Source: Salinimicrobium sediminis (GTDB lineage Bacteria; Bacteroidota; Bacteroidia; Flavobacteriales; Flavobacteriaceae). Taken from it: DNA of 64,000 nt. Where the stretch lies: NCBI RefSeq assembly GCF_900215295.1, contig NZ_OCMF01000002.1:248001-312000 (forward strand). Reading direction: 5' to 3'. The translations under genes and the position numbers were made by a program. The notes under the pieces were generated by a model, which ran no database searches, was not told where the DNA came from, and saw only the letters and a list, made by a program, of their open reading frames with translations. Below are positions 1 to 64,000 of the stretch, piece by piece (positions within the stretch are counted from its first letter, which is position 1; the number at the start of each line of letters is the position of its first letter).

Positions 1-831
1 TCCCGGACTGGTAGGCTTTGCAATTAAAGGAACCAGGTCATCGAGTACGATCTCATCTTCAAGATCATAGGTGCAACCTTCGTCGGCTACCAGCTCTGTC
101 CAATCCTCTTCCCTGCCCTGGCTTTTCAGAAATTTGCGGGTCATATCATCACTTGGAAAAACTGTAGTGGTAGCACCGAGTTCAGCACCCATATTTGCGA
201 TCACATGACGGTCCATAGCACTTAACTCGGCTAAACCGGGACCGTAATATTCTATAACTTTTCCAACACCTCCCTTAACATCGTAACGCCGAAGCATCTC
301 CAGGATCACATCCTTTGCACTGATCCAGTCGGGCATTTTTCCGGTGAGCTTCACTCCCATCACCTGCGGCATTTTCACGAAATAAGGCTGGCCTGCAATG
401 GCTGCAGCCACATCCAATCCTCCCGTTCCAATGGCAAGCATTCCCAAAGATCCTGCTGCAGGGGTATGACTGTCTGATCCTACCATGGTTTTTCCCGGTT
501 TTCCAAAGCGTTCCATATGTACCGGATGACTCACTCCATTTCCAGGGCGGCTATACCAGATTCCAAAACGCTGGGAGGCCGAAAGCAAAAATGCATGATC
601 ATCTGCATTTTTAAAATCGGTTTGAAGCAGGTTATGATCCACATATTGAACCGCCACCTCAGTCTTTGCTCTATCTAATCCCATTGCCTCCAGTTCCAGC
701 TGTACCAGGGTTCCTGTGGCATCCTGTAACAGGGCCTGGTCGATCTTTATCCCTATTTCTTTTCCGGGAATCATCTCCCCTTTAAGTAAATGCTCTTTGA
801 TTAATTTTTGAGTGACGTTGAGTTTTGACAT
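1..831 (-). CDS. acn: Aconitate hydratase, N-terminal part (cut by window start)
   Basis: Aconitase interconverts citrate and isocitrate in the TCA cycle using a [4Fe-4S] cluster. The frame is open from the ATG at 829-831 to the window edge, 277 codons. The start MSKLNVTQKLIKEHL and the block VGSDSHTPAAGSLGMLAIG, with Asp-Ser-His at residues 120-122, are typical of the AcnA/mitochondrial type. The three cluster cysteines lie further downstream in this family, so they are outside the window. It is transcribed leftward. I see no convincing TAnnTTTG promoter box in the 300 bases upstream. The family is clear; only completeness is unknown. Confidence 0.95.
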   Translation of the reverse strand, partial: MSKLNVTQKLIKEHLLKGEMIPGKEIGIKIDQALLQDATGTLVQLELEAMGLDRAKTEVAVQYVDHNLLQTDFKNADDHAFLLSASQRFGIWYSRPGNGVSHPVHMERFGKPGKTMVGSDSHTPAAGSLGMLAIGTGGLDVAAAIAGQPYFVKMPQVMGVKLTGKMPDWISAKDVILEMLRRYDVKGGVGKVIEYYGPGLAELSAMDRHVIANMGAELGATTTVFPSDDMTRKFLKSQGREEDWTELVADEGCTYDLEDEIVLDDLVPLIAKPTSPG

Positions 832-1060
832 TTTGTGCAGTTTAATTTCCTTTTAAAATATTAAAATCGCTGTGGAATTACAGGCGGTTTAACAATATCT
901 TAGTGTAATACCTATTCCTGAATAAATAAAAAAGAAAAGGACTATCCGAAAAACATCTTCAAACCATCGGCCGGAATTTTTTACTGTTCCCTGTGGAGTT
1001 TCGAAAATCGAGGCAAATGTGAAAATACTTCAGGGTATAGTCCCGTTTCCTTTTCATAGC
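832..1060. other. Intergenic region without a recognisable gene
   Basis: This AT-rich stretch lies between the start of aconitase and the terminator of the next gene. No ORF with a plausible start was found on either strand. It should carry the aconitase promoter, but I see no full match to the Bacteroidota box; CACATTTG on the minus strand, near 1015-1022, is one base off. A short inverted pair (GGACTAT near 952 and ATAGTCC near 1035) is too far apart to interpret. Confidence 0.5.
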
Positions 1061-1103
1061 AAAACCGCCAAAATGTAACATTCAAATAAAATTTTGGCGG
1101 CTG
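1061..1103 (-). terminator. Intrinsic terminator of the MBL-fold gene
   Basis: A perfect 10-base inverted repeat, CCGCCAAAAT at 1065-1074 and ATTTTGGCGG at 1091-1100, has a 16-base loop. On the minus strand it is followed by a short T run (the AAAA at 1061-1064). It sits about 30 bases past the stop codon at 1132, as expected for a rho-independent terminator of the minus-strand gene. Confidence 0.65.
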
Positions 1104-1131
1104 TTTAATTTAAAAATGGGGGGCTAAAATC

Positions 1132-1851
1132 TTATTTCTTAGAACTGCCTTCATTGGCAAGCCTTAATATCAAATCCTTTTGCTGGCCTTCTGAAAGATT
1201 AAATTTCGGTTTGCCCATATAAGGGAAAAAATATCTGAATTCTCTGTCAAACGTTCTCCAGTTCTCTGCTATACCGCGATTTTTATTTTCGCTACCGGTG
1301 TCGGTAGAATTAATGTCATCTCCATCTTCCCCGTAAGCTGTAGCTTCCACAGTATTTCCGGCGAAGACCATACCTTCATTGATTTCAGAATAAAGCACTG
1401 CAGTCTCTCCAGATTTCGAAGGGAAATCCAGTGGCACTATAGAAAAGTGTTTGAAAATATCATTTTTGGAATTGATATCCCGTACATTAAAATCAGAATT
1501 TGTATTGTTTACCGGGTGACTAAAAATGGGTGCACCGCCTGCATCTTCAGAAATGGATTTTAGAGGCGCATAGGTTTTTTGCAGGGCATCTTTATGAGTC
1601 ACCAGGATAGCTTTGATCTTATAACCTTCCTCAACCAGATGTTTGATCCCTTCCCGGGCACCTTCTGCAGTGGTATCTATAAGGAGCATGTCCTGGCGGT
1701 TCAAATGCCTTATCGCATAACCCTGGGCACCATTTTCCATTTTAATAATAAAGGTATCGGGAATCATTTTGTGAAACTTACCGGCTTCGGCCTGTTGAAT
1801 AAATTCAGCCGACTGGCTGCTTATCACTTCTTTCTTATCTACGGACTTCAT
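1132..1851 (-). CDS. Metallo-beta-lactamase-fold protein with degenerate metal site
   Basis: This 239-residue protein has no signal peptide and is probably cytoplasmic. The layout follows the MBL fold: an N-terminal sheet (LLIDTTAEGAREGIKHL), a strand ending ILVTHKDALQKTY where enzymes carry HxHxDH, a downstream block APIFSHPVNN, and a strand MVFAGNTVEATAYGEDGD resembling the usual FTGDTL block. Only the first histidine (His86) of HxHxDH remains; the other ligands are Asp, Leu and Gln. A zinc hydrolase activity is therefore doubtful and it may be a binding or scaffold protein. It lies 60 bases downstream of the PPTase gene on the same strand and could be the last cistron of that operon. The fold call is by motif only. 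Confidence 0.6.
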   Translation of the reverse strand: MKSVDKKEVISSQSAEFIQQAEAGKFHKMIPDTFIIKMENGAQGYAIRHLNRQDMLLIDTTAEGAREGIKHLVEEGYKIKAILVTHKDALQKTYAPLKSISEDAGGAPIFSHPVNNTNSDFNVRDINSKNDIFKHFSIVPLDFPSKSGETAVLYSEINEGMVFAGNTVEATAYGEDGDDINSTDTGSENKNRGIAENWRTFDREFRYFFPYMGKPKFNLSEGQQKDLILRLANEGSSKK

Positions 1852-1911
1852 TTATCTGATTTTTTGTGTTCAAAATAAATATACGACCGCACCCAAAAGT
1901 GCACAAAGTCT

Positions 1912-2514
1912 TTAGGACTGTTTAACTGTGGTTTCACAGTTAATTAACGACAGAATATATGCTGAAAACCTGCCATGACCGCTGAGGGAAAATCGGTCGA
2001 ATAAAGAATGTTTATTGAGACTTAAAAAAGGCATTCCAAAAGCATCTTTTTGAAGCTGAAGCTGCGCAGGCTCTAAAGAAAAGAAATCTGAAACCCTTTT
2101 TATTATTGCTGCTTTTACTTCGGAAGAAGGGGCTTCAAAAATGGCATATTCAGCTCTTTTTTCTCTGGCATTTTCTGCGGAAGTATGAATAAATTCTGAA
2201 GTAATTTCTGAAGTGGTATAATACTCCTTGTCTTCTATAATCACTTTTCCTGAAACTCCTGCTGAAGAATACTGCTTAAGCTCACATTCCTGGAGCCGCC
2301 AGTTTAATCGTGGGGGTAAATCATATTGCCGTTGATGGGCTTTATAAACGGCTTCTTTCATGCTCCAAAGTAGCCATACCATGACATTTGGATCTTTAGA
2401 TGCGGTGATGTATTCCTGTTCGGTAGCGGTAAATACTTTTTGAAGAAAGCCCCGGCGGCGCCAGTTACTCTCCCGGGCTGCCAGTTGAAGATCTACCACA
2501 TCATTGCCTATCAC
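1912..2514 (-). CDS. 4'-phosphopantetheinyl transferase superfamily protein
   Basis: The family transfers 4'-phosphopantetheine from CoA to a conserved serine of acyl carrier proteins, making them active. The 200-residue protein starts IGNDVVDL with the Mg-binding Asp5, has FTATEQEYI near residue 28, and carries the signature WSMKEAVYK at 50-58. The start codon is GTG, and the GTGA overlaps the TGA stop of the upstream ACP gene by 4 bases, which suggests translational coupling. A private PPTase directly behind an ACP implies that the ACP is a non-housekeeping carrier needing its own activator. The family is secure; dedication to this ACP is inference from the overlap. Confidence 0.9.
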   Translation of the reverse strand: MIGNDVVDLQLAARESNWRRRGFLQKVFTATEQEYITASKDPNVMVWLLWSMKEAVYKAHQRQYDLPPRLNWRLQECELKQYSSAGVSGKVIIEDKEYYTTSEITSEFIHTSAENAREKRAEYAIFEAPSSEVKAAIIKRVSDFFSLEPAQLQLQKDAFGMPFLSLNKHSLFDRFSLSGHGRFSAYILSLINCETTVKQS

Positions 2515-2765
2515 GCCTGTTGTTGTTTACTTTTTATGATCCTCACTGCATCGTTAACAGTGGTCATATTATCCATAGAATCATTATCAATGGCGATATT
2601 GAACTCATCTTCTACATCAAGAACGATATCTACAAGATTAGCCGAATTGATTTCCAGGTCTTTGATAAAATCTGTACCCTGCCCAAAATCCTGAAATGCA
2701 AGATCATTTTGCACATAAGGTTTTACGATCTTCTTTAAGCAGTAAATTATTTCTTTTGTTTCCAT
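2511..2765 (-). CDS. Acyl carrier protein of the FAS/PKS locus
   Basis: This small acidic carrier of 84 residues would hold growing acyl chains as thioesters on phosphopantetheine. The helix-II block DLEINSANLVDIVLDVEDEF places the modified serine at Ser41. The residue before it is Asn instead of the Asp of the classic DSL motif, so this is a divergent ACP and not a copy of primary-metabolism AcpP. It overlaps the PPTase by 4 bases and follows the ketosynthase after a 77-base gap filled by heptamer repeats. The ACP fold is convincing from length and pattern. Which enzymes load it is inferred from the neighbourhood. Confidence 0.88.
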   Translation of the reverse strand: METKEIIYCLKKIVKPYVQNDLAFQDFGQGTDFIKDLEINSANLVDIVLDVEDEFNIAIDNDSMDNMTTVNDAVRIIKSKQQQA

Positions 2766-2770
2766 AAAAT

Positions 2771-2846
2771 GATTCGAAATTCAAGATTTAAAATTCAAAA
2801 TTTCTTTATTAACTGACTTCCCTATCCACTGTCCCCTCTCCCCTAT
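2771..2846. repeat. Degenerate heptanucleotide repeats between ACP and ketosynthase genes
   Basis: There are two period-7 arrays. At 2771-2805 the words are GATTCGA, AATTCAA, GATTTAA, AATTCAA, AATTTCT. At 2812-2846 they are ACTGACT, TCCCTAT, CCACTGT, CCCCTCT, CCCCTAT. The ketosynthase stop codon (TAG, read on the minus strand at 2843-2845) lies inside the last word. The first array belongs to an AATTCAA-like word family and the second to a C/T-rich family. Confidence 0.6.
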
Positions 2847-4117
2847 GATTGAAATTTACCAAAAATTACCACAGCATTTACATCACCAAATCCGAAACTT
2901 GCTTTAGCCACTGTACTTACTTTTCTATAAAGAGTTTTTTGAGGTACTTTTTTCCTTCCGGCTATGTTTTCTATTTCGGGATGCAGATCTTCGCAATTGA
3001 TATTCCCGAATACGAAGTCATCTGAAATTTGCAACACGCTGGCTATGCTTTCTATACTTCCGGCTGCGCTAAGGCAATGGCCCGTAAGACCCTTTAAACT
3101 ATTGATCAAGGGAAAATCATCTTTTTTTAAATCCAGTGCTTCGCTCCAGTTCTTTATTTCTGTAGCATCCATTCCTGTAGCAGTAATATGGCCATTGATA
3201 CTATCTATTTCTGCTGCCTGTACTCCGGCGTCAAAAATTGCATTTTTGATACACCTTACCACCCCTTCAGAATTTGGTGCTGTCATGGAACCCCCATTTC
3301 GCTGGCCTCCACTGTTGATATGTCCCCCGAGTACTTCCGCATAGATCTTCGCGCCCCTTTCAAGAGCCGATTCCAGATCTTCCAGGACCAAAGCCCCTGC
3401 CCCACTTCCGGGAACAAATCCTGCTGCCGATGCACTCATGGGTCTGGACGCGGCTTCAGGATTGTCGTTATACTTGTGCGGTAGAATGCGCATGGCATCA
3501 AAGCCGCCCCAAACATAAGGTCCGCTATCGCTGCAGCTGCCGGCGAGAATTCTATTGGCCTTTCCTAACCTGATCCTTTCAGCGGCCATTAAGATGGCCT
3601 CAGTACCAGTAGTGCAGGCAGAAGAATTGGTGGTGACCTGATTTCCGCAGGCCAGCTTGCTGTTGAGATAGGCACTTATTCCACTGGCCATGGTTTGGAT
3701 CACGCTCGTGCTTCCTAACCTGCGGGTATTTTTGTCATCAATAAGATGAATTGCTTCTCTGAATTTATCTACCCCCAGGATCCCGGTACCAAAAATGATC
3801 CCACTGTCCCAATCGGTCTTTGCATCAGGACCAACAGGAAGGCCGGCATCTTTCCAGGCATCCACTCCGGAAATTACTCCATAGACAATTCCGCTGCTGT
3901 TGAGGCCCCGCAACTCCAGATCTGAAAAGTAATCCTTCAGCATTTCTTCCGGAATTTCAGGGTTACCGGCGATCTGGCATCTGAACTTCAGCCTTTCCAG
4001 TTCCGGCTGAAACTTTATCCCGCTTTTGCCGGTTTTAAGCGCTTCAGAAAAGGCGGTGAGACCCACTCCATTTGGTGCGGCTACTCCCATTCCGGTAATT
4101 ACTACTCTTCTGTTCAT
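2843..4117 (-). CDS. Beta-ketoacyl-ACP synthase (FabF-like) of the FAS/PKS locus
   Basis: This 424-residue thiolase-fold condensing enzyme would extend the ACP-bound chain by decarboxylative Claisen condensation with malonyl-ACP. The Cys-His-His triad is visible: Cys168 in NSSACTTGTEA, His310 in NGHITATGMDATE and His347 in LKGLTGHCLSAAG. The chain begins RRVVITGMGVAAPNG, as in FabF enzymes. It overlaps the dehydratase gene by 4 bases. All three catalytic residues are present, so I read it as a chain-elongating synthase and not as a chain-length factor. Primary FabF is the nearest alternative, but the company of a private ACP, PPTase and type III PKS argues for a dedicated pathway. Confidence 0.9.
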   Translation of the reverse strand: MNRRVVITGMGVAAPNGVGLTAFSEALKTGKSGIKFQPELERLKFRCQIAGNPEIPEEMLKDYFSDLELRGLNSSGIVYGVISGVDAWKDAGLPVGPDAKTDWDSGIIFGTGILGVDKFREAIHLIDDKNTRRLGSTSVIQTMASGISAYLNSKLACGNQVTTNSSACTTGTEAILMAAERIRLGKANRILAGSCSDSGPYVWGGFDAMRILPHKYNDNPEAASRPMSASAAGFVPGSGAGALVLEDLESALERGAKIYAEVLGGHINSGGQRNGGSMTAPNSEGVVRCIKNAIFDAGVQAAEIDSINGHITATGMDATEIKNWSEALDLKKDDFPLINSLKGLTGHCLSAAGSIESIASVLQISDDFVFGNINCEDLHPEIENIAGRKKVPQKTLYRKVSTVAKASFGFGDVNAVVIFGKFQS

Positions 4118-4545
4118 GATTTGATCATTCCTGAAATTTCGCCCTTACAAACCAGTTTTTCTTCAGCATTAAACATTTTCACTTTGCATTTCAATTTGTT
4201 GAACCTGAAATACATTTTTTCAGAAACTACTTTTACCCTCTCCCCGGGGAATACCGGAAGGTAATAATCCACACTGGCATTTGACAAAGCAACTTTAAAA
4301 GCTTCAGTCTTCTCATCCTTCAGCAGAAAAATTCCCAGGCAAACCACTCCTATCTGCGCCATACATTCTGTAAGGATCACGCCCGGCGTCACCGGATGCT
4401 TTTTAAAATGACCTTTGTAGAAGTAAGAGTCTTTAGGAAAAGAATAAATTCCGGAAGTGCCGTTTTCATTTACCTCCGTAAGTTCATCCACGAATAGAAA
4501 AGGTTCTGCATAAGGCAGTAAATTGAGGATCTCGCTTTTTTCCAT
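4114..4545 (-). CDS. 3-hydroxyacyl-ACP dehydratase, FabZ-like hotdog protein
   Basis: The protein dehydrates 3-hydroxyacyl-ACP to trans-2-enoyl-ACP. At 143 residues it has the usual FabZ length. LLPYAEPFLFVDEL near residues 9-22 matches the FabZ N-terminal block, and GHFKKHPVTPGVILTECMAQ at 45-64 holds the catalytic pair His46 and Glu60. The gene abuts the ketoreductase without a gap (4545/4546) and overlaps the ketosynthase by 4 bases, so the elongation-cycle enzymes are probably made together. A non-catalytic hotdog protein is unlikely because both catalytic residues are kept. Confidence 0.88.
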   Translation of the reverse strand: MEKSEILNLLPYAEPFLFVDELTEVNENGTSGIYSFPKDSYFYKGHFKKHPVTPGVILTECMAQIGVVCLGIFLLKDEKTEAFKVALSNASVDYYLPVFPGERVKVVSEKMYFRFNKLKCKVKMFNAEEKLVCKGEISGMIKS

Positions 4546-5328
4546 TTATCTGAATCTACTGCTCATTCCGCCGTCGATCACAAAAGAATGTCCGGCAAAA
4601 AAATCTGATTCTCCCGAGGCGAGATAAAGAATTAAGGAGGCGATTTCCTCCGGATCTCCAAGTCTTCCTTTAGGAATGTTCTTTAGAAAATTCTCACGCA
4701 CAGAACCCACACCGGCTTCATCACCCCCGGTATGCTTTAACATCGCCTTTCTAAGCAGCTCTGTTTCAAATGGTCCGGGCACAATGGCATTGATGGAAAT
4801 ATTGGAAGTAGCAAGCTCCAACGCAGCCGACTTTGTAAAGCCCAGTACTGCTGCCTTTGTCGCGGCATAAATAGAGCCGCCCTCTACCCCTCCTAAACCA
4901 TTTACAGAAGAAATATTAAGAATATTACATTTTCTGTCAGGATGTTTCAACATTTTTTCGATTTGAAACTTCATGCTCAGCCAAAGGCCTTTTATGTTCA
5001 CATTCATGGTAGCGTCAAATTCCTCTTCAGAAAATTCAAAGATCTTTTTGCCTATACCGGTATCCCCGGCAGCGGCATTTATTGCAACGTCGAGGTGAGG
5101 ATGGATTTCATCGATGTGTGCAAAAGTCCTATGTACAGCCGCGGAATCGTTAAGATCAACAGCATAGGTGAAAAGTGCATCCTGCTTCTGAAAATTCCTA
5201 TCGGGATTTCGGGACAGTACCAGGACATCTGCACCCGACTTTAAAAACTTCTGGGCGGTTGCAAATCCAATTCCCGAGCTCCCGCCCGTGATCATCACTG
5301 TTTTTCCTGAAAAGTCAAATTCAATCAA
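4546..5328 (-). CDS. SDR ketoreductase (FabG-like) of the FAS/PKS locus
   Basis: This 260-residue short-chain dehydrogenase/reductase has the NAD(P)-binding motif TGGSSGIG at 14-21, NAAAG at 84-88, a catalytic serine near 140, and Tyr154/Lys158 in the classical YxxxK spacing (IYAATKAAV). In this context it most likely reduces 3-oxoacyl-ACP to 3-hydroxyacyl-ACP. The start is TTG: the codon at 5326-5328 reads TTG ATT GAA, and no ATG lies nearby in frame. The gene follows a 117-base spacer with heptamer repeats. The SDR family is certain; the exact substrate is inference from the operon. Confidence 0.85.
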   Translation of the reverse strand: MIEFDFSGKTVMITGGSSGIGFATAQKFLKSGADVLVLSRNPDRNFQKQDALFTYAVDLNDSAAVHRTFAHIDEIHPHLDVAINAAAGDTGIGKKIFEFSEEEFDATMNVNIKGLWLSMKFQIEKMLKHPDRKCNILNISSVNGLGGVEGGSIYAATKAAVLGFTKSAALELATSNISINAIVPGPFETELLRKAMLKHTGGDEAGVGSVRENFLKNIPKGRLGDPEEIASLILYLASGESDFFAGHSFVIDGGMSSRFR

Positions 5329-5451
5329 AATTTAAGTTTTAAAATTTAAAAATCGGGTATGCTAAGCTATTTGGATGTGAGGTGGAAATTACTATTCGTA
5401 TCTCCTAACCTAAACTACTGCCTCTGCCTACTTAACACTGCCAACCTACTT
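5328..5451. repeat. Degenerate heptanucleotide repeats between the two SDR genes
   Basis: Words at 5328-5355 are AAATTTA, AGTTTTA, AAATTTA, AAAATCG. Words at 5417-5451 are ACTGCCT, CTGCCTA, CTTAACA, CTGCCAA, CCTACTT. The TAG stop of the FabL-like gene (5446-5448 on the minus strand) lies in the last word. The same CTGCCAA/CTTAC words recur at 23141-23154 beside an unrelated gene. Confidence 0.6.
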
Positions 5452-6240
5452 TAAATGCTCTCCTCCATTTACCGGTATGATCGTCCCGGAGATCCAGCTG
5501 GCTTCATCTTTGCTCAGGAGGTAAACAGCATTGGCAACATCTGCAGGAGTGGTCAATCTTTTAAACGGATTCCTCTTTAAAGCATGTTGTCGCAGGGTTT
5601 CAAAACTGGGAATGAGTTCCAGTGAGCGGGTAACAGTAACCCCCGCCTGAATGCAATTGGCACGTATGCCTTTAGGTGCGAATTCGAGGGCAATGCTTCG
5701 GGTAATGGCTTCCAAAGCTACTTTGGCTGCAGAAACTGCTGCATAATTCTTCCAGGCTTTAGAGTTACCTTCACTGGTAAAGGAAAGGATTCGCCCATCT
5801 TTGGCGAACATTCCGGCGTCATAGATGAGTTTTGTCCAGTCATACAAACTTATAGCCATTGCATCTATGGTTTGCTGAAAATCATCTGACCGCAAAGTAG
5901 GCTCTTCTCCCAGCATAGATTTAAGATTTCCCTTGGAAATACTATGGATCATCGTCCTGATCTTGCCGGATTCTCCCAGGATCTCCTTCATTTCTTCCCT
6001 AATCTCCTCCCGCTTATCCTTACGGGTGGCATCGCGGTTAAAGGAATGTAATTTTACCCCGAGCGCCTTGATCTCTTCAAAAGCCGATTTAATTTCGGGC
6101 AGGTCATCTTTGCGATCCCTGTGCACAATAAGAATGTTCATTCCATGCTCTGCCAGCTTTTTTGCCGAAGCAAAACCCAGACCGCTACTGCCGCCAAGGA
6201 CCAGGGCCCAGTAATTTTTTCCATCGAATTCCTTTACCAT
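5446..6240 (-). CDS. Enoyl-ACP reductase, FabL-like SDR
   Basis: This 264-residue SDR has the nucleotide-binding loop LGGSSGLGFASAKKLAEHG at 15-33. The catalytic spacing is Tyr166-X6-Lys173 (YAAVSAAK), which is the enoyl-ACP reductase pattern of FabI/FabL and differs from the YxxxK of ketoreductases. The region after it (ALEAITRSIALEFAPKGIR) and the C-terminal SGTIIPVNGG are FabL-like. It would complete the cycle by reducing enoyl-ACP to a saturated acyl-ACP. It overlaps the type III PKS gene by 7 bases. Assignment as an ENR rests on the Tyr-X6-Lys spacing and overall resemblance to Bacillus FabL; another SDR role cannot be excluded. Confidence 0.8.
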   Translation of the reverse strand: MVKEFDGKNYWALVLGGSSGLGFASAKKLAEHGMNILIVHRDRKDDLPEIKSAFEEIKALGVKLHSFNRDATRKDKREEIREEMKEILGESGKIRTMIHSISKGNLKSMLGEEPTLRSDDFQQTIDAMAISLYDWTKLIYDAGMFAKDGRILSFTSEGNSKAWKNYAAVSAAKVALEAITRSIALEFAPKGIRANCIQAGVTVTRSLELIPSFETLRQHALKRNPFKRLTTPADVANAVYLLSKDEASWISGTIIPVNGGEHLK

Positions 6241-7286
6241 TGTAAGAGTATTTTTTGAGCTGAAAATCCGGGACCAAAACTCAACATTAAGCCCTGCTCT
6301 CCTTTTTCAAACTGTTTATCAAGAAATCTTTCCAATACATACAATACCGTGGCGCTGCTCATATTGCCGTAGAGACGCAACACCTCTTTAGTATCGTCAA
6401 TATTCTTCCCTAATTTACCAAAAAGTTCTTCAACTGTCTGTACGATCTTTTTCCCGCCGGGGTGAAAAATTAAATGCTCCACCTGTTCAATTGACGAATT
6501 GTATTTTTCCAAAAAAGGATGGATGATCTGGGGAAAATGATCTGCTATGGTTTGAGGAACTTCGGGATCCAGGACCATTTTTAGTCCGTCATTGGTAAGG
6601 TCAAAGCCCATCATATGGGTGGCTTCAAAAAAATGGTACATTTCCTGCCCTATAATCTCGGGGCCTTCCACATCATCTTCAGAAGAAAGGAGCACACAGG
6701 CAGCACCATCACCAAAAATGGCCGCACTCACCATGTTTGCCATAGAAAAATCTTCAAGCTGCAGAGTAGCTGTAGGACTTTCTACCGCGATCACTGCTGC
6801 CCGTTTATTTTTATTTGCCTTCAGAAAATTGGCGGCATAGATCATTCCTGAAATTCCGGCAGCACAACCCATTTCTGTGACCGGAAGTCTTACCACATCC
6901 TGCCTCATCTCAAGCTCGTTAATTAAAAACGCATCAAGAGACGGGATCATGATCCCGGTACAGCTCACCGTTATAATATAATCAATGGAATCTGCTTCCC
7001 AACCTGCTTTGTTAAGAGCATTTTTAAGGACCTGAGATCCCAGCTTCTTTGCTTCACGTGAGTAGATATAATTCTTTTCTTCAAAGGAAGTAGCGGTAAA
7101 GACCTCTGCCGGGTCCATGATGGAATATCTTTTATCAACTGCAGCACCTTCAAAGATCTTGATCACTTTGCGCTTATATCTTTCTTCCTGACCGCTGAGC
7201 CAGGTTTCAACAAATGGGATGACCTCTTTTGTTTCTCTTGAATATGGAGGTAATTCTTTTGTTACAGTTTTAATTCTAACACTCAT
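6234..7286 (-). CDS. Type III polyketide synthase (chalcone/alkylresorcinol synthase family)
   Basis: This homodimer-type enzyme condenses a starter acyl thioester with malonyl-CoA and cyclises the product. The 350-residue chain carries the triad Cys141 (TEMGCAAGISG), His275 (IFHPGGKK) and Asn308 (RLYGNMSSATVLYVLERF), plus GFGPG-like LSFGPGFS near 336-342. The length and plain N-terminus fit bacterial alkylresorcinol/alkylpyrone synthases. Immediately upstream in the operon are a methyltransferase and a flavoprotein; immediately downstream is an acyl-chain-building set. This parallels the known Streptomyces srsABC logic (PKS, methyltransferase, hydroxylase) with its own starter supply. The exact product cannot be read from sequence. 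Confidence 0.93.
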   Translation of the reverse strand: MSVRIKTVTKELPPYSRETKEVIPFVETWLSGQEERYKRKVIKIFEGAAVDKRYSIMDPAEVFTATSFEEKNYIYSREAKKLGSQVLKNALNKAGWEADSIDYIITVSCTGIMIPSLDAFLINELEMRQDVVRLPVTEMGCAAGISGMIYAANFLKANKNKRAAVIAVESPTATLQLEDFSMANMVSAAIFGDGAACVLLSSEDDVEGPEIIGQEMYHFFEATHMMGFDLTNDGLKMVLDPEVPQTIADHFPQIIHPFLEKYNSSIEQVEHLIFHPGGKKIVQTVEELFGKLGKNIDDTKEVLRLYGNMSSATVLYVLERFLDKQFEKGEQGLMLSFGPGFSAQKILLQW

Positions 7287-7296
7287 ATAATATTTT

Positions 7297-8004
7297 CTAT
7301 TTGAACAGGATCCACTGATACCTGAATGCCCATTTATAATTGATCTCCTGCCGCTTTACGTTCAATCCCCGGCCATACCTCACAATATCTTCCTTTTTAA
7401 AGCTTCTGAGAATAGATGTGAGACCATCCTTCCTGTTGATCTCTCTTATTCTGAAGGCCCGGCAAAATGCCTTAAAAAGATAATAGGCTGCCTTGCTTCG
7501 CTGCAGATCATTGATCACCACCCCCACTTTTGCCATTTCTGAAAAATTCCTCATCAACTGCTCGATTTCTGAATCTGAAAAATGGTGCAGCGTTAAGGTA
7601 CATAAAATAATATCTGCTTCGAGGGCTTTAAAACCCTCTGAAAAAACATCCATGGCTTTAAAAGAAACTTCAGGAAATCCTGAAAGGTTTTTTTCAGCGA
7701 TAGACATTGCATTTGAATTCGCATCCACCCCTAAAAGAGTCATTTTGATTCCCTTCCTCCTGGCCAACTCAGCAACTTGTTTTAGGACGCTTCCGTTACC
7801 ACATCCTACGTCAATGATCCTAAGAGACCTGTCAAAACTTTGATCTTCCAAAAGTTTTTCCACTCCCTCCACAGTGATCCTGTTTCCTCCAAGCCATTTG
7901 TTGACTTTATCCAGGTCCAAAAGGGTTTTCTCCAGCTCCCTGCCCTGCATGTCTAGATCATCCATGATCTCTCTTTGTTGCGATCTTTTGCCTGTATCTA
8001 TCAT
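7297..8004 (-). CDS. Class I SAM-dependent methyltransferase
   Basis: This 235-residue cytosolic protein has the SAM-binding motif I IIDVGCGNGSVL at about 63-74, an acidic post-I residue in LGVDANSNAM, and motif IV-like ADIILCTLTLHHF. It would methylate a hydroxyl or carbon of the PKS product. It overlaps the flavoprotein gene by 4 bases and lies 10 bases upstream of the PKS gene, so it belongs to the same transcript. The C-terminal part (KAFCRAFRIREINRKDG) is basic and may touch an acidic substrate or membrane. The family is clear; the target is inference. Confidence 0.87.
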   Translation of the reverse strand: MIDTGKRSQQREIMDDLDMQGRELEKTLLDLDKVNKWLGGNRITVEGVEKLLEDQSFDRSLRIIDVGCGNGSVLKQVAELARRKGIKMTLLGVDANSNAMSIAEKNLSGFPEVSFKAMDVFSEGFKALEADIILCTLTLHHFSDSEIEQLMRNFSEMAKVGVVINDLQRSKAAYYLFKAFCRAFRIREINRKDGLTSILRSFKKEDIVRYGRGLNVKRQEINYKWAFRYQWILFK

Positions 8005-9119
8005 TTTATAGGGCTGCCATGGGTTTGTTTAATGATATGGGGTAAGAGAAAAGGCACTTTTGAGATAAGGCTTTGAGAGATTTCTGCCATTTTCTCTCTT
8101 AACAAGATCTTCTGAAGCCAGGTGGCGGTAGAGAATCTACGGCTAAAAGTAGCTTCCCAGCGTTTACGATATCTGTTCTCCAATTGCTCTCGTGAAGTTT
8201 TACTGTCAATATGGTGCAGCAGTTCTTCCGAAGCTATTTTTGCGCTGTGAATTGCTATGGCCATTCCGTTACCACATAAAGGATGGATCAAACCTGCTGC
8301 ATCTCCCAACATTAACATGTGATCTTTTACAGCCTCTTTTTTTTCAAAAGAAATTTGGGCAATAGTCAAAGGTTGGGAAAAAACGGGAACAGCTTTTGCA
8401 AGAAAACTTTCTAAAAATGGATTTTCACACAGTACTTCCCGGTTAAATTTTTCGGGATCCTTGTGCTTTTTAAAACTATCATAGCTGGCCAGATAGCACA
8501 TATTTATACTTCCTGATTCCGTTCGGGAAAGTCCGCAGTAACCTCCTTTAAAGTTGTGTAAAGCCACCAGGTCATCGGAAAAATTTTTCATGGCATAATG
8601 CGATTTGACGGCGACCCATGGGGCTGAAAGTTGAAAAAACTTCCTGTCCAGATTTTTATCCAAAACAGACCTTTTTCCAAAACTACCCAGCACATGAGCG
8701 GCAGCGTATGTGTTTTGGGAAGTACCCACTTCAAAATGATCATTCAAAAATTCAACTTTTAGCACCTTTTCTCTAATAACTTGTACTCCATTGGCCAGAG
8801 CTGTTTCGAAAAGCAAATTATCGAGAGAAAACCTACTGACGCCAAAGGCGCCAAGCGGCAACTTCACCTCTAAGGAGCGACCTGCAGGAGTACTGTATTG
8901 AAGCCGGGATATATTTTTTGGCAAAAGGTCTGCCAGCGGAATTTTCAAGTGATCAAAATAAGGCTTTATCTCCCTTGAAAGATATTCCCCACAAACCTTA
9001 TGATGCGGATAGGTTTCCTTTTCAAAAAGGGTAATTTTTTGTCCTTTTTGAGCAAGATGAATGGCAGCGGTCAAACCGGCCAATCCTCCTCCAATAATGA
9101 TCACAGTTCTTTTTTCCAT
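8001..9119 (-). CDS. FAD-dependent oxidoreductase (geranylgeranyl-reductase/monooxygenase-like)
   Basis: This 372-residue flavoprotein has the Rossmann motif IIIGGGLAGLTAA at 7-19, a CGEYLS block near 43 typical of the geranylgeranyl-reductase/UbiH-like group, and the second FAD motif LMLGDAAGLIHPLCGNGM. No transmembrane segment is evident. In type III PKS operons such proteins often hydroxylate or oxidise the phenolic ring; here it is the first gene of the run. The start at 9119 places the GxGxxG at the proper distance from the N-terminus. The terminator of the preceding gene ends only 11 bases before this start, so no room is left for a separate promoter. Family confident, reaction inferred. 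Confidence 0.85.
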   Translation of the reverse strand: MEKRTVIIIGGGLAGLTAAIHLAQKGQKITLFEKETYPHHKVCGEYLSREIKPYFDHLKIPLADLLPKNISRLQYSTPAGRSLEVKLPLGAFGVSRFSLDNLLFETALANGVQVIREKVLKVEFLNDHFEVGTSQNTYAAAHVLGSFGKRSVLDKNLDRKFFQLSAPWVAVKSHYAMKNFSDDLVALHNFKGGYCGLSRTESGSINMCYLASYDSFKKHKDPEKFNREVLCENPFLESFLAKAVPVFSQPLTIAQISFEKKEAVKDHMLMLGDAAGLIHPLCGNGMAIAIHSAKIASEELLHHIDSKTSREQLENRYRKRWEATFSRRFSTATWLQKILLREKMAEISQSLISKVPFLLPHIIKQTHGSPIK

Positions 9120-9130
9120 CCCGGATATAA

Positions 9131-9156
9131 AAAAACCCGGCAGTTACCGGGTTTTT
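9131..9156 (-). terminator. Terminator between OmpA-like lipoprotein and the FAS/PKS locus
   Basis: AAAAACCCGG and CCGGGTTTTT form a perfect 10-base stem with a 6-base loop, followed on the minus strand by seven T. It follows the stop of the OmpA-like gene by about 20 bases and ends 11 bases before the flavoprotein start. Expression of the downstream locus would need read-through, attenuation or an internal promoter. Confidence 0.85.
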
Positions 9157-9175
9157 CATTGCTACTGCCGATATA

Positions 9176-9868
9176 TTAATTACCGGCCTTTTGCTTTGCT
9201 TCTTCTTTTAATTGCTCATTAGCAACAATTGCAAGTTCTACTCTACGGTTCTTGGAACGGCCTTCTACAGTAGAATTATCATACTTAGGCTGTGCCTCTC
9301 CATACCATTTAGTGTCTATCCTACCCTTATCAATTCCCTGGTTTACCAAAAAGCTGGTTACAGCCTGGGCTCTGTTCTTGGAAAGGGTAAGGTTATAGGC
9401 GTCACTTCCGGTGCTATCTGTATGTCCTTCCACAAGAATATTCGTATTTGGATATTCTTTAAAAATGTTGGCAAGAGCCATTAAAGCCTCACGGGATTGA
9501 CCTTCGACAGAATATTTATCGGTATCAAAATAAACTCCGCTGGTTTCATCGAAGGTGACATTTATTCCTTCACCTACTCTTTCAACTTCAGCTCCTGGAA
9601 TTTCTTCTTCGATCCTTTGGGCCTGCTTGTCCATTCGGTCTCCAATATAAGCTCCGGCTGCACCACCCACGACACCACCTATAATGGCACCCAGTGCGGT
9701 ATTACCATCACCTGTATTGTTACCAACAACACCGCCAATAACAGCCCCACCTGTGGCTCCAATGACGGCTCCTTTTTGTTTATTATTTGCGTTTCGTGTT
9801 GCATCACAACCAATAAGCATGGTTGAGGCAAAAAGAAGGGCAAAAAAGCTGTTTTTCGTAATTCTCAT
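9176..9868 (-). CDS. OmpA-family lipoprotein with glycine-zipper domain (YiaD-like)
   Basis: This outer-membrane lipoprotein probably links the membrane to peptidoglycan. The N-terminus has a lipobox LIGC (Cys near residue 21) after a hydrophobic signal. Residues 33-80 form a glycine-zipper (GAVIGATGGAVIGGVVG repeated) and residues 110-220 are an OmpA C-terminal domain, with ILVEGHTDSTGSDAYNLTLS and the arginine block GRSKNRRVELAI. The total of 230 residues is normal for YiaD-type proteins. It starts 2 bases after the lipocalin-like gene ends and has its own terminator, so the two form a small envelope operon. Confidence 0.92.
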   Translation of the reverse strand: MRITKNSFFALLFASTMLIGCDATRNANNKQKGAVIGATGGAVIGGVVGNNTGDGNTALGAIIGGVVGGAAGAYIGDRMDKQAQRIEEEIPGAEVERVGEGINVTFDETSGVYFDTDKYSVEGQSREALMALANIFKEYPNTNILVEGHTDSTGSDAYNLTLSKNRAQAVTSFLVNQGIDKGRIDTKWYGEAQPKYDNSTVEGRSKNRRVELAIVANEQLKEEAKQKAGN

Positions 9869-9870
9869 AA

Positions 9871-10350
9871 TTATATTTTGTTAAAGTTCATTCTAATAGT
9901 GAAGGGCTTTCCTTCAAACTGCACAGTTTGTTCCCAAACCATTTGATCCTGGGAAAGGTTCGTAAGATTTAAGCGGTAACCCTTATTTCCCATTTCCGAT
10001 TTATGATCTTCATTGGTAGGTTTGAACATAAGGTCGTAATTACCCATTGCGGCATTAGATCCGTCTATTGACCAGATGAAGAACTCAGTATTAGTGTCAC
10101 AAGTCATGCCAGAAGGTTCATAGGACCCGGTGTTGTTGTTGGATACAAAAACCCAGGTGCTGTTTTCCAGGCACGGTGCAGGAATATCATTTAATAGAGA
10201 AACCTGTACATTTTGTGCATTGCCGGGATAGGTAATGCTTGTTAACTGCCAGTCACCATTCATAGTCTTTCTTGCTTCATTCACAACTTTGGCAGAGCCG
10301 CAGGAGACCAGAAAAGCAATACTTAAAAATAAAACCACAATCTTTTTCAT
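9871..10350 (-). CDS. Lipocalin-like secreted lipoprotein
   Basis: The start is placed at 10350 (MKKIVVLFLSIAFLVSCGS) and not at the upstream ATG at 10386, because the shorter form begins with a clean type II signal and lipobox (VSCG), and the upstream codons fall inside the neighbouring terminator hairpin. The mature part contains the lipocalin-like strand MNGDWQLTSITYPG and alternating hydrophobic strands, about 159 residues in all. Similar lipocalin_4 proteins are frequent in Bacteroidota; ligand unknown. It is co-transcribed with the OmpA-like gene. Confidence 0.75.
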   Translation of the reverse strand: MKKIVVLFLSIAFLVSCGSAKVVNEARKTMNGDWQLTSITYPGNAQNVQVSLLNDIPAPCLENSTWVFVSNNNTGSYEPSGMTCDTNTEFFIWSIDGSNAAMGNYDLMFKPTNEDHKSEMGNKGYRLNLTNLSQDQMVWEQTVQFEGKPFTIRMNFNKI

Positions 10351-10370
10351 TCTTTTTGTTTTAGTTAATA

Positions 10371-10414
10371 AAAAATCCAATGTCAAGGTGTAGCACCTAT
10401 TATGACATTGGATT
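10371..10414 (-). terminator. Strong intrinsic terminator after the DUF1328 gene
   Basis: AATCCAATGTCA (10374-10385) pairs perfectly with TGACATTGGATT (10403-10414), with an inner stem AGGTG/CACCT. On the minus strand a run of T follows. It lies 16 bases beyond the DUF1328 stop codon and separates that gene from the lipocalin-like gene. Confidence 0.85.
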
Positions 10415-10429
10415 AAGTCGTCGTTACAA

Positions 10430-10591
10430 TTATCTTCTGAAAAGTCTACTTATCAAGGCTATCACCAGAAGGACAAGGAAAATGTAGAAGATGATCTGCG
10501 CGATATCGGCAGCTCCTTCAGCAATTCCTCCAAATCCAAAGATGGCAGCAATAATTGCAATAATTAAAAAGATAACGATCAATCGTATCAT
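10430..10591 (-). CDS. DUF1328 small membrane protein (YtjA-like)
   Basis: This is a 53-residue ORF with start ATG at 589-591 of the 10-kb block (position 10591) and stop TAA at 10430. The translation starts [20 protein letters not shown], continues [12 protein letters not shown], and ends with a second hydrophobic helix and RLFRR. Two transmembrane helices joined by the [11 protein letters not shown] loop are the DUF1328 signature. The family is often stress-associated in other bacteria, function unknown. It has its own promoter (10619-10650) and terminator (10371-10414), so it is a single-gene unit. Confidence 0.88.
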
Positions 10592-10618
10592 AATTTAGGT
10601 TTTAGTGATTAGTTGATC

Positions 10619-10650
10619 TAAAATTACATCTCGACCTATCGTCAGACAAA
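10619..10650 (-). promoter_or_regulatory. Candidate Bacteroidota promoter for the DUF1328 gene
   Basis: On the minus strand TTTG (10647-10650) is followed after 20 bases by TAATTTTA (10619-10626), a 7 of 8 match to TAnnTTTG. The start codon is 28 bases further on. Spacing and position fit the -33/-7 promoter of this phylum. Confidence 0.55.
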
Positions 10651-10720
10651 AGATTATTACTTATTTAACAATTTTTTTGTAAAGAAATCCTAACAAACCC
10701 GCAATTGCCGGAATTCTTTC

Positions 10721-12730
10721 TTAATACTTTAATAATTCCTGAATTTTCACCTCAAAACGCTTCTTTGGAAGATAGCCTTCTTCCAATGCCTTGCTGAATG
10801 GTATTGGCATTTCAAGACTACCTACCCGTGCAACGGGAGCATCCAGAAATTCAAAACATTCTTCGGCGATCATAGCTGCAATATCAGAACCTACCCCTCC
10901 AAAAACTGAATCTTCCTGAAGGATAATGACTTTGCCTGTTTTCTTGACGGAAGCAAATATGGATTCCTTATCCAGTGGCTGAAGCGTTCGCAGATCCAAA
11001 AGATCGGCGTTGATCTCCGGATGCTTCTCTAAAGTTTCAAGTGCCCAATGCACCGCAGCACCAAAACTTATCACGGTTATATCATTTCCTTCCTTTAGCA
11101 AAGCTGCTTTCCCAAAAGGCAGCGTGTAATAATCCACAGGTACCTGTTGCCGGGTACTTCTGTATAAAGCTTTGTGCTCAAAGAATAAAACGGGGTTAGG
11201 ATCATTTATGGCAGTATTTAATAGTCCTTTAGCGTCATAAGGAAAAGCCGGATAGACTACTTTTAATCCCGGAGTCTTGGTAAACCAGGCTTCATTTGTC
11301 TGGCTATGGAAAGGTCCTGCCCCTACTCCTGCTCCGCAAGGCATTCTAATCACTACATCGGCGTTCTGATTCCAGCGGTAGTGCACTTTTGCCAGGTAAT
11401 TTACCACAGGATTGAACCCTGAGCTTACAAAATCGGCAAACTGCATTTCAACCATTGCTTTCATACCCTTGATGGAGAGTCCCATGGCAGTCTCAACAAT
11501 ACCCGATTCACAGATAGGTGTATTCCTCACTCGCTCCCTGCCAAATTCTTCCACGAAATTCTCTGTTATTTTAAAGACTCCGCCGTACTCGGCGATATCC
11601 TGCCCCATGAGAACAAGGTTCTCATGCCGCTGCATAGATTGTCTTAAACCTTGAGATACAGCATCTATAAATCTTAACTCTTCAGTTTTAGAAGAAGGCT
11701 TAACCTCCTCATATACAATAGGTTCGTAAACATCATTTAATTCTTCAGTTTCATTAAAATCTATAGCCGCTTCAGCATTTGCTGTTTTTAAACCTTCGTC
11801 TATTTCCGATTTAATTTCATTCCTGTATTGATTGTCCAGAGCTTCAGAAAGTATTTCTTCTAAAAATAAGAAGTTCCTGAAATTCTCCACCGGATCCTTC
11901 TTCGCCCACTCTTCCATAAGCTCATTAGGAACATATTTAGTTCCGCTGGCTTCTTCATGGCCACGCATTCTGAAGGTTTTAAATTCTACCAACACCGGCC
12001 GCGGATCCTTTCGCATACTTTCTGCCAACTGAGAAATTTTTCCGTACACCTCCAGCACATTATTTCCATCAATAATATGAGATTCCATTCCGTAGCCAAG
12101 AGCACGGTCGGCAAGATGTTCGCAATTATATTGTTCCGAAGTTGGAGTGGAAAGTCCATAACCATTGTTCTCAATGCAAAACAAAACAGGTAATTTCCAA
12201 ACTGATGCGATGTTCAGGGCTTCATGAAAATCTCCTTCGCTTGTACCGCCCTCTCCTGTAAATACTGCGGTGATCTTTTCTTCTTTTTGAAGCTTATGTG
12301 CAAGAGCGATTCCATCGGCAACTCCTAACTGCGGCCCCAGGTGAGAGATCATTCCAATGATCTTAAATTCCTGGGTTCCAAAATGGAAACTACGGTCGCG
12401 GCCTTTGGTAAAACCGGAAGCTTTTCCCTGCCATTGCCCAAAAAGTCGGTGCAAAGGCATATCCCGTGAAGTAAATACCCCCAGATTCCTATGCATGGGA
12501 AGTATATATTCATCTTTTTGAAGGGAAAGGGTAACTCCTATAGATATAGCTTCCTGTCCAATGCCGCTGAACCATTTGGAGATCCTCCCCTGGCGTAACA
12601 AAACCAGCATTTTTTCCTCTATTAATCGTGGCTTTAGAAGAAACTTGTAAAGGTTGAGCAGCTGCTCATTAGAAAAAGTAGATTTATCGTAACGAATAAG
12701 AGATTTTTCCCTTGAATCCTTTATTTCCAT
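10721..12730 (-). CDS. 2-oxoacid dehydrogenase E1, fused alpha and beta subunits (branched-chain type)
   Basis: This thiamine-diphosphate enzyme decarboxylates branched-chain or related 2-oxoacids and acylates the lipoyl arm of E2. The 669-residue chain joins an E1-alpha half (about 1-300; TPP motif GEGGTSEG ... ENNGYG near 165-195) and an E1-beta half (about 345-669; NTPICESGIVETAMGLSIKG). The fused form is common in Flavobacteriia. I chose the start at 12730 (MEIKDSREK) over 12751 because a TACATTTG promoter box at 12749-12756 would put the transcription start downstream of 12751. E2 and E3 are not in this window. Confidence 0.9.
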   Translation of the reverse strand: MEIKDSREKSLIRYDKSTFSNEQLLNLYKFLLKPRLIEEKMLVLLRQGRISKWFSGIGQEAISIGVTLSLQKDEYILPMHRNLGVFTSRDMPLHRLFGQWQGKASGFTKGRDRSFHFGTQEFKIIGMISHLGPQLGVADGIALAHKLQKEEKITAVFTGEGGTSEGDFHEALNIASVWKLPVLFCIENNGYGLSTPTSEQYNCEHLADRALGYGMESHIIDGNNVLEVYGKISQLAESMRKDPRPVLVEFKTFRMRGHEEASGTKYVPNELMEEWAKKDPVENFRNFLFLEEILSEALDNQYRNEIKSEIDEGLKTANAEAAIDFNETEELNDVYEPIVYEEVKPSSKTEELRFIDAVSQGLRQSMQRHENLVLMGQDIAEYGGVFKITENFVEEFGRERVRNTPICESGIVETAMGLSIKGMKAMVEMQFADFVSSGFNPVVNYLAKVHYRWNQNADVVIRMPCGAGVGAGPFHSQTNEAWFTKTPGLKVVYPAFPYDAKGLLNTAINDPNPVLFFEHKALYRSTRQQVPVDYYTLPFGKAALLKEGNDITVISFGAAVHWALETLEKHPEINADLLDLRTLQPLDKESIFASVKKTGKVIILQEDSVFGGVGSDIAAMIAEECFEFLDAPVARVGSLEMPIPFSKALEEGYLPKKRFEVKIQELLKY

Positions 12731-12748
12731 AATAATTTTTTTCTTCCT

Positions 12749-12756
12749 CAAATGTA
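12749..12756 (-). promoter_or_regulatory. -7 box of the E1 dehydrogenase gene
   Basis: TACATTTG on the minus strand matches TAnnTTTG exactly and lies 19 bases upstream of the start codon at 12730. No clear TTG -33 element is seen. It helps to decide the start codon. Confidence 0.45.
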
Positions 12757-12820
12757 AATAAAAAAGGATTCCTGATTATTAAGAATTAATTAAAGACCGC
12801 CGCGCTCTTGGTATTTTATT

Positions 12821-12828
12821 TAACTTTG
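12821..12828 (+). promoter_or_regulatory. -7 box upstream of the 2-oxoglutarate oxygenase gene
   Basis: TAACTTTG matches TAnnTTTG exactly and ends 23 bases before the ATG at 12852. No TTG at the ideal -33 distance was found. Confidence 0.4.
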
Positions 12829-12851
12829 TGAGGTAAATTAAACATGATCTT

Positions 12852-13805
12852 ATGGAAATGAACAACATTCCCAGCGTTGACCTTGCAGACTTTTTGTCTG
12901 ATGACCCGCAGCGAAAGCAAAAATTTGTAAACGAAATAGGTAAAGCTTATGAAGAGATTGGATTTGTAGCTTTAAAAAATCATTTTTTAAGTGATAATTT
13001 AGTTGATGAGCTTTATAAGGAGGTGAAGAATTTCTTTGCACTGCCTCTGGAAACCAAACGTAAATACGAAATAGAAGGTCTTGCCGGGCAACGGGGTTAC
13101 ATTTCCTTTGGAAAAGAACATGCAAAAGGGAAGAAAGAAGGCGACCTTAAAGAGTTCTGGCATTTTGGACAGGAAGCTTCCAAGGATGCCAATCTTACCG
13201 AAGAATATCCGGAAAATGTACAGGTAGAGGAACTACCCGATTTCAACCATACAGGAATGGAAGCGTACAGGATGCTGGAGAAAACAGGAATTTATGTTTT
13301 AAGGGCTCTTGCGCTGTACCTTGGTCTTGACGAATTTTATTTTGATCACTGGGCCAGCAACGGGAACAGTATCTTAAGGCCAATTCACTACCCTCCTATT
13401 ACCGAAGAACCAAAAGGAGCTGTTAGAGCGGGAGCTCACGGAGATATCAATTTGATTACCCTGCTTATGGGAGCTTCTACCGGAGGTCTTCAGGTGTTGC
13501 GCAAAGACGGCGAATGGATCGATGCTATTCCGCAGGAAGATGAACTTGTGATCAATGTTGGAGATATGCTTGAACGACATACCAACAACAAACTTCGTTC
13601 TACCATTCACCGGGTGGTTAATCCACCGAGGGAGCAATGGGGCACGCCACGGTATTCAATTCCATTCTTCATGCATCCCAGAAGTGAAATGCCTTTGAAT
13701 TGTCTGGAAGAATGTATCGATGAGGCCAACCCTAAAGCTTATGAGGACATTACTGCAGGAGAATTCCTGGATCAACGTCTGCGTGAGATAGGTCTCAAAA
13801 AGTAG
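12852..13805 (+). CDS. 2-oxoglutarate/Fe(II)-dependent oxygenase, isopenicillin-N-synthase family
   Basis: This 317-residue cytosolic oxygenase has an N-terminal DIOX_N region (IPSVDLADFL to about 100) and a C-terminal jelly-roll. The iron triad His196-x-Asp198 (AHGDINLITLL) and His253 (HRVVNPP), and the 2-oxoglutarate-binding Arg267-x-Ser269 (RYSIPFF), are intact. The substrate is unknown; family members oxidise diverse small molecules. It opens a plus-strand run, with the SUI1 gene 5 bases downstream. An alternative ATG two codons in (12858) is possible. Confidence 0.9.
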   Translation: MEMNNIPSVDLADFLSDDPQRKQKFVNEIGKAYEEIGFVALKNHFLSDNLVDELYKEVKNFFALPLETKRKYEIEGLAGQRGYISFGKEHAKGKKEGDLKEFWHFGQEASKDANLTEEYPENVQVEELPDFNHTGMEAYRMLEKTGIYVLRALALYLGLDEFYFDHWASNGNSILRPIHYPPITEEPKGAVRAGAHGDINLITLLMGASTGGLQVLRKDGEWIDAIPQEDELVINVGDMLERHTNNKLRSTIHRVVNPPREQWGTPRYSIPFFMHPRSEMPLNCLEECIDEANPKAYEDITAGEFLDQRLREIGLKK

Positions 13806-13810
13806 ATTTT

Positions 13811-14167
13811 ATGGCTAAGAAAAAAATGGGTCTGGAAGATCTTGGTGGCTTTGTATTCTCCACCAACGATGCTTTTGAACCCGGGAAATATGATGATGAA
13901 GATTCCGCAGAATCGCTGAAGCCGGAGGAACAATTGCTGGAGGCTCATTACAGTTCAAAGGGCCGGGCAGGAAAAAAAGTTACGGTAGTTAAGGGATTTG
14001 TTGGAACCGATGAAGATTTAAATGCTCTCGGAAAGGATTTGAAAAAGAAATGTGGTGTTGGCGGATCTGTAAAAGACGGAGAAATAATAATTCAGGGCGA
14101 TGTGCGGGATAAAGTGATGGGTTATTTAAAAGAGCTGGGTTACAAGGTAAAACGCATCGGCGGTTAA
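13811..14167 (+). CDS. SUI1/YciH-family translation initiation factor
   Basis: This 118-residue protein has a flexible acidic N-terminus (to about 45) and a C-terminal SUI1 domain containing GRAGKKVTVVKGFVG, LKKKCGVGGSVKDG and IIIQGDVRDKV. Bacterial YciH acts on 30S initiation complexes, probably affecting start-codon fidelity. It lies 5 bases after the oxygenase and 12 bases before the DUF1835 gene, suggesting one transcript. The family call is secure from the GVGG-K-G-I-QGD pattern. Confidence 0.92.
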   Translation: MAKKKMGLEDLGGFVFSTNDAFEPGKYDDEDSAESLKPEEQLLEAHYSSKGRAGKKVTVVKGFVGTDEDLNALGKDLKKKCGVGGSVKDGEIIIQGDVRDKVMGYLKELGYKVKRIGG

Positions 14168-14179
14168 TCTACAATATCT

Positions 14180-15115
14180 ATGGAGGACAACAAGTTACTG
14201 CATATCACTAACGGGGATGATCTTTCTGAAAAGATCCTTAACCTGGGTTTATCTGGGGATGTGATCACCTGGAGGGAAATGTTATGCGAAGGCCCTGCCT
14301 CCATAGATGTAGGAGATGAAGAGTTTGTTTTACTCAGGAGAAATTTTCTAAAGGAAACATATCAGATTTCCGAAGAAAGATACCAGGAAGAATTTCTGGC
14401 ACAACTGGTAAAACTGGCGGCCATCAACAGCTACGATGAAGTGGTGCTGTGGTTCGAATTTGACTTGTTCTCACATATGAACATGCTGGCTCTAATCAGC
14501 TTTTTGCTTCAGAACAAAAAGAATGGTCCTTTTTCTCTTGTTTGCAGCCGAAAACTGAAAGGAGAACTGGAAATGGCCCCTCTGTCACAACTTTCAGAAA
14601 AACAGCTGCAGGAACATTACAGGCAAAGAATTCCCCTTACAGATGATGATATCCAAACTGCCCAGTTGATCTGGGAACTTTACTGCAGCAGTAATCCTCA
14701 ACGTTTGGTTTCTGAAATTAAAAAAACTACCAATTTTGAATACCTGTCCAGTTCCATTAGGGCACACATAGAAAGATTCCCAAGTGTAAAAACAGGTTTA
14801 AACACACTTGAAGTCAACGTTCTCAAGCTAATTGATGAACATGAAATCAAGTCTCTGCATCATTTGCTGGGTTATGCATTGGAATACCAGGGATATTATG
14901 GGTATGTGGATGTACAAATGCAAAGGGTAATAGATAAACTAAGCCCTTTCTATGAAACATCTGAAGAAGGCGTAAAACTCAATGATGATGGGGTCAAAGC
15001 CCTCAAAGGCTCCAAGAATTATTACCAGAATTTAAAAGACAATGAACATTATGGCGGGGTTAGAAAATATGATTTTCTCTACGACCCGGACAGCCATGCC
15101 CTCCTAAAATTATAG
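14180..15115 (+). CDS. DUF1835 domain-containing protein
   Basis: This 311-residue cytosolic protein of unknown function starts LLHITNGDDLSEKILNLGL, continues with VITWREMLCEGP and has an LWFEFDLFSHMNM block near 90-110; these are the conserved parts of DUF1835. The C-terminal half is helical and rich in Leu/Glu (HEIKSLHHLLGYALEYQGYYG). It shares one transcript with its neighbours, ending one base before the nucleoside phosphorylase ATG. No catalytic motif is recognised. Confidence 0.8.
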   Translation: MEDNKLLHITNGDDLSEKILNLGLSGDVITWREMLCEGPASIDVGDEEFVLLRRNFLKETYQISEERYQEEFLAQLVKLAAINSYDEVVLWFEFDLFSHMNMLALISFLLQNKKNGPFSLVCSRKLKGELEMAPLSQLSEKQLQEHYRQRIPLTDDDIQTAQLIWELYCSSNPQRLVSEIKKTTNFEYLSSSIRAHIERFPSVKTGLNTLEVNVLKLIDEHEIKSLHHLLGYALEYQGYYGYVDVQMQRVIDKLSPFYETSEEGVKLNDDGVKALKGSKNYYQNLKDNEHYGGVRKYDFLYDPDSHALLKL

Positions 15116-15116
15116 C

Positions 15117-15989
15117 ATGAATCATTTAGCAGCTTCAGAACTTATTCTGAACAATGACGGTAGCATATACCATTTAAACCTGCGGCCGGAACATATCGCC
15201 GAAACCATTCTTCTGGTAGGCGACCAGAATCGCGTAGAAAAGATCACACAATATTTTGACGAAGTTGAAGTAGTCATTCAAAAAAGAGAATTCCATACCC
15301 AAACCGGAACTTATAGAGGAAAACGAATTTCGGTGATCTCCACGGGAATAGGCACAGATAATATTGATATCGTCCTTAACGAACTCGATGCGCTTGTAAA
15401 CATCGATTTTGGCAGCAGGGAAATAAAAAAGCAAAATACCAGCCTGAATATCATCCGCATTGGAACTTCGGGATCAATACAAAAAGAAATTCCGGTAGAC
15501 TCAATCGTAATTAGTGAACTCGCTGTAGGATTTGATAGCCTGCTGCACTTTTACCAAAGCGACGAGGTGCAGCTCCAGGATTTCAATGAGGCGCTTGAGC
15601 AGCATTTAAATACGTATTCAAGAAACAGCAAGCCTTACGTAGTTGCTGCCGATGCTTCGCTGGTTGAAAAATTCAATTCTCCTGAAGTTTACTTAGGCTT
15701 CACCGGTTCAAACGTGGGATTTTATGCACCTCAGGGGCGCGTTTTGAGGCTTCCGCTGAGAGATGACAACATGAAAGATAAGCTGGCTCAATTCAGCTTT
15801 AAGGGCAAGAAGATCACCAATCTGGAAATGGAAACTTCTGCCATTTTTGGACTTTCAAAAATGCTGGGGCACAAGGCGCTTTCGGTAAATGCAATTATTG
15901 CGAACCGGGCCACAGGAAATTTCACCAAAGACGGTGCACAAGCGGTTGATAATGCCATTCGCTACACACTTGAAAAGCTGATTTCGTAA
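15117..15989 (+). CDS. Nucleoside phosphorylase (uridine-phosphorylase-like, PNP/UDP family)
   Basis: This 290-residue protein would split nucleosides with phosphate, in nucleoside salvage. GDQNRVEKI near 37 is a variant of the phosphate-binding GDPxR loop, RIGTSGSIQ near 118 is the family's phosphate-binding GTSG strand, and NLEMETSAIFGLS near 240 is the ribose-binding MExE-like helix. Replacement of Pro by Gln in GDP is a small deviation. The ATG follows the DUF1835 stop by one base. Substrate preference cannot be read from sequence. Confidence 0.88.
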   Translation: MNHLAASELILNNDGSIYHLNLRPEHIAETILLVGDQNRVEKITQYFDEVEVVIQKREFHTQTGTYRGKRISVISTGIGTDNIDIVLNELDALVNIDFGSREIKKQNTSLNIIRIGTSGSIQKEIPVDSIVISELAVGFDSLLHFYQSDEVQLQDFNEALEQHLNTYSRNSKPYVVAADASLVEKFNSPEVYLGFTGSNVGFYAPQGRVLRLPLRDDNMKDKLAQFSFKGKKITNLEMETSAIFGLSKMLGHKALSVNAIIANRATGNFTKDGAQAVDNAIRYTLEKLIS

Positions 15990-16036
15990 GCGTTTTCATT
16001 TAACACAAAATTAAAAGGGAGCGGCAGGCTTATTCG

Positions 16037-16044
16037 TATTTTTG
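16037..16044 (+). promoter_or_regulatory. -7 box upstream of ppk1
   Basis: TATTTTTG matches TAnnTTTG and ends 17 bases before the ppk1 ATG, in the 72-base gap after the phosphorylase. It would start the ppk1 operon. Confidence 0.35.
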
Positions 16045-16061
16045 GGGATAAACCCCACCGT

Positions 16062-18113
16062 ATGTTAAAGCCTGAAGAGAAAATTATTAGGCACCGCGAT
16101 CTCAATTGGTTAAGTTTTAATGAAAGAGTCCTTCAGGAAGCACAGGATAAATCCACTCCCCTTTATGAAAGGCTAAAATTCCTTGCAATTTTTTCAACTA
16201 ACCTGGATGAGTATTTTCGCGTGCGAGTATCTCAGCTAAGGCAAATGAAACGGGTGGAAAAAAGCCTGCGAAAAAAGCTCGCTTTAAAACCCAACAAAAC
16301 GGTTAAGGAAATTCTTCAGGAAGTAAAGAATCAACAGGAACGGTTTGGAAAGATCTATAGGGAAGAAATAATTCCGGAGCTGGAAACGGCAGGGATTTTC
16401 CTGGTGCACCGCGAAGATTACAGCGATCGACAGGAAGAGTTTTCGAGAAAATATTTCAATAAAATTTCTGAATGCATAAAGCCGGTGGTTGTTGATTACG
16501 AAGAAGGCGGCGATCTCTTCCTGGAGAATAATCAGTTATATTTTGTAGTGACCTTTGCTTACGAAGACAACTTCGCTGTGGTAAACATTCCTACAGATGA
16601 ATGTGGGCGCTTTATCACCTTTACTTCGGAAGAAGGCCGGCATCAAATCACATTTTTAGATGATATTCTGAAAGTTAATATTCCGCAGTTATTTCCCGAT
16701 AAAGAGATCGACGGAATATTTGAGATCAAACTTTCCAGGGACGCTGAACTTTATATTGATGATGAAATAGACGGCCTGCTTGCCGAAAAGATTTATGATT
16801 CCCTGAAGCAGCGAACCGAAGGCCAACCTACCCGGTTGCTCTACGATGCCAAAATGCCGGTAGAAGATCAAAGGATCCTGCGGAAGGTGCTGAAATTGGG
16901 AAAAATCGATATGATGCCCGGGGGGAGATATCATAATTTCGGCGATTTCTTTTCCTTCCCCGATCCCACCAATAATCCTGCGCTGCATTACGAGGAATTA
17001 ATTCCAGTAAAGCATAAAATTTTGGAAACTGCGGACGATTATTTTAAAGTAATCTCGGAAAAAGACCAGTCAGTTCATTTTCCCTATATGTCCTTTAATT
17101 ATGTAGAACGATTTCTCCAACAGGCAGCCAATGACAAAGGAGTAAGGGAAATAAAGATATCCATCTATCGCATTGCAGATGAATCTGTACTTACTTCTGC
17201 CCTGCTCACGGCACTTAAAAATGGAAAAAATGTTACCGTTTTTATTGAAGCAAAAGCCAGGTTTGATGAGAAAAACAATATCGACTGGGGCCGCAAATTT
17301 GAAGATGAAGGAGCGATAGTGATTTACAGTTATCCAAAGATCAAGGTGCATTCCAAGATCCTGTTGGTGACCCGTGAGGAGAATAATGAAATAAAGAATT
17401 ACGCGTACATTGGTACAGGAAACTTCAACAGCAAAACCTCTAAAATATATTGTGATCACGCCCTCTTTACAGCTCATGAAAAGATCACTGCAGAACTTTC
17501 AAGGGTGTTTAATGTATTGGAAGGAGAATTGATTATTCCCCGGGCAAAACGCCTGCTCATCTCCCCTTTTTCAACCCGAAAGGCATTTACAGACATGATC
17601 AACCGGGAGATCCAAAATGCACAACTTGGGAAAAAAGCTGCCATAACGGCAAAAATGAATAGTCTGGAAGACCAGGAGATTATTGATCTATTGTATGAAG
17701 CCAGTGAAGCCGGAGTGAAGATCAGGCTGCTCGTACGCGGCTTTACCTGCCTGGTACCGGGACTGGAAAAGATAAGTGAAAATATCTTTATGACCAGCAT
17801 AGTGGATAGATTCCTGGAACATGGGCGCATCTATATATTTGAAAATGATGGAAATGAAGAAATTTTCTTTGGTAGTGCAGATTGGATGACCCGTAATCTA
17901 GATCGCAGGATCGAAGTCATTGCCCCTATTTATGATGAAGAAATTGCTCAGGAATTCAAGGATATTTTAAACATTCAGCTAAATGATAATGTAAAGGCGA
18001 GAATTCAGGACCCCCTGGAAAAAAATGAATTCGTAACACCAAAACCGGGAGACAAAAGGATCCGTTCACAATATGAGATCTATAATTACCTGAAGGAAAA
18101 ACACGAGGCATGA
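16062..18113 (+). CDS. ppk1: Polyphosphate kinase 1
   Basis: PPK1 reversibly builds polyphosphate from ATP and works as a membrane-associated oligomer. The chain of 683 residues is normal. Domains in order are the N domain (RDLNWLSFNERVLQEA), the head, and two phospholipase-D-like C domains. IKVHSKILLV carries the catalytic histidine of C1, followed by AYIGTGNFNSKTSKIYCDH; C2 has the block EEIFFGSADWMTRNLDRRIE. Its stop overlaps the start of a solute-binding-fold gene (ATGA), which implies translational coupling and a possible functional link. Confidence 0.97.
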   Translation: MLKPEEKIIRHRDLNWLSFNERVLQEAQDKSTPLYERLKFLAIFSTNLDEYFRVRVSQLRQMKRVEKSLRKKLALKPNKTVKEILQEVKNQQERFGKIYREEIIPELETAGIFLVHREDYSDRQEEFSRKYFNKISECIKPVVVDYEEGGDLFLENNQLYFVVTFAYEDNFAVVNIPTDECGRFITFTSEEGRHQITFLDDILKVNIPQLFPDKEIDGIFEIKLSRDAELYIDDEIDGLLAEKIYDSLKQRTEGQPTRLLYDAKMPVEDQRILRKVLKLGKIDMMPGGRYHNFGDFFSFPDPTNNPALHYEELIPVKHKILETADDYFKVISEKDQSVHFPYMSFNYVERFLQQAANDKGVREIKISIYRIADESVLTSALLTALKNGKNVTVFIEAKARFDEKNNIDWGRKFEDEGAIVIYSYPKIKVHSKILLVTREENNEIKNYAYIGTGNFNSKTSKIYCDHALFTAHEKITAELSRVFNVLEGELIIPRAKRLLISPFSTRKAFTDMINREIQNAQLGKKAAITAKMNSLEDQEIIDLLYEASEAGVKIRLLVRGFTCLVPGLEKISENIFMTSIVDRFLEHGRIYIFENDGNEEIFFGSADWMTRNLDRRIEVIAPIYDEEIAQEFKDILNIQLNDNVKARIQDPLEKNEFVTPKPGDKRIRSQYEIYNYLKEKHEA

Positions 18114-18964
18114 GGAAAATAAAAGTGGGTGGTGTCCCCGAACATTTTAACCTGCCCTGGCACCTGGGAATTGAAGAAGGTGCTTTTCGCAGCAACGGAG
18201 TGGACCTGACATGGAGGGATTTCCCCGATGGTACAGGCGCCATGTGTAAAGCTTTGCGCAATAAAGAGATCGATGTCGCGGTTATACTTACTGAAGGTAT
18301 CATCAAGGACATCCTCAATGGGAACGAAGCTTTGATAGTGCAGGAATATATTGCTTCCCCGCTTATTTGGGGGGTGCACGTCGCTGCAGAATCCAATTTT
18401 AGAACTCCCGAAGACCTGAAGAATCAAAAAGTTGCAATAAGCCGGTATGGTTCGGGATCTCATTTAATGGCTTTTGTAAATGCCAGGAATATGGGCTGGG
18501 ATCCTTCTGAACTTGAGTTTGAGGTAGTTGGAAATATTGAGGGCGCAGTAGAGGCCCTTCAAACAGGGAAAGCCGGGTATTTCATGTGGGAGCATTTCAC
18601 TACAAAACCGCTTGTAGACAAAGGTATCTTCCGCAGAGTTGCAGATTGCCCTACCCCGTGGTCCTGCTTTGTGATCGCTGTTCGAAAGGAATTCCTGGAA
18701 CAGGAACAGGCAACCGTTCAAAACATGCTCAAAACACTGAATACCATCACCCGGGATTTTAAAAAAATTCCAAAAGTGGAAGTTGCTTTGGCCAGAAAAT
18801 ATGATCAAAAGGTAGAAGATATTGAGCAGTGGCTTAAAATAACCAACTGGAGCCAAAAACAGATCTCTGTACAGGAAATTCAAAAGGTCCAGGAGCAATT
18901 GTTTGAACTGGGATTGATTCCTGAAATAAAAGAAAACATTTATTTCTTTACCCCTTTAAATTAG
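18110..18964 (+). CDS. Cytosolic solute-binding-fold protein (NMT1/THI5-like)
   Basis: This 284-residue type 2 periplasmic-binding-protein fold starts directly with MRKIKVGGVPEHFNLPWHLG, without signal peptide or lipobox. GVDLTWRDFPDGTGAMCKAL, NKEIDVAVILTEG and FRTPEDLKNQKVAISRYGSG are typical of ABC-type nitrate/sulfonate/taurine or thiamine-precursor binding domains. No permease or ATPase gene is near. A cytosolic protein of this fold may be a THI5-like enzyme or a ligand sensor. Coupling to ppk1 (4-base overlap) and to the beta-barrel gene (3-base gap) is visible; meaning unknown. Confidence 0.75.
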   Translation: MRKIKVGGVPEHFNLPWHLGIEEGAFRSNGVDLTWRDFPDGTGAMCKALRNKEIDVAVILTEGIIKDILNGNEALIVQEYIASPLIWGVHVAAESNFRTPEDLKNQKVAISRYGSGSHLMAFVNARNMGWDPSELEFEVVGNIEGAVEALQTGKAGYFMWEHFTTKPLVDKGIFRRVADCPTPWSCFVIAVRKEFLEQEQATVQNMLKTLNTITRDFKKIPKVEVALARKYDQKVEDIEQWLKITNWSQKQISVQEIQKVQEQLFELGLIPEIKENIYFFTPLN

Positions 18965-18967
18965 AAA

Positions 18968-19624
18968 ATGAAAAAAATATTCCTATTGATATTCCTGATT
19001 TTGGCCATCCCCGCCACCTCTCAGGTAACTGAAACCGAAGAAGAAGTAACCAAAGAAATTATCGTTGAAGCTGAGATGCCTCAGTCGGAAAACGTGCAGG
19101 AAGTTCCCATTTTTAAAAGAGATACCACTCAACACGAGATCCACCTCAACATCCTGAACGTACTTGTCTTTGGAGCACTTGATGTTGCCTACGAAAGAGT
19201 CCTTACCGACCATAGTTCTGCAGGTGTGGAATTATTTACCAAGGTCTTCAATAAAAACGTGGGTGAAAAAGGAGATCTTTCCAAGGTATATGCAAAAGAT
19301 TATTCCATTACCGCAAAATTCAAGTATTTCTTTGATGACGAAACCGTAGCCCGGGGTTATTACGCAAATGTCTTCGGGATGTTCTCAAACGGCACCAATG
19401 AAACCGAAATGGATTTTCCTGATCCCGAAACGGGAGATCCGGTGACTAAAGAGGTCGACATGGAATACACAGATCTTGCTTTTGGTATTGGAGTCGGCGG
19501 TAAATTTGTCGCCAAACAAGGATTTCTTATCGATGCTTCTTTTGGAATTGGCCGGAACTTCTTCGACAAATATTCTCCGGATATTGTGATCCTTCCTTCT
19601 ATATATTTGGGCTACCGCTTTTAA
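18968..19624 (+). CDS. Secreted beta-barrel outer-membrane protein
   Basis: This 218-residue protein begins with a signal peptide (MKKIFLLIFLILAIPATSQ). After an acidic linker to about residue 55, the sequence alternates in beta-strand fashion (LDVAYERVLTDHSSAGVELF, SITAKFKYFFDDE, GIGVGGKFVAKQ) and ends in an aromatic Tyr-Arg-Phe, as barrel proteins do. It resembles DUF3575-type outer-membrane proteins. It is the last gene of the ppk1 run and converges on ung, whose stop adjoins its own stop with no spacer. Confidence 0.7.
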   Translation: MKKIFLLIFLILAIPATSQVTETEEEVTKEIIVEAEMPQSENVQEVPIFKRDTTQHEIHLNILNVLVFGALDVAYERVLTDHSSAGVELFTKVFNKNVGEKGDLSKVYAKDYSITAKFKYFFDDETVARGYYANVFGMFSNGTNETEMDFPDPETGDPVTKEVDMEYTDLAFGIGVGGKFVAKQGFLIDASFGIGRNFFDKYSPDIVILPSIYLGYRF

Positions 19625-20290
19625 TTACCACTCAATAGGTTCTTTGCCAACAGATACAAGAAATTCATTGGTCTTGCTAAAGTGTTTGTTCCCAAACCAA
19701 TAACCGCGATTAGCAGCAAGCGGGGAAGGATGTCCACTGGTAAGCACCAGGTGTTTTTCTGTATTTATCTTTTTACCTTTTTTCTGCGCAGGGCTGCCCC
19801 ATAAAAGGAAAACCAGGTTTTCTTTTTCTTCGGAAAGGATCTGGATCACAGCATCAGTAAATTTTTCCCAGCCTTTTCCCTGGTGTGAACCTGCTTGTCC
19901 CGCTCTTACCGTAAGGGTGGCATTCAGCATCAATACACCCTGCTCTGCCCAATGCTTAAGATTTCCATGAGGAGGCAAAGGGCTTCCCAGATCATCCTTT
20001 ATCTCCCTGAAAATATTTACCAGGGATGGTGGCACCCTGGTTTCGGGTTGGACGGAAAAACATAATCCGTGCGCCTGATTGTAACCGTGGTAAGGATCCT
20101 GTCCAATGATCACCACTCGGGTTTCCTCAAAAGGGGATAATTCAAAGGCTTTAAAAATATTTTCAGGTTTTGGAAAACAGTCGCTTTTCTCGTATTCGGC
20201 TTCTACAAACTTCAGAAGATCCTTAAAATAAGGTTTCTCAAGCTCATCATTTAACTTTTTTTTCCAACTCGGGGTTATGTTAAAGGTCAT
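19625..20290 (-). CDS. ung: Uracil-DNA glycosylase
   Basis: This family 1 UDG removes uracil from DNA. The start is placed at 20290 (MTFNITPSWKKKL), giving 221 residues, the usual length; an upstream ATG at 20317 would add 9 unlikely residues. Key motifs are present: IIGQDPYHGY with catalytic Asp65, LLWGSPAQKKGK, and the DNA-intercalating loop GHPSPLAANRG, with Ala-Ala where many enzymes have Ser-Ala. The gene converges with the barrel protein gene and is divergent from mutS2, the 44 bases between them carrying both upstream regions. Confidence 0.97.
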   Translation of the reverse strand: MTFNITPSWKKKLNDELEKPYFKDLLKFVEAEYEKSDCFPKPENIFKAFELSPFEETRVVIIGQDPYHGYNQAHGLCFSVQPETRVPPSLVNIFREIKDDLGSPLPPHGNLKHWAEQGVLMLNATLTVRAGQAGSHQGKGWEKFTDAVIQILSEEKENLVFLLWGSPAQKKGKKINTEKHLVLTSGHPSPLAANRGYWFGNKHFSKTNEFLVSVGKEPIEW

Positions 20291-20334
20291 TTTAATAGTT
20301 AAATTGCGGCTTCCCAAAAATAGGGAAATTTTAT

Positions 20335-22506
20335 ATGATTAAAGTTACAGCTAAAACTCTTCAGGACCTTGAATTCCCTACTGTTTGCCAGCAGGTAAGC
20401 AAATTTACAGTGACAGGCCCCGGAAAAGAAAAAGCTCTTGAAATCGCCCCTTTCTCCAGTTATGAGAAAACAATTTTTGCCCTGCGGCAAACCAACGAAT
20501 ATGTTTCTTCATGGCAACAGGAGAGCCGTATTCCTAATCATGGTTTTGATGCCATAGACCAGGAAATAAAATTCCTTGGAATTGAAGAAACCCGGCTGGA
20601 AGCTGCAGGCTTCAGGAAGATCAGCGCGATCTCTGAGACTTCAAACACGCTTATCAAATTCTTTGACAAATTTCAGGAGATATACCCTTGCCTGCACAAA
20701 ACAACTTCGGAAATCGAATTTACTCCGGTAATTATCGATCGAGTTAATAAAGTAATCGACCGGTTTGGAGAAGTTAAAGATGACGCTTCCCCCCTGCTTC
20801 AGGAATTGAGGAGGAAGATCAATCAGGTGAAAGGGCAGATCAATTCCAGCTTCGGAAGCGCTTTGACCCATTATAACAACCTGGGGTACCTGGATGATAT
20901 TCGGGAAACCGTTGTTGATAATATTCGGGTACTGGCAGTTTCTGCTATGCATCGGCGTAAAGTAAAAGGCGGAATTCTGGGCAACTCAAAAACAGGTAGT
21001 ATTGTCTACATTCAGCCGGAAGCCACCTACAACCACACCAGGGAATTGAATAACCTGGAATATGAAGAGAAGGAAGAGATCAAAAAGATCTTGAAGGAAC
21101 TTACAAATTTCATAAGACCTTACCGCCCGTTGCTCATCGAATACCAAAGGCTGCTGAGTGATATTGATGTTATAGCAGCAAAGGCCAAATATGGAATTGA
21201 AATGAACGCGGTGATGCCAAAGATCTCGAAGGATAGGGAGCTGGAACTCATCGATGCCTACCATCCGCTGCTTTTGCTGAATAATCGTAGGAAAAATGAA
21301 AAAACTTTTCCGCAGACCATTGAGTTGAACAAGGAAAAACGCATCATCGTAATTTCGGGTCCAAATGCCGGCGGAAAAAGTATAACTCTTAAAACCGTGG
21401 GACTGCTTCAGCTTATGGTGCAAAGCGGATTGCTGATCCCGGTGCATGAATATAGCCGAATGTGCCTCTTCAATAAGATCCTTACAGATATTGGCGACAA
21501 TCAAAGTATCGAAAACCACCTGAGCACCTACAGCTACCGGCTAAAGAACATGAATTACTTCCTTAAAAAAGTAGACGATAAAACCCTCTTTTTGATAGAT
21601 GAGTTTGGAACCGGAAGTGATCCCGAATTGGGTGGTGCCCTGGCGGAAACCTTTCTGGAGGTATTCTACGAAAAAGAAGCTTTCGGAATTTTGACCACGC
21701 ATTATGCGAACCTAAAAATGCTGGCCAACGAATTGCCCCATATAGTGAATGCCAATATGCTGTTCGATTCCCGCAGCCTTGAGCCACTATACAAGTTGCA
21801 CATGGGGGAAGCCGGAAGCTCCTTCACCTTTGAGGTGGCCCAGAAGAACGGCATTCCTTACAGTTTGATCAATCGCTCCAAAAAGAAAGTAGAGCGTGGA
21901 AAGATTAGATTTGACAAAAGTATAGCCGACCTTCAGAAAGAGCGTTCAAAACTGGAAAAGACAACCACTGCTTTAAAGACCAAAGAACAAAAAACAGAAT
22001 CTGAAAAGAAGAAGCTGGAAGAGACCAACGCCCGCATTCAGCAGAAACTGGAGAATTTTCAGGAGTTGTATGACAGTAATCAGCGGCTTATTTATCTCGG
22101 GAATAAGATCAATGACATCAGTGAGAAGTACTTTCAAAATAAAAAGAAGAAAGAGCTCATTGCCGAATTCCTGAAGATCGTGGAAATGGAAAATTCCAAA
22201 CGTAAAAAGGTAACGGTTAAGGAAAAAAAGGCTGAAAAAGCCAAAGAAAAGAAGGTGATGCAGGAGGCCGAAAAAAAGGTGGAAGAGATAAGGAAAAAGA
22301 AAAAAGAAAAACAGGAAAAACAAATAAAAGAAGAAGTTGCTAAGCCCAAACCTGTACTAAAAGTGGGAGACCGCGTAAGGATGCAGGATGGAAAGGCCGT
22401 TGGAAGCATAGATAGCATTGAGAAAGGTAACGCAAAGGTCAATTACGGCATTTTTACCACCTCGGTCTCTGTAGACCAACTGGAACTGGTGCAGCGAATG
22501 AAATAG
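20335..22506 (+). CDS. mutS2: MutS2-family ATPase lacking the Smr domain
   Basis: MutS2 proteins act on recombination intermediates or stalled ribosomes. Residues 1-300 are the clamp/lever region. The ATPase follows, with Walker A SGPNAGGKSITLKTVG near 340, the block FLIDEFGTGSDPELGGALAE near 422 and TTHYANLK. A long Lys/Glu-rich coiled coil covers about 520-665, and a KOW-like end (KVGDRVRMQDGKAVGSID) closes the chain. At 723 residues it stops where most MutS2 proteins continue with a C-terminal Smr nuclease domain, so nicking activity is probably absent. The sequence is intact, without frameshift. Confidence 0.92.
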   Translation: MIKVTAKTLQDLEFPTVCQQVSKFTVTGPGKEKALEIAPFSSYEKTIFALRQTNEYVSSWQQESRIPNHGFDAIDQEIKFLGIEETRLEAAGFRKISAISETSNTLIKFFDKFQEIYPCLHKTTSEIEFTPVIIDRVNKVIDRFGEVKDDASPLLQELRRKINQVKGQINSSFGSALTHYNNLGYLDDIRETVVDNIRVLAVSAMHRRKVKGGILGNSKTGSIVYIQPEATYNHTRELNNLEYEEKEEIKKILKELTNFIRPYRPLLIEYQRLLSDIDVIAAKAKYGIEMNAVMPKISKDRELELIDAYHPLLLLNNRRKNEKTFPQTIELNKEKRIIVISGPNAGGKSITLKTVGLLQLMVQSGLLIPVHEYSRMCLFNKILTDIGDNQSIENHLSTYSYRLKNMNYFLKKVDDKTLFLIDEFGTGSDPELGGALAETFLEVFYEKEAFGILTTHYANLKMLANELPHIVNANMLFDSRSLEPLYKLHMGEAGSSFTFEVAQKNGIPYSLINRSKKKVERGKIRFDKSIADLQKERSKLEKTTTALKTKEQKTESEKKKLEETNARIQQKLENFQELYDSNQRLIYLGNKINDISEKYFQNKKKKELIAEFLKIVEMENSKRKKVTVKEKKAEKAKEKKVMQEAEKKVEEIRKKKKEKQEKQIKEEVAKPKPVLKVGDRVRMQDGKAVGSIDSIEKGNAKVNYGIFTTSVSVDQLELVQRMK

Positions 22507-22518
22507 AAAAAGAAAAAT

Positions 22519-22932
22519 ATGGTAAATTTTCCCGAAAATAAAAAGATCATCCTCTTTGACGGGGTTTGCAATTTGTGCAATAAGACCGTTCAAACGATCA
22601 TCAAAAATGATAAAAATGACGTCTTTAGATTTGCGCCGCTGCAAAGTGATGTAGCGCGGCAAATCATTAATGAAAGAGGGATCGACACAGCAAATCTAGA
22701 TACGGTTATTCTTATCGAACCCGGCGTGGCTTATTACCACAAATCCACTGCCGCTATAGAGATCGCTAAACATCTGAAAGGCTATTCCTGGATGAGGATC
22801 TTTAAACCCCTCCCGGAAGGTTTCAGGGATGGTATATACAGCTTTATTGCAGACAATCGCTATAAATGGTTCGGAAAGAAGGAAAGCTGTATGGTTCCGA
22901 CTCCCGAACAGCAGGCGCTTTTCCTGAAATAG
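22519..22932 (+). CDS. DCC-family thiol-disulfide oxidoreductase-like protein
   Basis: This small (137 aa) cytosolic protein is named after the motif DxxCxxC, here LFDGVCNLCNKTV at 12-24, with Cys17 and Cys20. The C-terminal YKWFGKKESCMVPTPE is also conserved in the family. A thioredoxin-like redox role is assumed but unproven. It lies 12 bases after mutS2 on the same strand, so it is likely co-transcribed. Its TAG stop runs into an array of GTTCAAG heptamers. Confidence 0.88.
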   Translation: MVNFPENKKIILFDGVCNLCNKTVQTIIKNDKNDVFRFAPLQSDVARQIINERGIDTANLDTVILIEPGVAYYHKSTAAIEIAKHLKGYSWMRIFKPLPEGFRDGIYSFIADNRYKWFGKKESCMVPTPEQQALFLK

Positions 22933-22966
22933 TTCAAGGTTCAAGGATCAAGGTTCAAAGTTCAAG
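22932..22966. repeat. GTTCAAG heptanucleotide array
   Basis: Five contiguous 7-base words: GTTCAAG, GTTCAAG, GATCAAG, GTTCAAA, GTTCAAG. The first base is the G of the DCC gene's TAG stop codon. Confidence 0.85.
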
Positions 22967-22989
22967 TTGTCGTGGTTGTTTGTCAGGCT

Positions 22990-23023
22990 GAGCCTTCCGG
23001 AGGAGGTGGTCGAAGCCATAGTT
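22990..23023. repeat. Possible dispersed GCTGAGCC...GGTCGAAGCC element
   Basis: GGCTGAGCCTTCCGGAGGAG followed by GTGGTCGAAGCC resembles a short dispersed motif I associate with Bacteroidota intergenic DNA. It has no period-7 pattern, unlike its flanks. Dispersal cannot be shown from one copy. Confidence 0.3.
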
Positions 23024-23024
23024 T

Positions 23025-23052
23025 GTTCCAGGTTTCAGGTTTCAGGTTAAAA
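23025..23052. repeat. GTTTCAG heptanucleotide array
   Basis: Words GTTCCAG, GTTTCAG, GTTTCAG, GTTAAAA in strict 7-base register, then GGAATTA and GGAATTG at 23060-23073. They lie in the spacer between the convergent DCC and DUF1704 genes. Confidence 0.7.
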
Positions 23053-23102
23053 ATGAGTGGGAATTAGGAATTGGGTACGTCAATGTGAGCGCTCCACCTA
23101 TA

Positions 23103-23159
23103 CTGACCACTGAATACCGACCACTGATCACTTAAAAAAACTGCCAACTTACCCTACTT
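23103..23159. repeat. CTGACCA and CTGCCAA heptanucleotide arrays
   Basis: Words CTGACCA, CTGAATA, CCGACCA, CTGATCA, CTTAAAA (23103-23137), then CTGCCAA, CTTACCC (23141-23154). The TAG stop of the DUF1704 gene (23154-23156, minus strand) is inside the run. The CTGCCAA words match those at 5417-5451. Confidence 0.75.
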
Positions 23160-24359
23160 CAGATTGCTTAACAGGAAATCCAGTTTGTCATTCGTGTTCT
23201 TGTTCTCACGGAAGGAGTGTGTGAAAAAGGCATTTTTTTCCGCCAGTCCTTTTTGCTGCAGGCTTTCAATAAGATCAGCGTCCTCTACTGCTACTTTTCC
23301 GGTGAGGAGCAGGTTGAGATCTTTTCCGGAAGTATAGTAGTCATATACTTTTTTTAGTCCCGGTAAGTACTGGTGATCTTTTGTAAAACCTCCACCGCGG
23401 TGAGCTCTTAAAGTAATGATCCAGGCGGTTTCTTTATCCAGTTTGTACTGATTGTATAGCAGATCGAAAGTGTCACTAAAAGAATAGCCTTTGATAAGGC
23501 TGTCTGCTGCCAAAACCCGGTATGCCAGTTCTTTCATTCTCTTTAAGCTAAGACTGTCGCTCATATACTCACTCAAAACAGCTAAGCCGGCTTGTGTTAA
23601 GTGATTATTAGCAAAGCCATGAGAAAATATTCGCAGCGGCTGATTCAATCCATTGAAGGTGGTGAGCATGTTCACCCCTATTTCGTGATTCGCCTGGATC
23701 TTAAGATCATTGTCGCTGAACTTCCGGTTTTTCTTTACTATAAGAGATTTAGCCGTAGCCAGGGCCATCGCAGGACCGGTAATACTGTTGCTCTGTTTTA
23801 TTTTAAAGTTTAATCCGTGCTTCTCACCAAAAGCCTGGAAATACGCCTGTGCCTGATCTGCATTGTACCGCGGCACCATTTCTTCGGCATCCTCTTCTTT
23901 ATGGAAATGCAGGATGAATTTGGCATTTTTGACATCCTTCTCTTTGGGAGTTCCGAACACCCGAAGGGAGTTATAAAAGAATTTTGGACCCTTCCCTACC
24001 GTAGCCATACACTGTACCAGCCCCGAATATTCATAGATGGTGTCATGGTATAGTTTGTAAATATCTTCATCGGGAATATCCTCCAGCCGCTGACTGAAGA
24101 ACTGACGTTGTAAGGTGTATGGATCGAATTTTAATTTCCGGTAGTTAAAGACAGGATCTTCAGAAAATTTAGAGGCAAAAAAGCGTTTTTTCTCCTGCTC
24201 GATATTCAGCGGATTCAGGTAGTTGAGCACATCGATCTCCCGCACCAGCCGGTCCAGGTTATGGTCGATTTCCAATAAACTGTCGTAATAACTGCGGACT
24301 TTCTCTGTCATTTCGGGCTTCAAAAATGGATAATTCTGGATAAATGTCCGCAAAGACAC
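23154..24359 (-). CDS. DUF1704-family (QEGLA-motif) protein with altered metal site
   Basis: This 401-residue protein starts at GTG (MSLRTFIQNY). The family, called flavohemoglobin expression-modulating or MATCAP-like, is a group of predicted zinc proteases with HExxxH and a QEGLA helix. Here the block is NHEIGVNML: His225-Glu226 are kept but the second histidine is Asn230. The helix reads QAGLA at 256-260, so its glutamate is lost too. The surrounding sequence (GLNQPLRIFSHGF, LTLRAHRGGGFTKDHQYLPG-like block) is well preserved, suggesting a conserved non-proteolytic role and not a decaying gene. No ATP-grasp or N-formylglutamate amidohydrolase partner is adjacent. Confidence 0.8.
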   Translation of the reverse strand: MSLRTFIQNYPFLKPEMTEKVRSYYDSLLEIDHNLDRLVREIDVLNYLNPLNIEQEKKRFFASKFSEDPVFNYRKLKFDPYTLQRQFFSQRLEDIPDEDIYKLYHDTIYEYSGLVQCMATVGKGPKFFYNSLRVFGTPKEKDVKNAKFILHFHKEEDAEEMVPRYNADQAQAYFQAFGEKHGLNFKIKQSNSITGPAMALATAKSLIVKKNRKFSDNDLKIQANHEIGVNMLTTFNGLNQPLRIFSHGFANNHLTQAGLAVLSEYMSDSLSLKRMKELAYRVLAADSLIKGYSFSDTFDLLYNQYKLDKETAWIITLRAHRGGGFTKDHQYLPGLKKVYDYYTSGKDLNLLLTGKVAVEDADLIESLQQKGLAEKNAFFTHSFRENKNTNDKLDFLLSNLK

Positions 24360-24415
24360 TTAATTATTTACAGCTTTCCAAATAATCTGAATCATATCTC
24401 CCTCACAAAACAATC

Positions 24416-25864
24416 TTACTTAGAATCCACATCAAATGTCTCTGAAGGATCTACTTCTCCGGGATAATGCAACATCCCTTCCCCTTGTGCTATCACAGAA
24501 GAAACTGTAGCGTCTCCAGTGACATTTACTACAGTTCGCAACATGTCCAGAATCCGGTCAACCGGGAAAATAATTGCGATCCATGCCGGATTTAATCCTA
24601 CCGAATCCAAAACAATGATCAACATGACCAAACCTGCACTGGGAACGGCCGCAGAACCTATAGAAGCCAGAGTGGCCGTAAGAACTATAGTTAATTGCTG
24701 GCCTAAGGTAAGATCGATCATGTGCAGTTGTGCCAGGAAAACCACCGCTACAGCCTGATACAGACATGTTCCATCCATATTTACCGTAGCACCAATAGGC
24801 AAAACAAAACTGGTGATCTTTTTATCCACACCTAAGTTATCTTCCACGCACTCCATAGTGACAGGAAGCGTGGCAGCACTACTACTGGTTGAAAATGCCA
24901 GGGTCTGTGCCGGGCTCATGGCTTTAAAAAAGCCGGTATAGGGTATCGATCTGGTAAAAGTCTTCAGGATCAAAGGATAAACAACAAAGATCATGATCAG
25001 CAGGCCTAGAATAACGGTTAAAGAATACCAGCCAAGGCCTTTGAAGATCTCATACACTTTTCCTACATCATCTCCTGCCATCTTGCTCACTACCCCTGCA
25101 AGAAGAGCAAACACAAAAAATGGAGCCGCACGCATTACAAGATCCACCATCTTCAGGAAAACCTCCATGATACTGTCTACTACCGCAGTTACGGGTGCCG
25201 ATTTCTCATTAGGAATGAATAATAGAGAAATTCCAAAGAAAAGTGCAAAGAAGATGATCTGCAACATCAAACCATTATCTGTAAGCGAGTGAAAAAAGTT
25301 TTCAGGCACTATATCTACCAAAGGTTGGAGCGGCCCGGCTTCTTTGGTTTGTTTGGCGGTTTCAAGTTTGTCCTCAACCGACGCTTCTTTTAATTCCTGT
25401 CTGGAAAGATCAGAAATTCTTTGAGCCTTGTCCAGGAATTCGGGGTCCTGTAAATAATTGATCCCATCCTTTATCTCATAACCCTGTGATCCTGCCCATA
25501 ATTCATAACTAATCCGGTTATCAATGCGACTATCCTGCTCTACCAGTTTTCCTGGTTTAATAGTATTTACCAGCATCAAACCAAGAGTGACGGCAAGTAC
25601 GGTAGTAAGCAGATAAGCAAGCAAGGTCTTTCCTCCCATCCTTCCTAAACTGGCGGGATCTCCAATATTAGCCACCCCGCTTATTACTGAAAACAGCACC
25701 AATGGCACGGCAATAAGTTTTAGAAGATTAATAAAGATGGTACCAAAGGGAGCGATCCAGTCTATTGTAAATTCGCTCCATCCCATTTGACTGGAGAGCA
25801 TCGCCCATACAATACCCAATACTAATCCAATAATGATCTGCCAGTGCAGTGCTAATTTTTTCAT
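24416..25864 (-). CDS. Dicarboxylate/amino acid:cation symporter (DAACS family)
   Basis: This inner-membrane Na+ or H+ coupled importer of glutamate, aspartate or C4-dicarboxylates is 482 residues long, with about eight transmembrane helices and two re-entrant hairpins. The serine-rich hairpin FSTSSSAATLPVTMECVE and the substrate/Na+ helix GATVNMDGTCLYQAVAVVFL are characteristic. A hydrophilic insert of about 80 residues (roughly 100-185, starting EQDSRIDNRISYEL) lies between early helices and is longer than in E. coli GltP; such inserts occur in Bacteroidota members. Probably a single-gene unit. Confidence 0.93.
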   Translation of the reverse strand: MKKLALHWQIIIGLVLGIVWAMLSSQMGWSEFTIDWIAPFGTIFINLLKLIAVPLVLFSVISGVANIGDPASLGRMGGKTLLAYLLTTVLAVTLGLMLVNTIKPGKLVEQDSRIDNRISYELWAGSQGYEIKDGINYLQDPEFLDKAQRISDLSRQELKEASVEDKLETAKQTKEAGPLQPLVDIVPENFFHSLTDNGLMLQIIFFALFFGISLLFIPNEKSAPVTAVVDSIMEVFLKMVDLVMRAAPFFVFALLAGVVSKMAGDDVGKVYEIFKGLGWYSLTVILGLLIMIFVVYPLILKTFTRSIPYTGFFKAMSPAQTLAFSTSSSAATLPVTMECVEDNLGVDKKITSFVLPIGATVNMDGTCLYQAVAVVFLAQLHMIDLTLGQQLTIVLTATLASIGSAAVPSAGLVMLIIVLDSVGLNPAWIAIIFPVDRILDMLRTVVNVTGDATVSSVIAQGEGMLHYPGEVDPSETFDVDSK

Positions 25865-25883
25865 AGAGTCTTTAAAAGTGTAA

Positions 25884-26948
25884 TTATATTCTGGAGGTTT
25901 TATTTAATAGATAATAATCGACAAGAACAAGGGCTGCCATGGCTTCCACAATAGGAATAGCACGAGGTACCACACAAGGGTCATGCCTGCCCTTTCCCTG
26001 CATTTCCACCTCTTCTCCCGCTTTATTGATGGTCTGTTGTTTCTGAATAAGAGTGGCCACAGGTTTAAAAGCAACTCTGAAAACGATATTCATCCCGTTA
26101 GAAATTCCACCCTGGATTCCGCCGCTGTGGTTGGTCTTTGTGGAGCCATCGGGGTTGAAAAGGTCATTGTGTTCGCTGCCTTTCATAGTTGCGCCGGCAA
26201 ATCCGCTGCCATATTCAAAACCTTTAACCGCATTTATGGATAGCATTGCTGCTCCTAATTTCGCATGAAGTTTATCAAAAACAGGCTCACCCAACCCTAC
26301 AGGAACATTAGAGATCACACATTCCACTACTCCGCCAACGGTATCTCCCTGAGATCTTATTTCCTTTATAAAGGCTTCCATTTTTGAAGCCGTCTCAGGA
26401 TCGGGGCACCGCACCGGATTCTTTTCTATTTCTAATAGATCAAGTTCCTGAAATTGTTTCTGAAGTTTTATTTCTCCCACAGAGGAAGTGTACGCCGTTA
26501 TCTTTATTTCCTGCAGCAGTTGTTTTGCGATGGCTCCGGCTGCTACCCTGCAGGCAGTTTCCCTGGCCGAAGATCTTCCACCCCCGCGATAGTCGCGGTT
26601 CCCGTACTTTTGATCATAGGTATAATCGGCATGAGAAGGACGGTAAACATCCTTGATATGAGAATAGTCTTTCGACTTCTGGTCTGCATTTTCAATGACA
26701 AAGCCTATGGGTGTTCCCGTGGTTCTACCTTCAAAGATCCCTGAAAGGAATTTTACCGTATCAGATTCTTTACGCTGAGTAACAATTGCAGACTGCCCGG
26801 GTTTGCGACGGTCCATCTCCGCCTGAATTTGTTCAAGATCAACTTTAAGACCTGCCGGGCAACCGTCTATTATCCCGCCAATTGCTTCGCCGTGCGATTC
26901 CCCGAATGTGGTAAGTCTAAAAAGATTTCCGAAGGAATTTCCGGCCAT
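25884..26948 (-). CDS. aroC: Chorismate synthase
   Basis: This enzyme catalyses the last step of the shikimate pathway, EPSP to chorismate, using reduced FMN. The length of 354 residues is standard. [20 protein letters not shown] at 10-29 carries the catalytic His-containing signature 1, [20 protein letters not shown] is signature 2, and [20 protein letters not shown] is signature 3. The start is ATG GCC GGA at 26948. A TACATTTG box lies 17 bases upstream. Confidence 0.98.
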
Positions 26949-26964
26949 AAAAGGTGATTTTGAG

Positions 26965-26972
26965 CAAATGTA
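26965..26972 (-). promoter_or_regulatory. -7 box upstream of aroC
   Basis: TACATTTG on the minus strand matches TAnnTTTG; the ATG of aroC is 17 bases downstream. No -33 TTG seen at the expected distance. Confidence 0.35.
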
Positions 26973-26998
26973 ATTTTTTAAGATAACTTTTAAAAATG

Positions 26999-29908
26999 TT
27001 ATTTCAGCGCATTGGCCATGATCTCAATGGGATGTAAAGCTTTTCTGCCGGTGCCGTCATAGATCTGATGGCGGCAACTGGTACCCGGAGCTGCAATAAC
27101 AGTTTCTTCGGAAGCCTTACGTACAGCCGGAAACAAGGTTTGCTCTCCAATTTGCATGCTCACTTCATAATGCTCTTTTTCATACCCGAAAGATCCCGCC
27201 ATCCCGCAACAACCTGAAGGGATCACCGTCACCTCAAAATTTTCAGGAAGGTTAAGCATCACAAAAGTATTCTCCACTCCCGAAAGGGCTTTTTGATGAC
27301 AATGTCCATGAAGCTTGATCCGCATTTTTTCAGAAGTAAAGGAGTCTGCCGTAATATTCCCGGCTAACACTTCCTTTTTGAAAAATTCCTCCAGTAAAAG
27401 GGCATTTTCAGAAAGCTTTTCTGCGGAAACCTTATCATCTGCCAGTCTTAAATATTCATCCCTAAAGCTTAATATAGCTGAAGGTTCAATCCCTAACAAC
27501 GGACTTTCTTCAGAAACAAGGTCTTTAAAAATGCTGATATTTTTATTTGCTACTTCTCTGGCTTCCTCGAGAAAACCTTTTGAAAGGAAGCCGCGCCCGC
27601 TCTCCGGGTGCTCAACAATTTTCACCGCATAATTCAGCCCCCGAAGCAGTTTTAAGGCTGCAACCCCAAGTTCAGACTCCATGTAATTGGTGAATTCGTC
27701 ATTGAAGAGGTAAACAGTTTTAATAGGCTGCCGGACTTCCACATCATTCCTTTTGTAGAAGGAAGAAAGGGTTTGTTTAGAGAGTTTGGGCATGCTACGC
27801 TGGGGAGCGATTCCCATTGACCTTTTGATCGCACCTGAAGTTATTTTATTAGAAAACATGAGGTTCGTAAAAGGGGAAAACCGGGAGGTCTTTTCGTTGA
27901 GCCGGGCATTAAATGCAAATGCCTTTGACCTAAGACTGCTGCCGTTGGCCTTCATGTATTGATATTGAAATTCGGCTTTATAGGCCGCCATATCCACGTT
28001 TGAAGGACATTCGCTCTTGCAGCCTTTACAGCTGATGCACAGATCCAGCACCTCCTTCAATTCCTCATGATCAAAGTGGTTTGGCTTGTCACTGCGGGTG
28101 AGAAATTCCCTAAGTGCGTTGGCCCTGGCCCGAGTGGTATCCTTTTCATTATGGGTGGCCCTGTAACTTGGGCACATGGTACCTCCCGCTTCGGCAGGTT
28201 TGCGGCAGTCCCCGCTTCCGTTGCAGTTTTCTGCGCCGCGCAAAATTCCGAGAGAATCGGAAAAGTCCATCAGCGTTTCTATCTCCGGCTCTTTCCTTCC
28301 AGGCACATATCGAAGGCTGGTATCCATAGGAGGCGCATCAATGATCTTCCCCGGATTAAAGATGTGCTGGGGATCAAAGATGTTTTTTACCCTTTTTAGC
28401 AAGTTATAATTTTCTGCACCTATCATGAATTCAATGAATTCGGCTCTTACCCTGCCATCCCCGTGTTCCCCGCTCATGGAGCCGCCGTACTTCTTAACCA
28501 GATTTGCTACCGCCATCGTGATCTTCCTGAAAAGCACCACATCTTCCTCTTTCTTGAGGTTAAGAATGGGTCTCAGGTGTAACTCTCCGGCCCCGGCATG
28601 TGCGTAGTACACTGCATCCTGCCCGTAATCTTTCATTAAGGCAGAGAATTCAGAAATATAGACTGCAAGATCTTCCACAGCAACAGCGGTGTCTTCTATA
28701 CAAGCCACAGCCTTTCGGTCTCCCACAATGTTCCCAAGGAGCCCCAGTCCGGCTTTTCTCAATTCCAGAGCAAGTTCTATGGTTTCATTCCGCAGCACCG
28801 GTAAGGCATAAGCAAGTTCTGATTCTGTAAGGGTTTTAAGCAGCTCGGCAGTTCTGTTGGTAAGTTCCTCTTCATCATGCGCCCTGATCTCCAGCATAAG
28901 AATAGCTGCCGGATCTCCTTCAATAAAAAATCGGTTTTCCCTGTACTTCCTATTGCTTTTCGTACAGTCAAGGATCACCTTATCCATCATTTCGCAGGTG
29001 AACAGCGAATGTTGCATCGCAGGCACCACCGCCTGCAGGCATTTTTCTACCGACTCAAAATGAGCGGCGATCATGACGGCATTTTCGGGTGGAAGCACGT
29101 CGAGTTGTAAGGTTACTTCAGTCGTGAAGGCTAAAGTCCCCTCGCTTCCGCATAATAATCTGCAGATATTGATCTTCTCCTTTGCACCTCCAAATATTTC
29201 CGCAGCCAGCAATTCATCCACAGCATAGCCAGTATTCCGGCGGTGGATCTCAGGTTTTGGAAAACCTTCTTTTATTTGCTGCTGAATAGCTTCAGGCTTC
29301 AGTTCTTCATATAATTTCCGGTAGATCTCTCCTTCCAGGGAATCCTGCTGCATTTTGCTACGGAATTCTTCCGAAGTGATTTCAGAAAAAACAGCTTCAG
29401 AACCATCTGAAAGCAGCACCTTCATCTCCAGCACCCTATCACTCGTCACACCATATTTAATAGAAGTAGTTCCGCTGGAATTATTCCCTACCATCCCACC
29501 AATCATACAACGATTGGACGTGGAGGTGTTAGGCCCAAAGAATAAACCATGAGGCTTTAGATACCGGTTAAGATCATCCCGAATCACACCCGGTTGAACT
29601 TTTATGGTCTTAGCTGCTGTATCAAAATCAAGAATAGCGGTAAAATTCTTTGAAACATCCACTACAATGCCCTCCCCTACACATTGACCGGCGAGAGAAG
29701 TGCCGGCAGTACGCGGAATGAGAGAGGTGTTATTTAGGGAAGCAAAACGTATAAGTTCCTGAATATCTCCTGAAGTTTTAGGATAAGCTACAGCAAGAGG
29801 TAAATTGCGATACACAGATGCATCTGTAGCGTAAATACTTCTCCACAGAGAGTCATAGAACAGCTCTCCTTCCAGTTTATTGGCCAGTTCTTTTAAATTT
29901 TCGATCAT
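26999..29908 (-). CDS. FAD-linked oxidase fused to iron-sulfur and CCG domains (D-lactate dehydrogenase-like)
   Basis: This single 969-residue protein combines the functions of GlcD and GlpC/GlcF. An N-terminal FAD-binding_4 domain ([20 protein letters not shown] near 65-85), an FAD-oxidase C domain (to about 530, with [13 protein letters not shown]), a ferredoxin-like region with [17 protein letters not shown] near 640, and a C-terminal cysteine-rich CCG part ([28 protein letters not shown]). It probably oxidises D-lactate or another 2-hydroxyacid and passes electrons to the quinone pool. The start was set at 29908 ([12 protein letters not shown]) over the ATG at 29935, whose extra nine residues match nothing in the family. 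Confidence 0.9.
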
Positions 29909-30008
29909 AATAAGGTCATAATCAACTTCTACCACCAGGCTTAAGCGAGAATAGTTAAAATTAACAATTTATTAGCGGCAGCGGGGCTAAATGAGGTCTA
30001 AGATAGTC

Positions 30009-30016
30009 TAATTTTG
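30009..30016 (+). promoter_or_regulatory. -7 box upstream of the 30041 gene
   Basis: TAATTTTG matches TAnnTTTG; the ATG is 24 bases downstream. No TTG at the -33 distance. Confidence 0.4.
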
Positions 30017-30040
30017 TAGGAACAAATTAAATGAAAAGAT

Positions 30041-30532
30041 ATGAAAAAACTAGTTTTATTGGCCTTATGTATTTTTGGATTTTCTCTTTCTTCACAAGCG
30101 CAATCTGTTGCTGAAAATGCACTGGGACTTAGGCTTGGAGGAAGTGACGGTGTAGGAACAGAAATTTCCTATCAAAGAGGACTTTCAGAAAACAACAGGC
30201 TGGAACTTGATCTGGGGTGGAGAAATGGAAAGCATTACGACGCATTTAAGCTTACAGGACTCTACCACTGGGTTTGGAATATTGAAGGAGGTTTTAACTG
30301 GTATGCGGGATTTGGTGCCGGAATTGGTTCAGTTGACGGGAATGATGACGATCGTTGGGATGACGACGACAACGGACTTTTCGTTAATGCCGCCGGGAAC
30401 ATAGGTATTGAATATGATTTCGATTTCCCGCTATTGCTTTCCCTGGATTTTCGTCCGGAATTTGGCGTGATCAACTATTACGGTGACGATGTGGATTTCG
30501 ACATTGCACTTGGAATAAGATACCAGTTCTAG
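30041..30532 (+). CDS. Secreted small beta-barrel protein
   Basis: This 163-residue protein has a signal peptide (MKKLVLLALCIFGFSLSSQA) and a mature part of repeated amphipathic strands (LGLRLGGSDGVGTEISYQRG, WNIEGGFNWYAGFGAGIGSV) ending in an aromatic residue (IRYQF). A loop of alternating Asp (NDDDRWDDDDN, residues about 100-110) is strikingly acidic and could bind a divalent cation. No named family is recognised. It is a monocistronic unit facing bshA tail to tail. Confidence 0.75.
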   Translation: MKKLVLLALCIFGFSLSSQAQSVAENALGLRLGGSDGVGTEISYQRGLSENNRLELDLGWRNGKHYDAFKLTGLYHWVWNIEGGFNWYAGFGAGIGSVDGNDDDRWDDDDNGLFVNAAGNIGIEYDFDFPLLLSLDFRPEFGVINYYGDDVDFDIALGIRYQF

Positions 30533-30553
30533 GATCCGCTTAAATTATAGATT

Positions 30554-30587
30554 AAAGGCTGCTAAAATTTAATTTTTGGCAGCCTTT
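30554..30587. terminator. Bidirectional terminator between the 30041 gene and bshA
   Basis: AAAGGCTGC (30554-30562) pairs with GCAGCCTTT (30579-30587) around an AT-rich loop. The right arm lies inside the last codons of bshA, whose stop is at 30569. It may serve both converging genes. Confidence 0.6.
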
Positions 30588-31711
30588 ACTCTTTCCAATG
30601 CTTTTTGATATAGGTTTTCATAAAGCGGCACTACAGAATAGATATCAAAAAGGTAAGATTGTTTACGGGCATTCTCTTTAAACCTTTTCAGGTTCTCTTC
30701 ATCTTTAAGTATACTTATCCCGTTCGCAGCCATCTCATCAACATCCCCCACGTTACTTAAATAGCCTGAAAACCCCTGCTTATTGACTTCGGGAAGTCCG
30801 CCGGTATTGGTGGAGATCACCGGGACCCCATTCACCATGGCTTCAAGTGCAGCCAAACCAAAGCTTTCTTTTTCAGAAGGCAAGAGGAAAAGATCTGAGT
30901 AGCTTAGAACTTTGTCGATCTCATGTGATTCTCCCAGGAATAAAACTTTATCTTCAATGCCGAGTTTTGCCGCCAGATCTTCTGCTCCCTCTCTTTCGGG
31001 CCCCTGCCCTACCATGATGAGCTTTGATTTTACCTCTTTCTGGATCCGGTAGAAAATATTAATGACATCATCAATCCGCTTTACTTTCCTGTGATTACTC
31101 ACATGGGTAACAATCTTCTCATCATCTGCTGCCAGCACATTGCGATGGCAGTTGCTAATTGAATGGGTATATTTTGTGGTATCAATAAAGTTTGGCACTA
31201 CATCAATTTCCCTTTTTAGATCAAACAGGCGCAGCGTATCGGCCTTTAAACTTTGTGAAACAGAAGTTACCACATCACTGTTGTTGATGCTAAAAGTGAC
31301 TGCAGTTTTGTAAAAAGGATGATTCCCAACCAGGGTAATATCTGTGCCATGTAAGGTTGTCACCATAGGTAAACTGATCCCATCCTCTTCCAGCATCTTT
31401 TTTGCCATGTAACCGGCATAAGCATGAGGAATGGCATAATGCACATGAAGCATTTCGATCTTATGCAGCTTTACCATGTCCACAAGTTTACTGCTCAAAG
31501 CCAATTCGTAGGGCTGATAGTGGAATAGCGGGTATTCAGGAACATTAACCTCATGAAAATGAATATTGGAAGACAATTGTTCCAGCCTTACAGGTTGTTT
31601 ATAGGTGATGAAGTGAATTTCATGCCCCCGTTTTGAGAGCGCTAAACCTAATTCTGTGGCTACTACACCACTTCCCCCAAAAGTAGGATAACAAACAATG
31701 GCTATTTTCAT
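30569..31711 (-). CDS. bshA: N-acetyl-alpha-D-glucosaminyl L-malate synthase BshA
   Basis: This GT4 glycosyltransferase joins UDP-GlcNAc to L-malate, the first step of bacillithiol synthesis. The 380-residue chain begins IAIVCYPTFGGSGVVATELG, which is diagnostic of BshA, followed by HVHYAIPHAYAGYMA and the C-terminal GT4 motif LLPSEKESFGLAALEAMVNG. BshB and BshC are not in the window. It follows the GH3/beta-lactamase gene by 3 bases, so both are probably co-transcribed. Confidence 0.95.
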   Translation of the reverse strand: MKIAIVCYPTFGGSGVVATELGLALSKRGHEIHFITYKQPVRLEQLSSNIHFHEVNVPEYPLFHYQPYELALSSKLVDMVKLHKIEMLHVHYAIPHAYAGYMAKKMLEEDGISLPMVTTLHGTDITLVGNHPFYKTAVTFSINNSDVVTSVSQSLKADTLRLFDLKREIDVVPNFIDTTKYTHSISNCHRNVLAADDEKIVTHVSNHRKVKRIDDVINIFYRIQKEVKSKLIMVGQGPEREGAEDLAAKLGIEDKVLFLGESHEIDKVLSYSDLFLLPSEKESFGLAALEAMVNGVPVISTNTGGLPEVNKQGFSGYLSNVGDVDEMAANGISILKDEENLKRFKENARKQSYLFDIYSVVPLYENLYQKALERVKAAKN

Positions 31712-31714
31712 GAA

Positions 31715-34642
31715 TTAGCGGTCTATAGCTTCGTAAATAAGTTCTTGAATATCGGAACGTATGCTTTCCCGGACCAGCTTAGTGTTCGAAGCCGAAGGAT
31801 GTATACGGTTTGCCAAAAATACGTAAACTATTTCTTCATCGGGGTCTGCCCAGGTAAAAGTTCCTGTAAAACCGCTATGACCAAAGCTAGTCATGGAAAC
31901 GCAACCACAGGTAGGCCCAACATTTGAAAGCTGCGGCTTATCAAAACCAACTCCGCGGCGCACATCTTCTTCACAATAATAACAGGTGTTGAATTTGTTC
32001 ATCGTTTCCCTGTCAAAATATTGGATCCCACCATATTCGCCGCCGTTAAGGTACATCTGCATGATCTTGGCAACATCATTTGCATTACCGAACAATCCCG
32101 CCTGCCCTCCAATTCCGCCTAACAGAGCCGCACCTTCATCATGTACATACCCGTGCAGCAGCTGGTTTCGCCAGCTCTTATCATTTTCTGTAGGTACGAT
32201 CTTCTCTTTCGGAAATTTAGTTAGTGGTAAATAGGTAGTATTGTTTGCTCCAAGGGATTTATAAAAATGATCCTGGGTAAGATAATCCAGTGAAGTGCCG
32301 TAAATATCTTCCAGAAAATATTTTAGAATATAAAATGGTAAATCGCTGTACTGATATTCTCTCTTTTTCTCCAGTTCACTGTTGCGAATAGTGTAAAGCA
32401 CAGTATCCCTGATGTCATTACGTACAAACATATTTTCTGCCACCTTGATATCATAACCGGCATCCTGCTCCCTCCGGATGAACCGCACATCGGGCTTGGA
32501 AGTTTTTCCATCAATGGTCTTGCGGTGAAATGGGATCCAGCTTTTAAAACGGGCATAATGTGACAGCATTTGCAGCAACGTGATATGCTCTTTATTACTT
32601 CCCCGGAAATTGGGCAGCATCTCCCCCAAAGTAGTAGTGAGATCCAACTCATTTTGGTCAATAAGCTCCATCAATAACGGAAGCGTTCCCAGGATCTTGG
32701 TCAGCGAGGCAAGATCATAGACATCTGAAGCTTTTACCGGAATATCTTTCTCGTAAGTGTGGTAACCGGCATTCCTTTCGTAGATCACTTTTCCTTTTCG
32801 GGCAACCAGCACCTGTAATCCCGGAGTCATTTTTTCATTAATTGCTTTATCTACGAGCTCATCGATACGCCGAAGCTTATATGAATTCATGCCTACCTGT
32901 TCAGGTAATCCATATGAAAGCCTTTCAAGATTTCTTGTTTTATAACCCGTACCAACAGGAAAATCTTCCCCTGCAGTAACGGGCAGCTTTCCTTTAGCTT
33001 CTAATGCTCCAAAGATCACCTGCGCTGCCTTTTGCTGTGCTAGAATACTGTTTTGATAAGCTACCTGTATTGCTTCAAAATTGGCGGTCGTTCTTAGATC
33101 CAGCAAAGCATAAGGACGTGTAAAAATATTCAGGACCACCCGGTTCTTTCGGGCGATCTCATATAGCCATGTCTGTTCCCTGTCATTCATCCTGAAATCG
33201 CTCCAGGGAGAATCATTGGCCTGATGATAGCCTATGACGACGAGGTTGTAATTTTCCAGTTTGTCCAGCAGTTCATTCAGATTTTCTGCGGAAACTGAAT
33301 CAACCTGGGTATATCTGTTCAACTGCTCAAAAAATGGATCTCCGGAATCTTTTCCGAAGTGCACATAAGCGATCTTACTGGTCTTTAGATCCCGCACAGG
33401 TATTGTAGAGCGATCATTTTTGATGACCGTCATGGCATTTTCATAAAGTTGGTGTGCCAGGACTTCATTCCTGATGGAATTTAGATCCTCGACCAAATAA
33501 TCTGATTCAACAGGTTGGTACTTATTCAAGCCTACCTTGTATTTTGCGAAAAGAATTTTGCGAACGGAATGCTGCAGGCGTTCTTCGGTAATTATCCCCT
33601 CATTATAAGCCTCAATAATTCTGGCGGAAGCTTTGGGAACATCTTCAGAATAAAGAAGGATATCGTTACCTGCCAAAAATGCGGCCAGATCGATCTCTCC
33701 CGGTTCATCAAAATTGGCCACCCCTTTCATATTCAAAGCATCGGTAATAATGAGGCCATTGAAATCCAGTTCTTCTTTGAGAATGCCGGTAACGATCCTG
33801 TGAGAAAGGGAAGATGGAAAATTTTCACGTTCTTCCAGGCTGGGCACATTTAGATGTGCTACCATAACGCTGCTTAACTCTTCTTCAATTAAACGACGGT
33901 AGGGAAACAGCTCTTCCCTATATATTCTGTCTTTCGAAAAATCTATTGAGGGAAGGGTTTTATGAGAATCCTTTTCAGTATCTCCATGACCGGGAAAATG
34001 CTTGGCACTACTCAAGACGTTTTCCCTGTGCATTCCCCTCATAAAAGCTGCAGCTTTACGGGAAACATTGTTCTTGTTTTCACCAAAGGACCGGTTTCCA
34101 ATTATTGGGTTTTCGGGATTGGTATTAATGTCTACGACTGGAGCAAAATTAATATGAACCCCAAGTCTCTTAGAATGTTTGGCTATACTCGCGCCTACTT
34201 CCTCTATTAGCTCATCATCCTGAATGGCTCCCAGGGTCATGTTCCAGGGATATGCATATGTTGAATCCAGCCGCATGGCCAAACCCCATTCTGCATCCAT
34301 CCCTATCAACAAAGGCACTTTAGAAAGCTGCTGAAGTTCATTATTTAGCTTTGCCTGCCGTTGTGGACCGCCTTTAGAAAAAATGACTCCACCTACATAA
34401 TGCTGCTCCACAAGAAGTTTGACCTTTTCAGTTTTTGAGGCAGGATCTGACGAGACAACATCAACCATAAAAAGCTGACCTACTTTCTCTTTCAGGGACA
34501 TTTGATTATAGACACTGTCCACCCATTGACGCTGCTGTGCCGGATTCTCGGAGATCAGCGGTCGGGTTTGGGAGAATGAAATCGTGGTAAAGAATAGCAG
34601 GGCCAAAAAGAGGCCTAAAAGGGGACTAAGTTTAAAATTCAT
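31715..34642 (-). CDS. GH3 glycosidase fused to serine beta-lactamase-type hydrolase
   Basis: This 975-residue exported protein (signal LSPLLGLFLALLFFTTISFS) has a GH3 NagZ-like domain at about 35-370, with the catalytic loop KHFPGHGDTEKDSHKTLP, a GH3 C-terminal-like domain to about 560, and a beta-lactamase/transpeptidase-like domain at about 590-960, with SLTK (Ser nucleophile), YSD and HSG-type motifs. It likely acts on peptidoglycan: hexosaminidase plus amide hydrolase. The cysteine cluster TCYYCEED and GPTCGC in the C-terminal part is unusual. Its ATG shares one base with the stop of the upstream gene (TAATG). Confidence 0.9.
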   Translation of the reverse strand: MNFKLSPLLGLFLALLFFTTISFSQTRPLISENPAQQRQWVDSVYNQMSLKEKVGQLFMVDVVSSDPASKTEKVKLLVEQHYVGGVIFSKGGPQRQAKLNNELQQLSKVPLLIGMDAEWGLAMRLDSTYAYPWNMTLGAIQDDELIEEVGASIAKHSKRLGVHINFAPVVDINTNPENPIIGNRSFGENKNNVSRKAAAFMRGMHRENVLSSAKHFPGHGDTEKDSHKTLPSIDFSKDRIYREELFPYRRLIEEELSSVMVAHLNVPSLEERENFPSSLSHRIVTGILKEELDFNGLIITDALNMKGVANFDEPGEIDLAAFLAGNDILLYSEDVPKASARIIEAYNEGIITEERLQHSVRKILFAKYKVGLNKYQPVESDYLVEDLNSIRNEVLAHQLYENAMTVIKNDRSTIPVRDLKTSKIAYVHFGKDSGDPFFEQLNRYTQVDSVSAENLNELLDKLENYNLVVIGYHQANDSPWSDFRMNDREQTWLYEIARKNRVVLNIFTRPYALLDLRTTANFEAIQVAYQNSILAQQKAAQVIFGALEAKGKLPVTAGEDFPVGTGYKTRNLERLSYGLPEQVGMNSYKLRRIDELVDKAINEKMTPGLQVLVARKGKVIYERNAGYHTYEKDIPVKASDVYDLASLTKILGTLPLLMELIDQNELDLTTTLGEMLPNFRGSNKEHITLLQMLSHYARFKSWIPFHRKTIDGKTSKPDVRFIRREQDAGYDIKVAENMFVRNDIRDTVLYTIRNSELEKKREYQYSDLPFYILKYFLEDIYGTSLDYLTQDHFYKSLGANNTTYLPLTKFPKEKIVPTENDKSWRNQLLHGYVHDEGAALLGGIGGQAGLFGNANDVAKIMQMYLNGGEYGGIQYFDRETMNKFNTCYYCEEDVRRGVGFDKPQLSNVGPTCGCVSMTSFGHSGFTGTFTWADPDEEIVYVFLANRIHPSASNTKLVRESIRSDIQELIYEAIDR

Positions 34643-35127
34643 TAATTAAGAAATCTCTTATGCCAGCTTTCAGATGCAGGCACTTCCCAGTCTGAAAGAT
34701 ATTCGGCTTTATTGTTTACAAGATTATTGAACACTATGGTCTTTGGAGAAACGGCCTTATCTTTTGCCATTTTTCGAAAGTCAGTAAGGGTTTTATACGC
34801 AATAAAATCTCCCTGTTTATAGGATACATTCATCTTATCAAGCAGGTCAACGTTATAATCCTGCTCCAGTTGCTGAATAAACCTTACCGATTCATCAATA
34901 GAACAACCGGTAGCAACATTCATTTTTTGATCCAGCGCCAAAATGATAAATCGTTTATATTTTATTTCAAAAGAAGCCTTAAGGTTGGCTCCGTGAGCAG
35001 TCCATTGCTGAATAAAAGCTTGAAGCTTTGGTTCAATTTCTTCCAGCTCTGCATCTGTAAAAGAGCGGTTTGCCTGATAGATCCAAACGCGGGAGCTTTC
35101 AGGCAGGGTATCAAAAGGGACATACAT
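34642..35127 (-). CDS. Conserved protein of unknown function (often misnamed ABC transporter ATPase)
   Basis: This 161-residue cytosolic protein starts MYVPFDTLPESSRVWIYQAN, has LKASFEIKYKRFIILALDQ near 50-70 and CSIDESVRFIQQLEQDYNVD near 78-97. It has no Walker motifs, so the label ABC transporter ATPase that similar flavobacterial proteins carry is not supported. Its stop overlaps the GH3/beta-lactamase start by one base (TAATG), pointing to coupled translation and perhaps an envelope role. A good promoter sits upstream. Confidence 0.75.
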   Translation of the reverse strand: MYVPFDTLPESSRVWIYQANRSFTDAELEEIEPKLQAFIQQWTAHGANLKASFEIKYKRFIILALDQKMNVATGCSIDESVRFIQQLEQDYNVDLLDKMNVSYKQGDFIAYKTLTDFRKMAKDKAVSPKTIVFNNLVNNKAEYLSDWEVPASESWHKRFLN

Positions 35128-35148
35128 GATGTGGAAATTTTAGTTGCA

Positions 35149-35180
35149 CAAAAATAACGGATTTGAATCTTGGAAACCAA
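35149..35180 (-). promoter_or_regulatory. Promoter of the 35127-to-30569 operon
   Basis: On the minus strand TTG (35178-35180), 21 bases, then TATTTTTG (35149-35156): a complete TTG-N21-TAnnTTTG promoter, 21 bases upstream of the ATG at 35127. It would drive the unknown gene, the GH3/beta-lactamase and bshA. Confidence 0.6.
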
Positions 35181-35292
35181 TCCCTCAGGGTTAAAGTTCC
35201 CATATAATCTGTTCTTCTCGTGATGATGATAATTACCGCAAAAGCATTGCCAGAAGCTGATCAAAATCATAAACATCCTGATTTTCCCATGT

Positions 35293-35300
35293 TAAATTTG
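35293..35300 (+). promoter_or_regulatory. -7 box very close to the start of the 35305 gene
   Basis: TAAATTTG matches TAnnTTTG and ends only 4 bases before the ATG at 35305. If used, the transcript would be leaderless or nearly so. Confidence 0.3.
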
Positions 35301-35304
35301 TGAT

Positions 35305-35829
35305 ATGAATAAGCAAGAAGATCAAATTCTAAAATCTTCCAGAAAACTGGGCTTCAAAAAACCGGGCAGCAGTTTGCATGAGCTGGCAGATTGGCTCCGG
35401 GAGGAGAAACAGATCCATGTCGAGATTGGCAGTATATGGGACGATCTTGTTAACCGGGTGGAGTCCTACTATTACACTGTAACTGCACCTCTTAATGTCT
35501 ATTATACTCCGGCTATACAACGTGCGGGAGGTGCTTCTTACAAAGAAATGCTTTCAGAAGGAATTGAAGAGGCTTTAGGCATCCTGGCCGTTTACAACCA
35601 ACAGAAGCATCTTAAGATCTCCGATGATCAGGTGGTCATCGCATACCTCAAAGGTTACGGAGACAAATCAAAACCCGCCGCAAAGAATAATTACACCAGT
35701 AATCTTGAGAAGTACGCTTATTTTTTGGGAAAGCAGGGAGATTATATTGAAGAAGGCCTTACTGAAGATGATATTCTTTACCTGGTAAAAAACAAATTAC
35801 CAGATGAGGAAATGTTGCAGCTGGAATAG
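35305..35829 (+). CDS. Hypothetical protein, cytosolic
   Basis: This 174-residue protein has no signal and no recognised family. It is mixed helical, with Lys/Glu-rich ends; SLHELADWLREEKQIHVEIG, YYYTVTAPLNVYYTPAIQRA and MLSEGIEEALGILAVYN are its most structured parts. It stands alone between divergent and convergent neighbours. The frame is intact and the codon use matches neighbours, so I take it as real. Its TAG stop is followed by loose heptamer words. Confidence 0.7.
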   Translation: MNKQEDQILKSSRKLGFKKPGSSLHELADWLREEKQIHVEIGSIWDDLVNRVESYYYTVTAPLNVYYTPAIQRAGGASYKEMLSEGIEEALGILAVYNQQKHLKISDDQVVIAYLKGYGDKSKPAAKNNYTSNLEKYAYFLGKQGDYIEEGLTEDDILYLVKNKLPDEEMLQLE

Positions 35830-35895
35830 TTTTTCAGAATCAAGAGATTAGAGCTTACATGGAGTAGGCACTAAGAAGTTTTCAATTGCAGAAAA

Positions 35896-35930
35896 CAACC
35901 TCCATTTACCAACCTCAAAAAAAAGACCTC
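35896..35930. repeat. CAACCTC heptanucleotide array
   Basis: Words CAACCTC, CATTTAC, CAACCTC, AAAAAAA, AGACCTC in 7-base register. It overlaps the left arm of the terminator at 35917-35956. Confidence 0.55.
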
Positions 35931-35956
35931 AAAGGTTTTAAAAACCTGCGAGGCCT
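35917..35956 (-). terminator. Terminator of the iron-sulfur protein operon
   Basis: AGACCTC (35924-35930) pairs with GAGGCCT (35950-35956) with one mismatch, around an inner AGGTTTT/AAAACCT stem. On the minus strand eight T follow. It lies 28 bases after the stop at 35984. Confidence 0.75.
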
Positions 35957-35983
35957 GGAATACCTATAAAAAATTAATTAAAG

Positions 35984-36775
35984 CTACAGATCTTCAGCGT
36001 TGGCGATCATTTCTGCCACGTCCATCACTTCTATATTCTTCTCCTGATCTTTGGCTTTTACACCGTCCGTCATCATGGTATTACAAAAAGGACAGCCTGC
36101 TGCAATCACTTCGGGTTTTACCTCCATAGCCTGTTCCGTACGGGCTACATTGACGTCTTCTTTTCCGGGTTCAGGTTCTTTGAACATCTGAGCTCCCCCG
36201 GCTCCACAGCACATGGCATCCTTTTTACACCTTTTCATCTCCACCAGCTCAACTTCCAGTTTTCTCAAAAGATCACGTGGGGCTTCATAGATGTCATTTC
36301 CGCGGCCCAGGTAGCATGGATCGTGGAATGTGATCCTTTTGCCTTTAAATTTTCCGCCTTCTACCGTCAATCTCCCCTCGTCAAGTAAAGATTTTAAGAA
36401 GGTTGTGTGGTGCATCACTTCGAAATTCCCGCCCAGCCCCGGATATTCGTTTTTCATAATATTGAAGCAATGAGGACAGGTGGTCACGATCTTTTTAATT
36501 TCGTACCCGTTTAAAACCTCGATATTCCCTGCTGCCTGCATTTGGTAAAGGAATTCATTTCCGGCGCGCTTTGCAGGATCTCCGGTACAGCTTTCTTCAG
36601 TTCCCAATACTGCAAATTCCACATTTGCCCGATTCAACAACCTCACAAAAGCCTTGGTTACCTTTTTAGCTCTATCGTCAAAACTTCCCATACAACCCAC
36701 CCAAAAAAGTACTTCGGGAGCTTTACCTTCAGCCATAAATTGAGCCATCGTTGGGACTTGTATATTTTCTGCCAT
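35984..36775 (-). CDS. CCG-domain iron-sulfur protein (HdrB-like)
   Basis: This 263-residue cytosolic protein has two cysteine-rich CCG domains: CPHCFNIMKNEYP near 110 with CCGAGGAQMF near 190, and CPFCNTMMTDGVK near 228. Such domains bind non-cubane [4Fe-4S] clusters in heterodisulfide-reductase-like and lactate-utilisation complexes. It follows the membrane ferredoxin-type gene in the same operon (41-base gap), and the pair probably moves electrons between a soluble donor and the quinone pool. The substrate is unknown. Confidence 0.9.
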   Translation of the reverse strand: MAENIQVPTMAQFMAEGKAPEVLFWVGCMGSFDDRAKKVTKAFVRLLNRANVEFAVLGTEESCTGDPAKRAGNEFLYQMQAAGNIEVLNGYEIKKIVTTCPHCFNIMKNEYPGLGGNFEVMHHTTFLKSLLDEGRLTVEGGKFKGKRITFHDPCYLGRGNDIYEAPRDLLRKLEVELVEMKRCKKDAMCCGAGGAQMFKEPEPGKEDVNVARTEQAMEVKPEVIAAGCPFCNTMMTDGVKAKDQEKNIEVMDVAEMIANAEDL

Positions 36776-36816
36776 TGTATTATATGTTGCAGCCTGAATA
36801 AGGCCGAATTCCTGAT

Positions 36817-38169
36817 TTAATTTTCGTTTGCCCAGTTTAACCTGTCCATTTGATTATAAGGCCAGGGTGCGCCATTATTTTCAATATTGGTCATCGCATT
36901 ATTGAGGTCTGCAGGGCCTGCGCTTTGCTCCATCATAAGATACCTTCTCATTTCTACAATAATAGATAAAGGATCGATACCTACAGGACAGGCTTCAATG
37001 CACATTTGACAAGTAGTACATGCCCACAACTCCTCTCTTAGAATATAATCATCCAGCAATTGTTTCCCGTCATCAACAAATTTTCCATTTTTATTGATGT
37101 TCGCCCCTACCTCTTCCAAACGGTCACGGGTATCCATCATGATCTTACGGGGAGAAAGCAATTTTCCTGTATTGTTGGCCGGACATTGGTCTGTACATCT
37201 TCCACACTCTGTACAGGTGTATGCGTTTAGCAATTGAACCCTGTTAAGGTCAAAAACATCTGATGCTCCAAATTTTTCAGGTTCTCCTTCTTCTCCTTCA
37301 GCTTCAGTTTCTGCAGGGGTTGCAAAAGGATCGGCATCGGGATCCATCATTAATTTCACCTCTTTTGTAACAGCGTCGATATTATCAAATTCGGCCTTCG
37401 GTTTGATTTTGGAAAAATACACGTTCGGAAATGCCAAAAGAATATGTAAATGCTTTGAGTAATAAAGGTAATTAAGGAAGAATAAGATTCCGAGGATATG
37501 TAACCACCAGGCTGTTCTTTCTATAATGATAAGGGTAGAATCTGTTAACCCGTCAAAAAGGGGTAAAAGCCAGCCACTTACAGGAAAAGCTCCTGCAATT
37601 TCACCACCTACCATAGCATAATGGTTAGCTCCGTTTAACTGTAGTTGATAATCTGCCGCGTTCATGACCAGGAATAAGGTCATAAGCACCATCTCAAAAT
37701 AGAGAATGTAGTTGGCGTCATTTTTAGGCCAACTTGTAAGTTCTCTGGCGCGGAATCTATAGATATTAAGAACATTCCGTCTTATCCAGAAGATGATCAC
37801 TCCCACTAATACCAGGAGCGCGAGGATCTCAAAAGCACCTATAAGGAATCCATAAGTGACTCCCGCAAAAGCGAAAATCCGGTGAGTTCCAAAAATACCG
37901 TCGATGATGATCTCCAGGACTTCAATATTGATAATAATAAATCCCAGATATACGATCACGTGGATAATTCCCGAGACAGGTCGCCTCACCATTTTATATT
38001 GCCCAAGGGCAATTTTCGCCATTTTGCCCCACCTTTCTCCAGGATTATCATTTCGATCGATTTCACGACCCAGGTTAATGTTCCGGATCATTCTCCGGAT
38101 GTTGCGTACGAAAATGCCTATCCCAATGGCCAAAGCCAGGATAAAAGCGATTTGTGCAAGGATTTGCAT
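36817..38169 (-). CDS. Membrane iron-sulfur protein with [4Fe-4S] dicluster domain
   Basis: This 450-residue protein has an N-terminal membrane part with about five helices (LAQIAFILALAIGIGIFV, IHVIVYLGFIIINIEVLEII and others, to about 250). A linker rich in Glu/Pro leads to a ferredoxin domain with two cysteine quartets, CTECGRCTDQCPANNTG near 310 and CTTCQMCIEACPVG near 380. The arrangement matches HdrE/NarI-like cytochrome-b-fold subunits joined to HdrC. It pairs with the CCG protein downstream; MlaD-like gene upstream is 9 bases away. Confidence 0.9.
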   Translation of the reverse strand: MQILAQIAFILALAIGIGIFVRNIRRMIRNINLGREIDRNDNPGERWGKMAKIALGQYKMVRRPVSGIIHVIVYLGFIIINIEVLEIIIDGIFGTHRIFAFAGVTYGFLIGAFEILALLVLVGVIIFWIRRNVLNIYRFRARELTSWPKNDANYILYFEMVLMTLFLVMNAADYQLQLNGANHYAMVGGEIAGAFPVSGWLLPLFDGLTDSTLIIIERTAWWLHILGILFFLNYLYYSKHLHILLAFPNVYFSKIKPKAEFDNIDAVTKEVKLMMDPDADPFATPAETEAEGEEGEPEKFGASDVFDLNRVQLLNAYTCTECGRCTDQCPANNTGKLLSPRKIMMDTRDRLEEVGANINKNGKFVDDGKQLLDDYILREELWACTTCQMCIEACPVGIDPLSIIVEMRRYLMMEQSAGPADLNNAMTNIENNGAPWPYNQMDRLNWANEN

Positions 38170-38178
38170 GGTTGGTGG

Positions 38179-39129
38179 TTATTTAAGTGAATCCTTCGGA
38201 GGCGAATATGGACCCGGATTTTTCCCAAAGATAGAAAAATGAACGTAACGTTTAGGGTTAAGTTTCACATCCTGTATCAACTCATCCAATTGCCTGGTGG
38301 CCTGCTCCAGGTTGTTATATACCTGAGGATCATTGATTAGTTTTCCTATGGTCCCGTCTCCTGAATTGAGTTTTTCACTCATGTCTTCGAGATTGGCAAC
38401 CGTGGACTCCAGATCATTAGTGACCTTTTTAATATCAATTTCATTAAGAGTATCTGAAAATGTCTTTAAGTTAGTAGCCATTTCATCCAGATTGGTAAAG
38501 GTGCTGTTGAGTTTTGGCGTATTTTCGGAAAGCACTCCCTCTACAGAATTTGCAGAATTTCTTAAAGAAGCCACTGTAGCCTGAAGATTCTCAATGCTTA
38601 ACTTTAAATTCCTTCTGGTGGCAGGATTCATTACCTCATTAAAGGAATTTACTAAAGAGTCTGTACTCGTGATCACCCGTTCCACTTTTTCCTGAAGCGG
38701 TGTTAAACGCTCATTTACCAGTTCCAGCAGACCCTCTTCTATTGCACTTGGTAGTGTATCACCGGATTTTGCCACCTTTCCGGCTTCATAATCGGGTAAA
38801 ATTGCAAGTGATTTTCCGCCAATAAGACCACCCCCATAAACCTGAGCAATACTTTCTTCAGAAAAAGGAAATTCGTTATCTACTGTGAAGGTAACTAAAA
38901 GCCTGCCCGATGTATCCAAAAAGTTGATGGCTGTAACATTCCCCACTTTAAGGCCATTAATGGTTACAGGAGATGAAGGAGAAAGACCTTCAACATCATT
39001 ATAAATAGCATAAAAGGTCCTGCTGGAATCGAACCAGTTTTTTCCTTTTAAAAAACTATAACCAAAAATGAAAAGAAGAATGGCGACAATGGCCAAAAGA
39101 GCAGTTTTTACCTCTTTAGTATATTTCAC
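38179..39129 (-). CDS. MCE/MlaD-family lipid-transport protein
   Basis: This 316-residue protein is anchored by one N-terminal helix (TALLAIVAILLFIFGYSFL) and has one MCE domain at about 38-115 (FYAIYNDVEGLSPSSPVTIN, LKVGNVTAINF). A long helical tail with heptad-like leucines (about 120-290) may form the tunnel or needle of a hexamer. MlaD proteins carry phospholipids between membranes with MlaE and MlaF, which are not adjacent. The start is GTG at 39129. It follows the amidase gene on the same strand after 54 bases. Confidence 0.92.
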   Translation of the reverse strand: MKYTKEVKTALLAIVAILLFIFGYSFLKGKNWFDSSRTFYAIYNDVEGLSPSSPVTINGLKVGNVTAINFLDTSGRLLVTFTVDNEFPFSEESIAQVYGGGLIGGKSLAILPDYEAGKVAKSGDTLPSAIEEGLLELVNERLTPLQEKVERVITSTDSLVNSFNEVMNPATRRNLKLSIENLQATVASLRNSANSVEGVLSENTPKLNSTFTNLDEMATNLKTFSDTLNEIDIKKVTNDLESTVANLEDMSEKLNSGDGTIGKLINDPQVYNNLEQATRQLDELIQDVKLNPKRYVHFSIFGKNPGPYSPPKDSLK

Positions 39130-39153
39130 AAAGATGTTCTATTTGATTAAGGA

Positions 39154-39161
39154 CAAATATA
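39154..39161 (-). promoter_or_regulatory. -7 box upstream of the MCE gene
   Basis: TATATTTG on the minus strand matches TAnnTTTG, 24 bases upstream of the GTG start at 39129. It may allow expression apart from the amidase gene. Confidence 0.35.
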
Positions 39162-39183
39162 AAATTAATATAGAAAAGAAGTT

Positions 39184-40302
39184 CTATTTCGTTTTTGTTT
39201 TTAACGCGTCATTAACGCTGATCTTTTCATTACCGCGGAATGCCACAATATAACTATCGGGATAACCACTCCTCCTTGCTGTTTCATGAAGGTCCTTTAT
39301 TTGTGAATAACTGGAGGTATTTCCTAAATAATATTTAAACAGTTTGCCTTCCTTATTTCTGGTGATCTCCCTTAATCCCTTAAAATTGTTTGGAGCAGGT
39401 TCGATCTTTTTCCCTGTTGCTGCAAGCTGGACCTTAAAGGTGATCCCTTCATATATATCTACGGGTTGCTCCTCGGTTTCAGTAGTAAGTTCCACAGGAG
39501 GGTTGGCCGAAAGACTTCCCAAAAGTTCTAAATTGATAAAGTTCTTGTAATCTTTAACAGCTTTTACAATTGATTGTGAGATCGCAGCCTGGCCACTTGA
39601 ACTGTTCAAATATGCACCTTCAGATTTATTGCTGAGAAAACCGGCTTCCACCAGCACACTCGGCATATAAGTTTGGCGCAGCACAAGAAAACCGGCTTGC
39701 TTTACACCCCTGTCCACTCTTTTGTTGATGTTCGTAAAATTCTTTTGTATGAAATCTGCTAACATTATACTTTGCTCAAGGTACTCTTCCTGCATTAAAG
39801 TGAGGCCTATATAGGATTCAGGAGAATTTGGATCAAATCCATCATAGGTTACTTCGTAATCTTCTTCCAGAAAAATTACCTGGTTTTCCCTCATCGCTAC
39901 CTCCAGGTTATCCTCATTACGGTGCAAACCTAACACAAAGGTTTCGGTTCCCTGCGCCTGCGATGTATGGCCGTTCATATGAACAGAGATAAAAAGATCG
40001 GCTTTGGCTTTATTAGCTATATTGGCTCTCCCGGCAAGGGTGACAAAAACATCGCTTTTGCGGGTATAGATCACTTTGACATCTGGCAATTTCTCCAGTT
40101 CAGCGCCAACCTGCATCACAATATTGAGCGCGATGTTCTTTTCAATAAAGCCATTCCAGGTGTTCCCGGGATCCTGGCCACCATGTCCGGCATCAAGCAC
40201 CACAACAAACTGGCTTACAGGAGGATCGGTTTCACAAATAGCAGCATTGATTAAAGAAGTTGTAAATAAAAATATTAAAACAGTAAATAGGTTCGTTTTC
40301 AT
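39184..40302 (-). CDS. N-acetylmuramoyl-L-alanine amidase (Amidase_3)
   Basis: This exported zinc amidase cuts peptide stems from peptidoglycan. The start is placed at 40302 so that the chain opens with a signal peptide (MKTNLFTVLIFLFTTSLINA); the ATG at 40320 adds six residues. The catalytic domain (about 30-255) has the zinc motifs VVLDAGHGGQDPGN, FISVHMNG and LVEAGFLSNKSEG with the catalytic glutamate. The C-terminal part (about 290-370) looks SPOR-like (TFKVQLAATGKKIEP, YYLGNTSSYSQIKDL). It is divergent from lptD. Confidence 0.92.
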   Translation of the reverse strand: MKTNLFTVLIFLFTTSLINAAICETDPPVSQFVVVLDAGHGGQDPGNTWNGFIEKNIALNIVMQVGAELEKLPDVKVIYTRKSDVFVTLAGRANIANKAKADLFISVHMNGHTSQAQGTETFVLGLHRNEDNLEVAMRENQVIFLEEDYEVTYDGFDPNSPESYIGLTLMQEEYLEQSIMLADFIQKNFTNINKRVDRGVKQAGFLVLRQTYMPSVLVEAGFLSNKSEGAYLNSSSGQAAISQSIVKAVKDYKNFINLELLGSLSANPPVELTTETEEQPVDIYEGITFKVQLAATGKKIEPAPNNFKGLREITRNKEGKLFKYYLGNTSSYSQIKDLHETARRSGYPDSYIVAFRGNEKISVNDALKTKTK

Positions 40303-40373
40303 ATTGAAGTAACGGTTCATTAGGGTGCTTATTATTTTTTGTTTAACTCAAAAGGTACCTTAAAAAATATATG

Positions 40374-40381
40374 TAATTTTG
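40374..40381 (+). promoter_or_regulatory. -7 box upstream of lptD
   Basis: TAATTTTG matches TAnnTTTG, 47 bases before the TTG start of lptD. A TTTG at 40338-40341 is too far away (32 bases) for the standard -33 element. Confidence 0.35.
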
Positions 40382-40428
40382 AGACTTCAAAAAACAAGCC
40401 ACACCTTACAAAAATAGCATAACCAGCA

Positions 40429-43131
40429 TTGCGAACAAAGATACTTTACATACTTTCCTGTTGTATTTTTATGCTATTTTCAGCCGCGAAAATTTCAGCC
40501 CAGGAGATCGGAACAAAGGAAGGTATCCGCATTCCTGCTGAACGGGAACCAGTGCGGCCCATTCAGGACTCGCTCGTTATACAGGCACCGGTGCCCGTCA
40601 TTACTATCACTCCGCAAGATACAGTTCGTCCTAAAAAAGAAGTGCTTACAGATCAGGTGGTTTACACTGCCGAAGATTATATGAGATTGAGTCCGCGGGA
40701 AAACAGGCTTTATCTTTATAATAATGCTGAAGTTACTTACGGAGATATAAATATTACGGCAGGAAGAATAATTTTGGATAACGAACGAAATGAAGTGTAT
40801 GCCTACGGAATCATTGATTCTGCCGGCACCTATACCCAAAAACCCGTTTTTACACAGGCGACAAATGTGGTCAAGCCCGATTCCATCCGGTTTAATTTTG
40901 ACACAGAACGCGCTCTGGTTTTCAATTCCCGCACCGAACAGGGGGAATTTAAAGTTTTAGGCCAGATCACCAAGCGGGAGAATGATTCGGTGTATTACAT
41001 GAAGAACGTAAAATTCACCACTTCTGAAGATCTTGAAAACCCCGATTATTATTTCTACGCCCGAAGAATAAAATTCGTTCCCGATAAAAAGATCGTTTCG
41101 GGACTGGTAAACATGTATATTGCCGATGTTCCAACTCCCCTGGGACTTCCTTTCGGGTATTTCCCTATGACCGACGAGGAAACATCAGGATTTATCATTC
41201 CTTCTTTTGGAGATGACAACAACCGCGGATATTACCTGCAGAACGGAGGTTACTATTTTGCCATCAGCGATTATGCCGATCTTACAGTTCTCGGGGATTA
41301 CTATACAAATGGAAGTTATGGTCTGCGTATGGAATCTTCCTATGCTTTGCGGTATAGGTTTAGGGGAAACTTAAGCTTCAGGTATGAAAAGATGTTCAAC
41401 AGCGAACGAGGATTTCCTGATTTTTCGGAATCATCTATCTACAACATCCGCTGGAATCATTCTCAGGATCCTAAAGCAAATCCAAGCTCTAGATTTTCGG
41501 CTTCGGTTAACCTGGGAAGCAGCACCTATTACCAGGAATCTACCAACCAAATGAATACCGGAAACCGGCTTACCAACACCTTAAGCTCTTCGGTTTCCTA
41601 TTCCAAGACCTTTAATATTCAGCCGCAGGTAAACCTTAGTGTTGCCGCCACTCACAGCCAGAATACCAATACCCAACAGATCAACATGACGCTGCCAACT
41701 GTGCAGGCAAGCATGGCAAGGGTATATCCTTTCGAACCAAAAATAGGTGCCAAAAAGGGCATTATTGAGAACATTAATTTCCAGTATAATTTTAGAGGAG
41801 AGAACAGGTTTCAAACTACCGATTCCCTTTTCTTTACACCCGAGATGTTTAAAAATGCCATTTTAGGCGCTCAACACAGCATTCCATTAACCACTAACTT
41901 TAAGCTGTTCAATTATTTGAGCGTAAGTGCGGGAACCAATTACAACGAAGCCTGGGTATTCAAAACTTTTGAACGCTCTTATGATGAAGATGCCCGGGTT
42001 GAAGTAATTGACACCGTAAGTGGCTTCGATTCCTATCGCACCTATAACTTTAATACCAGCATAGGGACCACCATCTACGGGACCAAGACTTTTAGCGGCG
42101 ACGGAAAATATCAGGCAATACGGCATGTGCTGCGACCCTCTGTTAGTTATAACATCAATCCGGGATTTGAACATTACTACGACTCTTATCTTATTCCTGA
42201 AACCGATGGCGAAAGTGAGCCGCGGGTCGTAGAATATTCCAGATTCCAGGGGACACTTTACGGACCGCCCGGAAAGATCTTTTCAAGCTCAATCGGATTG
42301 TCTTTAAGTAACACCTTTGAAGCGAAGGTCCGGGATTCGGTTGGTGCAGAACCGCGGAAAGTAACCCTACTGAACAACCTTAACGTGAGCACCTCTTATA
42401 ACGTGGCTGGCGATTCCCTTAAGCTCTCCCCTATCAGCATCCGCGGAAGTATTCCGGTGGTGCAGAACAAGCTGAGCATTAACTTCGGAACCAACCTGGA
42501 TATCTACGCGCTCAACAATAGCAACAGGCGAATAGACAAATTGAATATCGATAACGGAGGAAGTCTTTTTAGACTCACCAATGCCAACGTGAGCTTTGGT
42601 TACTCTTTTTCCAGCAGGGATTTTTCGGGAGGGAAAGAAAATGTGAACCGACTGGAAAATCAAACCTTCAGAAATGGTGGTCGGCCAGATGATCTTTTCG
42701 GAAAGGACATGGACATTGACGGCACTTTCTATGATGAAAAGGAAGAAGATATGCCTAATGAGGAGGGCGAGGAGAATGAGAACAGCTGGTACAATTTCGA
42801 TATCCCATGGGATCTGAGGCTTGCCTACACTATGAACTACTCCAATAATGCACGGCAAAATCAAATTTCTTCACATTCCCTAATGTTCTCAGGAGATGTG
42901 GAATTTTCTCCAAAATGGACCGTAGGTGCTTCTTCCGGATATGATTTCGTAAATTCAGGTTTTACTCATACCCAGCTGAGATTTGCAAGAGATCTGGATA
43001 GCTGGAGGATGACCTTTAGCTGGACACCTTTTGGGGTGTATAAGCAATGGAACTTCTTTATTGGAATTAAATCTGCCTTACTAAGGGATATCAAATACGA
43101 GAAGAGAAGACAACGCGACCGACAACTTTAA
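40429..43131 (+). CDS. lptD: LPS-assembly outer-membrane protein LptD (OstA-like)
   Basis: LptD forms the barrel that places lipopolysaccharide in the outer leaflet. The 900-residue chain starts at TTG (RTKILYILSCCIFMLFSA is the signal). OstA/LptA-like beta-jellyroll covers about 90-260 (NNAEVTYGDINITAGRIILD), and the barrel spans about 270-900. The size is larger than E. coli LptD but usual in Bacteroidota, where the protein is often called putative LPS assembly protein. A Glu/Asp-rich loop lies near 765-790. RidA follows 11 bases downstream. Confidence 0.88.
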   Translation: MRTKILYILSCCIFMLFSAAKISAQEIGTKEGIRIPAEREPVRPIQDSLVIQAPVPVITITPQDTVRPKKEVLTDQVVYTAEDYMRLSPRENRLYLYNNAEVTYGDINITAGRIILDNERNEVYAYGIIDSAGTYTQKPVFTQATNVVKPDSIRFNFDTERALVFNSRTEQGEFKVLGQITKRENDSVYYMKNVKFTTSEDLENPDYYFYARRIKFVPDKKIVSGLVNMYIADVPTPLGLPFGYFPMTDEETSGFIIPSFGDDNNRGYYLQNGGYYFAISDYADLTVLGDYYTNGSYGLRMESSYALRYRFRGNLSFRYEKMFNSERGFPDFSESSIYNIRWNHSQDPKANPSSRFSASVNLGSSTYYQESTNQMNTGNRLTNTLSSSVSYSKTFNIQPQVNLSVAATHSQNTNTQQINMTLPTVQASMARVYPFEPKIGAKKGIIENINFQYNFRGENRFQTTDSLFFTPEMFKNAILGAQHSIPLTTNFKLFNYLSVSAGTNYNEAWVFKTFERSYDEDARVEVIDTVSGFDSYRTYNFNTSIGTTIYGTKTFSGDGKYQAIRHVLRPSVSYNINPGFEHYYDSYLIPETDGESEPRVVEYSRFQGTLYGPPGKIFSSSIGLSLSNTFEAKVRDSVGAEPRKVTLLNNLNVSTSYNVAGDSLKLSPISIRGSIPVVQNKLSINFGTNLDIYALNNSNRRIDKLNIDNGGSLFRLTNANVSFGYSFSSRDFSGGKENVNRLENQTFRNGGRPDDLFGKDMDIDGTFYDEKEEDMPNEEGEENENSWYNFDIPWDLRLAYTMNYSNNARQNQISSHSLMFSGDVEFSPKWTVGASSGYDFVNSGFTHTQLRFARDLDSWRMTFSWTPFGVYKQWNFFIGIKSALLRDIKYEKRRQRDRQL

Positions 43132-43142
43132 AACCTGAAAAT

Positions 43143-43523
43143 ATGAAAAAGATCATCCAAACCAAAGATGCACCGGCACCCATAGGCCCATACAACCAGG
43201 CGGTCTTAAGCGGTAACACCCTTTACATTTCGGGACAGATCGCTATAAATCCCGTATCGGGAGAATTGGAACTGAACAATATCGAAGATGAGACAGAACA
43301 GGTAATGCGCAACTTGAGAGCTATTTTAGGAGCCGCCGAAATGAGTTTTGAAAATGTGGTCAAGTCTTCTATTTTCATTAGCGACATGAACAATTTTGCA
43401 AAGATCAATGCTGTCTATTCAAAATATTTCAAGGAAACAACTGCCCCTGCAAGGGAAACCGTAGAGGTTGCAAACCTTCCCAAGTTTGTGAATGTTGAGA
43501 TCAGTATGATCGCAGTAAAATAG
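43143..43523 (+). CDS. ridA: RidA-family enamine/imine deaminase
   Basis: This small trimeric enzyme hydrolyses reactive enamines such as 2-aminoacrylate. The 126-residue protein has the family pattern DAPAPIGPYNQAVLSGNTLY, ISGQIAINPVSGEL, ILGAAEMSFENVVKSSIFI and TAPARETVEVANLPK with the substrate-binding Arg. Length and motifs are standard. It is the distal gene behind lptD, and its TAG stop is directly followed by heptamer repeats. Confidence 0.96.
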   Translation: MKKIIQTKDAPAPIGPYNQAVLSGNTLYISGQIAINPVSGELELNNIEDETEQVMRNLRAILGAAEMSFENVVKSSIFISDMNNFAKINAVYSKYFKETTAPARETVEVANLPKFVNVEISMIAVK

Positions 43524-43551
43524 TGTTCAGTGATCGGTGATCAGTGGTCAG
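43524..43551. repeat. TGATCAG heptanucleotide array, first copy
   Basis: Words TGTTCAG, TGATCGG, TGATCAG, TGGTCAG start at the base after the ridA TAG stop and are followed by AAATTTCTTTTTTTAATAG. The same layout recurs at 43571. Confidence 0.85.
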
Positions 43552-43570
43552 AAATTTCTTTTTTTAATAG

Positions 43571-43598
43571 TATTCAGTAGTCGGTAATCAGGGGGCAG
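43571..43598. repeat. TAATCAG heptanucleotide array, second copy
   Basis: Words TATTCAG, TAGTCGG, TAATCAG, GGGGCAG followed by AAATTCCTTTTTTC. It parallels the first copy word by word, so the four-word block plus T tract seems to have been duplicated with a 47-base period. Confidence 0.8.
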
Positions 43599-43661
43599 AA
43601 ATTCCTTTTTTCTCCCAACGCTGATATAATGATTGATCCTTTGACTTTATTCCCTAAACCT

Positions 43662-46600
43662 TTAAAAATCTTCGCTTCCCGGGAACCTGATGTACGCCGG
43701 GGCGAGGCTTTTTTGTTCTTCCTTCTTCTCTCCGTCTTCAGAAGTCTGAGGTCTTAAATTTGCCGTGTTTACTTCCTGATTTACGATCTTGCGCAGCAGT
43801 TCCTTAAAAGTGTCAAAATCTACCTGATAAGATAATCCCACTCCCTGCGTAAAGCCTAACTCTTCCCCCAGGTACTGAATATTATTTTCCCGGTTAAAGA
43901 TCTTCGCCCTCAAATTTCCTTCTTCGTTCAGCAGGAATTCGATCTCCAGATTTCCGACTATTACTGTCTCAGTAACCCCTCCCACAGGCACTCCCACCTG
44001 TCCGTTGATAAGAACGCGCTCACTGATCTGGGTGGAAAGTGTCACCCCGAATCTATCCGCCATCGATTGCTCCGGAGTACGGACTCCCTGTTCATAATTG
44101 AGTCCCACCTGAAAAGTGCCGGAATCATCAGAAAGCAGGTTATTAAAAAATCCTGAAGCACTTTCAAAAAGGTTTCCTGCCCACAAGCTTCCGGGGCTGC
44201 CCGCCAATACATTTTCGGTATAGAATTGCCCAAGGGTAATCAGAGAAAATGCCTGGATCTCGGTATTGGTACTGGTTTCGATCTTGTATTCCAGTTCAGA
44301 ACGTACTGCAGAAGCAACGTTAGGATATTCCAGGTCAAAGGAAATGTCGGGTTGCAAAAGTCCGCCTTCCAGGTTGATTACCACATCAACGGGAATCCTT
44401 CGGCTTATCCCGGGATTGTCGAGAATAATTGCCGGGTTGGCGTGAGCTTCATAAACTGCACTAATATTAATATCGGCCAGTGCCGGGTTTCCGTTCCAGT
44501 TGATGCTTCCCCCCGGCCGCACTTCGAACCGCTTTTGAAGGGCTCCATAATTAAAGATATATTCTCCCGTATTTGCAATAAAGTCACCCCACATATTGAA
44601 TTTTCCGAGGGTATTGATCTCGATCAAAAGCGTCCCCGCCCCTCTACCCCGTAGAATGCTTCCGTCGATATCGAGTTCGACGAGCGCATCATTGGTGACA
44701 TCAAGATCAAAATTCAACTCCAGCCCTTTTACATCTTCAAATTCGATCTCTTCGCCTGCCAGTCGTGCCGCTTTTTCTTCGGGACTTAAAAAGTGGATAA
44801 AAGAATTATCTCCTATACTTTCAGAATCACTAATTGGAATTTTAAACACCGTACCTCTTTCGGTTGCACCCATTACATCAATAACCAGCTCAGAAGTTGG
44901 TCCGTAGATGGAGGCATTCCCATCAATAAATGCAGTTCCATAATACAAGGCTTCATCATCAAATTCGGTATTTAGGACCAGAAGCCTGTCTGTAGAAATA
45001 TTAAGACCCAGAATCCAGTGGCTAAAATTGCGATGGGATATGGTACCATCGAGAATTCCGGTGGTGTTAAATTTGGTGTCAGTTACCGTTATCTCATCAA
45101 AATTGAATTGCTGCTCGGTTAGATTCACCACAGCTCCCTCTTCAAATTTCAGATCTACATTGAGGTAAGGGATCTTAAGGCCGGCCTGGTTGAGAAACAA
45201 GCGGCCTTCGATATCGGGATTGCGATAATCCCCGGTAACATCTGCATCTCCTGAAACAAATCCCCGAATGTTGCTGATCACATCCTTACCCAACGGACTA
45301 AATGCTGCCAGATTGAAATTCCGGAGGTTAACTTCAAGATCTATACTCGGAGATTCCCCATCCACCGAAATCTCCCCAATCGCAGAAAGCGACTCCAGAC
45401 CTGAATTTTTAAGAGTAGTATTGACATTGTACAAGCTCAGGTCCCTGTTCCCCATCACATCCAGGTTTAAATTCCCGAGTAGTTGGTCATTAACCGTCAG
45501 ATCTTTTATCGTGAGAGAGGTATTGGGATAATAAGCGCCGTTTTGCTGTAACAGGTTAAGGGAGCCGTTTACAATACCGCCCATGGCAAGGCTGTTGATC
45601 TCCGGCGTAATCTTGTAAAGGTCTACATTCTCAAATTCCATTTGAAAATCCTTATAAGTAGTATCCCGCATTTGACCCGCCAGCCTTATCTCTTCATCCT
45701 GATGGCTCAACACCAGGGAATCCACTCTTATATCATTGAATCCATCTGAAAAAATCACCCGGTTGGATCTATTACTTTCTTCATTAAGGAACCAGATGCT
45801 TTCCTTGAATTTAATATCTGACCGTTGTAAGCCAACTACGGAATTATTGTTTTCATTGATGGTGTGGTACAGGTTTAAATTAAATTCATCATCACTCACC
45901 GGCCCGCCTTTAAATTCAGATCGAATGAACAGAGTATCATTCAGCGTTACGTTAATGAGATTAAAATCTTTGACATTGTAAAAACCGGTAGCAACGCTGT
46001 CAATTTCTATGAAAGTATTAAAAAGTGGATTCGAGTTATCTACCTGAATATTAACCTGTTCAAAAAGGTTATTGAAAGCATTGATTTGAGGTGAACGAAA
46101 TGCCAATCTAAATTCAGATTCGTCCGATTCTACACTTCCCCGAATGAAGGTATTGGGCGCCAGAGTGATCTCAGGATAGAACACTTCCACGATTTTATTA
46201 TAGATATCAAAGTCAAATGTGAGATATTGATTGGTGGTGATCTTATTGGGGCGATAGTTGGCGTAGAGGCTACCTACAGCATTTTCAACCAGGGCAGGAA
46301 CTTCGGTAATATCAAAGATCCCTTCCACTTTTCCATTGATCACATCGGGTGAGTGAATTTCAATAGTTCTTACAGGTCCGTCGAAAGAGGATGTAATATC
46401 CAGGTCTCTAAAACGATAAATATCATTCTCATTCCTGTAGGAGGTGTTGAGCAAATAGATCTGGCCTTCAAAGTTATTCAAATTGGTCCCCTGCATATTC
46501 ATGATCACATCTCCTTGAAAAACGGAGATACTATCCCTACTTACGAGGTTCAAAGTGGCAAGATCGGCGTGAGCTACAGAAGCTTCAAAATCGTACACGT

Positions 46601-48113
46601 TAGTGCCTTCAGAAAAATCTGCAAGCCCGTTGAACTCCATCCTCAAATTGGGATCAAGAGAAATCAGATTTCCGTTAAAGACGGGTGCCCTGAGAGTTCC
46701 CCGCACCTTGAGATTATTGTAGGTATAATTGTTATAAACAAATTTCGAAATGCTCCCCTGCACCTGCGTATTCAAAGTTTCCTTTGTAAATCCACTTCCG
46801 TCAAAAGTGATATTAAAAGAGGTATTTCCAATGCTGTTCACGTTACTGATCTTACCAACGTTGAAGTTGTTTGCCTTAAGCCGGCCTTTATAAGCTGTTG
46901 CCCCGCTCCCGGAGAATTCGCTCATTTGCAGGTCAATATCTGCCGTTCCAAGTTGGGAGAACAATTTGGATTTTGTTCTTAAAGCATTTTCAGAAACAAA
47001 AATATCTCCCACCAGTCGTACATTCCCAAATTCGCGTAGCTGCTCAGGCAATTTGTTCCTAAGCAGTCCAGGTAACAGGTTCACCAGGTCGTAATAATTC
47101 GTCGATAAATTACTTATGTTGCCATCCAGTGAAAATTCATTTTCTTCTGTAGACAGAGAGTTTTTTATCTGCAGGTCGCCTTCAAGCCGGGTGCGATCTA
47201 AACCGAACATTTCAAGATCGGAAAGTCGAAAATCATTTAAGATCCCTTCCATGCTGGTGGAAAAATTGATCTCCTGATCACTTCCAAAGTTATTATAAAA
47301 TGGCTGCAGGTCGTTAGTAGAGATGGTAGAAGGCCTAAACGTTGCCCGCACCGGTACCTTATTGATGAATCCTGCAAACCCATTGGTGATGTCAAAGCTG
47401 ATATCTGCATCTACAGAAGACTCCGGAGTTTGAATTTTCAAAGCCTCAAGGCTCATTTCTTCGGAAGTATAAGTGAAATCTGTACTTAACGCGTCTACCC
47501 TTATCCCTCTTCTTTCGTAGCCGGATAATTTATCTATGTTGACATAAACATCAGAATTTTCAACCAGCAGGTCACTGGCGTTGATATTGAGGTCTTCGAG
47601 TACCACAACCTCCGGAGAGCTTAGATTGTGGTTAATATAGCTATAACGCCCGTCCAGCACTTCCAGTTGAGTGATCTCCAAAAGAAATGGTTTAGACTCT
47701 TTTTTCTTCTGAGACTTTAGTTTGTTTAAAAAAACATTCAGGTTATCCCGCTCCTCCCCTTCATATACCTTCATATACATATGAAGGTCGCGGGCGGTTG
47801 TACTTCCCAGGGTGGGATTATTGTTATAAATACTGGAAAGACTGGTGGCCGAAGTTTTAATATTTTCAGCATAAATAAGAGTGTCCATGTGATGATCAAG
47901 CACCAGGACTTCCTCAAGATTCAGTTTTCCGCTGTAGGTAAGCCCTACCCGACCAATCCTAATATCAACATCTTTAGATTCTTTAAGGGAATCTGTAATT
48001 TTTCGGGCTACAAAAGTCTGGACGGTAGGAATAGAAAATACGATCAACAAAATGATGAAAAGCAGCAGCAGGGCGAGCAGCGTTTTACCTAGTATTTTCC
48101 AGAATTTTTTGAT
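43662..48113 (-). CDS. tamB: Translocation and assembly module protein TamB (DUF490)
   Basis: This giant envelope protein has an N-terminal membrane anchor and a long beta-helical groove ending in a DUF490 domain (about the last 400 residues, GVSVQ-free but with the block GRGAGTLLIEINTLGKFNMW). TamB bridges inner and outer membranes and is linked to barrel assembly and lipid transport. The first ordinary start in frame, TTG at 48050, would cut the membrane helix in half. In-frame codons upstream encode KKFWKILGKTLLALLLLFII up to a stop, and the ATC at 48111-48113 gives a normal anchor. I therefore list the start at 48113 as the better guess. About 1483 residues. Confidence 0.85.
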   Translation of the reverse strand: MKKFWKILGKTLLALLLLFIILLIVFSIPTVQTFVARKITDSLKESKDVDIRIGRVGLTYSGKLNLEEVLVLDHHMDTLIYAENIKTSATSLSSIYNNNPTLGSTTARDLHMYMKVYEGEERDNLNVFLNKLKSQKKKESKPFLLEITQLEVLDGRYSYINHNLSSPEVVVLEDLNINASDLLVENSDVYVNIDKLSGYERRGIRVDALSTDFTYTSEEMSLEALKIQTPESSVDADISFDITNGFAGFINKVPVRATFRPSTISTNDLQPFYNNFGSDQEINFSTSMEGILNDFRLSDLEMFGLDRTRLEGDLQIKNSLSTEENEFSLDGNISNLSTNYYDLVNLLPGLLRNKLPEQLREFGNVRLVGDIFVSENALRTKSKLFSQLGTADIDLQMSEFSGSGATAYKGRLKANNFNVGKISNVNSIGNTSFNITFDGSGFTKETLNTQVQGSISKFVYNNYTYNNLKVRGTLRAPVFNGNLISLDPNLRMEFNGLADFSEGTNVYDFEASVAHADLATLNLVSRDSISVFQGDVIMNMQGTNLNNFEGQIYLLNTSYRNENDIYRFRDLDITSSFDGPVRTIEIHSPDVINGKVEGIFDITEVPALVENAVGSLYANYRPNKITTNQYLTFDFDIYNKIVEVFYPEITLAPNTFIRGSVESDESEFRLAFRSPQINAFNNLFEQVNIQVDNSNPLFNTFIEIDSVATGFYNVKDFNLINVTLNDTLFIRSEFKGGPVSDDEFNLNLYHTINENNNSVVGLQRSDIKFKESIWFLNEESNRSNRVIFSDGFNDIRVDSLVLSHQDEEIRLAGQMRDTTYKDFQMEFENVDLYKITPEINSLAMGGIVNGSLNLLQQNGAYYPNTSLTIKDLTVNDQLLGNLNLDVMGNRDLSLYNVNTTLKNSGLESLSAIGEISVDGESPSIDLEVNLRNFNLAAFSPLGKDVISNIRGFVSGDADVTGDYRNPDIEGRLFLNQAGLKIPYLNVDLKFEEGAVVNLTEQQFNFDEITVTDTKFNTTGILDGTISHRNFSHWILGLNISTDRLLVLNTEFDDEALYYGTAFIDGNASIYGPTSELVIDVMGATERGTVFKIPISDSESIGDNSFIHFLSPEEKAARLAGEEIEFEDVKGLELNFDLDVTNDALVELDIDGSILRGRGAGTLLIEINTLGKFNMWGDFIANTGEYIFNYGALQKRFEVRPGGSINWNGNPALADINISAVYEAHANPAIILDNPGISRRIPVDVVINLEGGLLQPDISFDLEYPNVASAVRSELEYKIETSTNTEIQAFSLITLGQFYTENVLAGSPGSLWAGNLFESASGFFNNLLSDDSGTFQVGLNYEQGVRTPEQSMADRFGVTLSTQISERVLINGQVGVPVGGVTETVIVGNLEIEFLLNEEGNLRAKIFNRENNIQYLGEELGFTQGVGLSYQVDFDTFKELLRKIVNQEVNTANLRPQTSEDGEKKEEQKSLAPAYIRFPGSEDF

Positions 48114-48135
48114 AGATTTTTATGTTATAACTTTG
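48108..48135 (+). promoter_or_regulatory. Promoter of the tsaD operon
   Basis: TTTG at 48108-48111 and TAACTTTG at 48128-48135 (exact TAnnTTTG) are 16 bases apart, slightly short of the usual spacing. tsaD starts 39 bases downstream. The -33 element overlaps the proposed tamB start codon on the other strand. Confidence 0.5.
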
Positions 48136-48173
48136 CGAACAATATTAACAATTTTCAGGCCTAATTACTAAGG

Positions 48174-49196
48174 ATGCCTCCACAAAATATTTTCATTCTC
48201 GGGATCGAATCTTCCTGTGACGATACGGCCGCAGCGGTTTTACATAACGGCCGAATTTTATCTAATGTTGTCGCCACCCAGGAGATCCATCAAAAATACG
48301 GCGGCGTGGTGCCCGAACTCGCTTCCAGAGCCCATCAACAAAACATTGTTCCGGTGATCCATGAAGCGCTTTCCCGCGCCGGAATATCCAAGAATGAGCT
48401 TTCGGCCATTGCTTTTACCAGAGGTCCCGGGCTCATGGGATCTTTGCTAGTAGGCACCTCCTTTGCCAAGTCCCTTTCTCTGGGTTTGAAGATTCCGCTT
48501 TTGGATGTAAATCATATGCAGGCACATATCCTTGCACATTTTATAGAGGAAAAAGAATTTGAAAAGCCGCACTTCCCCTTTTTGGCACTTACGATTAGCG
48601 GCGGGCATACCCAGATCGTGAAAGTGACCAACTATTTCGAAATGGAAGTGATAGGTGAAACCCTGGATGATGCCGTGGGAGAAGCCTTTGACAAAAGTGC
48701 CAAAATTCTCGGTCTTCCCTATCCCGGCGGACCTTTGGTCGACAAATATGCTCAAAAAGGCGATCCCAAAGCTTTTCCATTTCCGAAGCCCAAAGTGGAA
48801 GGCCTGAACTTCAGTTTTAGCGGATTGAAAACTTCCATTCTGTATTTCATTCAGAAACAAGTAAAGGAAGATCCGAAGTTCATTGAGGATAATATTGAGG
48901 ACATCTGCGCATCTATTCAACATACCATCATCGGGGTCCTGATGGATAAGCTGAAAAAAGCCGTAAAGCAAACGGGAATTAAACAGATTGCCATTGCCGG
49001 CGGAGTTTCAGCAAATAGCGGAATCAGGCAGACCTTGAAGGAAGCTGAAACAAAATACCACTGGAAAACTTTCGTTCCCAAATTTGAATATACTACAGAT
49101 AATGCTGCAATGATCGCCATTGCCGGACACTACAAATATATTTCTGAAGATTTTGCCGATATGGGGGTAACTGCGAAAGCCAGAATCAAAATGTAA
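48174..49196 (+). CDS. tsaD: tRNA threonylcarbamoyladenosine biosynthesis protein TsaD
   Basis: TsaD transfers the threonylcarbamoyl group to A37 of ANN-reading tRNAs. The 340 residues match the family. The ASKHA ATPase motifs are present: FILGIESSCDDTAAAVL near 6-22, the metal-binding HMQAHILAHF near 113-122, and AIAGGVSANSGIRQTL near 272. Start ATG CCT CCA at 48174. It begins a plus-strand run of six genes. Confidence 0.97.
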   Translation: MPPQNIFILGIESSCDDTAAAVLHNGRILSNVVATQEIHQKYGGVVPELASRAHQQNIVPVIHEALSRAGISKNELSAIAFTRGPGLMGSLLVGTSFAKSLSLGLKIPLLDVNHMQAHILAHFIEEKEFEKPHFPFLALTISGGHTQIVKVTNYFEMEVIGETLDDAVGEAFDKSAKILGLPYPGGPLVDKYAQKGDPKAFPFPKPKVEGLNFSFSGLKTSILYFIQKQVKEDPKFIEDNIEDICASIQHTIIGVLMDKLKKAVKQTGIKQIAIAGGVSANSGIRQTLKEAETKYHWKTFVPKFEYTTDNAAMIAIAGHYKYISEDFADMGVTAKARIKM

Positions 49197-49199
49197 GCT

Positions 49200-49913
49200 A
49201 TGCAATTATTCTTTCATCCTGAAGTTTCAGAAAATGATAAGGAAGTCCGCTTTTCACGGGAGGAGAGCAAACATATTGTAAAAGTGCTTCGGAAAAAGGA
49301 AGGCGATTCCCTGCACCTCACTAACGGAAAGGGATGGATCTTCGAAACCGAAATTACTCTGGCCGATCAGAACAACTGTAGTGCTAAAATCATTTCTTCT
49401 GAAAAAGAGCTTCCACCTCCTTACTATCTCCACCTTGCTGTAGCTCCTACAAAGATGAATGATCGTTATGAGTGGTTCCTTGAAAAAGCTACTGAAATAG
49501 GAATACAGGAGATCACTCCCGTAATTTGCGACCATAGCGAAAGAAAAGTTGTAAAAACTGAAAGATTCCAAAGAGTTATTCAAAGCGCCCTTAAGCAATC
49601 TTTGCATAGCAGAATGCCCATTCTCAATGAACCCGTGAATTTAACAGAATTTCTGCAACAGGAGATCTCAGGCGAAAAATTCATTGCTCATTGCGAGGAA
49701 GACAAACCGAGGAAACTGCTTTCCGGAAGTGTCAAAAAAGGCATTTCAACGACTGTATTAATTGGACCTGAAGGAGATTTCTCTTCCGAAGAGATCAAAA
49801 AGGCAACAGCTGCCGGCTGGCTGCCGGTGAGCCTTGGAAACAGCAGGTTACGCACTGAAACTGCTGCTATAGTCGCCTGCCATACAGTAGCTTTGATCAA
49901 CGAACAGGAATAA
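49200..49913 (+). CDS. rsmE: 16S rRNA (uracil1498-N3)-methyltransferase RsmE
   Basis: This SPOUT-fold dimer methylates U1498 of 16S rRNA. The 237-residue protein has a PUA-like N-terminus (QLFFHPEVSENDKEVRFSRE), the mid-block LHLAVAPTKMNDRYEWFLEK, and the knot motifs VLIGPEGDFSSEEI and VSLGNSRLRTETAAIVA. The start is 3 bases after tsaD, so it is co-transcribed. Confidence 0.96.
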   Translation: MQLFFHPEVSENDKEVRFSREESKHIVKVLRKKEGDSLHLTNGKGWIFETEITLADQNNCSAKIISSEKELPPPYYLHLAVAPTKMNDRYEWFLEKATEIGIQEITPVICDHSERKVVKTERFQRVIQSALKQSLHSRMPILNEPVNLTEFLQQEISGEKFIAHCEEDKPRKLLSGSVKKGISTTVLIGPEGDFSSEEIKKATAAGWLPVSLGNSRLRTETAAIVACHTVALINEQE

Positions 49914-49933
49914 ATTTTTGCTATTTTAGACAC

Positions 49934-50578
49934 ATGAAAAATATTGCGGCCATAATTCTGTGTTTGGTTTTTGCAGCAACTGTGAACGCTCAGCAAATTG
50001 CCATTTTAAAATACCAGGGAGGCGGCGACTGGTACAGTAATCCTACAGCTTTACCCAACCTCATTAAATTTTCCAATCAGAACATCAAAACTGCAATCGA
50101 TCCTCAACCTCAAACGGTGGAGACAGGCAGTACAGATATTTTTCAGTATCCTTTTCTGCATATGACAGGCCACGGAAATGTCTTTTTTAGCGAGGAAGAT
50201 GCTCAGAACCTTCGGGAGTACTTACTTGGCGGCGGATTTCTACACATCGATGACAACTATGGAATGAATGAATTCATTAGGAGAGAACTTAAAAAGGTTT
50301 TTCCTGATAAGGAACTCGAGGAGCTCCCGGCCTCTCATCCCATTTTTTCCGCAGCATATAGCTTTCCCTCGGGGCTGCCAAAGATCCACGAACACGACGG
50401 ATTGCGGCCACAGGCTTTCGGTATTTTTGACAACGGAAGACTTCTATGTCTGTTCACTTATGAAAGTGATCTGGGCGACGGTTGGGAAGATCAACAGGTG
50501 CATAATGACCCCGAAGAAGTAAGGCTAAAGGCATTGCAAATGGGAGCGAACATTATCAAATATGCCTTCTCGAATTGA
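49934..50578 (+). CDS. DUF4159 domain-containing exported protein
   Basis: This 214-residue protein has a signal peptide (KNIAAIILCLVFAATVNAQ) and a DUF4159 domain. ILKYQGGGDWYSNPTALPNL, FLHMTGHGNVFFSEEDAQNL and LREYLLGGGFLHIDDNYG are its conserved blocks, and the fold resembles glutamine amidotransferase-like domains. In other bacteria DUF4159 proteins are seen with MoxR/BatA gluconeogenic-type operons; here it is in a translation-related run. No activity can be assigned. Confidence 0.85.
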   Translation: MKNIAAIILCLVFAATVNAQQIAILKYQGGGDWYSNPTALPNLIKFSNQNIKTAIDPQPQTVETGSTDIFQYPFLHMTGHGNVFFSEEDAQNLREYLLGGGFLHIDDNYGMNEFIRRELKKVFPDKELEELPASHPIFSAAYSFPSGLPKIHEHDGLRPQAFGIFDNGRLLCLFTYESDLGDGWEDQQVHNDPEEVRLKALQMGANIIKYAFSN

Positions 50579-51090
50579 TGCAGAAAACTCACGACACCAC
50601 TAATTTTGAGGAAAAGAAGTTTCCGCTGGTCCTGGTGCTGGATGGCATTTCAAGTCCGGCAAATATCGGCAGCCTCTTTCGGCTTGCAGATGCTTTTAAT
50701 ATTGAAAAAATAATCTTTTGTGGTATTGAAGTAGATCTCCAGAGCAACAGGCTCAAACGCACTGCAAGATCCACCATCAAAAATGTCATTTTTGAAGAGC
50801 ATGAAATTGCAGAAGCTGTCTGTAAAGATTTGAAAAATTCAGGCTATACTCTGCTTGCCCTGGAGATCGCGGCAGGAAGTGAGGCTGTAGAAGAAGTGAA
50901 TTATAGCAGCTTTCAGAAAATTGCTTTGGTGCTTGGAAATGAAAATTCCGGGATCCAGGATAAAATTTTGAAGTTAGCCGATAAAATGCTGCACATCAAC
51001 ATGTTTGGCAAGAACAGCAGTATGAACGTTACGCATGCCGCTGCTATAGCTTTATTTGAAATAACAAAAAGCCTGCAGCCAGTTCGGTGA
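50575..51090 (+). CDS. TrmH-family (SpoU) RNA 2'-O-methyltransferase
   Basis: This 171-residue SPOUT enzyme has all three family motifs: motif 1 SSPANIGSLFRLADAF near 22-37, motif 2 LVLGNENSGIQD near 120, and motif 3 NSSMNVTHAAAIALFEI near 150. It methylates a ribose 2'-OH in tRNA or rRNA; the target is not evident. The ATG ATG start overlaps the DUF4159 stop, so it is probably coupled. The shorter size, without N-terminal extension, resembles TrmL or TrmH. Confidence 0.92.
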   Translation: MMQKTHDTTNFEEKKFPLVLVLDGISSPANIGSLFRLADAFNIEKIIFCGIEVDLQSNRLKRTARSTIKNVIFEEHEIAEAVCKDLKNSGYTLLALEIAAGSEAVEEVNYSSFQKIALVLGNENSGIQDKILKLADKMLHINMFGKNSSMNVTHAAAIALFEITKSLQPVR

Positions 51091-51109
51091 GAAATAATAT
51101 ATTTACTTC

Positions 51110-52198
51110 GTGAACGAAAAAGAGCTTTCCTACGGAATCCTTCGGGCTATTGCCATTCTATTGGGAGTAGCCTTTCTCCTTTATTTCCTGTATCTCATTC
51201 AGTCAGTATTGGTGTATATTGCTGTGGCGGGCGTAATTTCCCTTGTTGGACGGCCTGTAGTGATTTTCCTTCGCAACCATTTAAAGATCCCGAATAAAGT
51301 CGCAGTGGTCCTTGTACTGCTACTGGTCTTAAGCAGTTTTATTGGCTTGATCACTATCTTTATTCCGATTGTAGTGGAACAAAGCAAGAACCTGGGGCAG
51401 ATAGATATGGATGCCTTTACCCGCGATCTAAATGAATTAAATAACCAGATCAATAACTATTTAGGAGTTGAAGAGATCGATATCATTGAAGGGATCAAAC
51501 AAACAGAATTTATCCGGAATTTTGATATTACTACCATTCCGCAGTATCTCAATAATTTCTTTGGAATTTTGGGAGCCGGAGTGATCGCTGTGTTTTCAGT
51601 GATCTTCATATCCTTCTTTTTCCTTAAAGACAGCAAATTGATGCTGAATAGTATATTAGTCTTTGCGAATAAAGGTCATGAAGATAAATTTCAACGGGTA
51701 TTCAATAAGATCAAGGTCTTGCTATCACGGTACTTTGTGGGCTTAACTATGCAAATCACAGTGTTGTTTATATTATACAGTATTTTATTGTCGATCTACG
51801 AGATCAATAATCCAATAGCGATCGCCTTTATTTGTGCTTTTTTAAATATTGTACCATATCTCGGCCCTATTATTGCCGGAATTCTGGTGTCACTTTTCGT
51901 AATTTCCAGTAACCTTGGAGCCGATTTCCAGACGATCATCCTTCCGCAGCTTATTTACGTGATGGCAGGTTATCTTATTTGTCAGTTGATCGATAATTTT
52001 ATCAATCAGCCGCTCATTTTTGGGGCCAGTGTACGATCGCATCCGCTGGAGATCTTCCTGGTTATCCTCATTGCCGGCCTCACCTCCGGAATCCTGGGAA
52101 TGGTAGTCGCAGTGCCTTTTTACACGGCGATTAAAGTTATTGCCAAAGAATCTTTGAGTGAATACAAGATCGTAAAACGCTTAACCCGCGACCTCTAG
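51110..52198 (+). CDS. AI-2E-family transporter (PerM/YhhT-like)
   Basis: This 362-residue inner-membrane protein has about seven helices and starts at GTG. AILLGVAFLLYFLYLIQSVL opens the chain, followed by a cytoplasmic/periplasmic amphipathic stretch (ITIFIPIVVEQSKNLGQID) and the conserved C-terminal block FLNIVPYLGPIIAGILVSLF. The family includes AI-2 exporters and Na+/H+ antiporters, so the substrate is open. It lies 19 bases after trmH. Confidence 0.93.
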   Translation: MNEKELSYGILRAIAILLGVAFLLYFLYLIQSVLVYIAVAGVISLVGRPVVIFLRNHLKIPNKVAVVLVLLLVLSSFIGLITIFIPIVVEQSKNLGQIDMDAFTRDLNELNNQINNYLGVEEIDIIEGIKQTEFIRNFDITTIPQYLNNFFGILGAGVIAVFSVIFISFFFLKDSKLMLNSILVFANKGHEDKFQRVFNKIKVLLSRYFVGLTMQITVLFILYSILLSIYEINNPIAIAFICAFLNIVPYLGPIIAGILVSLFVISSNLGADFQTIILPQLIYVMAGYLICQLIDNFINQPLIFGASVRSHPLEIFLVILIAGLTSGILGMVVAVPFYTAIKVIAKESLSEYKIVKRLTRDL

Positions 52199-52199
52199 T

Positions 52200-53372
52200 T
52201 TGAACCGGAAACTTCTAAATAAAGAGGTTCAGGATTTTATTGAGAGCCGGTATAAGGAAGAGGTGTCAAAAATGGCATTTCAGGGCAGTCCTTTTGAGGG
52301 CATTTCCACCCAGGAACTCCTGGTTCAGCTAAGCGGTAAAAAAAAGGCCGAAAAAAAACTCCCCACCTGGTTCACTCACCGCGGAATTGTTTATCCGCCG
52401 AATCTTAATCTGGAGCAAACCTCTTCGGAAATCACCGCAGTATATAAGGCTTCACTTGTTTCAGGAAATACTTTGGCTGATCTTACCGGGGGCTTCGGAA
52501 TCGATTCCTATTTCTTCTCCAAAAGGATGAAAAAGGTGCATCACCTGGAACTGAATAAAGAGCTGCAGGAAATCGCCGCCCATAACTTTGGAATTTTAGG
52601 TTCCAAAAATGTCATTTCTGAAACCGGAGATGGATTGGCATTCCTGGAAAACACTTCAGAAAAATTTGACTGGATTTACCTCGATCCCTCCCGCCGAGAT
52701 GATGCCGGCGGCCGCGTGTTTTTTCTAAGCGATTGCCTGCCAAATGTTCCGGATAATCTTGATCTGCTTCAGGAGAAGGCTAAAAATATCATGATCAAGA
52801 CATCTCCCCTCCTGGACCTTTCAGCCGGATTGCAGGAATTGAAGAATGTGCACGAGATCCATATCATTGCGGTTGAAAATGATGTCAAAGAACTCCTGTG
52901 GATCATTGGTTCACAACCTTCAGCAGCAATCAGGTTGAAAACCGTTAATTTTCAGAAGCAGGAAAAACAGGAATTTGAAGCCAATTTTGGAGATGATCAT
53001 GTGGAACAGTACGAGGAGCCGCAGGAATTCCTATACGAACCTAACGCCGCCATCATGAAAAGCGGATTGTTTGCTGTTTTAGGTTATCACTTCCGTTTGA
53101 GTAAATTACATCCTAATTCACAGCTATTTACTTCTTCAGAACTGCTGGATTTCCCCGGAAGGAGATTCAGGATTGAAAAAGTGCTGCCTTTCAGAAAAAA
53201 ACTGTTGAAAAAGGAGCTTTCAGAAAAGGCAAATATTAGCGTCCGCAATTTTCCCGAAACAGTGGCAAACCTCCGGAAACAGCTAAAAATAAGAGAGGGT
53301 GGAGATCAATATTTATTTTTCACTACCCTAAAATCTGAAGAAAAGGTAGTGCTGGTTTGTCAAAAAGCGTAA
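52200..53372 (+). CDS. Class I SAM-dependent methyltransferase with THUMP-like C-terminus
   Basis: This 390-residue protein starts at TTG, two bases after the AI-2E stop. TLADLTGGFGIDSYFFSKRM near 93-112 is the SAM-binding motif I, KVHHLELNKELQEIAAHNFG follows it, and DWIYLDPSRRD near 160 is the DPP(Y)-like motif IV, here DPSR. The last 100 residues resemble the THUMP-like domain of this family (FSELLDFPGRRFRIEKVLPF). The substrate is unknown; a nucleic-acid or small-molecule target fits. It converges on a GT2 gene. Confidence 0.87.
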   Translation: MNRKLLNKEVQDFIESRYKEEVSKMAFQGSPFEGISTQELLVQLSGKKKAEKKLPTWFTHRGIVYPPNLNLEQTSSEITAVYKASLVSGNTLADLTGGFGIDSYFFSKRMKKVHHLELNKELQEIAAHNFGILGSKNVISETGDGLAFLENTSEKFDWIYLDPSRRDDAGGRVFFLSDCLPNVPDNLDLLQEKAKNIMIKTSPLLDLSAGLQELKNVHEIHIIAVENDVKELLWIIGSQPSAAIRLKTVNFQKQEKQEFEANFGDDHVEQYEEPQEFLYEPNAAIMKSGLFAVLGYHFRLSKLHPNSQLFTSSELLDFPGRRFRIEKVLPFRKKLLKKELSEKANISVRNFPETVANLRKQLKIREGGDQYLFFTTLKSEEKVVLVCQKA

Positions 53373-53381
53373 AATTAAAAA

Positions 53382-54206
53382 TTATTCCAGAGGCATTTCT
53401 TTTTCAGAAAAAGAAGGTTTTTCGATTGGCTGCTTTTTGGAGCTAAGCTTTCGAAGCAGATTGCGTGGAGCGATATAGAGCGCCCCAACGACCACAAAAT
53501 AAATATTTAGAAGAGTAATTCTTGCCACATCCTGCCATGGTTTGAAGTGGGTCACACGCTCCTCGGGGTCATAAAGCACCTTTACGGGCATATTCATCAC
53601 CTTCACGCCTTCCCAGGCCGCTTTTACAATGACTTCAATTTCGAGCTCAAACCGGGAGGTAAAGAGCCTGAGGTTATTTACAGCTTTAAGAGGATAAAGC
53701 CTGTAGCCGCATTGAGTGTCGGTTAACTTAATTCCTGTTTCGAGCCAAAAGGTAAGGGTGGAAAACCTGTTTCCGATATTGCTTTTATTGGGCACGCTGG
53801 GATCATCCATTTTTCGGGCGCCAATAATAAGAAGATCCGGCTGCTGCGGCAGGTGTTGTTCCAGGGTCTCGAGAAAAACATGGAGATCATCGGGAAAATG
53901 CTGTCCGTCTGAATCCATTGAGATCCCATAATCAAACCCAAGGTTCTGCGCAGTTTTAAATCCTGTTTTTAAAGCATTTCCCTTGCCTTTATTTTTCGGA
54001 ATATGCAGAACTTCCACATCCTGAAAACTATTGAGAATTTGGGCTGTAGCATCTGTAGAACCATCATTGACTACAATAATGTTGCGGGTATACCGCAGTA
54101 CATCTGATAATACCCTGGAAATTGTAGCGTGATTATTATATGTAGGAATGATTACGCAACATTTAAGCGCATCAAATCTTGATTGATATATTGGTTCCTG
54201 ATCCAA
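53382..54206 (-). CDS. Family 2 glycosyltransferase (dolichol-phosphate mannosyltransferase-like)
   Basis: This 274-residue GT2 starts at TTG (TTG GAT CAG GAA). CCVIIPTYNNHATISRVLSD near 16-35 is the nucleotide-binding block, and VVNDGSTDATAQIL and GISMDSDGQHFPDDL carry the metal-binding acidic residues. TDTQCGYRLYPL is the family's acceptor loop. The C-terminal region has one hydrophobic segment (ITLLNIYFVVVGALYI), so it is probably membrane-associated and uses a polyprenyl phosphate acceptor. No partner genes adjoin. Confidence 0.9.
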   Translation of the reverse strand: MDQEPIYQSRFDALKCCVIIPTYNNHATISRVLSDVLRYTRNIIVVNDGSTDATAQILNSFQDVEVLHIPKNKGKGNALKTGFKTAQNLGFDYGISMDSDGQHFPDDLHVFLETLEQHLPQQPDLLIIGARKMDDPSVPNKSNIGNRFSTLTFWLETGIKLTDTQCGYRLYPLKAVNNLRLFTSRFELEIEVIVKAAWEGVKVMNMPVKVLYDPEERVTHFKPWQDVARITLLNIYFVVVGALYIAPRNLLRKLSSKKQPIEKPSFSEKEMPLE

Positions 54207-54443
54207 AAAAGTGATTTTGTTTAAAAATAGAAAAATAACAGGAACATTCTTCCTATCCAGGGGACGAATTAGGGAGAAAGGCTATAAAAAGATGGATATC
54301 AACTTCCATCATTCTTTATTGCTTCCTGGTTTCCGGTTGGGGAACAATTCGGGAAAACCATAGGAATTTAAACGCAGTTACATTTAAGTTCCTGTTCTTA
54401 CAAATCCTTTGGCAGGAATTGACTTAATGACTAAATAATTATC

Positions 54444-54836
54444 CTATTTAGCCGGGGAATGAACTCCAAACATATTACCTTCTGTATCATAAGCCAGGAC
54501 AATAAAACCATATTCCCCGATTGACATCTTTGGTTTGAAAATTTTTCCTCCGGCATCCGGAATTCTTTTTTCCTCCACAGCACAATCTTCACTCCTGAAA
54601 TAAATTATTGTAGAATTTCCACCTGCACCAACTCCCGGCATTTTTACCAGTGCTCCACTCGCTCCTTCATCATCCATCTCCATTGGAAAAGCTAACATTG
54701 TCAGTTCATCCTTGCTCTCATTAGACGAAGGAAGCTCACTTAATTTTACCTGCAGTACCTGTTCATAAAACTTCTTTGCTCGATTAAGGTCGTCAACATA
54801 AATTTCAAACCAAACCACGGGATTTTTTGATTTCAT
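54444..54836 (-). CDS. VOC-family (glyoxalase-like) protein
   Basis: This 130-residue cytosolic protein has one vicinal-oxygen-chelate module: PVVWFEIYVDDLNRAKKFYE near 5-24, the middle TIIYFRSEDCAVEEKRI, and the end VLAYDTEGNMFGVHSPA. The two beta-alpha-beta-beta-beta units are visible. The family covers enzymes and binding proteins, so no reaction is given. It is a single gene, with 237 bases of AT-rich intergenic DNA on its left holding nothing recognisable. Confidence 0.88.
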   Translation of the reverse strand: MKSKNPVVWFEIYVDDLNRAKKFYEQVLQVKLSELPSSNESKDELTMLAFPMEMDDEGASGALVKMPGVGAGGNSTIIYFRSEDCAVEEKRIPDAGGKIFKPKMSIGEYGFIVLAYDTEGNMFGVHSPAK

Positions 54837-55019
54837 ATACTATATTTCTGAAGTTAAACACCTATACAAAAATAGTCGGTTAGCGGTTTGGATAGATGAA
54901 ATGGCTACATAAATTAATTATAAAAATTTGATTAACAATACATTATCCGAATAAAGAGGCAAGGAATGGAGAAAAAAAAACCTGTTAAAGAATTGATGTT
55001 CTAACTTCTGTTTCACTTT
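54837..55019. other. AT-rich spacer without a recognised gene
   Basis: It lies between the VOC gene and the tandem-repeat region. It should carry the VOC promoter (minus strand), though I see no exact TAnnTTTG there. The end (TCTAACT, TCTGTTT, CACTTTC at about 55000-55020) is in 7-base register with the repeats that follow. Confidence 0.4.
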
Positions 55020-55672
55020 CAGGATTATCTCCCTTCGGTCGGTGATCCGTGGGGGTGGGACTAAAACAAAGCCTGCAGGCTGACGCCTGCACGGTCTTTT
55101 TTGTTATTCCGTTCAGATCAAGTAGTTATAAATTTAGCTTTAGCTTGAGATTTTTTGTATTTCTAGCTTTGTACTTGTACCTTCAGGATTACCTCCCTGC
55201 GCTCGGTGAGCCTGTGGGGGTGGGACTAAAACAAAACTCTGCAGGCTGGCGCCTGCACGGTCTTTTTTGTTGGCCCCGCGGCTTCAAAGCAAGCTTTGGC
55301 CTTGGCAATTAATACTTGCCACTTCGTAATTCTACCTTCGTATTTCTAACTTCGCATTACTACCCACAGGATTACCTCCCTGCGGTCGGTGATCCCCTGG
55401 GGGTGAAACTAAAACAAAGCCCAGCAGGCTGGCGCCTGCCGGTTTTTTTTTGTTGTCCCTGCGGCTTCAAAGCAAGCTTTAGCCTTGACAATTAATACTT
55501 GCCACTTCGTAATTCTACCTTCGTACTTCTAACTTCGCATTACTACCCACAGGATTACCTCCCTGCGGTCGGTGAGCCTGTGGGGGTGGGACTAAAACAA
55601 AGCCTGCAGGCTGGCGCCTGCACGGTCTTTTTTGTTGGCCCGGCGGCTTCAAAGCAAGCTTTGGCCTTGGTC
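55020..55672. repeat. Four tandem repeat units (period 183 bp) next to tRNA-Pro
   Basis: Units begin with CAGGATTA at 55020, 55184, 55367 and 55550; spacings are 164, 183 and 183 bases. Each holds CTGCGSTCGGTGA, a CAGG/CCTG inverted repeat (CCCACAGG...CCTGTGGG in unit 4, 55546-55584), then ACTAAAACAAAGCC and a terminator-like hairpin GCAGGC-TGGC-GCCTGC followed by T's. Between the units lie heptamer words of the ACTTCGT/AATTCTA type (55314-55369 and 55497-55552). The next CAGGATT, at 55723, is the T-arm of tRNA-Pro itself. The units may be decayed copies of a tRNA 3' end plus its terminator. Confidence 0.8.
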
Positions 55673-55674
55673 CA

Positions 55675-55710
55675 ACAAAAAAGCCCTGCACTAACGTGCA
55701 AGGCTTTATT
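55675..55710 (-). terminator. Terminator of the tRNA-Pro gene
   Basis: On the minus strand AAAGCCTTGCAC ... GTGCAGGGCTTTTTT forms a stem around GTTA, 4 bases past the tRNA 3' end. Its sequence is similar, in orientation plus, to the hairpins of the neighbouring repeat units. Confidence 0.8.
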
Positions 55711-55713
55711 TTG

Positions 55714-55788
55714 TCGGGGTGGCAGGATTCGAACCTGCGGCCTCCTGCTCCCAAAGCAGGCGCGATAACCGGGCTACGCTACACCCCG
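55714..55788 (-). tRNA. tRNA-Pro (anticodon TGG)
   Basis: The minus strand gives a full cloverleaf: acceptor CGGGGTG/CACCCCG with discriminator A, D-arm, anticodon stem CCTGC/GCAGG with loop TTTGGGA (anticodon TGG), and T-arm GCAGGTTCGAATCCTGC. The CCA end is not encoded. It is 75 nt long. Confidence 0.97.
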
Positions 55789-55790
55789 AG

Positions 55791-55807
55791 TAAGAGCTTC
55801 GCTCTTA
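55791..55807. other. Small perfect hairpin between the two tRNA genes
   Basis: TAAGAGC-TTC-GCTCTTA, 7-base stem and 3-base loop, 2 bases upstream of tRNA-Pro. It may terminate or process the tRNA-Ser transcript. Confidence 0.5.
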
Positions 55808-55808
55808 A

Positions 55809-55857
55809 TTCAAAGTTTAAGGTTTAATGTTCCAGGTTGTCATAATTTCAAGATTCG
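55809..55857. repeat. TTCAAAG-type heptanucleotide array (left arm)
   Basis: Words TTCAAAG, TTTAAGG, TTTAATG, TTCCAGG, TTGTCAT, AATTTCA, AGATTCG. The first four belong to the GTTCAAG family seen at 22932-22966. Confidence 0.75.
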
Positions 55858-55860
55858 TAT

Positions 55861-55902
55861 GACCAGAACCTTAAACCTGAAACCAAGAACTTTGAACTAT
55901 TC
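55861..55902. repeat. Inverted heptanucleotide array (right arm)
   Basis: Words GACCAGA, ACCTTAA, ACCTGAA, ACCAAGA, ACTTTGA, ACTATTC. Read on the minus strand they give TTCAAAG, TTCTTGG, TTTCAGG, TTTAAGG, TTCTGGT, the same word family as the left arm at 55809, so the two arms face each other between the tRNA genes. Confidence 0.75.
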
Positions 55903-55904
55903 AG

Positions 55905-55989
55905 CGGAGAGTGTGAGATTCGAACTCACGCGACAATTGCTCGTCGACAGTTTAGCAAACTGCTCCATTAACCACTCTGGCAACTCTCC
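55905..55989 (-). tRNA. tRNA-Ser (anticodon GCT)
   Basis: The minus strand gives acceptor GGAGAGT/ACTCTCC with discriminator G, anticodon stem CAGTT with loop around TGCTAAA (anticodon GCT), a long variable arm (GTCGACGAGCAATTGTCGC) typical of class II tRNAs, and T-arm GTGAGTTCGAATCTCAC. It is 85 nt long with no encoded CCA. Confidence 0.97.
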
Positions 55990-56327
55990 TTATTGTAATG
56001 AACTTGCAAATATTTTGCGGTTGCAAATGTATGTGTTCAGATACATTTCTGCAAACCTTTTTATGCTTTTTTAAGCTTCCCCGACTTGCTTTTTTCTAAA
56101 GCATTTCTTTTCAGGTTTTTAAAAATTTAGAAAATCCGAGGGATGGAAATCATCACTATTAAATCCTCATTACAGCTATCCCGTATATCTTCAGTTAAAA
56201 TATTGAAAAAGCTAATGAAACACTGTATTTAAATCATATTTTTAAGAGGAATTATAAAATATAGCTTCTAAGCCCGAATGTTATTCAGAGTAAACTTACT
56301 TTAGAACAAAATTTTAACCATCGACTT
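55990..56327. other. Gene-free AT-rich interval
   Basis: The 338 bases between tRNA-Ser and the UbiB-like gene hold no plausible ORF and no repeat array. They must contain the tRNA promoter (minus) and the UbiB-gene promoter (plus). On the minus strand AATATTTG is one base off the -7 box. Confidence 0.5.
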
Positions 56328-57974
56328 ATGTCAATCCTCCCCGAAAATTTAGCCCGCTATCAAAAATTTTTGAGCTTTATGCTCAAGTACTGGAACAGCG
56401 ATCTCCTAAATGAGACTGCTTCTAATGCCATGGATGAAGAAACGGCACGTTCCTTTCAGGATTACGAACAAACCCCGGAAGAACTGGTGGAAGACCTAAA
56501 ACAAATGGGACCCACCTATATCAAATTAGGGCAACTTTTATCCACGCGCCCCGATTTGCTACCTGACAGGTATTTAGAGGCACTTAGTTCGCTTCAGGAT
56601 GACCTACCCACCATTCCTTATGCGAAAGTACAGGAGATCATTGAAAATGAACTAGGCATAAAAATTTCTAAATCATTTAATTCCTTTGAAGAAGAACCTT
56701 TGGCAAGTGCTTCTATTGGCCAGGTGCATTTGGCTGAACTCCGCTCAGGAAAAACTGTAGCTGTTAAAGTGCAGCGACCCGGCATCAGGAAGAAATTTAT
56801 GGATGACCTGGACACCCTGGAAGAAATGGCAGACCTGGCAGTGAAACATACAGAAGTCGGGAAAAAATATGGTTTTAATGACGTGCTGGCCGAGCTAAGA
56901 CGCATCATGCTACATGAGTTGGATTATCTACGGGAGGCAAATAACCTGGTTACTTTGGGTATAAATCTAAAGGATTACAGGAGGCTAATCGTTCCGCAAC
57001 CAATTCCCGACTATACTACTTCCCGCGTGTTAACCATGGAGTACGTAAAAGGGAAAAAGATCACCAGTGTTTCCCCTCTTAAAAAAACGGAAAATGATTA
57101 TCTCCCCCTGGTTGACGAACTCATTGAAGCCTATTTAAAACAGATCGTTTCTGATGGGTTTGTTCATGCAGATCCACATCCGGGAAATATTCATTTGCTC
57201 GAGAATGAGAAGATCGCGCTTATGGATCTTGGTATGGTGGCGCAGTTTTCGAAACAGATGAAAGAACACCTGCTTAGGCTGCTTCTGGGCCTTAGCAAGA
57301 ATGATGGAGAAGAGATCGCTGATATTCTGCTGAACATGAGTGATCTCACCGACCACGTAACCGAGAAGGAATTCAGGAGGGAAATTAGCATCATGGTGCA
57401 GGAAAGCAGTAACAGCACCGCCAAAGACATGCAAACCGGAAAGCTCCTTATCCAAATGAACCGCAGTGCAGCTATGAACGGAATCCATCTTCCTGTGGAG
57501 GTAAATATCCTCGGAAAGATCCTCCTGAACATGGATCAAATTATTGCATTTTTAGCACCTGAGTACGATCTGAGGGAAGCGGTAAGAAAGTACATGAGCA
57601 AATTGCTTCAGAATAAAATGGTGAATGAACTGAAGCCGGAAGAGATATTTTCGGTGTTACTGGATTCAAAAAAACTGGTGGAAAACCTTCCCGACCGTTT
57701 GGACAAGATCACAGAAAATCTGGCCAGGAACAATTTCCGACTGCAGATCGATGCTATAGATGAAAAAAGATTTACCGACGGTTTTCAAAAAGTGGCAAAC
57801 AGGATCACCCTGGGATTGATCATCGCGGCTATGATCATGGGAGCTGCAATGCTAATGAGTGTCCCCTCGCCTTTTACCATTTTTGGATACCCGGGGCTGG
57901 CAATCATATTTTTCATGCTGGCCGCCGTAGCAGGTATTTATTTGAGCTATACGATCTTGTTTAAGGATGAATAG
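56328..57974 (+). CDS. ABC1/UbiB-family atypical kinase
   Basis: This 548-residue membrane protein has the family's KxGQ motif (PTYIKLGQLLSTRPDLLP near 63-80), the Ala-rich nucleotide loop LASASIGQVHLAEL near 125, VAVKVQRPG with the ATP-binding lysine near 147-155, HADPHPGNIHL near 283 and the metal-binding MDLGMVAQF near 299. Two C-terminal helices (TLGLIIAAMIMGAAMLMSV and the following GIYLSYTILF) anchor it. UbiB proteins support quinone or isoprenoid lipid handling; Bacteroidota of this type use menaquinone, so the role here may be in lipid homeostasis. Confidence 0.93.
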   Translation: MSILPENLARYQKFLSFMLKYWNSDLLNETASNAMDEETARSFQDYEQTPEELVEDLKQMGPTYIKLGQLLSTRPDLLPDRYLEALSSLQDDLPTIPYAKVQEIIENELGIKISKSFNSFEEEPLASASIGQVHLAELRSGKTVAVKVQRPGIRKKFMDDLDTLEEMADLAVKHTEVGKKYGFNDVLAELRRIMLHELDYLREANNLVTLGINLKDYRRLIVPQPIPDYTTSRVLTMEYVKGKKITSVSPLKKTENDYLPLVDELIEAYLKQIVSDGFVHADPHPGNIHLLENEKIALMDLGMVAQFSKQMKEHLLRLLLGLSKNDGEEIADILLNMSDLTDHVTEKEFRREISIMVQESSNSTAKDMQTGKLLIQMNRSAAMNGIHLPVEVNILGKILLNMDQIIAFLAPEYDLREAVRKYMSKLLQNKMVNELKPEEIFSVLLDSKKLVENLPDRLDKITENLARNNFRLQIDAIDEKRFTDGFQKVANRITLGLIIAAMIMGAAMLMSVPSPFTIFGYPGLAIIFFMLAAVAGIYLSYTILFKDE

Positions 57975-57991
57975 TTTGTTCAGAAAAATTC

Positions 57992-58026
57992 TAGAGCCTA
58001 GAGACTAGAGACTAGACTATAGACAT
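57992..58026. repeat. TAGAGAC heptanucleotide array
   Basis: Words TAGAGCC, TAGAGAC, TAGAGAC, TAGACTA, TAGACAT, filling the gap between the convergent UbiB-like gene and wzi. The last word ends at the base before the wzi stop codon. Confidence 0.85.
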
Positions 58027-59373
58027 TTAAAAAAAGCTTTTTTGAACCTTTAGGCCGATCCCTACATTAGAGGATTCTTCGGAATTAATGTCTGCCCCTA
58101 TCTGAAGATTAACATTGACGAACTCCTGCCATACGTTCACATCCAAATAAGTGGAAATGATCCTTTCTATAGGTTTAGAAGTACCGGCCTTAGCTCCATA
58201 GTTAGCTCGATAACTGGCGAGAAGTTTATAAGGATAAATGTAAAATGCATTTCCGGTCAAGCCAAGATGATGAGCGACAATGTTGTTATGAGCCACTCTA
58301 AACCGGTCCTCATCAAGAAGAATAAATGGTAGACCGATGATCCTGTTTTCGTAAGTCCACCCTGAGCGATAGAGGTGGTTATTAAAATAATTATCCTTTC
58401 CGTCTGTAGTAGGGTAGTTTTTACTTTGGTTTCGGGTGAAATAATATTCGTACATGATAGCCTGCACCCATTTCTCCGGCTGCTGATCCTTTATATGGAT
58501 CCCGTATCGGCCATCGGGAGTATTCCGCAACTTTATTCCGGAGAAATCTTCAAAAATGGTATTATAGACCAGCGACAGGTCATAGTTTGCAAAAGAGGTG
58601 TTTAGTTGAACTTCGTACCCCCCGAGGTGATTTCCAAGTCCGTTCACTTCCTGCTCTCCTACAAAGCCATCTCCTCCAATAATACTTCCTCCTGTAATGA
58701 CTTTCAGATAATCCTCAAAACCGGAAGGTAATTCTCCGTACTCAGATGATTTTCCTGCCCATTGTACATAATGATGCCCTCCAGCAATCAATTCCACGTT
58801 CCTTATTCCGTTAAAAATAAGGTGAAAACTTTTGTGGTGAATTCGGGGTTTTTGGATATATCTATCTTTTTCGTCAGAGAAAAATTCCTCCCAGGAAGCT
58901 TTAAAACCTATCCCCGCCCGTTCAAAAAGCATAATAGGTTTAGTGTTGAAACTTACCCCGGGGACCGGTCTGGAATTAAGTGACCATAGCACATTCTCAT
59001 TGGTGGCACTAATTCCGCTAAAAAATTCCTGCTTCTGTTTTCTTCCGGCGTAAGCTTCAAACCATTTGTTTTCATAACTTACAAAATATTCGTCAAGCTG
59101 AACATCATTTGAGTACCCATCATGATAGAGTATTCCGAGGCCTGCCTTTAAAATCCCACCGTAGCGGAATTCATATGTTCCTGTGCCATTGATCCAGGAA
59201 CTAAGATTTGATTTTTCATCAATCCTTCCCCGCTGATTTGAATGCATCCAAAACGGATTCTCCTCCCCTGAATAAATTATTCCCTGAGCAGTAGCTGACA
59301 CATTATAATTAATTTCCTGAGAAAAGGTTACTGTAATGAATAGTAACAATATGAGGGGGAATTTCTTAATCAC
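58027..59373 (-). CDS. Capsule assembly Wzi-family outer-membrane protein
   Basis: Wzi is a beta-barrel that attaches or organises capsule at the surface. This 448-residue protein starts at GTG with a signal peptide (IKKFPLILLLFITVTFS). Repeated strands of alternating pattern follow, with the family blocks NVLWSLNSRPVPGVSFNTKP near 130 and HHKSFHLIFNGIRNVELIAG near 184. It converges on the UbiB-like gene and is divergent from the CpsB-like phosphatase, at the border of the capsule locus. Confidence 0.88.
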   Translation of the reverse strand: MIKKFPLILLLFITVTFSQEINYNVSATAQGIIYSGEENPFWMHSNQRGRIDEKSNLSSWINGTGTYEFRYGGILKAGLGILYHDGYSNDVQLDEYFVSYENKWFEAYAGRKQKQEFFSGISATNENVLWSLNSRPVPGVSFNTKPIMLFERAGIGFKASWEEFFSDEKDRYIQKPRIHHKSFHLIFNGIRNVELIAGGHHYVQWAGKSSEYGELPSGFEDYLKVITGGSIIGGDGFVGEQEVNGLGNHLGGYEVQLNTSFANYDLSLVYNTIFEDFSGIKLRNTPDGRYGIHIKDQQPEKWVQAIMYEYYFTRNQSKNYPTTDGKDNYFNNHLYRSGWTYENRIIGLPFILLDEDRFRVAHNNIVAHHLGLTGNAFYIYPYKLLASYRANYGAKAGTSKPIERIISTYLDVNVWQEFVNVNLQIGADINSEESSNVGIGLKVQKSFF

Positions 59374-59465
59374 CTTCTAGATTTGTGCAGCAAAAGTAGC
59401 ATTCTTATATTAAAGCTCAATACGCTGTAATTTAAAAACAGTAATTTTAGCCGTAAATTTTAGAT

Positions 59466-60230
59466 ATGTTTTCCTTTTTTCAGAAAAAATATTTCTTACA
59501 GGACCAGTTAAATGGTTTTGTAGATATTCATAATCACATTTTACCAGGAATAGATGATGGTGCTCCTGATGTAGATGCCTCAGTCAAGTTGATAGAAGGT
59601 TTTGAAAAAATGGGAATTACCAGCTTTATTTCCACTCCTCATATCATGAATGATTATTATCCTAATACTCCCGGAAGTATAGCAAAGGCACAGGACAATT
59701 TGCAGAAACACCTTAAAAGCCTGGGAAAAGAGGTCAAAATTAAAACTGCAGCAGAATATATGATGGACCAGGCTTTTTTGGAACTTCTTGAAAAAGAGCG
59801 ATTATTATGTCTAAAAGAAAACCTGGTGCTGGTGGAAATGTCCTACTTTCAGCCGCCAATCAATTTAAATGAGATCCTGTTCAAGCTGCAGACTGCTCAG
59901 TATAAGCCTGTGTTGGCTCATCCGGAGCGTTATGGATTCTTTCATTCAAAATCTTTAAGCAAGTATGAAGATCTAAAGACCAGAGGCTGTTATTTCCAAC
60001 TCAACATTTTAAGCCTCGCCGGACATTATGGAAAAAGCATTCAGGATATAGCTTTCAGACTGCTGGAAAATAAAATGATCGATTTCCTGGGAACAGACAC
60101 ACATCAAATACGTCATCTTGAAAAATTGTCTACAGCCACTGTTACTAAAAAACAACTGGAGCTTCTTTTGCCTGTAATTAACAGGACAAAAGAAACTTTT
60201 AGCTTTTCCGGGATCTTTTCAAAAAGCTAA
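59466..60230 (+). CDS. CpsB/CapC-like PHP-fold tyrosine-protein phosphatase
   Basis: This manganese-dependent phosphatase of polymerase-histidinol-phosphatase fold counteracts the BY-kinase of capsule systems. The 254 residues carry the metal motifs VDIHNHILPGIDDGAPDVDA near 20-40, FISTPHIMNDYYPNT near 54-68, LAHPERYGFF near 155 and FLGTDTHQIRHLE near 210. The gene is convergent with the BY-kinase gene and their 3' ends overlap by 32 bases (60199-60230), so kinase and phosphatase are physically tied but transcribed in opposite directions. Confidence 0.93.
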   Translation: MFSFFQKKYFLQDQLNGFVDIHNHILPGIDDGAPDVDASVKLIEGFEKMGITSFISTPHIMNDYYPNTPGSIAKAQDNLQKHLKSLGKEVKIKTAAEYMMDQAFLELLEKERLLCLKENLVLVEMSYFQPPINLNEILFKLQTAQYKPVLAHPERYGFFHSKSLSKYEDLKTRGCYFQLNILSLAGHYGKSIQDIAFRLLENKMIDFLGTDTHQIRHLEKLSTATVTKKQLELLLPVINRTKETFSFSGIFSKS

Positions 60231-62586
60231 AAAAGCCTTTCTTTTCTTCATCGGCTGCATACCCATAGCCATAACCGTAAGAGTATCCATATTTAGCTCC
60301 ATAGGAAAACTTAGAATAATCCACATCATTGAGGACGATTGCGAGACCTTTTATCTTCCCTTGTTGTTTTAGGTCCTTAGGGAAATCCAGGAGTTTCTTT
60401 TCTGTATATCCTGCCCTCACCACGTAAATCGTAGTATCCGCCAGCTGACTAATCAACAAAGTATCTGTGACAATCATAGTTGGTGCGGTATCTACGATAA
60501 TAAAGTCATAGTTTTGCTTTTGGCTGGATAGAAATTCCTCCATTCGGTCATTCATTAAAAGTTCTGCAGGATTAGGAGGAATAGCTCCTGAGAAAACCAT
60601 ATCTACGGGAATATTTTCCTGATTTTCCCTATGGATCACCTGCTCAGGCAATAGATCATAGTCGTATAAATAGTCGGACAGTCCCTTAGTTTCCAAAGTG
60701 CTTCCTGCAAATTTATGAAGTCTTGGATTTCGTACATCGGCACCTACAAGTAAAATATTTTTCCCTGTACTGGCCAGGGTTCGGGCCAGGTTAAAAGAAA
60801 TAAATGTTTTTCCTTCCCCTTTTATAGTAGAGGTAACAAAAATAACTTCTGCCTTTGCTTTATTTCTGGATTGAACCAGGTACGCCAAATTGGTTCTTAA
60901 GATCCTGAAGGATTCAGCTAATGGAGAGCGATCATTTAGTTGAATCACAGCATCTTCGTCCTTGCCTACCTGAGGTATTTCTCCTAAAAATGGAATATGT
61001 TTAATTAAAGGATTCAAATCCCCTTTATGATGCACCTTGGTATCTAAAAAGTTGACCACAAAAATGATCAATAGAGGAATAAGCAACCCTATTAATCCAC
61101 CTCCCGTGAGGATCAACCATGGTTTGGGGTCCACCGGCTGATTATAGGTAAAAGCAGGATCAATGACTTTTGCTACCGGGGAGGTAGAGGCAAAAGCAAT
61201 AGCAGATTCCTCCCTTCTCTGGAGTAAAAACAAATAAAGCTGTTCTTTGATCTCCTGTTGACGTTCAATGCTTCGGATCCCTTTTTCCAGTCCTGGAAAA
61301 GTACTGAATTGTCCTTCTGCTTTGCGGTCCAACTGGTTGAGTTCCCGAAGTTGAATATTAATCGAGTTTCTGGTTTGGTCTATATTGTTTAAAATATTAG
61401 CACGTAAAGCATCGAGTTGTTCTGTTATAGTCTCAACCACAGGATTTTGAGAAGTACCTGTTTTTAAATATGCATTTCTTTGAAGCACCAGTTGATTATA
61501 ATTCCCGATGGCACTACCCATTCCTCCCCCTTCAAGGCCCATTCCTTCAGGTAATAATTGATAAGGTTTAGCAGATTGAAGTGTATTTTCAACTCCTTCC
61601 AAGACCATTAGCTGAGTTTCCATGGTAAAGATCTCCTGTTCTGCCATAGAAGATTTTGACAAATATTGGCCGGCACTACTACCTACGTCCATGAAGCGAT
61701 TTTCACTTTTAAAATCGGCTATTCCGCCCTCAACAGAGTCCAATTCTTCAGTGATCAATTCAAGACGTTGCCGAATAAATTCTGATGTATTTTCTGCTAC
61801 CTGTCGTTTATCAGCAACTCCATCAGCATTAAAATGCAGCATTAGCGTGTTCAGGAAATCCTGAGACTTTTGAGGCACTTCTCCAGTAATATAAAGAGAC
61901 AAGATATCCTGTGCCTTCCCTCGAGGTGCCACTGTCATATTCCAAATATATTCATTGGCCACATCTCTTAGAGGCCTAACTAAAATATTGACTGTAACAT
62001 TACTCCTGATTTCCTCCTTGTTAGGAGCAATTAAAAAATTAACCCCATTAAGACTGACTGGTTCTCCAAATTCATACTGTTTAGAGGAACCGTCAGAAGT
62101 TTCAAGCTTATAAGATGTAGCAGAAACCGGGGTGACCCAAAAATTTAAAGTAGACTCATGTACTAGACTCTTTTCGGAAAGAAATTCTATAACAACAGGG
62201 GAGTTCTCATAAGCTTCAACTGCAATTACATTTCCTTCAACATGATATGTTACATTTAGATCCAGTTCATCTATTACTCCCTCAACTAAGCGTTTAGATT
62301 TTAAATTAACAATTTGGTTTTCCAGAGAATTATTGTCAAATGCCAGGATGGAAGCACCTCCTGAAGGTAATGACCCCACGAGGTTACTACTCTCATCTTT
62401 AAGGATCATCATCGTGGCCTCAGTGGCATATTTGGGCAGAGTATATCTATTATAAAGGTAGGCGATAGTCAATCCCAGCAAACATCCAAAAACAAGCCAC
62501 TTCCAGTGTTTGAGATATTTAAAGATCTCTGCCTTGAGATCAAAATTCGATTGTTCCTTTTCTGAAAACTCTTCGAGCTCTTCCAT
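60199..62586 (-). CDS. Wzc-like BY-kinase, polysaccharide copolymerase
   Basis: This 795-residue inner-membrane protein controls chain length and export of exopolysaccharide. A first helix (KWLVFGCLLGLTIAYLY) near 34, a Wzz periplasmic part with coiled coils (about 55-485), a second helix (WLILTGGGLIGLLIPLLIIF) near 490 and a cytosolic kinase. The kinase has Walker A VTSTIKGEGKTFISFNLA, A' ILLVGADVRNPRLHK and B FIIVDTAPTMIVTD. The tail is rich in tyrosine (YGYSYGYGYGYA), the autophosphorylation cluster. It follows the Wza-like gene by 2 bases. Confidence 0.95.
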   Translation of the reverse strand: MEELEEFSEKEQSNFDLKAEIFKYLKHWKWLVFGCLLGLTIAYLYNRYTLPKYATEATMMILKDESSNLVGSLPSGGASILAFDNNSLENQIVNLKSKRLVEGVIDELDLNVTYHVEGNVIAVEAYENSPVVIEFLSEKSLVHESTLNFWVTPVSATSYKLETSDGSSKQYEFGEPVSLNGVNFLIAPNKEEIRSNVTVNILVRPLRDVANEYIWNMTVAPRGKAQDILSLYITGEVPQKSQDFLNTLMLHFNADGVADKRQVAENTSEFIRQRLELITEELDSVEGGIADFKSENRFMDVGSSAGQYLSKSSMAEQEIFTMETQLMVLEGVENTLQSAKPYQLLPEGMGLEGGGMGSAIGNYNQLVLQRNAYLKTGTSQNPVVETITEQLDALRANILNNIDQTRNSINIQLRELNQLDRKAEGQFSTFPGLEKGIRSIERQQEIKEQLYLFLLQRREESAIAFASTSPVAKVIDPAFTYNQPVDPKPWLILTGGGLIGLLIPLLIIFVVNFLDTKVHHKGDLNPLIKHIPFLGEIPQVGKDEDAVIQLNDRSPLAESFRILRTNLAYLVQSRNKAKAEVIFVTSTIKGEGKTFISFNLARTLASTGKNILLVGADVRNPRLHKFAGSTLETKGLSDYLYDYDLLPEQVIHRENQENIPVDMVFSGAIPPNPAELLMNDRMEEFLSSQKQNYDFIIVDTAPTMIVTDTLLISQLADTTIYVVRAGYTEKKLLDFPKDLKQQGKIKGLAIVLNDVDYSKFSYGAKYGYSYGYGYGYAADEEKKGFFSFLKRSRKS

Positions 62587-62588
62587 AT

Positions 62589-63398
62589 TTACCTGCTAAA
62601 AAGTACAATTATACTAAAAGCCGTTGTTACAATAGACACTAATCCTTGCCAACTTGTTATAAATCCTGCTGATTTTACTTTTCTATATGTTGGCTCAACA
62701 TATACTATGTCGTTCTGCTTTAAATAATAATAAGGATTCTGAAAAATATCCACACTGGTAAGATCCAGAGTTTCATAGGTTAATCGATCATCTACCTGGC
62801 GAATAACCAAAATATTATCTCTTTTCCCATCGTAACTGATATCACCGGACATGGCAATTGCCTGGGGTACGGAAATCCTTTCGTCAACTACATCGATGAC
62901 GCTACTTCCGGTTTCCCCCATTACTGTCACCTTAAAATTGACAATTCGAACTCTTACCACGGCATCTTTGAGGTATTTTTCACGAAGCACAGTAGTGAGT
63001 TCCTCCTCTAGTTCTTCCCTGCTTTTTCCCTCAACATAAATTTCCCCAAGTACAGGAAAATTAATATACCCTTCAGAATTCACAAGGTAACCTGTCATGG
63101 CAGCGTTCTGACCTCCTCCTCCGCCACCGGCGCTTTGATTATTAAGGTTTAGCTGAAATGGCGCTGCTAACTCTTCATCCATAGAAGATACATCCACCCG
63201 AAGCACATCATTAATTTCAATTTTGGCAACAAAATCTTCAGGTGCAGCCATATTAGGAAGTCTTTCATAATCCTGGAAATAAACGATCTCTTTCCTGGTA
63301 GAACAGGAGGAAATCAATACTACTCCAAAAAGTAAGAGAAAAGATTTCAGGAAAAAAGATTGTTTCGGGATGTATTCTAGGGGATTGTATTTTACCAT
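62589..63398 (-). CDS. Wza-like polysaccharide export lipoprotein
   Basis: This 269-residue outer-membrane lipoprotein has a signal with lipobox (GVVLISSCSTRKEIV, Cys near 33), a Poly_export domain (INDVLRVDVSSMDEELAAPF near 62-81), and two SLBB-like domains (GYINFPVLGEIYVEGKSREE and VTVMGETGSSVIDVVDERIS). A C-terminal hydrophobic stretch (GLVSIVTTAFSIIVLFS) could be the outer-membrane helix. A glycine run (GGGGGG near 92-97) is unusual but in a loop. It is one operon with the kinase and the dehydratase. Confidence 0.93.
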   Translation of the reverse strand: MVKYNPLEYIPKQSFFLKSFLLLFGVVLISSCSTRKEIVYFQDYERLPNMAAPEDFVAKIEINDVLRVDVSSMDEELAAPFQLNLNNQSAGGGGGGQNAAMTGYLVNSEGYINFPVLGEIYVEGKSREELEEELTTVLREKYLKDAVVRVRIVNFKVTVMGETGSSVIDVVDERISVPQAIAMSGDISYDGKRDNILVIRQVDDRLTYETLDLTSVDIFQNPYYYLKQNDIVYVEPTYRKVKSAGFITSWQGLVSIVTTAFSIIVLFSR

Positions 63399-64000
63399 TT
63401 AAATTATCTTCTTCTGGTTTGGATGTAAAACAGGGTCTTTATCTAACTTTTCAAAAGTGGAATTATTGCTTTTAAATTCGGGCACTAAGGTTTTTAATTT
63501 AGCTACTACTTTATGACTTTTCAGTTTGGTTGCAGACTTAATGATCTGTTCCACTGATTCACTTATTTCAGAGAAATTCCCTACCTGGTCTACAGCGATC
63601 ATGATCTTCTTATGGTGAGTTGGAAGGGTTTTACTTTTGTCACTGAGCAATTCTTCATAAAGCTTCTCACCGGGACGTAATCCTGTAATTTTAATACCAA
63701 TCTGTTTATTTGGAATATATCCGGCCAGTTTGATCATTTTGATTGCAAGATCCATAATTTTTACGGGTTCTCCCATGTCAAAAATAAAGATCTCGCCTCC
63801 TTTTCCCATAGCCCCGGCTTCCAGCACTAACTGGCAGGCTTCAGGAATGGTCATGAAATACCGGATGATATCCGGATGAGTTATTGTAACAGGCCCGCCT
63901 TTTTCAATCTGCTTCCGGAATAAAGGAACTACAGATCCATTAGAACCTAAAACATTTCCAAAGCGGGTGGTAATAAATTTTGTCTTAGTATCACTTTCTG
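63399..64000 (-). CDS. CapD/PglF-like nucleotide-sugar 4,6-dehydratase, C-terminal part (cut by window end)
   Basis: The frame is open from the window edge: upstream of the internal ATG at 63854 it reads TTRFGNVLGSNGSVVPLFRK, then GGPVTITHPDIIRYFMTIPE, so the ATG is not the start. 200 codons are present. The block GEIFIFDMGEPVKIMDLA and GLRPGEKLYEELL are diagnostic of the CapD/FlmA/PglF extended SDR group, which convert UDP-GlcNAc to UDP-4-keto-sugars. It is the first visible gene of the capsule operon, one base before the Wza-like gene. Confidence 0.93.
   Translation of the reverse strand, partial: ESDTKTKFITTRFGNVLGSNGSVVPLFRKQIEKGGPVTITHPDIIRYFMTIPEACQLVLEAGAMGKGGEIFIFDMGEPVKIMDLAIKMIKLAGYIPNKQIGIKITGLRPGEKLYEELLSDKSKTLPTHHKKIMIAVDQVGNFSEISESVEQIIKSATKLKSHKVVAKLKTLVPEFKSNNSTFEKLDKDPVLHPNQKKII

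Follow-up and report, generated by a model that had tools for sequence, protein, structure and literature searches.

A type III polyketide synthase operon of Salinimicrobium sediminis carries a fatty-acid-synthase-type cassette whose lineage recurs beside other head-group genes

Introduction

A run of nine minus-strand genes at positions 1912–9119 of a 64,000-nucleotide stretch of Salinimicrobium sediminis DNA (the window) raises the question of whether a type III polyketide synthase (T3PKS) and the fatty acid synthase (FAS)-type genes beside it form one biosynthetic unit. T3PKS clusters made up 10.74% of predicted biosynthetic clusters in a survey of 2,680 Flavobacteriaceae genomes (PMC10734526, as excerpted), and no product assigned to a Flavobacteriaceae T3PKS cluster was found in the excerpts of the literature searched. 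For the close T3PKS family of this group, our analysis defines the makeup, tells core parts from optional ones, and identifies a tail-building part common to T3PKS-type and dialkylresorcinol-type loci. Two questions become testable as a result: whether a free-standing type II acyl carrier protein can feed a T3PKS, and whether heads and tails can be swapped as modules.

Results

Nine genes with intact active sites

All nine open reading frames (ORFs) claimed by the first-pass annotation were found, and the class of each agrees in Pfam and NCBIfam. The run, entirely on the minus strand, begins with a FAD-dependent oxidoreductase (FAD; 8001–9119; Pfam FAD_binding_3 and Trp_halogenase), a class I SAM methyltransferase of the PRK06202 kind (MT; 7297–8004; Pfam Methyltransf_25) and the T3PKS (6234–7286; Pfam Chal_sti_synt_N/C). 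These are followed by a FabL-like SDR enoyl reductase (ER; 5446–6240), whose best NCBIfam match is FabL, and a second, FabG-like SDR (KR; 4546–5328) with a TTG start and a YAATK motif. The remaining genes encode a FabZ-like dehydratase (DH; 4114–4545; Pfam FabA domain), a ketosynthase (KS; 2843–4117) that the KS tree places in its own FabB/FabF-related clade, a private acyl carrier protein (ACP; 2511–2765; Pfam PP-binding) with the attachment motif INSANLVDI, and a 4'-phosphopantetheinyl transferase (PPTase; 1912–2514; Pfam ACPS, 48 bits) whose GTG start overlaps the ACP stop. KR, ER, KS, DH and ACP are all present in the window itself; KS, DH, ER and ACP are separate single-domain genes, and the operon contains no multidomain type I FAS protein.

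The catalytic residues claimed for the PKS, KS and DH are present in the window and conserved across aligned relatives. In alignments of the window with named relatives, C141/H275/N308 of the T3PKS is intact in 81 of 81 rows, C168/H310/H347 of the KS in 80 of 80 and H46/E60 of the DH in 81 of 81. The ACP attachment serine (71/71 rows) and the Y-x6-K motif of the ER (33/33) are likewise invariant; the KS, ACP and ER alignments have fewer than 81 rows because only called ORFs entered them.

Gene order and co-occurrence in relatives

We examined the T3PKS and its neighbours in relatives, the check that the first-pass annotation had proposed. FAD-MT-T3PKS-DH-KS lie in this order on one strand in all 80 named loci, an adjacency far beyond chance. 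Retention of the triad without FAS genes in most relatives, named at the outset as the result that would speak against the annotation, is not the pattern among close relatives, and a dissociated FAS-type module with a private ACP, and usually a PPTase of its own, is supported as part of the T3PKS operon. The longer order FAD-MT-T3PKS-[ER]-DH-KS-ACP-[PPTase] is kept on a single strand in 88 of 89 relatives, the exception (L124) being merely a misplaced ACP match. Additionally, in a 395-genome sample of the phylum the same 33 genomes hold a close T3PKS (>500 bits) and a close KS (>570 bits), separated by 447–2119 bp.

The unit is also found in families f17, f18 and f24, and among the 80 named loci it occupies at least two different chromosomal settings with its order unchanged. 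In 24 of the 80 its position on the chromosome is the same, with PdhAB, lipoprotein and OmpA genes as neighbours. Apart from the operon genes, no ORF family occurs in more than 38 of these loci; an acetyl-CoA synthetase-type AMP-binding gene, with the N-terminal domain of that enzyme, lies upstream in 38 and is absent from the other 42 as fetched. Pairwise distances of T3PKS and KS correlate with r 0.88 (24 shared taxa). The corresponding values against the neighbouring PdhAB are 0.60 for T3PKS and 0.53 for KS, and against the neighbouring OmpA 0.78 and 0.80, while MT distances fit OmpA (r 0.88) better than KS (0.77). By these correlations the module stands apart from PdhAB, whereas its separation from OmpA is not clear.

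The cassette has core and optional parts

The fatty acid cycle had been described as self-contained, and this did not survive comparison: KR is found at the site in 1 of 89 relatives, ER in 37 and PPTase in 73. Whole-genome searches of eight genomes without the ER (seven of g46 and G138) gave a best match of 86.5 bits, compared with 364–577 bits where the ER is present. Because of these counts, and since those eight genomes hold no close ER match, it appears that the host supplies the KR nearly always and the ER often. Among 16 genomes searched whole, a KR orthologue occurs only in the window's own genome (G000) and in G011, at 85% identity, and the next-best match scores 135.5 bits at about 40% identity. 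We therefore rejected the KR as part of the conserved system and regard it as a local addition. The first-pass annotation knew of no described cluster with exactly this content; we likewise found none in the open-licence literature searched, but the nine-gene content is local to two species.

In contrast, the DH is present in 89 of 89 relatives and the cassette ACP in 86. Two of the three exceptions end at a contig edge; the third is L124, in which the ACP match is a distant one on the opposite strand and which is without private ACP and PPTase. A PPTase was also not recognised in 13 further relatives, although their loci leave 6.4 kb or more in which one could lie. The cassette is composed, then, of KS, DH and ACP, usually PPTase and often ER, without a conserved KR.

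Each of the KS, DH and ACP scores under the NCBIfam equivalog cut-off of its housekeeping type II FAS counterpart: the KS reaches 273.8 bits against FabF (cut-off 493.75), the DH 70.5 against FabZ (113) and the ACP 42 against the housekeeping ACP (70.45). The ER scores 145 bits against FabL, below the cut-off of 328, and its closest solved structure is the enoyl-ACP reductase 3oic. For the KS, the best solved structure named synthase 1 (201.3 bits) outscores the best named synthase 2 (185.9 bits); the ketosynthase class assigned at first reading is correct, but the FabF label is not clearly so. The KS family is discrete, with 38 of 395 phylum genomes matching at E <= 1e-110. The window's own genome holds a single other KS match at E <= 1e-8, 37% identical to the cassette KS, and one other FabZ domain besides the cassette DH.

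The head enzymes

The FAD protein scores 105 bits against TIGR02032, under the cut-off of 158.8. Its AlphaFold model (pLDDT 89) was searched with Foldseek, and the best matches were the halogenases ChlB4 and PltA; 3-hydroxybenzoate 6-hydroxylase and the geranylgeranyl reductase-like 3oz2 were also found. The protein has the fold of geranylgeranyl reductases, group A monooxygenases and flavin halogenases, and is a probable ring hydroxylase. Flavin halogenase was rejected as the main reading since the fold matches include hydroxylases and a geranylgeranyl reductase-like protein; the halogenase motif W-x-W-x-I-P was not seen by eye, which is a weak ground, and the enzyme may chlorinate.

The methyltransferase scores 140 bits against NF004851 (cut-off 243) and has one weak solved-structure relative. 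For the T3PKS, the best solved-structure relative is M. tuberculosis PKS11 and the best NCBIfam match is DpgA (NF042429) at 173.6 bits; with a cut-off of 425, we rejected a DpgA identity. Against the dialkylresorcinol enzyme DarB (NF053539) the T3PKS reaches 18.8 bits, short of the cut-off of 550.

The cassette lineage occurs beside other head-group genes

The [ER]-DH-KS-ACP-[PPTase] block represents a separate KS lineage that also occurs without an adjacent T3PKS. In 11 loci, a related ER-DH-KS-ACP-PPTase cassette lies divergently beside DarA/DarB/DarH genes of the dialkylresorcinol type. The DarB proteins of two of them (L153 and L154) score 614.7 and 634.8 bits and pass the NF053539 cut-off of 550; models made from these two loci served to recognise the remaining nine. 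In four further loci, cassette relatives adjoin GNAT genes, in three of the four together with a GT2 glycosyltransferase. The cassette ACP aligned with the ACPs of both the Dar-type and the GNAT-type loci.

In the KS tree, clades follow head-group type. The window KS and the 29 further T3PKS-linked KS sequences in the tree all fall in one clade (support 100/99), which lies apart from FabF in the careful KS tree; three rows with long branches, one of the two outgroup rows and the L169 pair, were dropped from that tree but are in the earlier KS tree. Trees of the DH and the ER show largely the same grouping as that of the KS, though less well supported: the T3PKS label requires one change on the DH tree (support 83) and two on the ER tree, and the Dar label three on each. 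At one locus, L190, a T3PKS-type cassette occurs although no triad lies within 7.5 kb.

Occurrence beside Dar and GNAT genes is as expected of a tail supplier and suggests that the cassette is an exchangeable component of pathways to unusual lipids. The first-pass annotation rightly tied the FAS part to the T3PKS operon but missed its recurrence beside other head-group enzymes. We consider it reasonably probable that one dissociated FAS lineage is a portable lipid-tail machine that has been paired with three or more mutually unrelated head-group makers (T3PKS-MT-FAD, DarA/DarB, and GNAT plus glycosyltransferase). In one lineage, private acyl-ACP would then go to the T3PKS, while another would deliver acyl-ACP of the same kind to DarB. 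If so, head and tail would be exchangeable modules of secondary lipids. The cassette lineage was seen in this phylum; other phyla were covered through a plasmid collection only.

Discussion

Proposed mechanism and alternatives

The genes present, their intact active sites, fixed order and co-occurrence, and the reuse of the cassette lineage bring us to an explanation to which we assign a probability of roughly 0.7: two modules share one operon, a hierridin-like FAD-MT-T3PKS head and a private acyl-building tail cassette, and would together make a hydroxylated, methylated phenolic lipid. Such a lipid is the most likely product. The PPTase would activate the private ACP, on which the KS would lengthen an acyl chain with malonyl units, with FabG borrowed from the host, plus FabI where the ER is missing. 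The finished chain would pass from the private ACP to the T3PKS, which would add two or three malonyl-CoA and cyclise the chain to an alkylresorcinol or alkylpyrone; hydroxylation of the ring by the FAD enzyme and methylation by the MT would give a phenolic or quinone membrane lipid.

Several observations count against the two-module explanation: the L190 cassette without a nearby triad, the lack of ACP and PPTase in L124 and of a recognisable PPTase in 13 other relatives, and the closer fit of MT distances to OmpA than to KS. So does the heterologous expression of darB and darA from C. pinensis, which gave a dialkylresorcinol (PMC3992019, as excerpted) and indicates that such a head enzyme can work without the cassette. 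On the other side we count T3PKS-MT-FAD triads on Roseomonas, Sphingobium and Deinococcus plasmids, which have no annotated FAS gene in 5–6 kb of flank, and the planctomycetal and cyanobacterial operons with these three gene types, whose products are alkylresorcinols (PMC10896814, PMC8086630).

The same plasmid triads can be read to mean that the T3PKS takes an acyl-CoA or acyl-ACP starter from primary metabolism, with the cassette making a second, different acyl chain, to be joined on afterwards or used in another co-made lipid. L190 indicates that a cassette can stand alone, and the planctomycetal T3PKS of such triads was active in a cassette-free host (PMC10896814, in the excerpted text). 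However, no ORF family outside the operon exceeds 38 of the 80 named loci, and there is therefore no conserved acyltransferase to attach a second chain; the T3PKS and KS genome sets are also identical, and we judge this alternative unlikely. In a reversed order of events the T3PKS, like DpgA, would convert malonyl-CoA to the thioester of a small aromatic acid, which would then serve the cassette as primer for an aryl polyene or an omega-aryl fatty acid; we judge this reading quite improbable. It would accord with DpgA as the best NCBIfam match, with the upstream AMP-binding gene and with the 52 of 89 relatives lacking an ER, which would permit a polyene; yet the DpgA match is far under its cut-off, the AMP-binding gene is of the acetyl-CoA synthetase kind and confined to 38 loci as fetched, and the cassette occurs beside Dar and GNAT genes with no T3PKS adjacent.

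It is very improbable that the FAS-like genes make fatty acids for the membrane at large and just accompany the triad. In the 24 loci at one fixed place the unit is inherited with its surroundings, but the order is intact in every named locus over at least two settings, the unit reaches families f17, f18 and f24, and its KS stands apart from FabF.

Relation to described systems

An isoprenylcysteine-type membrane methyltransferase (ICMT) is the defining feature of srs/bps-type T3PKS operons. The window instead encodes a class I Methyltransf_25 protein, and srsABC was therefore rejected as the closest relative. Dictyostelium Steely1, a solved structure among the T3PKS matches, likewise hands an acyl chain from a dedicated machine to a T3PKS, but as a type I FAS fused to the T3PKS it differs from the window. 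Among described head operons, hidABC of the cyanobacterial hierridin operons comes nearest by gene content, with a methyltransferase, an oxidoreductase and a T3PKS. Cyanobacterial and planctomycetal operons of this kind, which yield alkylresorcinols, resemble the window by gene content alone in that a T3PKS adjoins a methyltransferase and a FAD-dependent oxidoreductase; hidABC differs in gene order and is described in the excerpted text without KS, DH, ACP, PPTase or ER of its own (PMC8086630, PMC10896814).

Dedicated fatty acid machinery also lies beside the T3PKS genes of Azotobacter ars, where it gives the acyl starter; as excerpted, ars uses type I proteins resembling PUFA synthases, whereas the window has single-function proteins, a free ACP and MT and FAD tailoring genes in the operon (PMC13291983, PMC8086630). 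Cylindrocyclophane (cyl) clusters similarly build an acyl chain on a dedicated machine and hand it to a T3PKS, but with a type I PKS, a halogenase and dimerisation (PMC8086630, as excerpted). In dar and flexirubin clusters the head group is made by DarB/DarA rather than a T3PKS, and the dar section of the Azoarcus table contains a single KS and a single ACP, with no DH, ER or PPTase among the rows excerpted (PMC3992019, PMC3949708).

Plasmid and distant loci

A Novosphingobium plasmid locus (L179) resembles the window in combining FAD, T3PKS, KS, ACP and methyltransferase genes. Its KS is only 29% identical and was rejected as a cassette member, and DH, ER and PPTase are not annotated there; L179 is apparently an independent wiring. 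A search of the plasmid collection with the KS (1252 records) gave a top identity of 36.7% among the matches listed. No annotated T3PKS was found within 6 kb of the Bernardetia and Hymenobacter FAD homologues, and no related neighbour genes were found at a Rhizobium plasmid match. A Streptomyces plasmid match is a record without annotation.

Of 17 loci fetched for more distant T3PKS (the T3PKS itself recognised in 16), none has a match to FAD, MT, KS, DH or ACP. An ICMT-like gene adjoins the T3PKS in the four of these loci inspected, two of which were confirmed by Pfam. We take these pairs to be bpsAB-like; they share a T3PKS and a methyltransferase with the window and differ in having an ICMT in place of the class I enzyme.

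Gene content of the operon in relatives

The operon at 1912-9119 had been described in the first-pass annotation as nine minus-strand genes with named catalytic residues, and gene calling, Pfam and NCBIfam searches and alignment found every one of them in its place. The head of the operon consists of an FAD oxidoreductase (FAD), a class I methyltransferase (MT) and a type III polyketide synthase (T3PKS). The tail cassette comprises an enoyl reductase (ER), a FabZ-like dehydratase (DH), a ketosynthase (KS), an acyl carrier protein (ACP) and a 4'-phosphopantetheinyl transferase (PPTase), accompanied by a FabG-like SDR (KR). The closest named T3PKS is that of S. nanhaiense (95% identity). One scan of named genomes returned 313 T3PKS relatives, and among the best 80 of these 313 (73-95% identity) the order FAD, MT, T3PKS, DH, KS on one strand was kept in 80/80.

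In order to define which genes belong to the unit, we counted each in six frames across 89 relatives (the 80 named loci plus three and six from further searches). FAD, MT, T3PKS and DH were each present in 89/89 and KS in 88, the 89th locus (L085) breaking off within the KS gene. ACP matches occurred in 87 and a cassette ACP in 86, since in locus L124 the matching ACP is a remote one encoded on the opposite strand; L085 and L094 stop at a contig edge. PPTase was found in 73/89, ER in 37/89 and KR in 1/89. PPTase was not recognized in fourteen loci with at least 6.4 kb of room. When 16 genomes were searched whole, a KR orthologue was confined to the window's genome and one other (G011), the next best match reaching 135.5 bits at about 40% identity. 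ER was not found in seven genomes of group g46 or in genome G138, where the best match scored 86.5 bits versus 364-577 bits in genomes that have it. Based on these counts and genome searches, the genes conserved as a unit are FAD-MT-T3PKS-DH-KS-ACP, usually joined by PPTase and optionally by ER. The proposal of a "self-contained" fatty-acid cycle is not supported, as KR is no stable part of the unit and ER occurs in a minority of relatives. An uncultured Polaribacter locus (L124:12258-17830) is without private ACP and PPTase; an ACP lies beside a FabF-like KS 4 kb off on the opposite strand.

Co-occurrence of the T3PKS and the ketosynthase

Across 395 genomes of the phylum, a close T3PKS (>500 bits) was detected in 33 and the dedicated KS (E <= 1e-100) in 38. 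All 33 fall within the 38, and the two genes are separated by 447 to 2119 bp in 33/33. Thirty of these 33 come from the window's family, of which 41 genomes were sampled (that of the window among them), and three belong to other families. We also fetched 17 distant T3PKS loci (29-36% identity), which were chosen by T3PKS and are uninformative on cassettes elsewhere. T3PKS was recognized in 16 of them, while FAD, MT, DH, KS, ACP and PPTase had no match in the 17 and the KR model matched weakly in one. In the four distant loci read, an ICMT-like methyltransferase gene adjoins the T3PKS (Pfam confirms two of two tested), an arrangement also annotated on a Stenotrophomonas plasmid.

The tail cassette is found beside other head genes

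Five KS genomes are without a close T3PKS; their KS loci (L153-L157) carry DH-KS-ACP, with ER in three and PPTase in two. A KS profile built from alignment A4 (E <= 1e-110) recovered the same 38/395 genomes; in family-level searches it matched 13/117 of family f18, 4/92 of f38 and 12/121 of f17, and all 29 KS-positive genomes of these families were inspected. Nine loci have the FAD-MT-T3PKS head (L130, L131, L158, L160, L162, L170, L171, L172, L189). In eleven, DarA-DarB-DarH dialkylresorcinol-type genes are divergent from ER-DH-KS-ACP-PPTase (L153, L154, L161, L163, L164, L165, L167, L173-L176). In four, a GNAT-like gene directly precedes [ER]-DH-KS-ACP (L155-L157 and L177, a short contig), with a GT2 glycosyltransferase gene in three. 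The head side is lost at a contig end in two (L159, L166), and no known head was recognized in three (L168, L169, L190).

DarB of L153 and L154 scored 614.7 and 634.8 bits against an NCBIfam cut-off of 550, and DarH of L153 scored 443 against 300; Dar genes of the remaining loci were recognized with models built from these two loci. No model matched DarA, which is therefore named by position and the published dar order (PMC3949708).

GT2 matched Pfam PF00535 in three of three proteins and GNAT had a Pfam match in one of three tested. The GNAT-type loci belong to f38, and in L155 a BioF/serine-palmitoyltransferase-like gene, scoring below NCBIfam cut-offs, lies at a distance of 4 kb. We know of no description of a GNAT/[ER]/DH/KS/ACP (+ GT2) lipid locus.

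Among the loci without a recognized head, L190:7552-9996 holds a T3PKS-type DH-KS-ACP-PPTase cassette, and FAD, MT and T3PKS were not found within 7.5 kb of it. L168:6081-9784 places DH-KS-ACP beside an FcoT thioesterase, a TauD dioxygenase, an LCM methyltransferase and a Rieske protein, a set reminiscent of isonitrile-lipid pathways. L169:7137-11848 contains two adjoining cassette-like KS genes and DH, with an ACP-containing protein and an ER-like protein on the opposite strand; no head gene was recognized.

In a tree of 49 KS rows (L189 and L190 not among them), a single clade unites the 30 T3PKS-linked rows (support 100/99) and another unites the 11 Dar rows with the two contig-cut loci (100/100), with L168 at the base of the Dar clade (98/95). 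Support is weaker for the grouping of the four GNAT rows (97/62). In a 12-row alignment, T3PKS- and Dar-type ACPs share INSANLVDI or a near form around the attachment serine, which GNAT-type ACPs replace with D/N-S-F/M. These clades and motifs argue that the cassette is specialized by head group and that the head label changed few times.

The head module and the proposed role of the cassette

By fold search, the FAD protein shares its fold with group A monooxygenases, flavin halogenases and geranylgeranyl reductases. Hierridin operons have the same gene content as the head; in one study, alkylresorcinols were the products of T3PKS from planctomycetal hierridin-like operons, and a single methyl group was introduced when the G. 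maris methyltransferase and oxidoreductase were co-expressed (PMC10896814). Plasmids of Roseomonas, Sphingobium and Deinococcus carry T3PKS-MT-FAD triads with no FAS genes annotated alongside, thus the head module exists alone. The Sphingobium methyltransferase is on the opposite strand, and the Deinococcus T3PKS is annotated only as KS III-like, yet it contains the chalcone-synthase domains and is 31% identical to the T3PKS of the window. A Novosphingobium plasmid (L179:1713-6696) encodes an FAD monooxygenase, T3PKS, KS, ACP and a divergent methyltransferase, apparently an independent wiring of KS-ACP to T3PKS. On a Hymenobacter plasmid (L181:2059-7068), an isonitrile synthase gene and a TauD dioxygenase gene are followed directly by an FAD homologue (35% identity).

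Because KS, DH and ACP stay constant while the partner switches among T3PKS, DarA/DarB and the GNAT/GT2 pair, the cassette is most simply a putative maker of acyl chains. Beyond those of the cassette, a genome search turned up a single KS and a single FabZ domain, so the cassette provides enzymes over and above those of primary metabolism. Since KR is not stably present, FabG would have to be borrowed from the host; in loci lacking ER, its step may fall to FabI, or the chain may stay unsaturated. We infer that acyl-ACP would be transferred to the T3PKS. Chain length and saturation, resorcinol versus pyrone, hydroxylation and methylation sites and product location are likewise matters of prediction. 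In one report, heterologously expressed C. pinensis darB and darA yielded a dialkylresorcinol (PMC3992019); as this product arose without the cassette, the cassette may, by analogy, tune rather than enable.

Surveys of Flavobacteriaceae count type III PKS clusters, and the gene content found here is undescribed in their accessible portions (PMC7440613, PMC10734526, PMC9323603). Our literature search, within the text available from its sources, found no product or gene-level description of a Flavobacteriaceae T3PKS cluster of such content. The parts are of known kinds; as far as could be seen, the fixed union of head and tail and the reuse of the cassette are new.

Chromosomal setting

OmpA-like, lipoprotein and PdhAB-like genes lie upstream of the operon (window 9176-12751), and all three neighbor it in 24/80 named loci, placing it at a fixed chromosomal position in several genera. 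By distance correlation, the unit was separated from PdhAB and poorly from OmpA. In 38/80 loci the operon is downstream of an acetyl-CoA-synthetase-type gene, most also with ilv genes further up (ilvD/B/N/C-like in 28 to 35 of 80; L068-L129, about positions 1-7500), these labels resting on one member per family tested by Pfam. Nearly all such loci are from Flavobacterium, and one idea is that these genes point to iso-branched or acetate-derived starters. No further ORF family of the named loci was present in more than 38 of 80.

A 239-aa protein (window 1132-1851) with no match in Pfam or NCBIfam follows the operon in 10/80 loci, all Salinimicrobium or Salegentibacter. Reading by eye revealed a terminator-like hairpin and T run on the minus strand at 9120-9160, a feature missing from the promoter-scan output; its end is some ten bases ahead of the FAD start codon and so leaves almost no room for a promoter.
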